64,000 nt of DNA from Simmondsia chinensis. Taxonomy: Eukaryota; Streptophyta; Magnoliopsida; Caryophyllales; Simmondsiaceae. Under the pieces are notes generated by a model, which was not told the DNA's origin, did not search any database, and was given only the letters and a program-made list of their open reading frames with translations. Location: NCBI GenBank assembly GCA_018398585.1, contig JAGTTD010000006.1, positions 2,554,501 through 2,618,500 on the forward strand. The letters are read 5' to 3'. The translations under genes and the position numbers were made by a program. Of the stretch, positions 1 to 64,000 are shown in pieces; positions within the stretch are counted from its first letter, which is position 1, and every line of letters begins with the position of its first letter.

Positions 1-145
1 CCATGTGCGTCGACACACAATCCTACAGTACGATTGGGAATCAGGTGTGTGTCGACACACATGGCAAGTGTGTCGACACACAGCCTTACAGAAGCGCACG
101 GCAGGGTATTGTGTGTCGACACACAGCTTCGACACATAGGTCGGT
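1..145. repeat. Cluster of palindromic TGTGTCGACACA units
   Basis: Four near-identical palindromes centred on GTCGAC lie at 9-14, 51-56, 72-77 and 115-120, and a degenerate fifth is near 128-133. Spacers of 15-35 bp between them are unrelated. The same unit forms a second cluster at 39548-39658. No coding content is evident. It may be part of a larger repeat that starts upstream of the window. Confidence 0.7.
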
Positions 146-499
146 TTTGACAGTTTGTCTGCGTGATTTTTTTCCTGTTTTCGTTATTTCTTTGTGGCTC
201 TTCTCTTGGAACGTCTCTTTTCATATATACACATATATATATATATATCCTCCTTCTTTGATGGTTGAATGTATGAATGAAAAACACAAGGCGAAACAAG
301 AGTGAAAAGATCTTTGCATTCAAAGTGTTCTTGTTGTTGTGTTCTTAAACAAAACTCCAATCTCTCCACATCTCGATCTTTCTCTCCCTTTACACATTCT
401 CACTTCATTTTGGTTGTTGTTGTATCCCCGATAATATTTCGTATAGCGAAATAAACTTTAAGGAAAGTGATTATATGGCCTCAACACCTGAGATCTCTA
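146..499. other. Spacer without recognisable gene
   Basis: Contains a short (TA)n microsatellite around 224-248 and T-rich sequence. No open frame with recognisable similarity and no clear repeat boundary. Confidence 0.5.
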
Positions 500-1804
500 G
501 GTTACCCGGTTGCAAGTATTTTGCAAGTATTTTCAGACTTTGTACTGTCACCTTGGTCATAATCCCTTTTGGGGAAGGAGAAATTTCATAGAGGGACGGG
601 ACTTTATTGTAAACGGCCTTCGATGGAATGTCAACAATGGGAATTCTATTGATATTTGGAGGGATGAATGGATCTCGGATCTCCCATCCTTCTCGGTTGG
701 TTCTAGACCGAGGGAGGTGACGGGTGTGAAGTTTGTTTCTCAGCTTATATGCACCAAAGTGAGAAGGTGGAATTCGGGTCTTCTTTACCGCCTTTTCTCT
801 AGTGAGGAAGCTAAGGCTATCACTTCCATTCCCGTTGGTAATCTCTATAGGGATGGCATGTTGATTTAGCACTTCACAAAGCAGGGACCCAGTTCTATTA
901 AATATGGGTACCGGGTTTGGTTAATTGACCAAACCTCGGTAAACCCCGGAAATAGCATCCTCAAGTTCAAGAGGTTGTTCCCCTAAAAGCTTACACGCTC
1001 TATGGTCGTTATCCTCCCCTCCTAAAATTAAATATTTCATGTGGCGAGCCCTCTCAAATGCCCTTACTACTTTAAAAATCTTTGGAAGAGGAGGCTCAAG
1101 CCTTTTTCCTTTTGCCCTTGTTACGACAGTATTACCAAAATAACCGAGCATTTCATGTTCTTTTGTCCATGGGCGAGAGCCACTTGGTTCGCTTCTTCCT
1201 TGGGCTACAAGCCTTCCAACGAGGGATTTCAGGGCTTCCAACTTCGGTGGGAGTCGTTATGTTCAAACCCGTGCATTTCTCATGATTACCTGGGCAGGAT
1301 TGCATTCTTATATTGGGAAATTTGGAAGGGCAAGTGTGACTTTATTTTTAAAAATATTTCTCATGCCCCGGATCAAGTGGCCCTTCGGGCCGCTACTGCT
1401 ACAACCGAGTTAGCGAACATCCATCACCGTGTTGCTAATGCTGGTACCTGTTCCCATGCTTTGGACGGCACTTTCCGTTCTCGATGGGAACATCCTGTGG
1501 GATGGATCAAGATCAATATCCATGCTGCTTTTTCATCCACTTCTTCGTCTGCTCTCGCCATTATGGCACGCTCGTGCTCAGGTCATATTGTGGGAGGTTG
1601 ATGTGGAGCCCCTCCTTAGCTTCTTCTTATGGTTGAAAAAATATGATTGTTGAGTCCGATTGTAAGCAGGCTGTTGATTTTATTTCTCGTTGTGTCTCCC
1701 CCTCATGGGATTGTATGGCTATTATTGAGGATATCGCTATTATATCGTCATCTAGTTCTTTTGATGCTTTTTTATTTCGCTGGGCACCTAGGACATGTAA
1801 TAGG

Positions 1805-2689
1805 CATGGTTATTAAACTCCCGATCTGGATCTTAGAATCTTACGATTCTACAATTCCACAATGGTCGATCGATCTGGATCCTAAGTAGAATTTTAATTT
1901 TGTGGAATCTTACGATCCATTGATATTAAACAAAACTAACAGATAGGATCATAATACAATTTTACGATTCTACCGATCCAATCTCGATCCTACCATGCAT
2001 ACATAAAAAGTTCAAAAGTAAAAAATTTCAAGCATATATTATTATAAATGAACGTATTTTCTTACCCTGAGGTAAAAGAAAGTTAAATTAAATGTTTATA
2101 TATATTCTCATTAAACTTAAATTAAGTTTAGTTTTAAGGTATAACCTTATAAAATTTAATTAGCAACATCTATGTTATATTATAGCGTATTGTTATATTT
2201 GATTACATTTCTTAATTATACGTAACCTTGTAAGTTGAGGCCTTATATAATACTTTGTGAATTATGCAACTAATTTTAATATCGAAAATAATTATAATAT
2301 ACATGTCATAGATGTCAAAGAACTAACTTTCCCTAAAAGCTTAAATTGATGGGTGAAGGCCCAACATTGACTTTATGCTCTAATGTGGCTCTCACACAAA
2401 TGCTTATTAGACTTGATCGTGACTATTGACAGGCTCACCTCATACCTTGTACTTAAGTTAAGTTAATATTGAATTTGGGGTTATTAGGATTTGAACTAGT
2501 GACCTTTTGGTTAACAAGATTATAATACCATGTCAAAGAACCAACTTTTCCAAAATAGTTAAGCTAGTGAGTGAAGGCCCCGGATTGATTTTATGCACTA
2601 GAATCATACGATTTTCGATTCGATCCTACGATTCCGATTCTATGAATCCCTTAACGATCCTAAGTAGAATCCCGATTCTAACAACCTTG
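1805..2689. mobile_element. Non-autonomous DNA element (8-bp TSD) inside the LINE
   Basis: The insertion is flanked by GTAATAGG at 1797-1804 and 2690-2697, a perfect 8-bp target-site duplication. The ends are imperfect inverted repeats: the left end begins CATGGTTATTAAACTC and the reverse complement of the right end begins CAAGGTTGTTAGAATC. Internal sequence repeats GATCCTAAGTAGAAT-like motifs in both orientations. No transposase is present. The 8-bp duplication suits a hAT-type element; Mutator-like is the alternative. It carries a TRIM at 2313-2600. Confidence 0.75.
2313..2600 (-). mobile_element. TRIM retrotransposon copy (72-bp LTR family)
   Basis: On the minus strand this reads LTR, primer-binding site, short internal region, LTR. 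The LTRs are about 2313-2385 and 2531-2600; the degenerate primer-binding site (reverse complement of ATAATACCA) abuts 2530. It belongs to the same family as the array at 42311-43043. LTR ends have diverged and I could not define a target duplication. Confidence 0.7.
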
Positions 2690-2835
2690 GTAATAGGATC
2701 GCCCACTTTGTAGCTTCTAATCACTTAGCTGGTCGTTGTTTGCATGGCTGATGAGATATGTGTCCCCCTTGCTTGTTTTTATTAGTAATGTAATTTTTGT
2801 CTGCGAAACTTCTTTGTGTTAAAAAAAAAAAAAAA

Positions 2836-4134
2836 TCACATTTTAACACTGAAAAAAGTCAAATGAGATATTAATTGGAAAATGGGCCCAAGGGACAGGT
2901 GGACCACCCTACATTTTAGGCCCAGCAGTGAACCGACAAATGGGCCTCAGCCCACGAATGACTTCACTGTCAATGCAGGAAGTCACAAGTGGCAGGAAAA
3001 AATTTTCGACTTTTATTTGATATGCATAAAGTTAAAATTATTAAATAATTTTTAATTATTTTAAAATATAAGAAGTAACTTACCTAACCTATAGATAAGT
3101 TCTACTTCCTTAATAACTTTTAATCTATATGCCAATCATATCCCTTGTAATTTATAAGTACGACAACTTTGTCCTTTAAATTGTAAGTCTCTCTATCAAC
3201 TTTACCCCTTTTTAATTGAAATTAGAAGATTGATCATGGGTATAATGGTCATTTTAATTGTATTTCATGGGAAGTTATTGTATCAACCAAATACTTTTAT
3301 AATACTTCTCGGAAAGTTGACAAGGCAAGTGAATTCCTAAGTACTACTTCTGTAGGAATTCAATTCATTTGGCAACCAAACGAGGCCTAAAAGTATATCT
3401 ATTAGTATTTGGTTCCATTTAACATCAATTTAGAACTAAAGGTTTTTTTGTTCATAAAGTTAAATTATAAACAAAAAAAAAGTACTCAACTATCAAAAAC
3501 AATTACCGTTAAAAGCCCCCTTTTAAAAACAGTAGATATTTTTTTTAAAGAGGTAAAGAGAAACAATCTTATTTTGCTGGCCGCAGTTTTGGTTGTATTT
3601 TAACTGTTGTCTTTAATGATTGCAGTTGCGTGATAATTTGCTGCCTAGCTAGGTTCCTTCAACTCTTGGTCGATGGAGGCGAGAAGTGAAGAATTTCTCA
3701 GGCAATTGTTAGCAACAGTGTAAGCGAGTGGGCTATCTTAGCCTTTAATCAGACGTTTACATTGGAGTTCAGAATACAAGCAGTTTGTTCTTATGCACTG
3801 GTGCATTTATTGTTTTGCGCTTGTTATGGTGTGTTTTTTGGTTGGCCTTTTTCAATTTTGGGTGTTTGTTTTCGTGTAGATGCACGGGGTTTCTATTGTT
3901 GTTGTTTGTTGTGCGTGTTCGGCCCTGCCTTGTACTTTTGTGTCTTTACGACTTGTATTTTAATTATCAGAACCATATAAAAAAAAAAATAATCTCAAGA
4001 CCGTTTTGAAAACGGCAGATTCATGAGCAAACAAACTCTCACCTACAACGTAATTAGTTCAATTTTCAACGTAATTTGTGTGTGTCTGTATATATTAATT
4101 TACAAAAACTAAATATTAAAAATCTAATTATATC
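2836..4134. other. Repeat-derived spacer
   Basis: At 3340-3392 lies the end of the MITE family whose terminus reads ACCAAACGAGGCCT; its other end is not clear (weak similarity from about 2975). About 3600-3990 is T/G-rich, ends in an A tract at 3978-3988 and resembles a LINE 3' untranslated region. No intact coding sequence is recognised. Confidence 0.5.
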
Positions 4135-4741
4135 CAGAGATGAAAAATCCAACCCAACCTAAAAACCCATGTGAAGACCCGTTTTTTGCTCGACCTGAAA
4201 ATGAATCGATACTCAACTTAATCCAACTCACCCACCATTAATCCCAACCCATTAACCAGTTTAAAATGACCTGAACTCATACCCAATCTGACCTGAAACC
4301 CGAGTTAATCCAAAGTCTTTAAATGTAATGATAGTTATTATTTGTGAATAAGTGCAACTGACCTTTTATAAAAATATTATTATACATGTATAGTGGTAAA
4401 TGGTAAATAAATTTGTTGGTAAATATATAAAATATTTAAAATACAACTTAAACTTGTGCAAATAGTTCATGCCATCAAGGCATTGATAGTAAAATTATGA
4501 TGACGCAAAACTCGTATAACTTGACAAAAGATTGACTCGAACCTAAAATGATCCAAAATTACTAACTCAAACATGAAACGACTAGACCCAAACCCAAGTC
4601 AATTCAAGTATAGGTAAAAACCGAAAGTGACCTCAGCCTAAATGGGTTGACCTGAGCTTGACCTAATTGTAAACCTGAAATGATCCAAACTCGAATGGAA
4701 ACACTTGTACCTGACCCAAATGATTCGATTGCTGCCTCTTG
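4135..4741. mobile_element. hAT-like non-autonomous element
   Basis: Begins CAGAGATGAAAAATCC and ends, on the complementary strand, CAAGAGGCAGCAATCG, giving short imperfect terminal inverted repeats. The flanks ATTATATC and GTTATATT are a plausible decayed 8-bp target duplication. The interior is rich in AACCCAAC/GACCTGAA-type repeats common in plant hAT derivatives. No transposase frame is visible. Confidence 0.5.
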
Positions 4742-5744
4742 TTATATTTGATTTTTTTTAAAGAGGTAAAGGCAGGGCTTCAACTGCAAGGGACTCACGG
4801 ATGCCCTCTTATGAAAGGGAATCTCAAAACATCAGCTTGAGAAATATAGAGGAGAACTTAAGAGGAAGCACAATCCTAGATAGAAACACCTGAACCCTCA
4901 TGACCAACATTTGTAAGCTAATCAACCACCCAATTCGTTTCTCTGAACACAAATAATGAAAATTTTCTCGAACCGAAGAGCTGAAGTTACATATATCTTT
5001 CACCTATAGTTATATATTAGTACATGCATTATACATTTATGCTTATAAGCAAAGTATTAATGATAGCTATGATTAAATAACAAATAATATTCAACCACCT
5101 TTAAAAAAAAAAAAAAAAATTTAAATCTAGATAAATTACCTACATAGATTTTAACTCATGCAAGTTCAATCCAAAAAGTTTAATGAACAAAAACTTCACT
5201 TTTTGGTATCTTCCTTGGCCACATTCATCTATATATTCTCTTGCATATCAATAGTATTATCTAACAAGTTAAGGAAGAGATAAGGTACTTTCGATCCCCG
5301 GTTTTTTATCTTGTAATATGTTCTGTACGTTGTTAAGGACTCCACATGTAAGTCTAGTTGAATCTTAACTCTTGATTGATGTACTGTGTCCTTGAAAAGA
5401 GGGGTGTGTTTGAATGCCGCATGTGAGTCTAGTTGAATACCGCATTGGAGTTATAAAAGAGAAGAGATAACCGTATAAGTATGGTAGGTTACTTCACCTA
5501 ATTCCAATTAGTTTCGGGATGAAACAACATTTTGGCTTACATGTGGACCTTATATGTAAAAGCTCTGTGGGTCGGGGCTAAGTACCTAGTGAAATTTAAC
5601 ATGCATCTTCTGTTAATCTCTTCTTTTTCACAACTCCAACGTGAGACTCGTATTAGTTAGACTTACGTGTAGAGTCCTTAACATCTTTATCGGATGGTTA
5701 CTGACATCGTTTTGGACAGCGAATTCGTCAAGTAGGTGAATGAG
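4742..5744 (+). promoter_or_regulatory. Upstream region of the aminopropyltransferase gene
   Basis: One kilobase upstream of the first exon. No confident TATA box or transcription start can be assigned. Positions 5480-5600 hold a copy of a dispersed repeat also found near 15685-15762, 16655-16755 and 26521-26630 (shared end GTGAAATTTAACA), so part of the upstream region is repeat-derived. Confidence 0.35.
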
Positions 5745-13742
<7,998 letters not shown>

Positions 13743-15927
13743 CCGAGGCAAAAGCCATTGTACTACAAGAAAAATATATTAATCATGTGGATTTCACTTG
13801 ATCTCATCGTATTTTAGTAGATAGCTTTATTTTAGTAGTAATATAAATAATTTAGGATTAAAGTGATCCTATCCTCCCTGAGTCTAGTATAAAAGGAGTA
13901 ATTAGGTTTGTATTGACAACAAAGAATGAATGATATCCAAAATGCATCATTTGTTGCCCGAAAAATGGATTAATTACGTGCATGATATTGGTAATATGGT
14001 GTGTACAACGACAATACTGCGTATAATAAGTAAAATACTGTTGTATATTACCGAAAAATTAACCGAAAAATACAGTAAAAATAATCAGATGGTGCTGCTG
14101 GAAATTACAGTAAATGAATCAAAAATTACAGCAATTTCAAACTGAAAAATTGCAGGAAAAAAAAGAGATATTACGGTAATTTAAAACAACGAAAATAGTA
14201 AACAATTTAACGTTAATTTTGGTGTAATGTAGTAAAATAAAGCAGCAACGTTGTGACAAAATAAACGTAGTTGAATATTAAACACGACACTCAAAAAATA
14301 CCGGAAGAGGGAAGTTGGATTAGAATATACCGAAGATACAATACCATTGGAAGTACCACTGTTCTAAAGACGATTTCCCCTCTACTTCGGTGCAAACAGA
14401 CAAGTAGGCAGCCGTCCTCCAGGATTTACACGATCCGACCCTTAACGTACACTCGTTAATTGTCGGTTAGGAACGCCTCAAACTTTGCCCAGAGATTGAA
14501 GAAAATGGGAGATAAGTCGGGAACGAGAATGAGAGAGAAGACGAGAAAGTTGGTTGCTGTTGCTCAGTTGGTGCACTGCTCAAGCATCATATTTATACTA
14601 AAAGATTAAGACCTAGTAGTTAATTGGCAACGGCTATAAACGCATGGGATGATCAATGTGATGGTGCAACAGCTAGTAACGCATATGTTTAATGCAGTAG
14701 ATCAAACTAGCAATTACATTTTTAATGACAGTGACGCGTAAAATAAATATACCCGGTGTAAAAAACTCACCCTTGCCTAAGCATGGCGCGCACGTGGTTC
14801 CCTCCATTCCTTCACCCAAGGCTTAATTCAAATGAATAAAAAACATACCCCCTTATAAACTCAACTACCCCCTTCTAAATTATCAATGTAGGATTTGGGA
14901 TCTATTACAATGCGGGATACAACTACACAACTAGACTTAGCTTGTATCATTTTTCCAACACATAACATTTGATATAATATTATCTTAGTAGGTAATTTTA
15001 CGTTACTAATAAAATTAGATCATTTGGTCTATCTAAATTAGAAATTAAGATTTTACTGGTCTCCCTTCGAATTTAATATAAATGTTAATAGGGTTAATAC
15101 ATACAAATCAATTAATAGAAGTCGAACATATTTTCACTATCACTCTTATTCTCGTTTCCTGCTCATTTTTACTATCCTTTCCCTTTAATTTCACTATCAA
15201 ACCCTAATTAAACTCCAAACGATAAAATCTAGCTACTCTTCTTAATTTTTAGCTTTATCGCATTACTATTAATTCTTTATTCTAAAGGCAAAGACGGATG
15301 TAAAATATTCGTCTTTCCGAATATAGGGTCAGCCGTGATCCTCCAGACCACCCCTCTAGTAGAGTATAAGATCGTCTAAAAGTGAAAACCTATTAGTTTA
15401 AACTTTTAAAATAGTTCGTTTGGTATGAGACATGCTTGTGCACTGGTCATGCTTCAAGCTCAATGTGCACTCGCCCAAGGAAGCGTAACAGAGCATAAAA
15501 CTATTATTAAATCTTCATCTACTGTCTTAAATTTTTGACAGAATCTACAGTTTACACAAGTCAAATAGCTATTACTAGATTCAAATTATTGAGAACTTCA
15601 CGAATACGAATCGAGCAAGAAATCTCATTTTGAGTTATAAGAGAAAATATATCAATGTATACATAAATTTAGTAACAATTGGTTTTAGGATGGAATTGCA
15701 CTTGAGTTGAAACGTATATACCAGACCTCTCAGCCACATCTAAGGCCTAGTGAAATTTCACACAAACCATACAATATCAACAATCGAACATGTATACAAA
15801 GATAAATGAAAATTACAGTGGTAGATGGAAAGACTGAGTCTCTCTATACAACACTCACACGTGGCAACACCAGCCCCCTTTTCTCACCCGTTCATGTCGT
15901 TTCAAAACGGTTTCACAAGTAATGGCG
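13743..15927. other. Spacer with a possible LTR-type promoter remnant
   Basis: The intergenic space between the convergent ends of the two genes. About 14250-14960, read on the minus strand, begins TGTTGGAAAAATGATAC at 14960 and has a TATAAAT box at 14591-14597 followed by a CT-rich stretch. This resembles the U3-R part of a copia-like LTR, but I found no matching second end, primer-binding site or target duplication. Positions 13980-14150 are rich in ATTACAGTA-type motifs. Positions 15685-15762 hold a copy of the repeat seen upstream of 5600. No gene is recognised. Confidence 0.4.
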
Positions 15928-18900
15928 CTACAATGGGATTTGCTCTTCGACATCGACATAGCCTTTCGGGTTCATCGAGGAAATGCATAGATAGTGAGGG
16001 GTAAAGAAATAGATGAACAAAAACACCAACACCCCGAGATCAGCCTCCTCCCCTACTGCTGCTCGAGGAGGATTGAAAATGTATTTTTGGATTGCACACC
16101 ATAAGCAGTATAGGGTTGCGATGATTATGATAAGCTTAGCCGATTGATTGTATTGGGTTCTGATCGACTTGGAAGACCTTACCCTGCACGTCAGAACCGC
16201 AAACTATTGAGATTTGTACTTGAAGTGGAATAGTAAGTTCGACAAAATTGTTTCTTATAGATGTTATATTGCAGAAGAAAAGGAACAAAAGGAGCTCATT
16301 GTTTATTCCATGGTAAAATACAGTACGATAAGTAAATGGATTTGTTCCTTTTTTGGGAATATAATGCCTTTGTGAGGTACTTTTGCCTTAAATTTTTCAA
16401 TTGAGTCGTATGAAAAACCACCTGTTGATGTAAATGTAACCGAAGATCAAGGACGAGCAAAGGAAGGCGACTACTACGACCGCGTCTGGGGTGATGGGAG
16501 CAGGGCTAGCCCACCAACCGGTGCTTAGTATCCAAGTGTACATCGAAGAATGGCCATTTTCCTGCACCAAATTTGGAAAACAATCAGTGTCAAAAACTTC
16601 GGATATGAGTATAGTTGAAATGTCTCACATTGAAATTCTGACAAAAAAGGGATGTAAATTGGTTTTAGGATAGAACCTCACTTAGGTTTATATGTGGATC
16701 TCATATGTACCAACTTTATGGGTTGGGTCTAATATCTAGTGAAATTTAACAACACGTCCAATAGTTAGAAACTCTACTAAGGGAACATGGTAGGGTTTAA
16801 GGGCATGTTTGGCTAAAAAGCAACAGTCTCAATGCCCCAAGGGCTCCCGTCTAAGCAAGGTCTGGAGGAGTGGATGCACGCAACCTTCCCCTTGTTTCTG
16901 AGAACCCCCAACCTAAAGGCGCAACACAGAGACTTCCCAGGAGATCATCCATCTTAGTACTACTCTCGCCCAAACACGCTTAACTTTGGAGTTCTAATGA
17001 GACCCGATGCTTGCATGATGGTACCCTCTTTGGCGGGAAGACTATTTGGCTAAATTGTAAAAATACTGTTATCTTTGCAAAAGCATTTTTTTGCGGAAAT
17101 ACTCCTATAAAAGTGCTTTTCAAGTCATTTTTGTCTGAAAAAGTTTTAGTTTTTGCTTCTACCTCTACTGTAAAAGAAAAACACTATTTTTCTGTTTCTA
17201 CATAAGAACATTAAATCAACTTTTACTTCTATTAGAATACTTTTTTTTTCTAGGCCAACAACCTTCAAATTCTTGAAAAGTGCTCCAAGAACGAAACTTG
17301 GCCAAATAGATCCTGTGTCCACTTTAAATTTTCACGTAACAACTTAATCGTTTGAAATAGTTGGTTCCTTGACAGATAGCGAAGAGATGGTACCTCAAAT
17401 AAGTGGTCAAGAAAGAAGTGGGACAAAGAGCCAGCGTAGATAAGCAGAAAACACTGCAGCTTGTTTAGGGGCACCTACCAATATCATAAAAACAACAATA
17501 TGTTAAACAAAAATAAGCACCGATAAACAGAACTTATCTGATAAGACGAGAATTGTTATTTTTTTCACCTGTTTGATGTCGTTTATGCTCGTATACTGAT
17601 ACAACGAGACCAATTAATACTTGACCCATAGAGCTAACACAACACAATATCACTGTGATGTACTTTAGAGCTGTGGACTAGAGTACGCCTCAATTTCTCA
17701 GTTTTATCTCAATAACAAACAAAAGGGAAGAGCACTTTTTGGCGCGTTTTTGTAATTTTCCATTTTTTTATGCTGGGATTCTCGAAGTTTTATAGAGCTA
17801 CCGATACAAATGTTTTTTTTAATTATTAGCGAAACAATCGCGATACAAAAACGGCATTCCGTAAGGGTGGAACCCGAGACCACACCTTATTGAGCGAGAT
17901 CAAAGCAAAAGCAGAACAAAAATTAGAAAAGGGAAAGACCACACCTAGTACAAATGTAACAGTCTAGAGGTGTAAATGGAAGCCGAGGAATCAATAAGGG
18001 TCGAATTCAACGCACGTTATGCTTTGAAGCAGTGACAGACGGTCATATAATAAATATATCCGGTCACAAATTTTCTATCTGAGATAAACTTTTTATACTA
18101 AATTGGAAATTCATCACTTAATATAGATCATATCATATAAATGGAAAAAATATCAACAGCAGTGTATGCAATAAAAGTTTTGAAACTTAGGACCTCACTG
18201 CCTTAAAAGTTTTACCATTTATTATCTAAATGGTAAGTATTTTATCGTTTACATACCATAAAGTTTAAAAGATTTATCAACCGGGTACCCTCCTATCGAA
18301 ATTTGATATATTTTCATTAAAAATTCCTAAAGCGGAACGTCATCGCAATAATATATAAGTATTTTTTTATCTAAATTTGATAATGTTTCCCAGAAAATAT
18401 TAAATTATGACAGATGATTTCAGCAATAAATGGCTAGCTGATATCGAAAGTCAATAAAGTTTCCTTGTAGTCCGTTGGCTTTTTTTGGAAAAATTGAAAT
18501 GAGTTTTATATTTATATATATGGTAATATCATTGATAGAATAAAATTGTTATTATCAGAATAAAATTATAGTTTTTAAGATAATTTTGTAGCTCTTATTG
18601 TTCGTAAGTCACTTTGTTGTTTTGACAATAATAATTTTTGCCCTGACAATAACAAATGTCATATATGTATATATATATACACACACACACACAAACATAA
18701 CAGAGGGTATATCTAAGTGATAAAATATTCAAATTTCAAATACCTTGTCATATATATTAAAATATCGAAGGTAACTAGATGATAAATCCTAAATCTCAAA
18801 AAACCTAAGTGATAGTATCCCGATCAAATACAACTGGAAGAAGTTAGTCTATTAGCATTGATTATATAGTTATGTATATTTTTTAGGTGTTGTCATTATT

Positions 18901-21288
18901 AGGGCAAAAATATTATTATAGTCGGAGAAATAATGTGACTGATAGTAAATAATAACCATAAATTTTCACATAGTTGCCCTAGCATTAACATTTTTCCCTA
19001 CAAATAACATTACCGTTTTTTATATCTACAATATTGTTATTTACATTACCTTACTAATATATAATATTGAATCATTTACATTAAAGCTCCATATATTTGT
19101 CGAATGTATCAGTTTAATCCTTTAAGAATGTCAATTTAGTCACATAGCGAAATCGAGATTAAGTTAGTGATGTACTTCTAAACAGCTCAATTATTTCATA
19201 TGCAAGTAATCCAATACGAATTCACTCATTGACCCCATTAAAAATTTCACCGACTTAACATAAAGTTTATTCCAGTACTAAACTGACACAACATAATTTG
19301 GAGACTAACTACATTGAAATACTTAAAAATATAAAGACTAAGGTCTCGTTTGGTTGCCATATGAATTGAATCCCTGCGGAAATTATATTTCTTAGGAATT
19401 TAATTCGTGCGTTAACTTCCAAGGAAGTAGATAAAAGCAGTTTGGTTCCGAGGATGGGAAATAGAACTTCCTTGGGAAGGTTAGCAATTTCCAGATCCTG
19501 CATTCTGGCTATTTCCTGCCAACCAAGCAAGAGCCAATATTCGCACTTTCCATAAATTTTTACTTTCTGGGTTTACTTCCTGCATATCAAACGGGGCCTT
19601 GGAAGTAGAAATTCATAGAAAATACGGATTTTGGCTCTTGTTTAGTTGGCAAGAATTAGGCAGAATGCAGGAAGTGGAAATTGCTTCAAATCGTAGGAAA
19701 TAACTTACCTATCCTCTTAGGTAAATTTTAATTCCTTCATTTTTAACTATTGTCACCAAGGAAGTTCTATTTCCCATCCTTGCAACCAAACGTGTTGTAC
19801 CTACTTCTTGAGAAGTTGACACAAGAATTGAATTCTCATAAAATATAATTTTCCGCAAGAATTCAATTCATGTGGTGATCAAACGAGGCATAAGATTGCC
19901 AAATTTAGAAACCTCAAATGTAATTTACAATTTTTCTGGGTTGAATAAATTCCCCAATAATAGCAATAAATTAAGCCCTCCCCACATACTATAATTAAAC
20001 CCCCCCCCAATCACTACACAAAATTCCATCAATAATTCCCCTATAATAGCAACGAATGATTTTCCCAATATAACAATTATCAGGGCAAAATTATTCGTGA
20101 TTTTTAAAATAATTTTGCATGTAAGAAGATACCAACACGTAAGTACCGGATTCTATCAAAATTTCGAAGTTAGGATGAGAATAGTACTAAGATGGGTGAT
20201 CTCCTAGGAAGTCTTCATGTTACGCCCCTCGGATTAGAGGTTCTCGGAAATAGTCTCCCTTCAAGGTAAGTTAAGCATACTTGGGCAAGAGTAATACCAA
20301 AATGGGTGACTTTCTGTGAAGTCCTCGTGTTGTAACCCTCGGATTGGGGGTTCTCGGAAACAGCCTCCCTTCAGGGTGCTACCCTAAAGGGGGAAGGCTG
20401 CGTACACCCCCCCCCCCCCCCGGGACCCTGCTTAGGCGAGAGCCCTTGAGTCACTTGGAATGTTGCTTTTACGATAATTTTGTGACTTTCATTTTTATAA
20501 GACCTCGTTTGATATACGGGAAATAAACGCTGGAAGTAGAAATTTATGAAAAATACGAATTCTGGCTCTTGTTTAGTTAGTAAGAAGTAAGCAAAATGCA
20601 CCAAGTGAAAATTACTAAGTAATTTCTAATTCCTTTGTAATTCCATTGGTTTTTAACCAACCTCTCCGAGAAAGTTTTGTTTCTCATCTTGACAACCAAA
20701 CATGTTTTACCTATTTTCGTATCAGAACTTGACATAGGAACTGAATCCGTAGGAAATTCAACTTCCCGCAAAAATTCAATTTAAATGGCAACCAAACAAG
20801 GCTTAAGTTACGTTATTACTCTGTCGATAATAATTTTTATCCTAAAATAGTAACTATTGAAATTAATCCACCCATATGCTATAATTAAATATCCCCCAAT
20901 AACTACACAATCACACAAATTACCATAAATAATCACACAAAAATCGATAAAAAGATCAAAACTTAACTTTACTCACCCCAGAAACTGAATCCAACAAACC
21001 CTTCTGAACAGCAAATCTAGAAACCCACGAGTAGAAGAGAGAGAGTGGAAACCCTAACAACCCGTACCAAAATGGATCGTGGATGACGTCAGTGATAGCG
21101 GACCCGAACCACCCGCCCACGCCAGCGGTGCTGGTCAGCCACTCGGCGAAGGACCCGATGTCCGGCCCGAAGAAGGCGTTGATCGCGTAGATGACACAGT
21201 GGTGCGGGCTGAACCGCCCCTGTGACACCGCCATGAGGCCGGTGCCCGTGCCTAGGGCGTAGATCAGGTGCGGCCCTGGCCCCGGCAT
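15928..21288 (-). CDS. Plant-conserved polytopic membrane protein, YdjM/DUF457-like pattern (4 exons, 262 aa)
   Basis: Exons on the minus strand: 21288-20977, 17474-17394, 16561-16422 and 16183-15928, giving 262 codons plus TAG, with standard GT-AG junctions and phases 0, 0 and 2. ATG 21286-21288 starts the conserved MPGPGPH terminus; an upstream in-frame ATG at 21423 would add 45 low-complexity residues and is judged UTR. I recognise the protein as a widespread plant family without an assigned function. Hydrophobic segments lie near 75-95, 112-130, 155-176, 186-205 and 219-240. Polar residues group as HH29-30, PD42-43, H70, and SHFFLDH 122-128 followed by ENGH 132-135. This resembles the His/Asp spacing of YdjM/DUF457 inner-membrane metal hydrolases, an inference from pattern only. 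Position 71 is Asp where I expect a second His. Introns carry SINEs and MITEs. A GA/CT tract at 21331-21384 lies in the presumed 5'UTR. Confidence 0.88.
16818..17044 (-). mobile_element. 5S-headed SINE, subfamily A
   Basis: Lies in intron 2 of the membrane-protein gene. Read on the minus strand, a full 5S-like head (AAGTTAAGCGTGTTTGGGCG) is followed by the shared tail and GACTGTTGC. The flanks TTTGGCTAAA at 16808-16817 and 17045-17054 are a likely 10-bp target duplication. The insertion went into the terminal repeat of the MITE that follows. Confidence 0.8.
17043..17308. mobile_element. MITE, TATTTGGCTAA family
   Basis: The left end TATTTGGCTAAATTG and the reverse complement of the right end (CTATTTGGCCAAGTT) are inverted repeats around an AAGTGCTTTT-rich interior. 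It lies in intron 2 of the membrane-protein gene, about 85 bp downstream of exon 2. Similar to 10535-10722 and 33596-33825. Confidence 0.55.
17310..17374 (+). repeat. Probable solo LTR of the TRIM family
   Basis: The last 35 bp (GAAATAGTTGGTTCCTTGAC) match the 3' end of the 72-bp TRIM LTR seen at 44669-44740. It ends 20 bp from exon 2 of the membrane-protein gene, antisense to it. The 5' half is diverged. Confidence 0.45.
18525..18660. mobile_element. MITE with GTTATTGTCAGGGCAAAA termini
   Basis: The two arms are inverted: the right arm reads ACAATAATAATTTTTGCCC then TGACAATAAC, and the left arm is its decayed complement. The centre holds TTTTAAGATAATTTTGTAGC. Relatives lie at 29930-30070, 33905-34205, 34300-34640 and 36362-36500. 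Confidence 0.6.
19341..19600. mobile_element. MITE, GGCCTCGTTTGGTTGCC family, copy 1
   Basis: Starts AGGTCTCGTTTGGTTGCC and ends ATCAAACGGGGCCTT, an inverted-repeat pair, with the family interior AAATAGAACTTCCTTGG. Complete copies are also at 20500-20815, 33164-33513 and 48112-48396. Confidence 0.7.
19601..19893. mobile_element. MITE, GGCCTCGTTTGGTTGCC family, inverted copy lacking one end
   Basis: The reverse complement of the adjacent copy: starts GGAAGTAGAAATTCATAG without the terminal repeat and ends GATCAAACGAGGCAT. Together with 19341-19600 it forms a head-to-head pair. Confidence 0.65.
20126..20470 (+). mobile_element. 5S-headed SINE with a duplicated head (dimeric)
   Basis: A 5S-like head (20126 to about 20225) and the first 40 bp of tail are followed directly, near 20266, by a second partial 5S head (GTTAAGCATACTTGGGC to about 20335) and a full tail. 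The tail contains a 15-C tract at 20407-20421. A possible short duplication ATAATTTTG is at 20109-20117 and 20474-20482. It lies antisense in intron 1 of the membrane-protein gene and splits a GTTATTGTCAGGGC-type MITE, whose arms remain at about 20075-20125 and 20816-20865. Confidence 0.75.
20500..20815. mobile_element. MITE, GGCCTCGTTTGGTTGCC family
   Basis: Begins GACCTCGTTTGATATACGGG and ends GGCAACCAAACAAGGCTTA, an inverted terminal pair, with the usual family interior in reverse orientation. Lies in intron 1 of the membrane-protein gene, 160 bp downstream of exon 1. Confidence 0.7.
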
Positions 21289-22230
21289 CTCCGCCGGCCG
21301 CGGTGTTGCGGCGTAGATCGGTGGTTCAGGGTGGAGAGAGAGAGAGAGTTGGTGAGCTAAGTGGAGAGGTAGAGAGAGAGAGAGAAAGGTTAGACTAGCT
21401 CTCCCTAGATTATGACTTAACATGCAGGTCCCCGATTCGTCTCCATGGTTTGGGTATCAGTTGGAGAATCTCGGGACACAGGTTTGAATCTGACATCTCC
21501 TTTTTCAGGCTTTACCAATGTAAAAATAAAAAATAAAAAAAACACAAATGTTAGTTTTTAGTATTTTCTAATGATTGGGGCAGCAGTTAGCTAATTTCGG
21601 GTCAGGGGTTCAAATCCGACATCCCCTTCCTGGACTTTACCAATGTAATAAAATATTATGAATTTATATTATATTATGATGAATTTAGCAAATTGTTGTT
21701 ATAAGGACCAAGATGTTAACATGTAACTTTATAAAAATTCGGGACAATTATTCACTCAAAGTTATGTTATTATCCTTATATTAACATCTATATATCACTA
21801 TTTGTTAAAAACTAAAAATTATTTGTTAAAAGCTAAAAGTTGTGAACAATTCTTGATTTTTATGAATCAAAAACAAAAACCGTAACCAAAAAGACCTTTA
21901 ACTTTTATATTATTGATTATATCCTTCTTTTTTTTATTCTGAATCAAACAAAAGTTTAATTGTTAAAATTATATTCAACCTTCGTTTGTTCATCCTTTAT
22001 AAAAATGACTTGCTTTACAAATAATTATATTTATACAGATGTATCAGGTTTTAGTTTAATGTACACAGTTAAGCGTGCAAATTTGGATTGGAAGCTCGTA
22101 TCCCTTTCCCTCTAATGTTTCTATTTTCTTTTTAAGAAAATTTTATACTTCTTACATTTAAAAAAAATATATTTATATATATTTTATAGATTAATAAAAT
22201 TTTATTAAAATTGTTATTAATTCCTTTAAA
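21289..22230 (-). promoter_or_regulatory. Upstream region of the membrane-protein gene with two tRNA-headed SINE-like units
   Basis: The presumed 5'UTR/core promoter holds CT/GA tracts at 21331-21384. Two short plus-strand units follow. About 21440-21542 has a B-box-like GGTTTGAATCT at 21481-21491 and ends in an A-rich run. About 21571-21660 has GGTTCAAATCC at 21607-21617. Both share GCAGTTAG/CAGTTGG and CTTTACCAATGTAA, consistent with small tRNA-derived SINEs. The rest is AT-rich without recognised features. Confidence 0.5.
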
Positions 22231-22247
22231 TATAAATACTATTAAAT

Positions 22248-22500
22248 ACCTAAAAGGGTACCAGCACTCAAGTATCGGATTTAATTAGAACTCTGAAGAT
22301 AAGCGTGCTTGGGGGAGAGTAGTACCAAGATGGATGACCTCCTAGAAAATCCTCGTGTTGCACCATTCAGGTTAAGGGTTATCGGAAATAGTCTCCCTTT
22401 AGGGTAGCACCTTAAAAGGGGAAAGCTGCGTATATCTATCCTCTCCCCCCTCCCCCCGACCCCTCTTAGACATGAACTCTTGGGACACTGGGAATGTTAC
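22248..22500 (+). mobile_element. 5S-headed SINE, subfamily A, full length
   Basis: Perfect 17-bp target duplication TATAAATACTATTAAAT at 22231-22247 and 22501-22517. The head begins near AAAAGGGTACCAGCACTCAA and retains AAGCGTGCTTGG, GATGGATGACC and the CCTCGTGTTGCACC end of 5S. The tail holds GGGAAAGCTGCG and CACTGGGAATGTTAC. Confidence 0.92.
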
Positions 22501-22517
22501 TATAAATACTATTAAAT

Positions 22518-23600
22518 GCCGTCAGGAGAGAATTGGGGCAGACCCAGAAAAATAAAAGAGTTAGAAAATGGGCCCAATCTGGGCTGGGCTTTTCAAGTTT
22601 TGGCCCACTATGTTGCTCCAGCCTATGCTTCATAAAAGGTTTAATTTATGAGGTGAAAGCCCATAAATAATTTAGAATATAAATCACATAAATACCTTTA
22701 AGTTTGATTTAATTAGTATCCTTGACAATTTAATATATACAGTTAAATACTCTAGAGTTTGAAAATTTCGTTATTTGGGTACCCTAAACACTAAATTTTA
22801 GTAGACGATACCTATATATTATAGAAATCATGCATTGGAGCATTTTCCAGGAAAAATATAATGTTCTAGCAGAGATATTGATATATTGTTGAAATGTTCG
22901 TGTTCCACCCCCAGCATTTTCTCTGATGAAAATACACCAAATTTAAAAGAAACAGTACATAATTGATAAGTTCTTAAATTTCAAGTACTTTGGTGATCGA
23001 CTTTTGGGATCGGCACTCTTACAATCAGCCTTTTAAAAGGATTGAAATAATTAGTTTTTTTTTTGAATAATTAGTAAACCTAGTATAGTTTGCAATATAA
23101 TATTATGATTATTAAAGTAATAATATAACTTATAGTAAATAATTATTATAATTTTAATAATTAAATATTGTTAAATATAACAAGTTTGGTAAAGATAAGA
23201 CATAAGAGTCAACCCCTAGCTTATATAGGTGCCCATGCCGTTGTCTTATCCGCACGTGCTATATTTGCCCTGATCATTAATGAGTGTCAACGGATAAATT
23301 TGGCAATCTTTCATTTTAAATTTATTTACATTTTAGTATTTAATATTTTTAAAATAATAAAAAATATAATAATATTTTTAAATTAATTAAAATGTCTCTT
23401 TCAAGTGTGATAATATCATTTTTCGACGATAAAGTTGAAATAGCAATTTTTTTTATAAATACTACAGTAAAATAACAAATATTATAAGTATAAAATTGAG
23501 ATATTTTAGTATATAGAAACTATTTATTTTTACTTAATTTGTTTAAAAATACTTTTATTGACTGGTATTTTTCCTATTTTCATGTAACATTAATAAAAAA
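22518..23600. other. AT-rich spacer
   Basis: No gene recognised. Positions 22680-22990 resemble other AT-rich dispersed stretches of the window (for example 40300-40420), with wording such as ACGATACCTATATATTATAG, and 23095-23165 contains inverted TAATATTAT motifs. Confidence 0.4.
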
Positions 23601-23659
23601 GTAATTCCCCGACCTTGCATATGTGGGAATCCTTGAGGCACTGGAACTATTGTTGTTAT
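23601..23659 (+). mobile_element. LINE/SINE tail fragment with TSD
   Basis: A 59-bp remnant: CCCCGACCTTGCATATGTGG through CTTGAGGCACTGGAACTATTG. Flanked by ATTAATAAAAAA at 23589-23600 and 23660-23671, so it is a severely 5'-truncated insertion and not a deletion product. Confidence 0.75.
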
Positions 23660-23818
23660 ATTAATAAAAAAAGCAATTATCATCATGCTGGAAAGTGAGC
23701 TTTTTATAATACCAAAAAAACGTAGTAACTTTTTTATTAATTCAAAAAGGTTAAAATTCTTTTTATTATTTTTAAAAATTTTAGTATACTAAAATGTAAT
23801 AACCCTATTTTACGTACT

Positions 23819-24103
23819 ATTTTAAAAAACCCATTTTTCAAAAATTTAAATTAATGGTGAAGGCTCATCAACAGTTTTACGCTTTTAACATTCCCTCACG
23901 CAAATGTCTGTTAGACTTAAAGCGTAAATGTTGCTAATACCTAACCCATATCTTGTACTTAAACTACATTAACATTAAGAGTGAGGGGCTTTTAGGATTC
24001 AAACTTACAATCTCTTGATCAATAAGACTCTAATACTATATTAAGTAACCAATTTTTTCAAAAGTTTAAGCTAATAGGTAAAGATACGTGTAAGAATAAA
24101 ATA
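23819..24103 (-). mobile_element. TRIM copy, right LTR interrupted by a SINE
   Basis: Left LTR about 23819-23890 ending TTTTAACA; internal region to 24038 with a decayed primer-binding site (complement of CTCTAATACTA); second LTR from 24039. The 5S-headed SINE at 24104-24336 is inserted in this second LTR. Confidence 0.65.
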
Positions 24104-24336
24104 CAACATACATTCCTAGTGCCCCAAGAGCTCCCGCCTAAGCAAGTTTTGAGAGGTGGATGTACGCAGTCTTCCTCCTCAGGGTGCTACGCTTGAGAGA
24201 AGCTATTTTCGAGTACTCCCAACCTGAGGGGTGAGGACTTCTTAGAAGGTCACACTACCTAATACTACTCTTATCCAAGCACATTTAACTTCAAAATTCT
24301 AATAGGATTCAATGCTTGCGTGTTAGTACCCTTTTT
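24104..24336 (-). mobile_element. 5S-headed SINE, subfamily A
   Basis: Flanked by 21-bp duplications at 24083-24103 and 24337-24357 with one mismatch (GATACGTG then T/A then AAGAATAAAATA). On the minus strand it has a decayed 5S head, CACCCCTCAGGTTGGGAGTA, then the tail and a CA-rich end. Confidence 0.9.
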
Positions 24337-24357
24337 GATACGTGAAAGAATAAAATA

Positions 24358-25743
24358 AATATCATATTTATGATATACAGTTACAAATTAAATAGGACTA
24401 TCGTAATAGAATTCGTATCCAATAATAAAAATTGTTCAGATAAAATATTATATTGGTTGTATGATGTTTTTAAATTAATATTTTAGAGCCATGAAGCCCA
24501 CCAAATCTTTATAGGCTAATCTTGAAGCCCACCAAATCTTTTTTTTTTTTGAACATATGGTCATTGAAGTTATCCATCAAAGTCTTTGTTTGTAGGGTCA
24601 TTATATTTTAATACCGTTACATTTTTTAAAATAATAAAAAAAAATATGGCCTTTTTTTAATTATTAAAAAGGTTTATAAATTTTTATTATATTAATAAAA
24701 AGGCTTCTCTTGAGCGAAATGACCATTAAGAAAGCTGTTGTGACAATTTCTTTTAGTAACGTTATAGTAAAATGACCAAAGTACCATTTAGTACTCTTAC
24801 TATTACTTCGTAAGTACAAAATTTGTGATGTTGTATTGTCTAGAAACTATTTGTTTTTGCTTGTTGTTTAAAAATAAGGTTATTGAAAGGGGTTTTTTTT
24901 TTCCATTTTACTGCAGTATTAACACAAAGTAGCTGTCGCGTTAGCACTATCGACGAAAAATGATATCATCACGCTGGAGATGTATCTATTTATGAATATA
25001 ATAAAAACTTAGGAACATTTTTATTAATATGACAAAAACTTAGGGATCCTTTTAATAATTCAAAAAAGTCAAGATCCTTTTAATTTTTATTCACAAGGAG
25101 ATCCCAAGCCATTACATATTAAAACGAAACTATCGAACCGAAGTATACAAATCCCATAGCATTGCGGTTGGCCCTACTTATTTTCTCTAAAATGACGTAT
25201 TGACATACAAATCCTAAAGTTCCTCTCTCAAATTTAAGTGAATTCCACGTTTATGACGTCTTCAATCTGAAGGTCACGTTTTCGATTATGCCAGAAATTT
25301 GATACGATTCTGTTAAAGAAACAAACTATGCCAAAAGTTTAATTCTTTAAAAGGGTTCATCTAAACAATTGAATGCTTAAGACCCTAACTAGCTCTCTCT
25401 TTAAATAGAGGAACGTTCCTAACTAAACTCAAACTAATACGAATTTTAAGTTAAATCCCTAATACAATCAATGATGGAGATTACAATCCGTGCGCTTCAT
25501 CTATCAATCCGTATGATCATTCTAAGCTTTCCTAATTAAAGTAAAATTCTATCTTCTCCTAGCTATACACCTCCCTTCTCGCCATCCTGAGTAACTCTCC
25601 AAATACCACCCGTCAAGTTATTCGCCAATTAAAAGCCAGGGCTGCATCATCATTTCAATGGATTTTGGTTTTCTTTTTCGATTTAACGTGCTCGATTCGA
25701 TCTTTTCGTTTTCGTTCTACATTACAAATATATGGAATTTGAG
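24358..25743. other. Spacer without recognised gene
   Basis: AT-rich. About 24590-25090 contains two related stretches (TTAATAATTCAAAAAGGTC-like) that also resemble 23580-23770. No intact frame or known domain. Confidence 0.4.
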
Positions 25744-25762
25744 ACATAAACGATGAAGTGGA

Positions 25763-25872
25763 ACAACAACAACAACAGTCCCAGTGCCTCTCGGCTTCCG
25801 CAATAAGTAGGGTCTGGATGTACGCAGCCTTACCCCTTTCGAGTAAAAAAAAGGTTGTTTCCGAGACCCCTA
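25763..25872 (-). mobile_element. 5'-truncated LINE/SINE tail with TSD
   Basis: The 19-bp duplications at 25744-25762 and 25873-25891 differ at one base. On the minus strand it carries the tail (CTCGGAAACAACC, ACCCTACTTATTGCGG) and ends (TTG)n. No 5S head. A GA-repeat (about 25937-25957) follows. Confidence 0.85.
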
Positions 25873-26199
25873 ACATAAAAGATGAAGTGGAAGAAAGATA
25901 CAAAAAACAGGCAAAAAGCATGAGAGTTAAAATATTAGAGAGAGAGAGAGAGAGAGGATAAGCATGAAAAAGGAGGAAGCCAAAAAAATAGGAAACATTC
26001 TCTTTCTTCTCCCATAACAACAACAACATTTGTCAATTAATGTTAGGACCCCACCCCCCCTTAATGGATAAGCTTTAAACTTTTTAAATAATTTAAAAAA
26101 CAATCCCATTTTTGGTCAAATTATTATTAGCAATTCAAACATTAGGTGGCCTTTTGTATTTATGTTTGGAAATATATATATGTACGACATCTGAAAAGA

Positions 26200-26720
26200 T
26201 ATCAGTTGGTGCGAAGCAGTTATCTGTTTCAAAAGTTAAAACGAATGGATGAAGTTTTAGAAAGTATTTTATACTTTAACATGTTCCTTTACACGAATGG
26301 CTGTTAGGTTTGAAGTATAGATTTTTTATAGGCTTACCTGTATATACTTCGTGCTTCAATTATGTTAGTATTGAAAGTGAGAGCTGCTGAGATTCAAGCT
26401 CATGACCTTTTGGTTATAAGACTTTGATAATGTTAAGAGTGAGAGCTAAATGTAAAATCTTGCATAGGAGGGGTGAGAATGAAGAGATTAATTTATAAGA
26501 CTAGTAGGTTGCTCCATTTAATGTAAATTGGTTTTGAGATGGAACCCCACTTTGGTTTATATGTGGATCTCGTGTGTTTTAACTCCGTGGATTGGCATTA
26601 AAGGCTCGGAGAAATTTAACGGATACCATGTCAAGGAGCAATTTTTCCAAAAGCTTAAGCTAATGGATGAAGGTGCAAGAATAGTTTTATATTCTAATAT
26701 AATTTGTAAAATTTTTATGT
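26200..26720 (-). mobile_element. TRIM copy, disrupted
   Basis: LTR-like sequence at about 26205-26281 ending CTTTAACA, an internal region to about 26429, then about 190 bp of another dispersed repeat (26430-26625, including a copy of the element also near 16655-16755), and a second LTR from 26627 (TGTCAAGGAGCAA) to about 26697. Degenerate, but element order is preserved. Confidence 0.5.
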
Positions 26721-26729
26721 AAGGTGGTA

Positions 26730-26999
26730 TCTTGGAGTATTAAACCGTAATCTGAACTTTTATCCATCAACTTAATCTTTTAGAATAGTACGTTTTTTTG
26801 GTATGGTATCAAAGCTTTATTAATCGAGGTATCCTAGGTTCGAATCCCAACGACCTCACTTCAAATATTAAGGGTGGGGAGACCTATGTATTATCCATGC
26901 TTCAATCCTAATAAACAGTGGTGTGTTGAGGCAATATTATAGTATAAAATTAGTCTTAAACATTCATTCATCGGCTTAATCTTAGTTGCTTCCTTGACA
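26730..26999 (+). mobile_element. TRIM copy, plus strand
   Basis: LTR about 26730-26805, followed by the primer-binding-like TGGTATCAAAGC near 26814, an internal region with GGTTCGAATCCC, and a second LTR ending GCTTCCTTGACA near 26997. Opposite orientation to the neighbouring copy. Confidence 0.65.
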
Positions 27000-27256
27000 G
27001 TAGACATGGATCGAATTCTACCGTCGATTTTAGGAAACGAGTTAAGGGAATTTGAGAAGGGATACCTCCACATGCAACCTATACGGCTTCCTTATTGTAT
27101 TATGTTTGAGTCTTTTAGACTTAAAAGGGTTTTCGTTATTCTTTCTTTTTCTTTCGGACTTTGACATCGTCCTAGCAGTTCAAAACTTAGTCATTGCTAT
27201 TAATTTGACTTGCTCTCTAGTGCGTTTTGTTGGATTATATCAATTATCGAAAAAAA

Positions 27257-27480
27257 CTAAAGAGGGTACCAACACGCCGTTACCGAATTCCATTCGAACT
27301 TCAAAGTTAAACGTGCTTAGGCGAAAGCAACACTAGGATGGGTGACCTCCTGAGAAATCCTCACCCTCAGATTAGGGGCATTCGGAAACAGCCTCTCCGA
27401 AAAGGGGGAAGGCCGCTTACATCCGCCCTCCCCAAACCCTACTTAGGCGGGAGTCCTTGAGGCACTGGATATATTATTTT
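27257..27480 (+). mobile_element. 5S-headed SINE, subfamily B
   Basis: The 20-bp target duplication TATATCAATTATCGAAAAAA is exact at 27236-27255 and 27481-27500. Subfamily B marks are present: CACGCCGT in the head and CCTCACCCTCAG in place of the CGTGTTGCAC end of 5S. The tail ends GATATATTATTTT without TTG repeats. Confidence 0.93.
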
Positions 27481-27634
27481 TATATCAATTATCGAAAAAA
27501 ATAACCAAATTGGAAATTAGAGCTAGTCTAATATTTTTTAAATTGACCACGTTATTACATGGTGGAATTTTAATGGGAACAAAATGCTTCGTGCATGTAA
27601 TTTTTAAATATATAGCTTACTAATTAATAAAAAC

Positions 27635-28028
27635 TAGGGTTATTTACACCAAGGTCCATCTACTTTATCTATTGTATTAATTTGGTCCTCGTACTTTTAA
27701 TTATGTCAATTTAGTTCACGAACAATTCAAAACGTGTCAATTTAGTTATTTGGTCAAATTTAAGTTAAGTTAAGTTAATGACATAATTTTTAACAATAAA
27801 ATTATGTTAGATGCAAATACCTCATTATAAATTTATTAATTTACTCAATTTAACACAATTCGTGGCCAAACTATTAAAAATTTCACAACAAACTTAACAT
27901 AAAATTTTCTATAAGGACCAAATTGATATATTTTGAATTATATAGGGACTAAATTAATACAGTTAAAAGTAAAATGACTCAATTGATACAATGAATAAAG
28001 TACAAGAATTTTTGATATAAATAACCCT
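27635..28028. mobile_element. MITE with AGGGTTATTTACACC termini
   Basis: Starts CTAGGGTTATTTACACC and ends ATAAATAACCCTAA; the two halves are inverted versions of TTGGTCC/AATTTAGT motifs. Relatives are at 41184-41713 (complete), and about 10925-11200, 19060-19330 and 51650-51995 (partial). Confidence 0.75.
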
Positions 28029-28754
28029 AAAAAACTAAAACAAGTAACTTTTATTATAGAAATAAAGTGAATTATATTTTTAAATTCTCTTTTGGTCCAA
28101 ACTAGTTCTTTTTTCTTTTTCTTTTTTTTCCCCCTTTGATAGTTACGAGGGAAGTCCTCCGATAGCTATAAGAAGCGAAAAGTCAAGAAAAAGAAAAGTG
28201 AAAGAAGAAGATGGAAAGCAAATAATAGCACCATACGTCAAATTGGGCACCACGATCAAAGTTAGGAGAGAAAACCCGGCTTTAAAGATAGTCTGTGATA
28301 GGGAAGCTTCATTACGTAGGTGCAAAAAAATGGTCTACACTAGTTTTACACGTTTCTTTTCTCCTTCTGTGTGTTTCTCTTTGAAATAATATCAAGCAAT
28401 AACTATTCTGGTCAAAAATCAACTCAATATCAATCTAGTAGGTTCGTTAATCGAATGGACATCCAATTCGAGCAGGTCATCCTGGTTACATTTAAGCTTT
28501 CAGTCACCAAAACATCCATGGGGTTGCTATCAGGTTACCAAAAAGGTCACCCTTAATCATCTTGACTCACTGGTTATTACAAAGCTTCCTGCAGCTTCAT
28601 AGTTCAATCTGCATTCCTTCATATAAGTCGTTCCAAAACAATATCAAAAATTTATCGTCTGTACGATTTTCTATTTGTAAATCTGGCATTCTAAAAACAA
28701 AAGACCATGTTTTCGATTTTTCCTTTTTCTTTGGTTTCTTGTTTCATTTTTTCT
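28029..28754. other. Spacer without recognised gene
   Basis: Contains a pyrimidine-rich stretch (28100-28135) and short open frames on both strands around 28143-28389 that I do not recognise; none has a domain signature or convincing splice context. Confidence 0.35.
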
Positions 28755-28890
28755 AGTTTACAACAACCACAAATCCAATGCCAAACGAGGCTCTCACCAA
28801 GACAGGATCCAAGGAGGGTGAGATGTACACAGTCTTATTATTATATGGTACTATCTAGTAGAAAAGTTATTTTCAAATAGCCTCTAACTT
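28755..28890 (-). mobile_element. Degenerate LINE/SINE tail
   Basis: On the minus strand a decayed shared tail (GGATCCTGTCTTGGTGAGAG) ending GGTTGTTG. No 5S head or clear duplication. The same decayed tail type occurs at 34190-34285 and 34493-34595. Confidence 0.5.
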
Positions 28891-29173
28891 TAAAAACAAA
28901 GATATAATAGTATTTATAAAATTTAAGTCAAATAAAATAATACAAAACATGCAAATATACAATGACGGGAGGGTGTCTTAGATTTAGAATGGTTATCCAT
29001 AATTCCGACAAAGTCTGCTCTATTTATCTTTGTGTTTGACGGGCAGTTTTGCATTTGACTTTACCTGTTTTGCATTCACATTTTAGTTAAGGTTTGATGT
29101 TAGAGATTTTATTTATAATAACTCTTAATAAAGACTCGGTATTAGAATCGTGTTTTTTTTATTCAACATCTTA

Positions 29174-29410
29174 TTACCAAAGAGGGCACCAATATGCCGT
29201 CATCGGATCCCATGAGAACTTCGAAGTTAAGCGTGCTTATGCGAGAGTAGTACCAGGATAGGTGATCTCCTGGGAAGTCCTCACCCTCAGATTGGGAGCA
29301 CTGGAAAACAGCCTCTCTTCAGGTTAATACCCTGAAGGGGGAAGGCTGCATACATTTGCCTTCCTAGACCCTGCGTAGGCGGAAGCCCTTAAGACACTGA
29401 ATATGTTTTC
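29174..29410 (+). mobile_element. 5S-headed SINE, subfamily B
   Basis: Head with ATGCCGTCATCGGATCCC, GAAGTTAAGCGTGCTT and CCTCACCCTCAG; tail with CCCTGAAGGGGGAAGG; ends GAATATGTTTTC. A T-rich 11-bp direct repeat at 29153-29163 and 29411-29421 may be the target duplication but is low complexity. Confidence 0.85.
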
Positions 29411-29929
29411 TTTTTTTTATTAGCCATGCATTTTGAGGCCGTAAGCGTTGATAATATAAGCATCTTTTTATATTTTGAACTAAATTACATTAATAACTAG
29501 ATAAGATTCGAACTTGATAATTCATAGAGCTTTTAGTGAAAAAATTATAATATTCAATCTAAAATCCCAATAATTTAAAAGTTTAAGCCTGTTTGACATC
29601 GGTTTGTAATAATTTTTTATTTTTGTAACAAAATGGAAAATATTATTTTCAAATATAGTGTATAAATTTGAAAAAATATAAAAACTAAAAATATAAAATG
29701 ATAAAGAAATAATTGTAAATTCAAATATGTTGCAAACTATGGGGCACCGGCCTCAATTTGATAAACCCAATTGTATGACATTTTTGACTTTTATAAATAA
29801 TATTATATCGCTCACATCATTATCGCTTAATTTTTCTTTTTTATATTTATAATATCCGGAAAGGCGATGTTCGATTCCAACCCGTGTCTAAATTTGGCTA
29901 ACTTACGCCATTTTCATATATTGATGACA

Positions 29930-30070
29930 ATAAATTTAGGATAATATTATTGTTAAGGTAAAATTATTATTGTCAATACAAAATTATTATTTTTAAGATT
30001 TTTTTGTGGCTCTATTATTTGTAAGACGGATCGAAACTCTCATAATAATAATTTTTATCATGACTAATAA
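29930..30070. mobile_element. MITE with GTTATTGTCAGGGCAAAA termini, decayed
   Basis: Inverted arms of AAAATTATTATTGTC type around AAGATTTTTTTGTGGCTC, similar to 18525-18660. Confidence 0.5.
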
Positions 30071-30117
30071 TTTTCTAAATTTAAATCATCTTCTGAAAAC
30101 ATATTTTTTTAAAATGA

Positions 30118-31150
30118 TTTTTTTTTTGAGCAAGCAAACCGGCCATTAGGCCTTAAACCAAAACTATTAAATCTCGATTAAGAACACCAACCAGTTTAGG
30201 GGTGGGAAACACCACCACCTATGATTACAATCATAATCAAAATGGACCGTATCTCCTACATGAGCTGCTTGATTACAAATACGAGGGACCTAACTAAAGC
30301 TAATACATTTAAAATTAGACCTAAGAGATTGAATATCCTGAACTATTGGCCAAACAACCCACGGAGGATCACACTTCAGATTCAAGACGTTAATTGCCTC
30401 CAAACAATCTGATTCAAAAACAACTTCTCTCCATCCCAAGCTATTGCTAAGAAGCAAGCTCCGCGAATGGCTTGAACCTCTACTACGAGCGGGTCTTGTG
30501 CTACAACAACAGCGGACTCCAATCAAGACTCCTTCATGGTTTCGAGCAACAACGGCTCCAGCTGGCATCTTGTCGACACTCTAAGCAACATCTTAGTTGA
30601 GTTTTACAAAAGATAAAGGCGGCGGACTCCACTTGGACGCCCTGACCACGGACACTAGGATGGAAGATGTCGGAAGAGTCGCCAAGAAATCCAAAGCTTG
30701 AATATTAGCTTGTCTGCATACCATCTGCGGGGATAGTTCTGTGTTTTTGTTTTTGGAAAACAAAATTACATCGATCGTCCTAAAGACACCACACAAACAG
30801 ATACAAGAGGTAAGAGGCAACAACAAAAGGGTCATTATTGAACTCCATATATAACCTCTCCAACTGCATCGAGAACCTTGGGAACCCAACATCTACAGGT
30901 TTATAACCCAAGCCCAACGTGAGCCACGTAGAACGGGCAAACGGGCACGGGAATAAAATATGCTCTATGGTTTCAATTTTTGCACAGCATTGGGGACAAA
31001 CAGGAGAAACCGAAGGCTTCCACTTATACAAATTTTCTCCGATCCCGAGGGCTTTTTGACGTGAACGCTAAAGAAAAAACTTGGCCTTTGGTTCACATGA
31101 GGCCTTCCAAATAAGAGGAAAGGCCTTATTCATGACAAAGGAACTAGAGG
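30118..31150 (-). mobile_element. L1-type LINE 3' fragment
   Basis: On the minus strand: zf-RVT segment at about 31031-30890 (CPQCC, EHILFPCPFARSTW), then an RNase H-like domain at about 30600-30290 (VVFESDCLEAINVL), ending in a poly-A run seen as T's at 30118-30127. Frames are broken between segments. 5'-truncated and inactive. Confidence 0.8.
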
Positions 31151-31156
31151 ACTCAG

Positions 31157-31566
31157 GGCCTGTTTGGGATTGCTGTAAAAAAATTAATTATTTTAAAAGT
31201 ACTCTATGTAAAAGCATTTATGTGAAAAATGTTATTTTGAAGATGCAGTTTGTGTTTGGCTCAACCAGTCAAAAGCGCTTATCTTATTATTGCTAGTGTT
31301 TGGCCAGTGTTTAAGAAAAGTGTTTTTTTCTTCAAATTATCGAAAAGGACCAAATTGGTTAGGTAGAAGGTTAGGGTATTGACATATGATAGGGTATGAT
31401 GTAATTTTAATATTTGAGTAGGGGTATTTTTGTCCTAAAAATTTTAAGTTTTTGATTCTGCTTCTGCTTATAATCAGAAGCATCAAATTTCTGCTTCTAC
31501 TTATAAGCAAAAAAATAGCTTCTACTTTTAATAAAAAGTGCTTTTTGATATTTGTCAAACATCCTC
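31157..31566. mobile_element. MITE, GGGCCTGTTTGGGATTGC type
   Basis: The left end GGGCCTGTTTGGGATTGC and the right end TATTTGTCAAACATCCTCC form a loose inverted pair, with AAGTGCTTTTTG/AAAAGCGCTT interior motifs also in inverted arrangement. Abuts the 5' end of the LINE fragment. Confidence 0.5.
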
Positions 31567-31859
31567 CAAATTTAAAAAAAATGCCCTTTTAGAATAAAAT
31601 ACTTATTTTATTAGAATAAGTAATTTCAAAGAAGCCCCCATCGCCTATTCTTCTCCCCAGTTCGCCAGATTTCCAGTGGTTGTACCCGCTCTTTAACACT
31701 ACTATAGACAAATGATTACTAGCATTAACAAAGAACTACTTAGAATATCTATTTAAAAATTTATGTTATTTCTTTTTAATATATGTTATTCTTTTTGCTT
31801 TTTTGATAATGCAATAATTATGACTTAACTATAGAAAAGCATGCACCATGAATAATATA

Positions 31860-32310
31860 TGTTGTTCAAGGGGTGCTTCTAGATAATCGAGATAGATATA
31901 TTGCGGTGTTTTCTGTTTTTATTAGGATCAAAGATTCCAACAAAGCGGAAATGGAGGCAATTTGGCACGCTCTTGAGATCTCGGCTCAAAACCCGACAAC
32001 AAGAGGCAAAAGGATGATAGTAGAGTTGGACTCGGCAAATGCTCTACAAAAGTGTACATCGAAGGCGGAGGTACCTTGGAAAATGAAGTCTTGGAACAAT
32101 AGGATTCCACTCTTAACGTGAAGCAACAAGTCAGGCGGATACTCTTGGAAATCGGAGGGCAACACCGCTCGTTGTTTGGTTGAATAGTTAGTAAATGTTA
32201 CTAATAGCAGCAGGATTGGAACTGAACATTGTATCGGGTGCATCGATACTCTTTGTATTTGATTGCTTGATGAATAATATTCGATCAAAAAAATAAATAA
32301 AAAAAATTTA
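31860..32310 (+). mobile_element. L1-type LINE RNase H fragment with A-rich tail
   Basis: About 31870-32120 encodes the core of a LINE-type RNase H (NKAEMEAIWHALE with the catalytic Glu, VELDSANAL with the catalytic Asp). The frame then breaks, and A-rich sequence at 32284-32309 marks the 3' end. The upstream DGS motif and the RT are missing. Confidence 0.7.
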
Positions 32311-33163
32311 ACCCTTTATGTTTATCAGACTAACTTACCCTTATCCATACATATGCTTTTATATTAAGTTTAAGAGGTTGATTAATTGAACAATAAAGAC
32401 TTTGGTTACCAAAAAATCAAAGTACGTGACCCACCAGGTCCTTACCTCAGTGTGGTAAAAGGCAATTGAAAGGACAAAAATATTATTTTAGGTCAAAAGA
32501 TCTGGAGTCCAATTCCCCCCTTAAACCTCTCAGTGTGAAATTATTGACTTAACTGGCTTCTATCGTGTGTGGGGTTTACCTCGTTAGCAACAGAAAAATA
32601 AAAAAAGAATTGATATTAGAATTTAAAGTGTATTATTTAGAGTTTATTTGATATTATTTTGAACATATAATTTTGGAAATATTATATGTTGAAAATTGAA
32701 TGTGACATCTTTGGAAATATTAGTAGGCTTATCCTATAATAATATAGATATAAAGGAGGCAATGTTCATGAAAATTGAATGTGCTATTTTTGGAAATATT
32801 ATAATTAATTGCATGGAATATCACTTTAGCATATTCCTCTTATTTATGAACATTTATTATATTAATTTCTTAAATTACTCATTTACTCTTATATTTATAT
32901 TGCAAATTGCATCCTGGTACTTTTAAAACTTTTAGTAATGGACCTGTTAAAATTCATTGATTATTTGCAGAAAGAGCGTTACTACACGTCATGACAAGAG
33001 GATGCACGAAAGTGTTATGATTAGGGCACAGTTGGTCTAAACACCCTCTTTTTTCGTGACATTTTTGTGGCTTTTTTTGGTAACTTGTACACTTTTTGTT
33101 ATAGAAATTGTATGAAACTTTTTGAAAAGTACTGCTGTGGCATATGATTGCAATAATTTGTAA
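32311..33163. other. Spacer without recognised gene
   Basis: AT-rich. 32690-32920 contains two similar stretches (GGAAATATTA with GAAAATTGAATGTG) suggesting a small internal duplication. No domain-bearing frame. Confidence 0.4.
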
Positions 33164-33513
33164 AGCCTCGTTTGGTTGTCACATTAATTAAATTCCTATG
33201 AAAAATTATATTTCCTGAAAATTTAATTTTTGTATCAACTACCGATAAAGTAGGTACAAGGCGTTTGGTTGTCAGGATAAAAAATAGAACTTTTTTTGAC
33301 TAGTTAAAAATAAATGAATTATAACTTACCTAAGCGGCTAGAGAAGTTATTTCATGCCTTTTGAAGGAATTGCAAATATTAAGCAATTTCTGCTTCCCAC
33401 ACTCTACCAACTTCATATTAACTAAACAAGAGGTTGAATTTCTAATTTCCGTTAATTTCTACTTCCCGTATGCTAAATCTACTTCCTAGTTTTGATTGGC
33501 CGAACAAGACCTA
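33164..33513. mobile_element. MITE, GGCCTCGTTTGGTTGCC family
   Basis: Starts AGCCTCGTTTGGTTGTC and ends CCGAACAAGACCTAAG with the usual family interior. Followed at 33596-33825 by a TTTGGCTTGAAAAAAG-type MITE related to 17043-17308. Confidence 0.65.
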
Positions 33514-33904
33514 AGACTATGATGAAAATCACTCGATTCAATTGGAAGATTTTTTTTAAATACTTTTTCTCAAAAGAAACTTGTTCTAATATTTGAGTGT
33601 ATTTGGCTTGAAAAAAGTATTTTTAAATAAATATAGAAATTATTTTTTTTTATTTTTAGGTAGATGTAAAAAAAATAGTCATAGTCTCTTTTAAAATAAA
33701 AGTAAAAGCAAAAATCAAAAAAATTTCAAACAAAAACACAATAATAATGAAAACACTTTATAAAAATTTTACTATAAATAGTATTATAATTTTTTTACAA
33801 CTTGACTAAATAGACTAAGTGATAAGGTTTTGGAAATTCCACTATAACTATACATATATCAGAAAATATAAACAATAAATAAAATAATCTAAATATTTAA
33901 ATTA

Positions 33905-34660
33905 TAAATTTGAAAGGTAATGTTGTTGTCAAATCAAAATTATTATTGTTAAAGCAAGATCATAAATTTTACCATAAGTTTGTAACTCTTGTTATTTGTA
34001 AGTTATATCATATTCTAACAATAATAAATTTTGCCCTGAAAATAAAAATTTTTATTTTGAGCAACAATCTATTGTCAGGTCAAAATTGTTACTACTAAAG
34101 TAAAAATGTAACTTTTAAGATAATTCTACGGCTCTCATTATTTCTAAGTAATTTTGCGGCTCTCGTTATTTATGAGTCACATTATTACTCTACAATAACG
34201 AGAACAAACCCCACTGCCATGAGGCCTCCTGCCAATGTAGAGTATGGAGATTGATAAGTACGCAATCTTATTTCTTTAAGGTGATATCATAAATGGAGGC
34301 CGTATTCGATGACTCTCAAGTCATATTATTACTCTAATAATAATTTTTTACCTAAAAATAAAAATTCACATTTTCGAACGGTAATCTATTATCAGGAAAA
34401 AATTGTTACTAACATACCAAAAATGTAAATTTTAAGATAATTTTACGACTCTTATTATTTATAAGTCAAATTATTACTTTACAATAATGACAACAAACCT
34501 CACCGTCACGGGGACTCTCACCAATACAGGGTCTGCAGGTAAGAAGTATGGAGTCTTATTTTTTTACGGTGCTACCCTAATTAAAAGCTACATCCGATGA
34601 CTTTCAAGTCATATTATTATTCTAATAATAGTATTTTTTACTTAAAATAAAAATTCACAA
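33905..34660. repeat. Nested cluster of GTTATTGTCAGGGC-type MITEs and SINE/LINE tails
   Basis: At least two MITE copies (arms at 33913-33960/34005-34045 and 34070-34180) and a third piece (34300-34500) are interrupted by two minus-strand decayed tails at 34190-34285 and 34493-34595. The phrase TTTTAAGATAATT occurs repeatedly. Order suggests sequential insertion of tails into MITE right arms. Confidence 0.5.
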
Positions 34661-34727
34661 ATTTTTTTTTTAATAAGATGAGCACGAGTCTCCGACCAAC
34701 GAAAAATTAAATAAAGCACGAAAAGAG

Positions 34728-34790
34728 AATGACGTGGCAAGAGATAATCCGACGTGGCAAATAATTTTTGACTTTTATGACGTGACCTCC
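34728..34790. promoter_or_regulatory. Three ACGTG (G-box/ABRE-like) motifs in 60 bp
   Basis: TGACGTGGCA at 34730-34739, CGACGTGGCA at 34750-34759 and TGACGTGACC at 34778-34787. These match bZIP-type GACGTGGC sites. Positions 34900-35125 downstream are locally GC-richer and end in a CT-rich stretch, promoter-like in composition, but no exon is recognised downstream, so function is unproven. Confidence 0.4.
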
Positions 34791-35155
34791 CCATATCCTT
34801 CCGTACTATTATTTTTTATTATAAAAATATTTTGTTTTTGAAAATTACAAAATTAAATAAATAAAAAAAAAAGAATCCTAAGATTTTATCCATTTCGTGC
34901 TCCGTGTCAGGAAAGTACCCCTTGAAACCCATTAAATTACGAGAGTGCCACGGAGAGTGAGATGGGGGGGGAGTGGCAGGAATGTAAATAAGAGGAAAAG
35001 AGAGGGGTAGAAGGGGGAATGGGGACATAAATGCGGCTAATCCGGTAGGGACAGCTAAGATGCAAATAGCGCGGTCGAGCAGCCGCGTGCCGTTGTCGGT
35101 CTTCCCCTTTTTTAACTTTTCTCTCTCCTCTTTTTATTTATTATTATAATAAAAA

Positions 35156-35656
35156 TAAATTACAGAAAATTCCTCTAACTTTTACTTTAATAATAAAAAA
35201 CTTCCCTCACAAATAAAATCACTCACTAAACCCCCTAACTTCTAAAAATTTTTTACTTTGCCCCCAAATAAATTTTTTTGACCATTTTGTCCCTCAATAA
35301 AAAAAAATTATATTTTATCTCATAATATTTTTTCCTAAAAATTTTAAAAATACTTTTTATCTTCTGAACTTATATACTATTACTATAATTAATTAAAATA
35401 ATTATATTTTTATAAATGTAGAAAATTTTCTTAATTTTTTTTGCTAATTACATAAAATATTTAAATTTTGTCTAATAATATAAAACCTTTTTTCTAAAAA
35501 TAAAATTAAATATTAGGGATAAAATGGTCAAAAATAAGTTACATAGGGGTTAAGTGATAAATTTTTAAAAGTGAGAGGGTTTTGTAAGTGTTTTTATTTG
35601 TGAGGGGGATTTTCTATTTTTGAAGTAAAAGACAGGGAGGTTTTCTGTAATTTACC
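35156..35656. mobile_element. MITE with inverted repeats of about 150 bp
   Basis: The left arm from TAAATTACAGAAAATTCC and the right arm ending GAGGTTTTCTGTAATTTA are inverted over roughly 150 bp, including CTCACAAATAAAA/TTTTATTTGTGAG. A related copy is at 37789-38453. Could be a Mutator-like non-autonomous element because of its long terminal repeats. Confidence 0.7.
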
Positions 35657-35699
35657 CTTTTAATAAATTACATTTTATTACCTTATTTTGATTTTATTA

Positions 35700-36045
35700 T
35701 TTTTTATTATTGCTAACACTAGCGTTTCTAAGTGTATACAACTTCTTTTTTGGTGTACTTATTTGCTTATCTGCCTACATGACTATTACTTGTCTTGCAG
35801 TTGCCTTCCATTGTATTTTGCTTCGTAATGCTTGCCTTGTGTTATGTATACCACTCTTATGCTTTGTTGCTCTCGTGCTTCTAAAATGTCGTGCTTCCAT
35901 ACTGCCACGCTTTTCAGGTTGGGGGTCCTTGGATATAATCTCCCGTTACGTAGCACCCTGAAAGGGAAGATCTGCGTACATTCATCCTTCAGACCCTGCT
36001 TAGACGAGAGCCCTTGGGCACTGGGATTATTATTGTCATTGTGCA
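35700..36045 (+). mobile_element. 5'-truncated LINE 3' end
   Basis: Sequence with ATGCTTTGTTGCTCTCGTG (about 35868) matches the 11345-11672 copy, followed by the conserved tail (GGTTGGGGGTCCTTGGA, AGACCCTGCTTAGACGAGAG) ending GGGATTATTATTG. No 5S head. Confidence 0.65.
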
Positions 36046-36361
36046 TTTATTTTATTATTTTTCTTAGTTTACAAATTTTATAAAAAATTTAGTACAAAAG
36101 TTAAAAGTATTTAATAAAATCTATTCAATAACATTATAAAAGAAAGTAATTTTGTTGTTGATTTCTAGTAAACTCACCACTCCCCGCTATACCCTCGTTC
36201 CTTCTACAAGTGTATTGTTGACATTATTAATAAAACAGAGTTAAATGGGACATGTACTTTCAACTTTACTCACCGTTATTTAGAGTTTTTAGACTATTTT
36301 ATTAAGTATATATAATTTTTTTAATTCAAAGCTATTTCATAAAATTTGTAGCCCTAAAAAT

Positions 36362-36500
36362 TAGAAAATTGTTGTTGTCAGTGTAAAAATTTTTATTGTC
36401 AAAGAAATGATGTAACTTATAAATAATAAGCGCCAGAAAATTGCTTTGACAACTATAATGTTACTCGGACATAACAATTTTGCACTAATAATAACATTAT
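36362..36500. mobile_element. MITE with GTTATTGTCAGGGC-type arms, decayed
   Basis: Left arm TTGTTGTTGTCAGTG and right arm ACATAACAATTTTGCAC with an ATTTTTATTGTCAAAG interior; similar to 18525-18660. Confidence 0.45.
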
Positions 36501-36873
36501 TCAATTATTACACCAGAATTGTTAGGATTCGGTAATTTACCATTAAAATAATTTATAATTTAAATGCTAGAAATTGGTTTCAATGTATAAAACTAAATAA
36601 TGACACTAAATTTAATTTTTAAATTAGATGCATTTTTATATGAACTTTTTACCAAATTATACAGAAGATATGTACTAATTTTCTTTAAAATATATATTAG
36701 TACTCTTTGTTTAATTTCCAAAATAATCAATATTAGGGTATTACTAGTGTAATTTTTATTTACATTTGATATCTAATACAACACATTTGTAATATATATA
36801 AGTTGGGTTTGTATATCATATGCCCAAAAGGCACATGTTAAGATTAATTAATTATATTATATTAATTTTTTTT

Positions 36874-37113
36874 ACCAAAAAGGGTGCCAATAAGCCATCA
36901 CCGGATCCCGTTATACCTCCGAAGCTACGCGTGTTTGCACGAGAGTAGTACCAGGATGGGTGATCTTGCGGGAAGTCCTCACCCTCAGGTTGGGGACACT
37001 CGAAAACAGCCTCTCTTCAGGGTAATACCTTGTAAGAGAAAGGCTACGTACATTCGTCCCCTCCAGACCCTACTTAGGCGGGAGCCCTTAAGGCATTAGG
37101 TATGTTGCTTTTT
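36874..37113 (+). mobile_element. 5S-headed SINE, subfamily B
   Basis: Head: AAGGGTGCCAATAAGCCATC, GGATCCCG, GAGAGTAGTACCAGGATGGG and CCTCACCCTCAGG (subfamily B mark). Tail through GCGGGAGCCCTTAAGGCATT, ending GGTATGTTGCTTTTTAA. No unambiguous duplication in the T-rich flanks. Confidence 0.85.
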
Positions 37114-37224
37114 AATTATGTTTTTTTATTAACTTTATTTTATTCCATTAGTCAATGTAAAAATAGTTCAAATTTTTTTAATTAATAATTTATTAGTGAA
37201 TACTGGACATATGTTAAAAAAATT

Positions 37225-37337
37225 AATCGGAAACAGCCTCCCTTCTGGGAAGCCCCCGAAAAAGGGAAGGCTGCGTACATCTACCCTCCAGACTCTGCGT
37301 ATGCGGGAGCTCTTTGAGGCACTGGGTTGTTGTTATT
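37225..37337 (+). mobile_element. Tail-only LINE/SINE copy with 16-bp TSD
   Basis: Flanked by ATATGTTAAAAAAATT at 37209-37224 and 37338-37353. Contains only the last 113 bp of the shared tail (CGGAAACAGCCTCCCTTC to GGGTTGTTGTTATT). Shows that the tail alone marks the 3' side of retrotransposition events. Confidence 0.88.
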
Positions 37338-37788
37338 ATATGTTAAAAAAATTCATATAAGTTTAAATTGTGTTTCATTTAATTATTTTATGTTCATTTC
37401 CTTATTCTTTATACTGAAGTCCTTAATTAATGATATAAAATAAAATATTCTAAAATTTAAGAAATATATCATATAAGATTACATTTGTTTTAACTTATTT
37501 TAACTTATCTTTTTCAACTTATTTTAAAATTTATGAAATTCATCATTGGTTCTCAGTTTCGTATCCTTTTTTATGTAATTATAAAATAATTTTTTCATCT
37601 ATAAATTTAAGTTGTGAAAAAACTTCAAAAAGATTTTTTCTGTCAACTAAACTCAAGTTTTACAATCAAATAGAGCTTTTACGTAATTTTAAACTATTAA
37701 AAAACTAAATCAAATACAGCCTAAATGCTTGCTATAATATTATGAACTTTTATCAACCCATTGGGTGCTATGCCATAAAATAATATGG

Positions 37789-38453
37789 TAAATTATAGAA
37801 AATTATTTTACTTTTGTTTCAAAAACAAAAAATCTCTCATAAATAAAATCATTCATTAATACCTCATCACTTTTAAAAAATTACCACTTTAGCCTCAAAT
37901 AACTTTTTTTAACTATTTTATCCCTTAAAATAAAATAGTTAAATATTTAATTTTATTTTTAGGAAAGATTTTATATTTTGTGAAAAATAAGAATTTTTTT
38001 ATATTTATAGAAAAATAAATTTTCTATGTTTATAAAAATTATTATTTTAATTAATTATATAGTAATGATATTATAATATAAACAAAAATATTACACTTTA
38101 TCTTATAGTATTTTTTATAAAAATTTTGAAAATATTTTTTTATCTTCTAAATTTATAATATCATTACTATAATTAATTAAAATAATTATATTTTGTATAA
38201 ATATATAAATTTTTTTTAATTCTATTGTGAAAAATATAAAAGTTTTCTAATTTTTACCTAATAATATAAAACTTCTTCTAAAAATATAATTAAATATTTA
38301 ATCCCTCACATTTGAGGGACAAAATAATTAAAAAAAGTTTCATATGATTAAGTGATAAATTTTTAAAAATAAAGAGATTTTATGAGTATTTTTATTTATG
38401 AGAGAGGTTTTCTATTTTTAAAATACAAAACAGAGAAATTTTCTGTAATTTAT
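37789..38453. mobile_element. MITE with inverted repeats of about 150 bp, second copy
   Basis: Same family as 35156-35656, longer and more decayed; ends TAAATTATAGAAAATT and AATTTTCTGTAATTTATC. Confidence 0.6.
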
Positions 38454-39539
38454 CTAAAAAATATTATGTATATATTAAAAATTTGTTGAATTAAAATGAA
38501 AAGATTCAAATAATTATGGTAAGAATTTTTTTATTAATGTCGTAAAATGTAGAATAATATTTTTTAGTGACATTAAATTACTCTGATATTAACAAAAATT
38601 ATGGTAATAATAACACTATCAAATAAAAGTTTAGATTACCCCAAAAAAAAAAAGAAAAAGAAAAGAAAAGATGGTCATAATTAAATTAGAGGGTACAAAA
38701 CCCAGCTGTAATAACTCCTTTTTAGTAATTTAATAATACTGCTGATTATATAAATTATTATTATCATGATAAAAAATATTATAACTAGTGCATTAATTTA
38801 AATTACACATAATTAAAACTTAAAATTATCTTAAAAATTATAATTCTATTATAACAATAATAACTTTATCTGATAATAATATTATCCATAGTTTTGTAAT
38901 TACCAAAGAATTATTCCACTGCCAGAAAGTAAGTGTAGGGAGTACGAATTATGAAAAATAAGAACTCGGCATCTTGTTTAATTGTTAAAAATTTAATATA
39001 ATATGTTTAACAATTTTTAATTTTTTCAAAACACAAGAATTTAATTTTTATGACAATTAAAAAAATGTTACTTTTTTAAAACCAGCAAAGTCCTGGTGCT
39101 CCTTGACGAATGTTTCAGCTGCAGTCCACTGTTTTCTCTTTTTTTTATATTATTAGAAAAAAATAAAAAATAATATTTATTATTTATATAAAAATGGTTG
39201 GTGTATATACTTGTAAAATAAAGAAAAACGGGTAACTATTCAATCTTCAGGTTTCGAGGCATGAAGTTACTTTCCTTAGGACTTATTTCAGCATGTGAAA
39301 TAGTGTCGGAGATATAACGATAACCAAGTAAAGTGGAGTGAAAGTATGTAAAGGGAGATATATGGAGATATAAGAGAATGACCATTTTTTAAATACAAAG
39401 ACACTTTTTTATCATCATTTATCAATCAAATTGATGGGGAATATATAATGGATCAAGTGAAAGAAGACGTCTCAAAACATACCCCAAAAAGGGGATGCAA
39501 AATCCGGGAAGTTATCGCCCAAAAACTGAAAAAAATTCT
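38454..39539. other. AT-rich spacer
   Basis: Includes a GTTATTGTCAGGGC-like decayed palindrome at about 38735-38890. No gene recognised. Confidence 0.4.
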
Positions 39540-39675
39540 CCCTGTGTGTCGACACATAGTACTGCAGACTGGGTTCTATTGATTTGTGTGTCAACACACA
39601 CCTCTGCATCCCTATTTCTGTAAAAATGTGTGTCGACACACCAACCCTGTGTATCGACACACATCCCAACACACA
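39540..39675. repeat. Second cluster of TGTGTCGACACA palindromes
   Basis: GTCGAC-centred palindromes at 39548-39553 and 39632-39637, with one-base variants GTCAAC at 39590-39595 and TATCGAC at 39652-39658. Same unit and spacing style as 1-145. Confidence 0.7.
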
Positions 39676-41183
39676 TCAAAACACTTAGAGCACACGTTTG
39701 GGACCAACTTTAAAATACTTCAATTATAAATTTTATTACACAGTTTGAAAATACATCTATTTAAAAATAAAAACATTAATTGTATCAATAGTTACAATAA
39801 TCTCTGCATCATCTCTCCAATTGCTATGTTATCGATCGTACTATCTTTTCTATTGTGATATTTAAAAATAAAACTATATCTTCATCCTTTAGTTTTCGAT
39901 GACATAAAATTTATAAAAATTATTTTCTAAAAAAATATATTAGATATTTAAAATATTTTAAATGTAAATTTTAATTTTTAAAACTATTTTCTTTTTTTAG
40001 AATGTTACGTTAATAAAAACTAACTTATGTTAACATATTCACATTAAGGTATGCAGTTAATAAATGTTGAAAAGTTTAGATATGACATTCAAAATTAAAA
40101 AATTTAGTTAATTTTTTAAAGCTGTATTAAAATTTTAGGTGATTTTTATTGAATAAAAAAAACTTTTTATGGTATGCTGGATAGTACTTATTTTTTCTAA
40201 TTTTATGCATGTCTCATGTTCTTTCGGTGACTTGTACTAAATTCATAAATATAGTCGTCGGTAGAAAGCTGTATCGTTTAAAAATATAAGTCACTCGCTT
40301 TTATTACATTTATATCGTAAAGCTTCGATATATATAGTAAAGTATCTTAAATTTTAAATTTTTGTTAATTAAGTATCCTCTGTCTATTAACGATTCTGAT
40401 GATATATAGATATATCCTATTATAATCTAATAATTATTTCCTGGAAAATGCTAACGTGAAAGATTAATTCAACAACAGATAGAAATCTTCCATTATGAGT
40501 TCATAATTTTTTTCGTAATCGTTAAATTTTGCTGAAAAAAAATTACATGTTTGATGTATGTTATCGTAACTATGTAATATATCAGCATTTGTGGGAGAAA
40601 ATAGGTCAGCTTCTAGAAAAATTAATCAAATTTATATCTAAATAATAAATTTTTCATACCTTAAAATACGTTAAATATATATTAAAATATTATAGTATTT
40701 AGCTGATAAATCTAACCTAAGGTAAAGAAATAAGGGGTCCTTTTTTTTTGGAACCAGAAATAAGGGGTCCTTTTAACACTAGACTAATAAGCTAACTATA
40801 TTTAACTGATAAATATTTAAATTTTATTGTATTTTATAGAAATTATTTTCACTCCATCATATACAATCTCAATATATTAATTTTAGGGTAAAGTACATAT
40901 GATATCAAATATTCAATTTATCGAGAGAAAGATATCTAATTTTTATTGTTCAAAAAAATATATATATATAATTTTAAAAAATATTTTAATAAAAGTCATA
41001 ATATAAATAAATAAAGTAGGCAAATTTGATAAAATATGGTAAAATTTAAAGATAAATGACCTTCTAAGGAGTACCAACTCTTAAATTTTTCTGTGTTATA
41101 GGATAATCAAAATTAATTAGCTCGTTCTTCTAATTATTTATCGTGTAATAGAATATAAATACATTATTTTTTACAAGAAATAA
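39676..41183. other. AT-rich spacer
   Basis: No gene or clear transposable element. A 17-bp phrase (AATAAGGGGTCCTTTT) occurs twice at about 40730-40772, a short local duplication. Confidence 0.4.
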
Positions 41184-41713
41184 TAGGGTTATTTACACCA
41201 AAAGATCATATACTTTCACATTGTATTAATTTAGTAGCTGTAGTTTTAATTTTATCAATTTTGCGGACCAGCTCTCAGGCTTCTCAAGTTAGGGGTCCTC
41301 GGAAACAGCTTCTCTTCAGGGTTGCCCCCTGAAGGGGGAAGGCTGCGTTCACCTACCCCCAGACCCTGTTTTTGTGGGAGCTCTTGCAGGCACTGGGCTT
41401 TTTGTAGTTGTTGTTGTTGTTTTAATTTTATCAATTTAGCAGTTATGATCAAATTGAAGTTAAGTCAATGACGGATTTTTTAACAAAAAAATAATATTCT
41501 ATGCAAGTAACCTATTAAAAATCCACCCGTTGACTGCATTTAACCTAATCCGTCGTTGAACCATTAAAATTTTATTATAAATTTATATAAATTTTATTTT
41601 AAGGATCAAATTGACAAAATATAACTTGTATAGAAACTAAATTAACACAACTAATATTATAGGACCTAAATTAATATAACAGGTAAAGTATAGAGATATT
41701 TGGTATAAATACG
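41184..41713. mobile_element. MITE with AGGGTTATTTACACC termini, interrupted by a tail insertion
   Basis: Starts TAGGGTTATTTACACCAAA, ends TTTGGTATAAATACGTC. Same family as 27635-28028 but 140 bp longer because of the insertion at 41262-41419. Confidence 0.7.
41262..41419 (+). mobile_element. 5'-truncated LINE tail with 18-bp TSD
   Basis: The duplication TTTTAATTTTATCAATTT is exact at 41244-41261 and 41420-41437. Contains CTCAGGCTTCTCAAGTTAGG, the tail hairpin CTTCAGGG...CCCTGAAG, and ends in TTG repeats. No 5S head. Confidence 0.9.
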
Positions 41714-41884
41714 TCAAAATAATATTATTAGTTAGTCAAAAGCAGATATCATCCTTCATAACTTAATTACTAAGCGTCTGTTCATTAATAAATTATTTTC
41801 ACTTTTTCTTTGAAAATAAATTAAATTTTAAGTTTTGGAAACTAATTTTTCTTATTTTAATTTTAAATTTTAAAGTTTTGTTTA

Positions 41885-43860
41885 AGAACTAGGGGTATTA
41901 TATATCCCAATTTATAGAGGATTGTGAGATGATATATGAATCAATAATTAATCTAAAAATAACCTAATTATATATCAATATATTAAAAAATAACTTAACT
42001 TTATTTTCTAACTAAAAAATAACTCAACTTTAACTTTTCTACCAAAAATAATCCAACTCTATTCTCTAATAAAAAATAACCGAACTCTAACTTTTCTAAT
42101 AAAAAAAAATCTAACTATAATTTTTGTACCAAAATATAACCAAGCTCCAAAATTAATTTTTAAAAATACTGAATTGATGACTAAGCATGGTATGACGCTC
42201 TCTGACAATATATTTTTCTTCTATGCATTTCGGTTTGGCTTGATTTCTTTTCCCACCTAACCAAACTAAACTAAAAATATATATTTTTTTCCGATAATTG
42301 AGTACAACCTCACAAAAAGGCAAAATCTCCCAAAAGTTTAAGCTGATGGGTGAAGGTCCAGAATTGGTTTTATACTCTAACATGCCCCCTCATGCAAATG
42401 TCGTTTGGGCTTAAAGCGTGGACAATGCACAGGCCCACACTTTCCTTGTGCTTAATTGTTTTAATATTAAAAGTGGGGGCTGTTGAGATTCGAACTCCTG
42501 ACCCCTTAGTCATCAAGGCTCTGATACCATGTCAAGGAACCATCTACCCCAAAAGCTTAAGCTGATAGGTGAAGGCCCAGAATTGATTTTATACTCTAAC
42601 ATGCCCCCTCACGCAAATGCCCATTTGGGCTTGAAGGGTGGATAATGCACAGGCCCACCTCATACCCCGTGCTTAATTATTTTAATATTGAAAGTGGGGG
42701 CTGTTGAGATTCGAACTCCTGACCTCTTGGTCATCAAGGCTCCGATACCATATCAAGGAACCATCTATCCCAAAAGCTTAAGCTGGTGGGTGAAGGTCCA
42801 GGATTGGTTTTATACTCTAACATGCCCCCTCATGCAAATGCCCATTTGGGCTTGAAGCGTGAATAATGCACAGGCCCACCTTTTACCTTGTGCTTAATTG
42901 TTTTAATATTGAGAGTGGGGGCTGTTGAGATTCGAACTCCTGACCTCTTGGTCATCAAGGCTCTGATACCATGTCAAGGAACCATCTATCCCAAAAGTTT
43001 AAGCTGATGGGTAAAGGTCTAGGATTGGTTTCATACTCTAACACAAAGAACAAGCAAAACAATCAAGGAATACAGTTAGAGAACTAGCGCTACAAATGAG
43101 CCGAGCCAAACTGAACCACAGCTTGCTCTGCTCGGCTCGGCTGGTTCGTTAACTAAATAAGACCAGCTCGGTATCGGTATCATTTAGGCTTGATTATTTA
43201 GTGAGTTGGCTTGTTGAGTTTTGCCGGCTTATTGCGCTTATTTACCAGGCTTGTTAAGCTCATTTATTAGGCTTGTCAAAATGATTTATGATTATTGTCA
43301 CTTTGAATAAAATAAATCATATATGAAACTTGGAAATAAAAAAAACATACATGTAACTCAATTCCATAATGTAGACATGCCAGTCAATAATCGTGCCAGC
43401 TCATGAGCCCATCAACGAGCTGGCTCGTGAGCCTCTCGAGCCGAGTCAGCCTTAGTTCAAATTGACTCGTTTATTTAAACGAGCCGCCCTTAAACGAATA
43501 GAGCAGGCTCCCAAGTTGGCTTAAATGAACCCAAGCCCAACCCTTAACAAGCTAAGTCAAACTTGCTCGAGAGTTTGCTTGGCTCAAATGCAGCCATACA
43601 GAGAACAAGCCAAACCAAAAATACGTAGAAGAAAAATATACTGTTGGAGCATCATAATTCAATATTTTTTAAATCAAATTTTTAGAGTCAGATTATTTTT
43701 AGATTAATTTTAGAGTATGGTTATTTTTTGTAAAAAAGTTAGAGTTGGATTATTTTTTGGTTAAAAAATACAGTTGGATTATTTTTTAGTTAATTGACAT
43801 ATAGTTGGTTACTTTTAGATTAACTGTTGATATATGAATATGGCATAACACGAGCTCAAA
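41885..43860. mobile_element. Large foldback element with minisatellite arms
   Basis: The left arm (about 41930-42250) and right arm (about 43600-43860) are inverted and built from repeated units of roughly 25-30 bp (AAAATAACTCAACTCTAACTTTT type). The inner part has inverted GAGCCGAGC/GCTCGGCTCG-rich arms (43090-43150, 43420-43520). A TRIM array (42311-43043) sits inside. A related element is at 45430-46710. No transposase is seen. Confidence 0.55.
42311..43043 (-). mobile_element. TRIM tandem array: four LTRs and three internal regions
   Basis: LTRs of 72 bp at 42530-42601, 42751-42822 and 42972-43043, and a diverged first one at 42311-42382; internal regions 42383-42529, 42602-42750 and 42823-42971 (147-149 bp). 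Read on the minus strand each LTR starts TGTTAGAGTATAAAA (TATA motif) and ends CTTGACA. The next bases, TGGTATCAGAGC (or a one-base variant), match the initiator tRNA-Met primer-binding site, and GAGGGGGCA precedes the next LTR as a polypurine tract. Repeat period about 220 bp. Unequal recombination between LTRs explains the array. Confidence 0.9.
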
Positions 43861-44443
43861 ATCATTTGTAATTATTCTACAAAAAAAAAAAAAAAGAGTA
43901 GAGTTCATTTCTATGTAAATTAGTATTAGAAAATTAATAAAGTAATTTTTGGCCAATACAAGACTAAATTCAAATATATTTTTTCAATATGTATTGTGAT
44001 TAAAACATACAGAAAACATCTTAAATTTATTTTTATAATTCACATAGTAGCTGATTATATTGAAACCCGACTTAATTATTATCCAATGTATAGAGGTATA
44101 AATGAACTGAACGTCGATAACTACTCGCATTTGAAACCGATCATAGCTCATTTGTGTTTGTTGTGGGGTTTGACAGCTTATGGTGCCGAATTCAAACATA
44201 AGTTGTTCGGCTCATTAACGTTCACAATTAATTTGACAAGGGCTCGATAAGCGCTCGTTAACAACTCGTATGGATCACATTAATAGATGTTATTAGCTCA
44301 AAAATGGTTCAATATGGCTTCATAATAACTCAAATATCTCAACTCGATAGTGCACTCGACTTGATAGTGAGCTCGGCTAATTTATCAGCTTGATAACGAA
44401 CTCAACCTTATGTGATAATGAGCTAAAGTCATAACGATTATAA
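43861..44443. other. Spacer with GCTCG/TAACGAGC-rich sequence
   Basis: About 44150-44410 has repeated GAGCTC, TCGATAGTGAGCTC and TAACGAACTC-like motifs resembling the core of the foldback elements. No gene recognised. Confidence 0.35.
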
Positions 44444-44740
44444 TGTTCCAGTATAAAATTATTGCTTGGGTCTTTATTTATCAATTTAATTTTTTTTGGA
44501 AAAGTTGGTTCTTTAACATGGTACCAAAGTTTTCTAACAAAAGGTCACGAGTTCTAATCTCAATAGATTCCACTTTCGATATTAACAAAATTTAAGCACA
44601 AAGTATGGGGTAACCTTGTGTAATATTCACGATATTTTAAACCCAATGCACATTCGCGTGAACGGAAATGCTAGAGTATAAAATCATTAATGGGTCTTCT
44701 CCCACCAACTTATTCTTTTAGAATAGTTGGTTCCTTGACA
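44444..44740 (+). mobile_element. TRIM, complete single copy with 5-bp TSD
   Basis: LTRs 44444-44518 and 44669-44740. The sequence after the first LTR is TGGTACCAAAG, a mutated primer-binding site. The 5-bp target duplication TATAA is exact at 44439-44443 and 44741-44745, which confirms LTR-type integration for this family. Total 297 bp with no coding capacity; movement would depend on a partner element. Confidence 0.9.
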
Positions 44741-44785
44741 TATAAAATTGTCCAATCAAATAATACAACATGTTAGCTTACAAAA

Positions 44786-45026
44786 AAAAAACAACATTCT
44801 CAGTGCCCCAAGGGCTCCCGCCTAAGCAGGGTCAAGGGGATGGATGTACGCAGCCTTCCCCCTTTAGGACCCTAAAGGGAGGCTATTTCCGAGAACCCTC
44901 AACCTAAGGAATGCAACACGAGAACTTCCCAGGAGGTCACCCATCTTGATACTACTCTCGCCCAAGCACGCTTAACTTCAGAATTCTAACGGGATCCAAT
45001 ACTTGCGTGTTGGTACCCTTTTAGGT
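44786..45026 (-). mobile_element. 5S-headed SINE, subfamily A, best-preserved copy
   Basis: The 19-bp duplication AACATGTTAGCTTACAAAA is exact at 44767-44785 and 45027-45045. On the minus strand: AAAAGGGTACCAACACGCAA, GGATCCCG, GAAGTTAAGCGTGCTTGGGC (5S A-box), GATGGGTGACCTCCTGGGAA (5S C-box), CTCGTGTTGC (5S end), AGGTTGAGGGTTCTCGGAAA, the tail hairpin with CCCTTTAGG/CCTAAAGGG-type pairing, then GGGAGCCCTTGGGGCACTGA and a TTGTT end. Target side is the 3' flank of a TRIM. Confidence 0.95.
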
Positions 45027-45429
45027 AACATGTTAGCTTACAAAACAAATTCAATACATTATCTCACGGTTCGAAGTAATATACAAACTTCATGTTCGCA
45101 TTAATTTTATCCTATAGAAATTTTGAAGTATATTTTTTGATAATAACTCTGATAAACGCGTTAAAGCGCCAAGGGGGAGCCAAAAAAATAAAAATAAGAG
45201 CAAAAATTGATCGAGGTTACCTCAACGATACAAACCCGACAAGACAAGATAAGTATTTAAAATAGGAGTGGGTCTTCTTGATAAGTATATATATATATAT
45301 GGGTTATTGTTGAACAAGTACAGATTTGTCCAAGTTAATATTTTGATAATTTTAGGTAGATAAGCTCTTATGACCCTATACTACCAAGTCTTTCTTTTTC
45401 TTAAAAAAAAAAATAAAATTGTTTGGTCA
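45027..45429. other. Spacer
   Basis: Contains a (TA)n microsatellite at 45285-45300. No gene recognised. Confidence 0.4.
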
Positions 45430-46710
45430 AGTTTTAAAAATTTTAACAATAATTAATTTTAAAACAACCCAATTATATGTCAATATACCAAAAACTAACT
45501 ATATTTTCTAACTATAAAATAACTCAACTCTAACTTTTTTACCAAAAAATAACTCAATTCTAACTTTTTTAACAAAAAATAACCCGACTCTAACTTTTCT
45601 ACTAAACAATAACTAAACTTTAAAATTAATCTAAAAGCAACCCAACTCTAAAAATTTGATTTAAAAAATCTGAGTTGTGATGCGTGTTATGATGCTCCGA
45701 CAATATATTTTTCTTTTATGTATTTTTGGTTTGGCTTGTGCTCCGTAGGGCTGCAAATGTCGCGAGCCGGCTTTACTCGACTCGTTAAGGAGTTGGCTTG
45801 GGTTCGTTTAAGCCGACTTGAGAGCCTGCTCGACTTGTTTAAGAGCGGTTCGTTTAAATAAATAAGCCAAATCAAATCGAGGCTAACTCGGCTTGAAAGG
45901 CTCACAAGCCGGCTCGTACGGCTAGTTTATGGGCCCATAGGTCTGCTCGATTATTGGCTCGCATGTTTACATTGCGGAATTGAGTAACATGTATGTATTT
46001 CTTATTTCCAATTTTCATACATGATTTATTTTATCACCCTTTTCTGAAAATTCAAGTAACAATAATCATAAATGAGTATAACAAGCTTAATAAATAAGCT
46101 TAACGAGCCTCGTAAATGAGCGCACTGAGTTGGTAAAATTCAACGAGCCAGCTCAGCAAATAATCAACCCTAAATAATACCAATACCGAGCCGGTCTCAT
46201 TTAGTAAACGAGCTGGGCCAACCACAGATATGCATGTTATATAAATGATACCGATACAGAGCGGGTTTCATTTAGTTAACGAGCCAAGCCAAGCAAGCTA
46301 TGGTTTGGCTCAGTTGCAGCTCTAGTTCTCTGGTTGTATTCCTCTACTGTTTTGCATAGTTAGTGCCCTGGGATATTGCTTTTTTATGAAATTGTACTCA
46401 ATTATCAAAAAATATATTTTTAGTTTGGTTAGGTGAGAAAAGAAATCAAGCCAAACGAACAATATACAGAAGAAAAATATATTGTCGGAGCGTCATACCA
46501 CACATTATGCTTAGCCACCAATTCATTATTTTTTAAATTAATTTAAGATTTTGGTTATTTCTTAGTAGAAAAGTTAGAGTTTGGTTATTTTTTGGTAGAA
46601 AAGTTAGAGTTGGGTTATTTTTGGTTAGAAAATAAAACTAGATTATTTTTTGGTATATTGACATATAGTTGGATTATTTTTAGGTTAATTGTTAAAATTT
46701 TTAATTATGA
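45430..46710. mobile_element. Large foldback element, second copy
   Basis: Left arm 45430-45720 and right arm 46480-46710 are inverted minisatellite arms as in 41885-43860, with ACAATATATTTTTCTT next to the arm on both sides. The core has GAGCCGGC/GCCGGCTC-type inverted blocks (45750-45960, 46090-46320). Confidence 0.6.
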
Positions 46711-48111
46711 GACCATTTTTTCCAGTAGTTAGCAACGAAGTTATAGTACAAGACAAGTAACTAGTACAAGCGAGACCTTAATGAACATATATAAAAGTGA
46801 AAACAAATATCAAAAAATAAAAATACAGAACAAATAGGATCAAAACAGGCACTATACGACCACATCACAACTGTTAATTATGAGTCGTCGTAAAAAATAG
46901 GATGTAATTTTTTATTTTTATTTTTTTTTTTGGGAAGAGAAGGTTAGTGCACCGTTGGAAAGATAATTTTGTTTATATTATCACCTGCCTAAATAGTGAA
47001 TTGAAAAAAGAAAAAAAAAATAAAAATATATTAAAACTATAAAAATTGTTTTTGGTAATTAACTCTTTGTTGATAAAAGAAAAGCATTTAATACGTATAT
47101 GAATTAATATAAAACTATACAATTGAAGTGAATAAATTTAGCAGTGTCAAATAAAGTAGTACTATTAAAAAGTAAGATTATTTACGGTTTAGTATCTTAA
47201 TGTTTGTAAAAAGATTAAGTAATTAGCATCTACAGCTATTTCCAAACCCAGATCCATAATTCCTCTACCAAATATTTCACAGTTCCCCCCAGGTATCGGT
47301 TCCAGTGGCAAAACATGGGCGACCTTGGGTTGCATTTTATTTGGGTTTGCCCATGATGTGCATTCGGTTAAGGGGGTAGTTTTTCTACTTATACCTCTTT
47401 TGTTGGTCATTGACTGTTCTACTTTTGGAGAATTATCTCCTATACACTCTATATGATCATTTCCTCTTTAATTATAAGAAAGTAACGAAAACAACAGTAA
47501 AACAGATCATAACAAAAATGTGCACCCTGCTAAATTCGCTATTAACACTAGTAAATATGTGAACTAGAAAATGCCGTCGTATTCCGAAACTCAACTCCAG
47601 ATTGGTCACACAGCATTGCTCCAATTTCTTGTCGTTTACTAGATCATGTAGTCGATGTCGCGCGTTGTCGTGTTTTGAGGCGCGCGTTTTGTCGGTTTTT
47701 GTTTGTCTTCCTTTTTTGTCTTTTTTGTTATCTCTTTTGATCCCCGTTCTTTTACAAGTTGACTCAAATCTTGCTTTGTTGAGTGACCTGCTTTGTTTGC
47801 GACGATGTCGCGAATTATCGAAAAAAAACTAAGAGTGATCACATGGTTTCAAGTACTACTGGGATGCACCAACATCTCTATCCATCACTGCATGGAAGAC
47901 CCCCTGCAGATCAGATTTCCAATGTGTCGCCAAGACCCAAGCCTAGACTGTCTATTCCTCATCTTCAAATCCCGCCCTGGGCAGTACATCTGATGCGGAC
48001 CATGGGCAAAACTAGGCGTCCTGCACTCGTCTTTGCCATGATGCATACCGAGTTTAAGATACATAGTTTAGTTTGTTATTTCATCTTTCTTTTGAATCAT
48101 GTAACTATTGG
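46711..48111. other. Spacer with unassigned open frames
   Basis: Mostly AT-rich to 47180. A minus-strand frame at 47189-47410 (73 codons) and a plus-strand frame at 47783-48148 (121 codons) have fairly even composition but no similarity I recognise. 47640-47830 ends in an A run after GAATTATCG, like the 3' end near 27250, and may be a LINE 3' end. These frames are not called as genes. Confidence 0.35.
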
Positions 48112-48396
48112 AGGCCTCATTTGGTTGCCACATGAATTAAATTCCTAGGAGAAGTTGTACTTCCCGATAATTCAACTCCCGCGTCAACATTCTATAAAGT
48201 AGATAAAAAACGTTTGGTTGTCAGGATGAGAAATAAAACTTCATTGGGAAAGCTAGTTGAAAACAAAGGAACTATAATTACTTAGGGGTAGCTAGATAAG
48301 TTACTTCCTGCATTCTACCTACTTCTACCAACCAAGCAAGAGACAAAATCTGTATTTTTTATGAAATTCAACTTTTCGCATACCAAACGATGCCTA
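48112..48396. mobile_element. MITE, GGCCTCGTTTGGTTGCC family
   Basis: Starts AGGCCTCATTTGGTTGCCAC and ends ATACCAAACGATGCCTA, with TTGTCAGGATGAGAAATA interior. The best-preserved inverted termini of the family in this window. Confidence 0.75.
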
Positions 48397-50272
48397 AGAT
48401 TGTATCTTCTTAATTATTAAAAAAAAAGTAAAATTCTACAGTACCGTCCAAACTGTACTTTGAGCAATTAATTATTCACATCGGTACCATACAATATAAC
48501 GTACCGCGCATCGGTTGGGCAAAGTCTATACAACTTGTATTTTGCACATTGGCTATTTAGCGATACAAAAATTAGGCTGGGACAATGTGTTATTACTACA
48601 TACTTTTGCACAGTTTGGGACAGATCTATATGATAAATGTTGTAGTTAGCAGGTGCAACATGTGAAAGAACAAAAAGAAATGTTCGAATTCAAAACGTGG
48701 AAGAAAGAGAATCATTTGATTTCGGGGTTAATTATTGTCTGTTTTCGTATCGGTTACAGGTTAGAAGTGGCTAAAAAATTTACTGTAAGTAAAATGAGAA
48801 GGTTAGAACAAAGAATGTCGAAATATGATAAGCAGGAAAAGATTGATTAGCGTTTGAATTTTGTTAGAATATCAGTTGTTTTAGTATTTTGTAGAGGCTA
48901 TATGTAGACAGAAGAATTTTCATAGAGGGAAATTTAAGTAACAATGCGACTATATAATTTTTAGATTATAGTTAATATAATTTATGCTATTTTGGTCATC
49001 CCATCGGTTTTGTTTTTGCCCATTACACTTCATTCATGGATCACCATACCTTTAGAGACGAGTTTCCAATGTGGTGATTCGTTTTATGAGATTCCGTCTC
49101 ACTCCCTTTGATGGTTAAATGACTCATTGGCCCGTCTGCATTGTACCTGCAATATATCAGCGTCGTTTCTTTTTACCCCCAACTCAATCAATGCAGCTTT
49201 TCTGAACCTTTTTTCTATTTTAACTATTTCTTCGTAAATTGTTTGTTATTATACACCAATTATAGCGAAAAACTTAAATCTTACCACCCGAATCACATCG
49301 TCCAAAAATGAGCCACGACACGTGCCTCATTAAACAAGTTTTATAGTATATTAGCAATTAGCTTCACACTCATATGCCTTCTAATCACATTTTAACTTTT
49401 AAAGTTTTCTTTCGGTCTCACTTTCTCTTCAGACAAATCTATCCGTAACATACAACTCAAGATTAGTCAAGATGCACGTAAACCGATCGATAATCAAGAT
49501 TGAGACAAAAACAATTTGTTACCAAATATCCAATTTTAGAAATAAATAAAAAGAGTGGCAAAATGGTAAATATAAAGAAAAGGGAAGGCAAAAGAGGAAC
49601 AGAGAAGGAACCAGTAGAAGATCTTAACGTAAGAGACACAATCTCATATGCTGAAAATAGTTGGACCCCACTTATCCTTTCTTTATCCAATCCCCATTAT
49701 CGTAAACTTTAAGCATTTATTACATAGATAATGTAAATAATTTACTATATATAAGTATATATTTTAATATTTCAAAAATATTATCTTTACAACGCCTTTG
49801 GTAAAGTAAGACTGTATATATCTTTCCTTCTCAAAATTTATTTTAGCGGGAGTTGGCTATGATTACAGTAATATACACACACACACGTATATATATATGT
49901 ATATATATATATATAAGTTGTATCAATATTTTTTGGAACAAGTTTATGATATTACAATTAGAAATTGCCACATTTTGTCAGCCATCCATATATTTCTAAA
50001 AAATAATGTGTTATGTTATATTTTTGTCGAAAAATCATAAAATTCAACGGTGATGCTTACATATTTTTCAAGTCGTATTCGATTTTAATATTTTCCAGCA
50101 GAAATCTATCTAATTTCACTATAAGGGTTTTAATTTATAAAATTTCTAGTTTTAATTTACTTGAATAATAATAATTTAAAACCTTAGGATGTATACAATT
50201 TATGTGATAAGTAACATGATAATATATTATTAAATAAATTTTTATATTTAAAATAATAAATATTTATTAAGT
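48397..50272. other. Spacer with TA/CA microsatellite
   Basis: A (CA)n and (TA)n compound microsatellite lies at 49871-49917. Short frames at 48653-48850 and 49463-49712 carry no recognisable domain. No gene called. Confidence 0.4.
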
Positions 50273-50282
50273 TATAAAAACA

Positions 50283-50514
50283 GGACACCAATACGCTGTC
50301 ACCGAATCCTATTAGAACTCTGAAGTTAAGCGTGCTTGGGCGAGAGTAGTACAAGAATGGGTGACCTCCTAGGAAGTCCTCATCCTCAGGTTGGAGGCAC
50401 TGAAAAACAACATCTCTTCAGGTTAACACCCTTAAGGAAGAAGGCTGCGTACATCCGCCCCCTAGACCCCGCATAGGCGAAAGCCCTTGAGACATCAGGT
50501 ATGTTCCTATTTTA
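50283..50514 (+). mobile_element. 5S-headed SINE, subfamily B
   Basis: A 10-bp duplication TATAAAAACA at 50273-50282 and 50515-50524. Head retains GAAGTTAAGCGTGCTTGGGC and GAATGGGTGACCTCCTAGGA; B marks ATACGCTGTCACCG and CCTCATCCTCAGG; tail ends GGTATGTTCCTATTTTA. Confidence 0.88.
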
Positions 50515-50524
50515 TATAAAAACA

Positions 50525-52694
50525 AGATATTTAAATTTGTTACGTAAAATACTGTTTAGAATATATAATAATGCAACATCCCATAAATAGAAAAAAAATC
50601 TGAAAAAGGAAATAAAATAAAAATTGTGGAGTTGGATAATTTCCACCTTTTGACTTTTACAAACGTTTCTAAGCTTCCTTTCTTGAATTGAATTGTATTT
50701 TCTCATTCCAATCCAAATTCATCCAGTTTCTTCGGATAAATTACATATTAATATCATAAGATTTAAACAATTTATTAATTTTATAAAATAATATTTTAAT
50801 TCAAAGTTATAGATATTTAATCAATTAGTCCAAATAATAGTGTATAAGGGTCTAAAATAGGCATTGCATATACATTTTCTTCGTGTGTCGGTTTATAGGA
50901 ATAGCAAACGAATGGTGAGTTTATTAAAAATAACGGAAAGTTTTACACCATTTTATATTATCGTTTGAACTATTTTATTAAAATATATGTGATTTTTAGA
51001 CTAGTGTGTTAATTCATAAAGTTTAGAGACTAAAAAATTAATAAACTAAACCTCTTGATATTAATACGTAATTTACCTTCTTTTTTCCCTAATTTACCTT
51101 TTATTTATTTATTTAATTTACATTTTAGGGCCTGAAATATTGTTTGCTCACTATAAGTTTTTATTTTAAATTTTTGTTTGAATTTAAAAAAAAAAAAAAT
51201 CGTATATAACACATAGCTTTTAATGTTTTAAAATCCCAAAGTGTTCTACGAGATAAGATTTGAACTTATAATTTATTTTTCTACTACTAATTTCACACCT
51301 AATTAAAAAATACTTATATTATTCATTTATTGTCTTTATCACTCCCAGCACTTTCAGCGAGAGCTGTGTATAACCTCAAGCAACTAAACAAGGGCTTGGG
51401 GCCCTCGGGTTTTAGGGGTCGTAATTATTATTAATAAGATCTTTTGATTAAGATTTTTCTAATGTATTAGTATTATTTTTTTAAAACTTGAGCTTGGAAT
51501 GTTGATAATGTCAAAACCGACCCTACTTTTAACAACACATTAATGTAATTTAATTTTTGTAACGAGTGTCACATATATACTCATTAATAATGAATTTTTT
51601 TTTTAGCAAACTACCCATTTTCACGCCATTTTTCAATAAGGGAAAAAAAAATAAAGAGTTATTTACACTATTAGTCTATGTATTATATCAGCCATTTAAG
51701 TTTAATTCTCAAACTTTTAATTGTTTTAATTTAGCTCAAGCCCAATGTAAAACTTAAAATTAATTCATAACTATCAACACTTATATATGTTCTCGATATC
51801 AAGAAATTAATATCTTCATTCCTTTTTATTAATTTCTGACTAGAATAATAATGTTAGTTAAGTTATAAATTAACATTCATATTACAATCAGACTTTATTC
51901 AAATAATTTCAATTATATAAAGACCAAATAGACACAATTAAAAATTTATGTAACACTATAAACGAAATACACAAATAAATATCTTAAATAACCCAACAAA
52001 TAATAAAAAATAATAAACATATTAACTCTCAATAAATTCCCATAAATCCCATATTATCAAAGTATTACAGATAATGCACAAAGTAATTGATTAATTATAT
52101 TTTTCTTATTTCCTTTTTTTTTTGTGTAAATTAACTCATTACAACATGAAATTGTAATCAATAATTAACTAGGCTTTTTCCGTGCGACGCACGAATAGTA
52201 TTTATATTTTATATTATTTGTTTTGTCGCTTTACAAATTTTTGTAAATGTATCGATTTTATTTTGTTGTAAGTAATATTTGATGTATATAATATTATTTG
52301 AGCAAATTTTAAAAGTGTAAGTTCCCCTAAAATGCTTTTTGTCTTCTCTTTCATGTTTCCGTATACTTGATCTAGTTTATTGCCCGCAATTAGACTTATT
52401 GCTAACTTAATATTTTTAAATTTAAATTATCTGTTTGAATATCTTTTCTTTTATTCATGCATGGCCGTAAAGTCAATCATTAATATTTTGTATTATAGTA
52501 AACTACTTTTCCCCGCTCTATTAACGTTACCTAATTAAAAATTTATCTTCCTACTCCATGCAATAAGTGATAATTATCTCATGGTGCGAATTAATTTGTT
52601 AATTTATAGTTTTTGTGTATATTTTGGCAAATGAAAGGTTTTGATCGAAGAATATTGCGTGCAATTTATAGAAGTGCACACAATGCAACAAACC
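50525..52694. other. AT-rich spacer
   Basis: About 51650-51995 is a partial copy of the AGGGTTATTTACACC-type MITE. A palindrome CGTGCGACGCACG occurs at 52180-52192. No gene recognised. Confidence 0.4.
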
Positions 52695-52935
52695 TAGGAG
52701 GATATCAACACTCAAGCACCGAATCTCATTAAAATTTTGAAGTTAAGCGTGCTTGGGCAAGAGTAGTGTCAAGATAGGTAACCTTTCGAAAAGTCCTCGT
52801 GCTGCACCCCTCAGGTTGGTAGTTTTCGAAAATAGCTTCCCTTGAAGGTAGCACCCTGAAGAGAAAAGGCTGCGTACATCCACCCCCAGACCCTGCTTAG
52901 ACGGGAGCCATTAAGGCACTAGGGCTGTTGTTGTT
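52695..52935 (+). mobile_element. 5S-headed SINE, subfamily A
   Basis: Head with CAACACTCAAGCACCGAATC, AAGTTAAGCGTGCTTGGGC and CTCGTGCTGCACCCCTCAGG; tail GGCTGCGTACATCCACCCC to GGCACTAGGGCTGTTGTTGT. The flanks share AATGCAA but a duplication is not certain. It lies 0.2-0.5 kb upstream of the TPS leader, a position where it could affect the promoter. Confidence 0.85.
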
Positions 52936-52939
52936 ACAA

Positions 52940-53468
52940 TAAAATGCAAGAACATTAACTCTAGAATAAAAATAAGATACAATTAATACACTTTAACATG
53001 TGTTATTTAAATATATAACAGATAAGCCCTTAAATTAATTACAAAATATAAGTCATAATAAAAAAATAAATAGAAAGTCATTTAATAATAATATCTACTT
53101 GGCCTTCACAATCACACCAGTTTTGAACCCAACATACTTACTTTCTCCTCTGTTTCTCCCCCAATACACACTTACCCTCTCTCTCTCTCTCTACTTTCTC
53201 TCTCCTCCTCCATCTTTATCCATTTGATTCAAAAAAATAAATAAATAAAACCCTCGATTTGTTCCTTGAATTTATATCGATTTTGCATTTATATTTTTGC
53301 CAAGATCTTCACTTTCTCTCTCTCTGAGATCTCTTCTGCAAAACCCATTTCTTAATTTTTTTTGATTTTTGTGTCAATAAATCGATTAATTGTTGAGAAT
53401 TTGATGAAAGGTTTTGGGTTTGGATCTTACTCTAGCTCTTTCAAGCTTCAGTTTGGGATCAATTTCAG
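52940..53468 (+). promoter_or_regulatory. TPS promoter and 5' leader exon
   Basis: The leader exon ends with the donor at 53469 (CAG then GTATTT). Its start is not visible; a pyrimidine patch with (CT)n at 53172-53215 and about 53300-53330 is typical of plant core promoters and leaders. The first ATG in the leader is 53404, which opens the upstream ORF described separately. Confidence 0.6.
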
Positions 53469-56400
53469 GTATTTCTCTTTTCTTTTCCTTTTTTTTTTGG
53501 GTAAATTATATATATTAGTATTCAAGAGTTGGTGTATTAATTTTTGAGTCTAGAAACTTACATTTATTTGGTAAAATTATTTTTCATACTATTGTTTGAT
53601 TATTTTGTTAATGAAATGTTACTTCTTGGATTAAGAAATTATATTAAAAAAAATGTAATTGACCCCCTTTTTTCTCTTCTTTTGATTTTTGTGTCCTAAT
53701 TTTTCGGATTTTTTGTTGGTATTCTGTCACTGATTTTCTGCAAAAATGGGGTGTTTTTTAGTGATTAATGGGTTATTTTTGTTGAATTTGTATTTGTGAT
53801 TTGTGGGTAATTAATCTATTTAGTTTATAACAGTTGGATGAGTTCTGTTTTTCAGCCATTTCTTGTTTATATGTTAAGAAATCTACTGTATCGAAAACTT
53901 AAGTTGATCGGTGAAGACATGAAACGACTATGAGCCTATTTTATACCTGTTTTATATGCCATTATGCTTCTCAGGTTGGGGTCCCCGGACACAACCCTGA
54001 AAGGTAAGGCTGTGTATATGCTCGGCCCCTGCATATGCGGGAGCCCTTGAGGCACTAGGTCTGTTGTTGTTGTTTACTTGAATTATATTAATTTAACGGT
54101 GTGGTTGTTGGAATTTGAACTCGTGCCCTCTCAGTCAATAGAATTTTTGTGCCTTGTTAAGAAACCATACCGATAACTTAAACTGATGGGTGAGAGCTAT
54201 AAAGTTTTGATTACCAAGTCTTTGACACCTTATTGAAAAGTGAACTATCTTAAAAGTTTAAATTGATAGGTAAAGATCGTTGAATTATTTCATATTGTAA
54301 CATTACATTGTAATTTATGGGTTTATTTTCATCTTCATGGATCTGATTTCCTTACTATTGTTTGGTAGCCCAAAATTATTTGAACTATTATTTGAAATTA
54401 AAGTGATTCCGCAACCGTCGGTTTATATTATTTAGGCTCTTTATCTCAATTTTGGTCATTTTTACAACTTCGGAATATTGAGTCTAAGTGACACAAACTG
54501 GTAGATAAAAATGATTTTGATTGCAAATAATAGTTCAAGGCGTATTATAAAAGTGAGTTTTTTTACTAAAAACCACTTAAGTTCTAGGTGCCGTTTTAAA
54601 TTTTTTAAAATGAAACCTAAACTTTTTGAAGTTTTTTAATGTTACACCTTAATATTAACCTCGGTAGCAATACTTAAGGATTCTTTGGAAAACTAAATCT
54701 ATGTTTTTATAAACATTGTTCTAGCTTTATGTTTGGTAAAAAAAACTTAAAAAAGATTAAAAATCTAATAAAATTATTTTCAAAACGTCGTTTTTTAATC
54801 TTTAGAAGACCCAAAGTTACAAACACAAAATGATACCAAATAGACCCTAATTCGATAGTTTGAGGTTAGGGGCCCACTAAAATGGACTCTTTTTAGTGTA
54901 GCTCTCTTAAGGGATAAGACTGTGGAGATCTCACTCCCTAGAACGTAGTTCAAGTGCGAGCCCTGGAGGTACTAAGGTTTTTTTTTTTTTTGTTTTTTTT
55001 TGATCAGTTTGAGGCTCATTTTTTTTTAATTTTTATTTGTTCATGGTTTGAGAAACATTTTAAGTCAGTCAACAGAGTAGCATTTTGTAGGAATAAAGCT
55101 GCTTACATCTTATCCCTCAAACCCCACCTTGACAAAAGCAACATTTGCAATGCCTCAGAGGCTCCCGCCTTAGCAGGGTCTGGGGTGGTGGATGTACGCA
55201 GCCTTCCCCCTTCAGGAGGTCACCCATCTTGGTACTACTTCGTCCGAGCACGTTTAACTTCGGAGTTCTAATGAGATTCGGTGTTTGCGTATTGGTATCC
55301 TCTTAGGTTTTAATAGCTAATTGTCCCTTCCCACATCGGAAAATTGTTCCCCCTTGTGCTCTTCCTTTAGTACAAAAGACCAAGATACGAGTAGATTTTT
55401 TATGGTTTTTTTTTTCATTTTTAATTATTTTTTAATATTTTTCTTCCTTTAGTATCAGTGGATGGATTCCTTGTATCTAGTAAGTGGGGACGAGGTACCT
55501 GTCTTCTATTATTTTCTTAGATAAGTGGCCTTGCTGGCATAGCTAGTAAAATATATGTATAATTGGCGTATTAAATATATATCTGTATTTTTTTTGTTTA
55601 AAAGGAGCGTTTATTATGATTACCAAAAATGCGGTAAAATACCCATGTTTTTGATGTTAGTCGTTTAATACATATTTTATTACATGTATCAAATATTATA
55701 GATAATCGTATTTATATCTAAATTAAGTATTTATATTCTATATTTTATAAAATTTGTCACTTCAACTTCCAAACTCTGGGCTTATTTATTAGGTAGCACG
55801 CTTCTTACTGTCGCTGCTATATTTAGTACCATCAAATATAAATCAAAATGTAACCGCATATAAATTTTTTATAAGTTACTGAATTTTTGACTGCAGTTTT
55901 TATGTATACAGTTAAATAATACATGAACTTATTAAATTATGTTTAATTTCTGTATTGTATTTTACTAACTATGGTTGTTGGTATTGCTTTTTTATTTGTA
56001 ATTTTTGATTTTTACGAAATTAAAAACTAGGTTATAGCAACAACTTTTTCTTGTTTTTAGTTTTTTTTTTTCCAAGTTTGAGAAGAAACTGATAACAAAA
56101 AAATAAGAACAAGAAAAATTCGTTCTTGAGGCTTGGTTTCATTTTCTTAAAAATTAAAAAATTACTAACAGAAAGCGATACTAAATAGGATGTGTAAATT
56201 TTCATGTACTAGTTGTTTATTGAGGGTCGTATTTCTATGAATAATGAATGAGGATAAGTTTGGAATCCCTCTATGGTAATATGAGGAAAATGTTGCTATA
56301 AATCATAAGCGCGTGCATTACGAAAGAAACTTAAAGCCTGTTTGGTATCATTTTTTGTTTGCAATATTCGGTTTTTTCGAAACTAAATATCAATCCTTGA

Positions 56401-57137
56401 AAAATATTTTTAGTTTTTGGTTTATATTTTTTAGTGTTTTCCTAGTTTGAGTGCAAACCGAAAATAGAAAACCAAAATTAGAAAAAAACTTGTTTTGAAA
56501 ACTTGATTTTTAGTTTCTAGAAAACGAAAACTATAATTGAAAAATGATACCAAGCAGACCCTTACTAAATGAAGATAACGGGTTAGGGAGGGCATTAATT
56601 ATTATGGACCAATGAAAGTAATTCGAAAACATATATGGCAAGATCATAACTTTTTGACATTAGTATTATGAATTCTACCATTATTTTACCTAATTTACGA
56701 GCAATCGCTTTGGCGAGAGCCTTTCAAGAATTGGGTTTGTTGTTGTTGTTGTACGAGAAAACGCTTCTAACACCGTTACGTTCGATTATACATGGTGTAA
56801 CGGTTACGTTTCATCATTGCATATTAAAGACAACGCTCTAATTGATGTTCTAGGTGACTTTTCCAATCCTCGTATTTGAATTTCTTATCATGTTTCTCCG
56901 TTTGATTTTACTTTTCTGTAGTCAGCACTAACGATGAATGGTTTATTGTTTACACTTATATTGAATCATGTCACGTTAATTTTTCATTATTTTTCGTTGT
57001 CTTTGTTGTTTTTGTAACTCGGGCCGTTTTTTGCTGATCACTATTAATCGTTCGTTTACTAATGTTGCAGTCATGGAGTCGAAATCATACGCAAGCTTTC
57101 TGGATTTAGCAACTGGAGGTCTATTAGATATCCCTAA
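53404..57137 (+). CDS. Upstream ORF of the TPS gene (43 codons, spliced)
   Basis: Begins at ATG 53404, runs 65 nt to the end of the leader exon (53468), continues after the 5'UTR intron at 57071 and stops at TAA 57135-57137. It overlaps the main ATG (57073) by 65 nt in another frame. The start context is weak (T at -3, A at +4), whereas the main start is strong (G at -3, G at +4), so leaky scanning would be needed for main-frame translation. No known peptide family is recognised; it may act on translation and not as a protein. Confidence 0.45.
53878..54303 (-). mobile_element. Degenerate TRIM carrying a tail insertion
   Basis: LTR-like ends at about 53880-53948 and 54232-54303 (ending ATTGTAACA); internal GAATTTGAACTCGTGCCCTC. 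The tail insertion is at 53965-54074. Confidence 0.5.
53965..54074 (+). mobile_element. 5'-truncated LINE/SINE tail
   Basis: CTTCTCAGGTTGGGGTCCCC to GCGGGAGCCCTTGAGGCACT, ending in TTG repeats. No 5S head. Confidence 0.7.
54860..54985 (+). mobile_element. Decayed LINE/SINE tail
   Basis: GAGGTTAGGGGCCCACT through GCGAGCCCTGGAGGTACTAA, ending in a T run. Weak but collinear with the tail. Confidence 0.45.
55141..55306 (-). mobile_element. 5S-headed SINE with internal deletion
   Basis: On the minus strand the 5S head (GAAGTTAAACGTGCTCGGAC, AAGATGGGTGACCTCC) runs directly into GAAGGGGGAAGGCTGCG of the tail, so the 5S 3' end and first tail half are missing. Ends GCATTGCAAATGTT. A second decayed plus-strand tail (GCTGCTTACATCTTATCCCT) abuts at about 55090-55140. 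Confidence 0.75.
55971..56193. mobile_element. MITE, GCCTGTTTGGTATC family
   Basis: Ends GTTGTTGGTATTGCTTTTTT and AAAGCGATACTAAATAGGA are inverted; lies in the TPS 5'UTR intron. Confidence 0.5.
56335..56563. mobile_element. MITE, GCCTGTTTGGTATC family, best copy
   Basis: Left end GCCTGTTTGGTATCATTTTT; the reverse complement of the right end is GGGTCTGCTTGGTATCATTT. About 20-bp terminal repeats and a palindromic interior. Lies in the TPS 5'UTR intron. Confidence 0.7.
56707..56751 (+). mobile_element. Extremely truncated LINE/SINE tail
   Basis: CTTTGGCGAGAGCCTTTCAA then GGGTTTG and TTG repeats. TACGAG flanks both sides, a possible short duplication. Confidence 0.6.
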
Positions 57138-60100
57138 TACGCCAAGAGCCCTTCTTCCGCGAGTAATGACTGTACCAGGAGTCATACCCGATTCAGACTC
57201 CTCTGAAAGTAATGATGCAACCCCAGAAGCCCCATCGTCTGTATATCGTGAGAGGAAAATCATAGTTGCGAATTTTCTTCCTATAAATGCTCAGAAGGAC
57301 CCAGATACCGGTAAATGGATCTTTATCCTAGATGAAGATTCACTTTTGCTACATGTAAAGGAAGGGTTTAGTACTGAAACTGAAGTCGTTTACGTGGGCT
57401 CGTTAAAGATTGATGTGGGCATCGACGAGCAAGAAGAAGTTTCTCAAAAATTGCTTGAGGAGTTTCATTGCGTCCCCACGTTTATACCTCCTGAGCTTCA
57501 AAAGAAATTCTACCATGGGTTTTGTAAGCAATATCTGTGGCCACTTTTCCACTATATGCTTCCTATGAGTGCGGACCATGGGACCCGGTTTGATCGCGGT
57601 CTTTGGCAAGCTTACGTCTCGGCTAACATGAGATTCGCTGATAAGGTAGTTCAAGTTTTTAGCCCCGAGGATGATTTTGTTTGGGTTCATGACTATCACC
57701 TTATGCTAGTGCCTACGTTTTTGAGAAGGCGTTTCTATAGAGTTAAACTGGGGTTTTTTCTGCACAGCCCTTTCCCTTCGTCTGAAATCTACCGGACTCT
57801 GCCCGTCAGAGAAGAGATCTTACGAGCGTTCTTGAACTCTGATCTCATCGGTTTTCACACATTTGATTACGCTCGACACTTTCTCACTTGTTGTAGCCGA
57901 ATGCTTGGGTTAGACTACGAATCGAAACGAGGTTATCTCGGGCTTGATTACTTTGGACGAACCGTGTATGTCAGAATATTACCTGCTGGCGTTCAACTAC
58001 ATCAACTGGAAGCTTCGATGAACCACCCGATTGCTTCGGTTAAAGCGAAAGAGATCAAAGCGCGGTTCAAGGGGAAAACGTTGATCTTGGGTGTTGACGA
58101 TATGGACATCTTCAAAGGCGTGAGCTTAAAATTACTAGCATTTGAGCATCTCTTGTTCGAACACGCTGATTTTAGGGGGAAACTCGTGCTCATTCAGATA
58201 ATGAACCCGGCAAGAAGCACCGGGAAAGACGTGCAAGAAGCAAAATCCGAGACATACGAGATTACAAGGAGGATAAACGAGAAATATGGGTCAAAAGGAT
58301 ACGAACCGGTGATCTTAATCGAGGGGTCCATGCCGCTTTTCGAGAAAACTGCATATTACGCCTTAGCAGAATGTTGCATCGTGAACGCAGTCAGAGACGG
58401 GATGAACCTGATACCGTATAAATACATTATTTGTCGACAAGGGTCTTCGAAACTAGATGAGGCAATTGGGATCGAATCTAACAGTCCTCGTTCAAGCACA
58501 CTCGTCGTGTCAGAGTTCATTGGTTGCTCCCCGTCTCTTAGTGGGGCGGTACGAGTTAACCCTTGGAACATTGAGGCGGTATCGGATGCACTAAACATGG
58601 CTATCACAATGCCCGAGTTGGAGAAGACGTTACGCCATGAAAAGCACTACCGTTATGTCAGTTCCCATGATGTGTCCTACTGGGCCCGAAGTTTTATGCA
58701 CGATTTGGACCGTGCCTGTAGGGACCACTACAGGAAGCGGTGTTGGGGGATGGGGTTTGGGCTCGGTTTTCGAATTGTGGCTCTCTCCCCTCACTTCCGA
58801 AAGCTATCGGTTGAGCATATCGTATCTGTTTATAAGAAGACGAATCAAAGGGCAATATTTTTGGATTACGATGGGACGATTGTGCCCCAAAATTCCATTG
58901 TTAGGACACCGAGTACTCGACTTATATTCCTTCTGAATGGCCTTTGTAACGATCTTCAGAACACCGTTTTTATTGTTAGTGGTCGGGGGCGCGATTCGTT
59001 GAGCGAATGGTTCGATCCTTGCGAAAAGCTTGGGATTGCTGCTGAACATGGATACTTCTTAAGGTATGTGAGCCCACCACTATGCATAATAGTCAGGTCC
59101 TTATAAACTTCAGTTTACGTTTGTTTCAACCGTAAATATTTTTCTTAGGGAAAAATTTTCTTTGTAAACTAATTTCAATATGAAAATTGTTTGTCTTTCT
59201 AATTAAAGAAAATAGTTTCATTCTACAAATTTGTATAGGGTTCATGCTTGACTAAGTTGAGGTTGAAGTGCGGCATATGATTTGAGATTACTGGGGTAAA
59301 CGTTTTCCCTTCTACAAAGGAAAGTATTTCGTAGTGGCATTATTAATAAAATACAGATATAATTCGTGTATGGAACATGTAGAAAGATTTTTTGGTTTAG
59401 TATCCGTATTTTTCTTGTTCAAAAAACAAATGATCAGTTAAATAAGACCATATTTATTCCAAAATTAAGCATCCATATTCTACACTATGATAAATTCGTC
59501 ATTTTTACTTCGAATCAATTGACTTATACTTTATTTTTTAAAATGTGTTATGCTTCTTGTTGTCGCTATCACCATCAAACAGAAGTCAAATTGCTAAAAT
59601 TATATCTGTTCCCACTTTGTCAGTCTTATAGGAGTTGTCAATAACGTGAACATAATCATATACAACCTTTTCTAAGTTAATAATTTTTGGACAATATAAA
59701 CACCGTTTAATTCTCGCACTGTATGTTACTGTTGTAGGTGGAGTGAGAAACTTGAATGGGAAACTAGTCCAATAACGGTTGATAATGAGTGGAAGAGGAT
59801 GGCCGAACCGGTGATGAAACTATATACCGAGACCACAGATGGCTCATATATCGAAATGAAAGAGAGCGCGTTGGTTTGGCACCATCAGGACGCGGACCCA
59901 GATTTCGGTTTGTGTCAGGCCAAGGAATTGTTGGATCATCTCGAGAACGTTCTCTCGAACGAGCCCGTCGTGGTTAGCCGGGGGCATAATATAGTTGAAG
60001 TCAAGCCACAGGTATATCAAACCCCTTCTTAATGGCTTAGGATCTGTTTTGTATTGTATTCTATTTGTCGTTTTTGGTTTTGTATGAAATTAAAACGTCG

Positions 60101-61245
60101 GTTTTGAAACGATTTGTTTTCTTGTTTTCGGATTTTCTGCTTTTTGTTTTTACTCAAATTAGACAGAAACTCTAAATAGGAAACCAGATTTTAGAATAAC
60201 GTAGTTTTTAGTTTTTCACAAACGAAAACTATACCAAATAGGGCTTTCGATACTCGCGTTTTGCGGTCGGGGTGCGGTAACGATTGCAATTTCGCAGATG
60301 TTACGTGATAATACGCATTGATTGTGTTACCCATTCGTTAAGGGCTTGTTTGGTATCGCTTCCTATTTCTAGATTTTGATTCTTTTTTGGAGCTAAAAGG
60401 TATGTTTGGAAGCTAATTTTTCTGGTTTTGGTTTCTTTTTTCATTTGTTTTAAGTGTAAACTGAAAATAGAAATTAAAAACTAGAAAACCTTCTTCGAGA
60501 ACTTAGTTTTTAATTTTCGGGAATCTAAAAATGGTAAACAGAAGACGCTAGATTTTAATGCCTTTTTAATAATTTTCGGCACCTGAACACATTTATAGTT
60601 CTATTACTTTAGCTATTGAAGTATAAACCATATGCATTACGAAAGCCACAAAAAGTACCATAATGTTAAGATCAATTGCGTAATGGCTAGTTCAATAGTT
60701 GTTATGTAATGGTTGCTACGCAACATAATGGTCCTTAAGAAAGGAAATCGAACTTAAATTCTATTATGTAACGGTTTTAAGTTGTCGTTATATGATAGCA
60801 CGTTATGTGTTTTATTTATCAAAACGTGCCTATAACCGTGTTTCAATGTTTTAGTCCATCCGAAACAAGATGTTCAACCTAATCGTTCGATCATTTGCGC
60901 TTAACAACTTGCCAGGGAGTCAGCAAAGGACTGGTAGCAGAAAAGGTACTTTCGACTTTGAAGAGTAATGGAAAGGCGCCAGATTTTGTACTTTGTATCG
61001 GAGACGATAGATCCGATGAGGACATGTTCGAGAGCATCTCGAGCCAAGCGTCCTCTCCGTCATTAGAAGCACCTCCAGAGATATTTGCATGTACAGTCGG
61101 CCAGAAACCAAGCAAGGCAAAGTACTACTTAAACGACACAACCCATGTCATGAGACTACTCGAGGGCTTGTCAAGTGCTTGTAGCCTAAACCCTGAAACT
61201 GATTTGCGAGTTCCGACCCAAGTCTCCTTTGAGAGCTTATTTTGA
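57073..61245 (+). CDS. TPS: Class II trehalose-6-phosphate synthase/phosphatase-like protein (864 aa)
   Basis: Coding exons 57073-59063, 59738-60011 and 60916-61245 join in frame (phases 2 and 0) to 864 codons plus TGA, normal for the family. Residues about 58-540 form the glycosyltransferase-20 (synthase-like) domain, including FVWVHDYHLM, GFFLHSPFPSSEIYRTLP and NPWNIEAV. Residues about 590-845 form the HAD-type phosphatase domain with DYDGT (598-602), VSGRGR (about 635-640) and GDDRSDEDMF (784-793). The N-terminal serine/proline-rich stretch (about 30-55) matches class II proteins. Class I catalytic residues are missing: the NRLP motif is NFLP (67-70) and the RLDYIKG region reads DDMDIFKG (342-349), so trehalose-6-phosphate synthesis is unlikely. 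Class II members act in sugar signalling with SnRK1. Phosphatase motifs look intact, but activity is uncertain in the family. Closest by memory to Arabidopsis TPS9/TPS10, including the short C-terminus ending SLF. Confidence 0.95.
60039..60246. mobile_element. MITE, GCCTGTTTGGTATC family, in the last TPS intron
   Basis: Starts GGATCTGTTTTGTATTGTAT and ends ACTATACCAAATAGGGCTT; palindromic interior with TTTTAGTTTTTC. Confidence 0.55.
60341..60550. mobile_element. MITE, GCCTGTTTGGTATC family, second copy in the last TPS intron
   Basis: Starts AGGGCTTGTTTGGTATCGCT; the right end is a decayed complement near ATGGTAAACAGAAG. Two copies of one family occupy almost half of this 0.9 kb intron. Confidence 0.55.
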
Positions 61246-61797
61246 AAGATGGGCCATGATGGCGAAAGTGTGGAAGTAGAATCAGCAACGGTATCTTAGG
61301 AAGATATTATATCAGAGAAAAGAATTAAAAAACGTATAACATTTATTGTACGTATATGCAAGGAGGATGACATGTTTTTAACATAGGAACAAGAAAAACG
61401 AAAATATTTTCTTCAGTAAACAATATTGTTCTTATTCTTTTTTCAAAACCGTTTCGTCCTACTTGTATATAAAGTATATGATATATTTGTTTATGTCTTT
61501 TCTCGAACATATTATCTTTTGAGATATTTTGTGAAATATTGTGGATTTTTCTGGTATTTAAAAAAAGATTGGAAAAAGGGTTAATATAAAGAGTAAATTT
61601 AGATGCTGATGTGCATAGAAAATCATAGAAATTGCGGTTTATCTGATGTAAAAAAAAAAAAAAAAAAGAAAAAGAAAATCATAGTTTTAATTTAATTGTA
61701 GCCCAACTGTTTTGTGAGCTTGGACCCTCTGTAAATATTTCTATTTTCAACATATGGGTTCTTTTTATGGCTTTGTTTGGATTGTATAAGGATTCAT
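61246..61797 (+). other. TPS 3' flank
   Basis: The presumed 3'UTR and terminator region. AT-rich with several TGTA and TATATA-like elements and no canonical AATAAA near the stop. An 18-A tract lies around 61651-61668. Confidence 0.4.
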
Positions 61798-62016
61798 TTA
61801 CCAGACATTAAGACATCGGATTCCATTAGCACTTCAAAGTTAAGTGTGTTTTGACGAGAGTAGTATCAGGATGGGTGATTTTCTGAGAAGTCCTCGTGTT
61901 GCCAATCCTATAAGGTTGAGGGTTTTTGAAAATAGCCTTTCAGTAGGGTTACACTCTGAAGGGATAAGGCTGCGTATATTTACCTCTTCCAGATTCAATT
62001 GGGTCTGTTATTGTTA
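61798..62016 (+). mobile_element. 5S-headed SINE, subfamily A, decayed tail
   Basis: Flanked by diverged duplications at 61773-61797 and 62017-62039, both starting TTGTTTGGATTG. Head: ACATCGGATTCCATTAGCAC, AAAGTTAAGTGTG, AGGATGGGTGATTTTCTGAG, CTCGTGTTGCC. The tail lacks the last GGGAGCCCTTGAGG block and ends GGGTCTGTTATTGTTATTG. Confidence 0.85.
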
Positions 62017-62047
62017 TTGTTTGGATTGCATAGGTTCATATGGCAAT

Positions 62048-62302
62048 TGTTAGATTATAAAACTATTATTGGACCTTTATTTATCGGTTTAAGTTTTCGG
62101 GATTGTTGATTCATTGATATGGTATCAGATCTTATTGACTGAGGACAAGCTTGAATCTCAACAGCTTTGTTGTAAATATAACATATTTCAAGCACAAGAT
62201 ATGGGCAGACGACATTTGTGTAAACTGGCATGTTAGAGTTTAAAATTATTATTGGATCTTCTTTTATTAGCTCAAACTTTTGGAATAATTGGTTAATTGA
62301 TA
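62048..62302 (+). mobile_element. TRIM copy
   Basis: LTRs 62048-62119 and 62231-62302, each 72 bp and beginning TGTTAGA. The primer-binding-like TGGTATCAGATC starts at 62120. The internal region is shorter (111 bp) than in the array. Flanking 5-mers do not match, so the target duplication has decayed or recombined. Confidence 0.75.
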
Positions 62303-62543
62303 CTTGCATATTAAAAAAATGTTTTTGCTCATCCAGTGAAAGTTGGTTCCCGTTAAAATGGATATATATTTTATATCGCAATCTTAAGCTATACGCCCTT
62401 GCTTTTAACTTTTACTTGACTGAGTGTAAATCTATATGAACGTGGAATAGATATGCAAAATACAACAGGCTTAGAACACTTCTTATAGGCTGAATTTGGG
62501 CAAAACAAGTAATGATAGCAGCAAAGCAGTTGGCTTTGGATAG

Positions 62544-62747
62544 TTATTACGGGAGCTTCCTTTTGATGTGTAATAGCCCCATAAATCCTTACGGATTAAA
62601 AGTTAAGACAGTTTTAAGTTGCAACTCTGGATCAAAGTTTTCGGCTTATTACGGGAGCTTCCTTTTGATGTGTAATAGCCCCATAAATCCTTACGGATCA
62701 AAAGTTAAGACAGTTTTAAGTTGCAACTCTGGATCAAAGTTTTCGGC
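62544..62747 (+). repeat. Tandem duplication, 2 x 102 bp, one mismatch
   Basis: Copies 62544-62645 and 62646-62747 are identical except GGATTAAAA versus GGATCAAAA. Because 102 is divisible by three, a frame at 62512-62775 reads through both, but that protein is not recognised. Confidence 0.92.
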
Positions 62748-64000
62748 CTATCCGTTTGAATTTTTGGCAGTCTAATGCTTCATGAACTATTGTACTACTC
62801 GTAATACATTAAATCTATAAAACAATTATTTTTCCTTAGCTAAAAAAACGAATATTTTCAAACAAAAATATGTTTTTGTTTGAAAACATTTCTACTCGTT
62901 AAATGTTAGTTTGGGCCTTTAGGGCTATTTCACTCTAATTTTACTCATGAAGGTGTAAAGCCCGAGCTTCATCGGACTTGAATTTGACTCATACTCGAGA
63001 CTAATTGAAACTTTAATGATAAATAATAAATTTGCTCGCAAGTTAGCTTTGCTCAATTATACTATGAGTTAGATAATACCTTTTTTTTTATAATTAGCAA
63101 TAATGTTGCAATAAAAAACAATTACCTCGTAAAACAAGATCAAATTCAACCCGTATCAAGACGGGGATCAAAACAATAACAAAAGCAGCAAAACAAACCA
63201 AAAAAGGATTACAACACAGTCGCAAGCAAAAACTAATAGGAGATACATAGTTATGCCCATCACCAAAGATGATGGACCAGGAATTGGGGAAGGAGCCAAT
63301 ATGCCAAAGTCACGAGTGAGACTACCAGGGAATTTGGTCAACCAACACCTTAATCCATCATTATAATGTGTTCAACTACAGTTGATTTATTACCATTAAA
63401 ACTCAATCTAAACCTTTTGCCTAACTCTCACACATGCTCTGCAGTAATCAGCTTGTTTACATTTTTAGCACTTCCACCCTTCTTCTCCGACTTTTTCTTG
63501 TGACATATTCTTTAGGATTTCTTGCAAGTCTCGTTTCACTTGCTCTTTATTCCTTGCATTTTTGTGCTCTTCGACTCTTCTTGGACAAAACAAAATTAGT
63601 GGCCTAATGTTCTACCACCACCTTCGTCCTTCTCTCCCCTGCATTGCTGGACTCCCCATATGTGACACCTAGATACTTTTTTAGAGAACTCTCATTGATA
63701 CCGGGCGGGGGGAGGGGGGGTCTATCAAGGACGAGGGGCTTGAAACCTAGCAAGAACTCAAGCCCTGAGAACTTAGCGAGCCAGGGTAAAGCAAGAGGGA
63801 GTACGAGCTGCATTCGTTGGCAATTAGGGGCTCGACTAAGAAAGGGGAGGTAGAAGGGTCAAGCGTGGATAGTGGGAATCCCTAGCCCATTTGCCCATAA
63901 ACTGACCGTGAATGTGAAGAGGTGCCTAAGGGGCGACTTATTATCATCATGATTCATGAAAATAAATTGTCTAGCATGAATAAACTCTTACACTCTTTGC
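62748..64000. other. Terminal spacer
   Basis: About 63080-63310 starts with a T run and may be a minus-strand LINE 3' end. 63690-63900 is GC-richer, with a G-rich tract at 63705-63720; frames on both strands there are not recognisable. No gene called. Confidence 0.35.

What the first reader, a model, noticed from the sequence alone, without database searches (positions are those of the whole stretch)
44786..45026. A 5S-rRNA-headed SINE family in a plant genome
Thirteen dispersed loci (10047, 16818, 20126, 22248, 24104, 27257, 29174, 36874, 44786, 50283, 52695, 55141 and 61798) carry a head that aligns to plant 5S rRNA through the A-box, intermediate element and C-box, followed by a constant tail of about 140 bp. 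Several are bounded by target duplications of 10-21 bp (exact at 10047, 22248, 27257 and 44786), which shows retroposition and not rDNA fragments. Most plant SINEs I know of are tRNA-headed; 5S-headed SINEs (SINE3) are known mainly from animals. Whether this family is already catalogued I cannot tell.
Basis: partly seen in the sequence, partly recalled or inferred. Interest (0 to 1): 0.88.

Follow-up and report, generated by a model that had tools for sequence, protein, structure and literature searches.

The report
Plant 5S-rRNA-headed SINE with LINE tail
A plant genome carries a dispersed family of small jumping sequences built from the plant's own 5S ribosomal RNA gene joined to the tail of a larger mobile element, a combination described mainly in animals and sought without success in maize.

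Summary
Thirteen loci in the window carry a 5S-rRNA head fused to a constant ~125-bp tail; no tRNA was found. The family is dispersed over many contigs of the window's 831-Mb genome. Its consensus matches the genome's own array 5S genes at 90-93 of 95 positions from position 25 to the 5S 3' end. Of 48 copies, 30 have strong target duplications of 12-24 bp; no mismatched control pair does.

In 5 of 5 sampled RT C-termini the tail follows. SINE insertion sites show the published RTE signature; 11 tail-only copies do not.

I conclude it is a 5S-headed SINE mobilised by an RTE LINE, probably born when 5S RNA was joined at its 3' end to LINE RNA. In the listings and passages I saw, no plant 5S-headed SINE appears, and a maize study sought one without success. 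Repbase and SINEBase could not be searched.

The parts
44786..45026 (-). 5S-headed SINE, near full length (index copy)
   Evidence: 5S_rRNA 63 bits; 91.2% to family consensus; 19-bp duplication at 44767-44785 and 45027-45045
10062..10232 (-). 5S-headed SINE, 5'-truncated inside the 5S head
   Evidence: nhmmer model 77-244; 17-bp exact duplication by eye
16815..17034 (-). 5S-headed SINE
   Evidence: no TSD found
20119..20470 (+). 5S-headed SINE, composite with partly duplicated head and body
   Evidence: two overlapping model matches
22248..22502 (+). 5S-headed SINE, 17-bp exact TSD
24105..24339 (-). 5S-headed SINE, 19-bp TSD with one mismatch
27255..27482 (+). 5S-headed SINE (variant lacking GTGTTGC near the 5S 3' end), exact TSD
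29176..29414 (+). 5S-headed SINE (same variant)
36874..37113 (+). 5S-headed SINE (same variant)
50274..50512 (+). 5S-headed SINE (same variant); no TSD found
52692..52935 (+). 5S-headed SINE
55134..55308 (-). 5S-headed SINE with internal deletion (model 1-97 and 164-246)
61811..61988 (+). 5S-headed SINE, diverged, downstream of the TPS gene (Rfam 5S match at 61796-61907)
7263..8959 (+). Partner LINE: reverse transcriptase coding remnant (frameshifted), RTE-type
   Evidence: RVT_1 E=2.1e-15 for 7994-8962; homologue map
9107..9262 (+). 3' tail of the partner LINE, homologous to the SINE tail, ending (GTT)n
   Evidence: nhmmer model 118-244 at 9116-9245; alignment
11535..11677 (+). LINE 3' end, upstream sequence shared with the LINE at 9107
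35903..36040 (+). probable LINE 3' end, short upstream match to 11535
41279..41418 (+). 5'-truncated tail-only copy with TSD
37225..37337 (+). 5'-truncated tail-only copy with TSD
25768..25886 (-). 5'-truncated tail-only copy with TSD
34199..34319 (-). 5'-truncated tail-only copy with TSD
34488..34607 (-). tail-only copy
53962..54071 (+). tail-only copy
54857..54989 (+). tail-only copy
28764..28894 (-). tail-only copy, diverged
23606..23657 (+). short tail-only copy with TSD

Best explanation
This is a ~246-bp SINE family. Shown: the 5' half is the host's own 5S rRNA sequence up to its 3' end (the first ~24 nt differ), and the 3' half is the 3' end of an RTE-type LINE present in the same genome; copies are flanked by target duplications with an RTE-like target signature. 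Inferred: RNA polymerase III transcribes it from the 5S internal promoter (A box, IE, C box) and stops at the 3' TTTT; the LINE's reverse transcriptase recognises the shared tail and inserts cDNA by target-primed reverse transcription at T-stretch sites. Inferred with less confidence (about 0.6): the family was born when 5S RNA was joined at its natural 3' end to the LINE 3' region, by RT template switch or RNA ligation, which also removed the 5S terminator. The confidence below is for identity and mobilisation.
For: Head: no indel against own 5S over 119 nt; 92 of 95 identical to the main array gene and 93 of 95 to the second-array gene at positions 25-119; A box 15/15, IE 6/6, C box 17/18 (box limits recalled). 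The consensus has no TTTT before its 3' end. Junction: own 5S reads TTGCACCCC-TTTTT, SINE TTGCACCCC-TCAGG; of 14 LINE or tail-only sequences that reach this point 8 read CTTYTYAGG and the rest vary, so the switch lies at the 5S 3' end with 1-2 nt shared. Tail: 5 of 5 RT C-terminal matches in the sampled DNA (window, L037 twice, L048, L043) are followed within 157-237 bp by the tail, one of them broken off by an adjoining SINE. TSD: score of at least 12 in 30 of 48 copies against none of the mismatched pairs. Target signature in those 30: T at -10/-9/-8/-7 in 25/21/21/19, A at -1 in 16, T at +1 in 21; TTTT within -18..-5 in 13 of 30 against 34 of 240 control stretches; P about 5e-11 for the T block. 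This matches the plant RTE signature described in PMC13295347 (passages). A full 5S joined to the 5' end of a SINE copy at C29:34924734 suggests that the same kind of join recurred.
Against: No transcription data. The first 24 nt of the head match own 5S at only 11-14 positions, so the 5' end is unexplained. The 11 tail-only copies with TSDs do not show the T block (17 of 44 cells at -10..-7) or A at -1 (2 of 11), though 8 of 11 duplications begin with T. 18 of 48 copies lack a strong TSD. A tail hairpin tested on 30 sequences shows no covariation beyond shuffles. Assignment of the LINE to the RTE clade rests on its (GTT)n end, the target signature and the absence of a zf-RVT match, not on a tree with labelled RTEs. 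Template switch, RNA ligation and DNA-level fusion are not separated by sequence. The 9-bp repeat around the C29 chimera lies in TA-rich DNA and is weak.
Confidence: 0.85

Rival explanations
1. Head swap: an older tRNA-headed SINE with the same LINE-derived tail (Angio-SINE / Au / TS kind) existed first, and a 5S head replaced the tRNA head later.
For: TS SINE of tobacco shares ~100 bases of 3' end with an RTE LINE and is tRNA-headed (PMC3747384, passages); the tail resembles the Au / Angio-SINE 3' end (recalled, not tested).
Against: ARAGORN found no tRNA in the window or in 20 random 10-kb regions, though it can miss degenerate SINE heads. Of 31 tail matches without an adjoining 5S head that were looked at (one of them the tail of headed copy 55134), several share LINE 3'-UTR sequence upstream and 11 tail-only matches begin at a target duplication; the others are unresolved. 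The whole-genome pattern search that would test this did not complete.
Confidence: 0.25
2. A 5'-truncated LINE inserted right behind a 5S gene, and the resulting 5S-LINE transcription unit became the first SINE (DNA-level fusion rather than RNA joining).
For: RTE insertion favours T stretches, and the 5S genes read here are followed by one.
Against: The signature puts the T stretch ~7-10 nt before the duplication start, with 12-24 bp of duplication before the element, so insertion at the 5S terminator should leave the T run and ~20-30 nt between 5S and tail; the SINE has none. Later deletion could have removed such a gap.
Confidence: 0.12
3. The repeats are solo LTRs or fragments of a Cassandra TRIM, the known plant mobile element with 5S sequence.
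For: Cassandra LTRs carry a 5S promoter and are widespread in plants (PMC10853983, PMC10886601, passages).
Against: Duplications are 12-24 bp, not the short ones of LTR elements; the 3' half is a LINE tail.
Confidence: 0.01
4. Dispersed 5S pseudogenes of the rDNA array.
For: Heads are nearly identical to own 5S over 95 nt.
Against: Constant non-5S tail, altered 5' end, TSDs, dispersal over many contigs.
Confidence: 0.01

Closest known systems
Ped-1 SINE of springhare (5S head + BovB tail; PMC3747384 Table 1, passage)
   Same: 5S rRNA promoter joined to the 3' end of an RTE-clade LINE
   Different: Mammal; other LINE; no sequence comparison made here
Animal SINE3 families (Lepidoptera HaSE3, PxSE4/5; PMC10886601, PMC8010984, passages)
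   Same: 5S head with A box, IE, C box; region upstream of the promoter more diverged than the promoter
   Different: Animal hosts; other partner LINEs; PxSE4/5 are 389 bp and about 63% identical to a Bombyx 5S, whereas this head is ~97% identical to its host's 5S over 95 nt
TS SINE of tobacco with RTE-1_Stu (PMC3747384, passages); Au-like / Angio-SINEs of plants (Seibt 2020 not held; recalled)
   Same: 3' end shared with a plant RTE LINE that ends in (TTG)n; similar tail sequence (recalled)
   Different: tRNA heads; this family has a 5S head
Cassandra TRIM (PMC10853983, PMC7215508, passages)
   Same: Plant mobile element using the 5S promoter
   Different: LTR retrotransposon; this one has a LINE tail and long TSDs
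5S/L1 and U6/L1 chimeric insertions of mammals (PMC13174262, passages)
   Same: Small RNA joined to the 5' side of a LINE 3' part in one insertion
   Different: Mammalian 5S chimeras are typically antisense and truncated; here 5S is sense and reaches its 3' end, and the chimera multiplied

Membership tests
SINE (general) | Short, dispersed, flanked by target duplications of variable length | tested here: met
   246-bp consensus, copies on many contigs, 30 of 48 with strong TSDs
SINE (general) | Head derived from a Pol III RNA gene | tested here: met
SINE (general) | 3' end shared with a partner LINE | tested here: met
   5 of 5 RT C-termini followed by the tail
SINE (general) | Pol III transcript observed | not testable with these tools
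   no RNA data held
SINE3 (5S-derived SINEs, as a functional class) | 5S head with A box, IE and C box | tested here: met
   15/15, 6/6, 17/18 identical to own 5S (box limits recalled)
SINE3 (as one clade sharing sequence beyond the head) | Body or tail homologous to animal SINE3 | not tested
   Repbase and SINEBase not held; SINE3 is said to have arisen several times (PMC10886601, passage)
RTE-mobilised plant SINE | T stretch about 10 nt before a duplication that starts (A)T | tested here: met
   not seen in 11 tail-only copies
RTE-clade LINE (the partner) | 3' (TTG)n repeat | tested here: met
   (GTT)n at 9107-9262 and in several other tails; PMC3747384 passage says plant RTE LINEs end so
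RTE-clade LINE (the partner) | Reverse transcriptase falls in the RTE clade | tested here: inconclusive
   RVT_1 without zf-RVT; no labelled tree; PDB comparison does not assign a clade
Angio-SINE superfamily | 37-bp Angio-domain at the 3' end | not testable with these tools
   defining paper not held; resemblance recalled only
Cassandra TRIM | Short LTR-type target duplication (5 bp in the related TRIMs of PMC10886601) | tested here: not met
   TSDs of 12-24 bp
Cassandra TRIM | Two LTRs with PBS and PPT between them | not tested
   not searched for; the 3' half is a LINE tail

The most novel reading that the evidence does not exclude
The first 5S-headed SINE in a plant: born in this lineage by joining of the host's own 5S RNA, at its natural 3' end, to an RTE LINE 3' end, then amplified, probably to thousands of copies (3 headed copies in 200 kb sampled). 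The same genome keeps a likely later case of the same reaction (a full 5S joined to the 5' end of a SINE copy), so SINE birth by RNA joining could be studied in one genome. It also supplies a plant SINE3 of the kind that the proposed origin of Cassandra requires.
Probability: 0.5. Interest if true: 0.72.

Novelty: new variant of a known kind. Interest (0 to 1): 0.62.

Why it matters
A 2022 review calls plant SINEs tRNA-derived (PMC9033089, passage), and a maize study that searched for 5S-derived SINEs reports none (PMC2774510, passage). A plant family with a 5S head and a recognisable partner LINE shows that 5S heads also arise in plants, and repeats there the head-tail pairing of springhare Ped-1. 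The junction at the 5S 3' end gives a concrete model of SINE birth that can be tested. It bears on the speculation that Cassandra arose from a SINE3 inserted in an LTR (PMC10886601, passage). Practically, finders that look only for tRNA-type A and B boxes would miss it (inference).

Tried and rejected
Cassandra or other LTR origin: rejected on TSD length and LINE tail. rDNA fragments: rejected. Tail hairpin kept by compensatory change: tested on 30 sequences (13 LINE or tail-only, 17 SINE), no excess over shuffles, and RNAalifold keeps only 4 pairs; not claimed. Absence of internal TTTT as a sign of selection: 79% of shuffles also lack it; not claimed. Rebuilding of 5S helix I by the altered 5' end with the junction region: the minimum-energy fold contains it, but 1.9% of shuffled 12-mers pair as well or better, and the 12-mer pairs better with windows starting at ~190-200; left as an unexplained observation. 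Search for the junction sequence in paper text and in viral contigs: nothing. PDB comparison of the LINE RT: weak matches to group II, R2 and L1 RTs; does not assign a clade.

The 20 copies that made the consensus, and 19 more, were picked by similarity to the index copy, so identities and ages are biased. Copy number is not measured: 7,837 and 3,019 first-look candidates are tool counts of which 40 were scored each time. Paper listings were capped: 20 of 49 shown, 20 of 189, 25 of 60, 15 of 35.

Full report
Observation. The window lies at C1:2554501-2618500 of an 831-Mb plant genome in 35 contigs. Rfam's 5S model matches at 10 places over its gathering score and at 12 with E<1; ARAGORN reports no tRNA. 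A profile of the family finds 13 loci with a 5S head and 12 with the tail alone in the window.

Family in the genome. A search with the index copy scored 40 of 7,837 candidates and listed 41 matches on many contigs. I fetched 39 other copies with flanks. Twenty of them give a 246-bp consensus; they are 90.9-96.3% identical to it. A search with the consensus scored 40 of 3,019 candidates; the best copy is 96% and the 40 are 92-96% identical, so no copy scored was very young. The window copies are 79.9-91.2% identical, hence mostly older. In 20 random 10-kb regions (200 kb; 20 of 40 drawn; contigs sampled unevenly) there were 3 headed copies and 22 tail-only matches, with hits in 11 of 20 regions. 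The window, with 13 headed copies in 64 kb, is richer than that sample.

The head is the host's own 5S. 5S arrays lie on C8. Eight units read alike over the 119-nt gene. Against the SINE consensus there is no indel over 119 nt. Positions 25-119 match at 92 of 95 (main array gene) and 93 of 95 (second array); six further copies match at 90-92; positions 1-24 match at only 11-14. The A box and IE are identical and the C box has one change (box limits recalled). The eight 5S sequences compared all have T at two positions where the SINE has C (79 and 95).

The tail is the 3' end of a LINE. Fragments at 7263-8962 encode a non-LTR reverse transcriptase (RVT_1 E=2.1e-15; map); among the 120 relatives listed, the named ones are plant proteins, and identity is 52-63%. 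It is followed at 9116-9245 by the SINE tail and (GTT)n. In the random sample, L037 (two copies), L048 and L043 also hold the RT C-terminus, and each is followed by the tail: with the window 5 of 5, at 157-237 bp. Eleven tail-only copies begin directly at a target duplication with a score of at least 12, as expected of 5'-truncated LINE insertions. Several LINE tails end in (GTT)n while the SINE consensus ends TTGCTTTT, the contrast that PMC13295347 reports for legume RTE LINEs and SINEs (passages). PMC3747384 (passages) states that plant RTE LINEs end in (TTG)n or (TTGATG)n and almost all plant L1 LINEs in poly(A).

Integration. Strong target duplications (score of at least 12) occur in 30 of 48 copies tested, 26 of 39 from elsewhere and 4 of 9 from the window; no mismatched pair of flanks reached a score of 10. 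Mean length is 18 bp, range 12-24. Before the duplication, T occupies -10 to -7 in 86 of 120 cells (P about 5e-11 against 0.42, the mean of positions -25 to -11), A is at -1 in 16 of 30 and T at +1 in 21 of 30. This is the signature described for plant RTE elements in PMC13295347. Against this, the 11 tail-only copies show T at +1 (8 of 11) but neither the T block (17 of 44) nor A at -1 (2 of 11).

How it was probably born. The own 5S gene ends TTGCACCCC and continues TTTTT. The SINE reads TTGCACCCC-TCAGG. Of 14 LINE or tail-only sequences that reach this point, 8 read CTTYTYAGG and the others vary. The switch therefore lies at the end of the 5S transcript, with 1-2 nt shared. This is what joining of 5S RNA to LINE RNA would give, either because the reverse transcriptase jumped or because the RNAs were ligated; both are discussed for U6/L1 in PMC13174262 (passages). 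Insertion of a LINE behind a 5S gene would instead leave the T run and a gap. At C29:34924734 (L083) a full 5S, with the authentic 5' end, is joined through CTTTACAAA to a SINE copy; a 9-bp repeat TATATTAAA flanks the pair, but it lies in TA-rich DNA. I read it as a likely later case of the same reaction; this is one locus. The first ~24 nt of the SINE remain unexplained.

How it works. Shown: head, tail, duplications, signature. Inferred: Pol III transcription from the 5S promoter to the terminal TTTT, recognition of the tail by the LINE enzyme, target-primed insertion.

What is known. PMC9033089 (passages) says that plant SINEs derive from tRNAs. PMC2774510 (passage) searched maize for 5S RNA-derived SINEs without success. 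Ped-1 of the springhare pairs a 5S head with a BovB (RTE) tail (PMC3747384, table passage). Animal SINE3 families are described in PMC10886601 and PMC8010984 (passages), and a fungal 5S-related family in PMC5063351 (search listing only). 'SINE3' in PMC1297646 is a name used for Arabidopsis elements; the passages do not say they are 5S-derived. PMC3095306 speaks of 5S sequences in SINE3 'including plants', but cites the Cassandra paper for it (passage). My ten paper searches (some listings capped) showed no plant 5S-headed SINE; the library lacks most subscription journals, and Repbase, SINEBase and the Angio-domain paper could not be read. The host belongs near Caryophyllales by one gene; its species is unknown to me.

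Verdict. A real 5S-headed SINE of a plant with an identified partner LINE: a new variant of a known kind.

Noticed in passing
L083 (C29:34924734-34925096): Full-length 5S with authentic 5' end joined in sense to the 5' end of a SINE copy, flanked by a 9-bp TATATTAAA repeat in TA-rich DNA: possible chimeric retroposition.
   Followed up: partly
window 27255, 29176, 36874, 50274: These copies lack GTGTTGC near the 5S 3' end and share head changes: a second subfamily, also at L083; 24105 shares the deletion but not the head changes.
   Followed up: partly
SINE consensus 1-12 and about 115-125: The altered 5' end can pair across the 5S/LINE junction, rebuilding a helix I; 1.9% of shuffles do as well.
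   Followed up: partly
L037:8105-8339: A 5S-headed SINE directly adjoins a LINE tail that breaks off there, on the opposite strand, as if inserted into it.
   Followed up: no
window 57088-61245: Trehalose-phosphate synthase gene (first coding part by Pfam; later exons at 59700-60032 and 60883-61245 recognised by eye); a SINE copy lies downstream at 61811.
   Followed up: partly
window 30780-31067 (-) and 1032-1601 (+): zf-RVT fragments, probably of L1-type LINEs (the second below the Pfam cut-off).
   Followed up: no
window 19447-19714: Match to MIR5638 far below its cut-off, possibly a MITE.
   Followed up: no
window 20956-21456 (-): Open frame of 166 aa without a Pfam match that looks like an exon of a membrane protein.
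   Followed up: no
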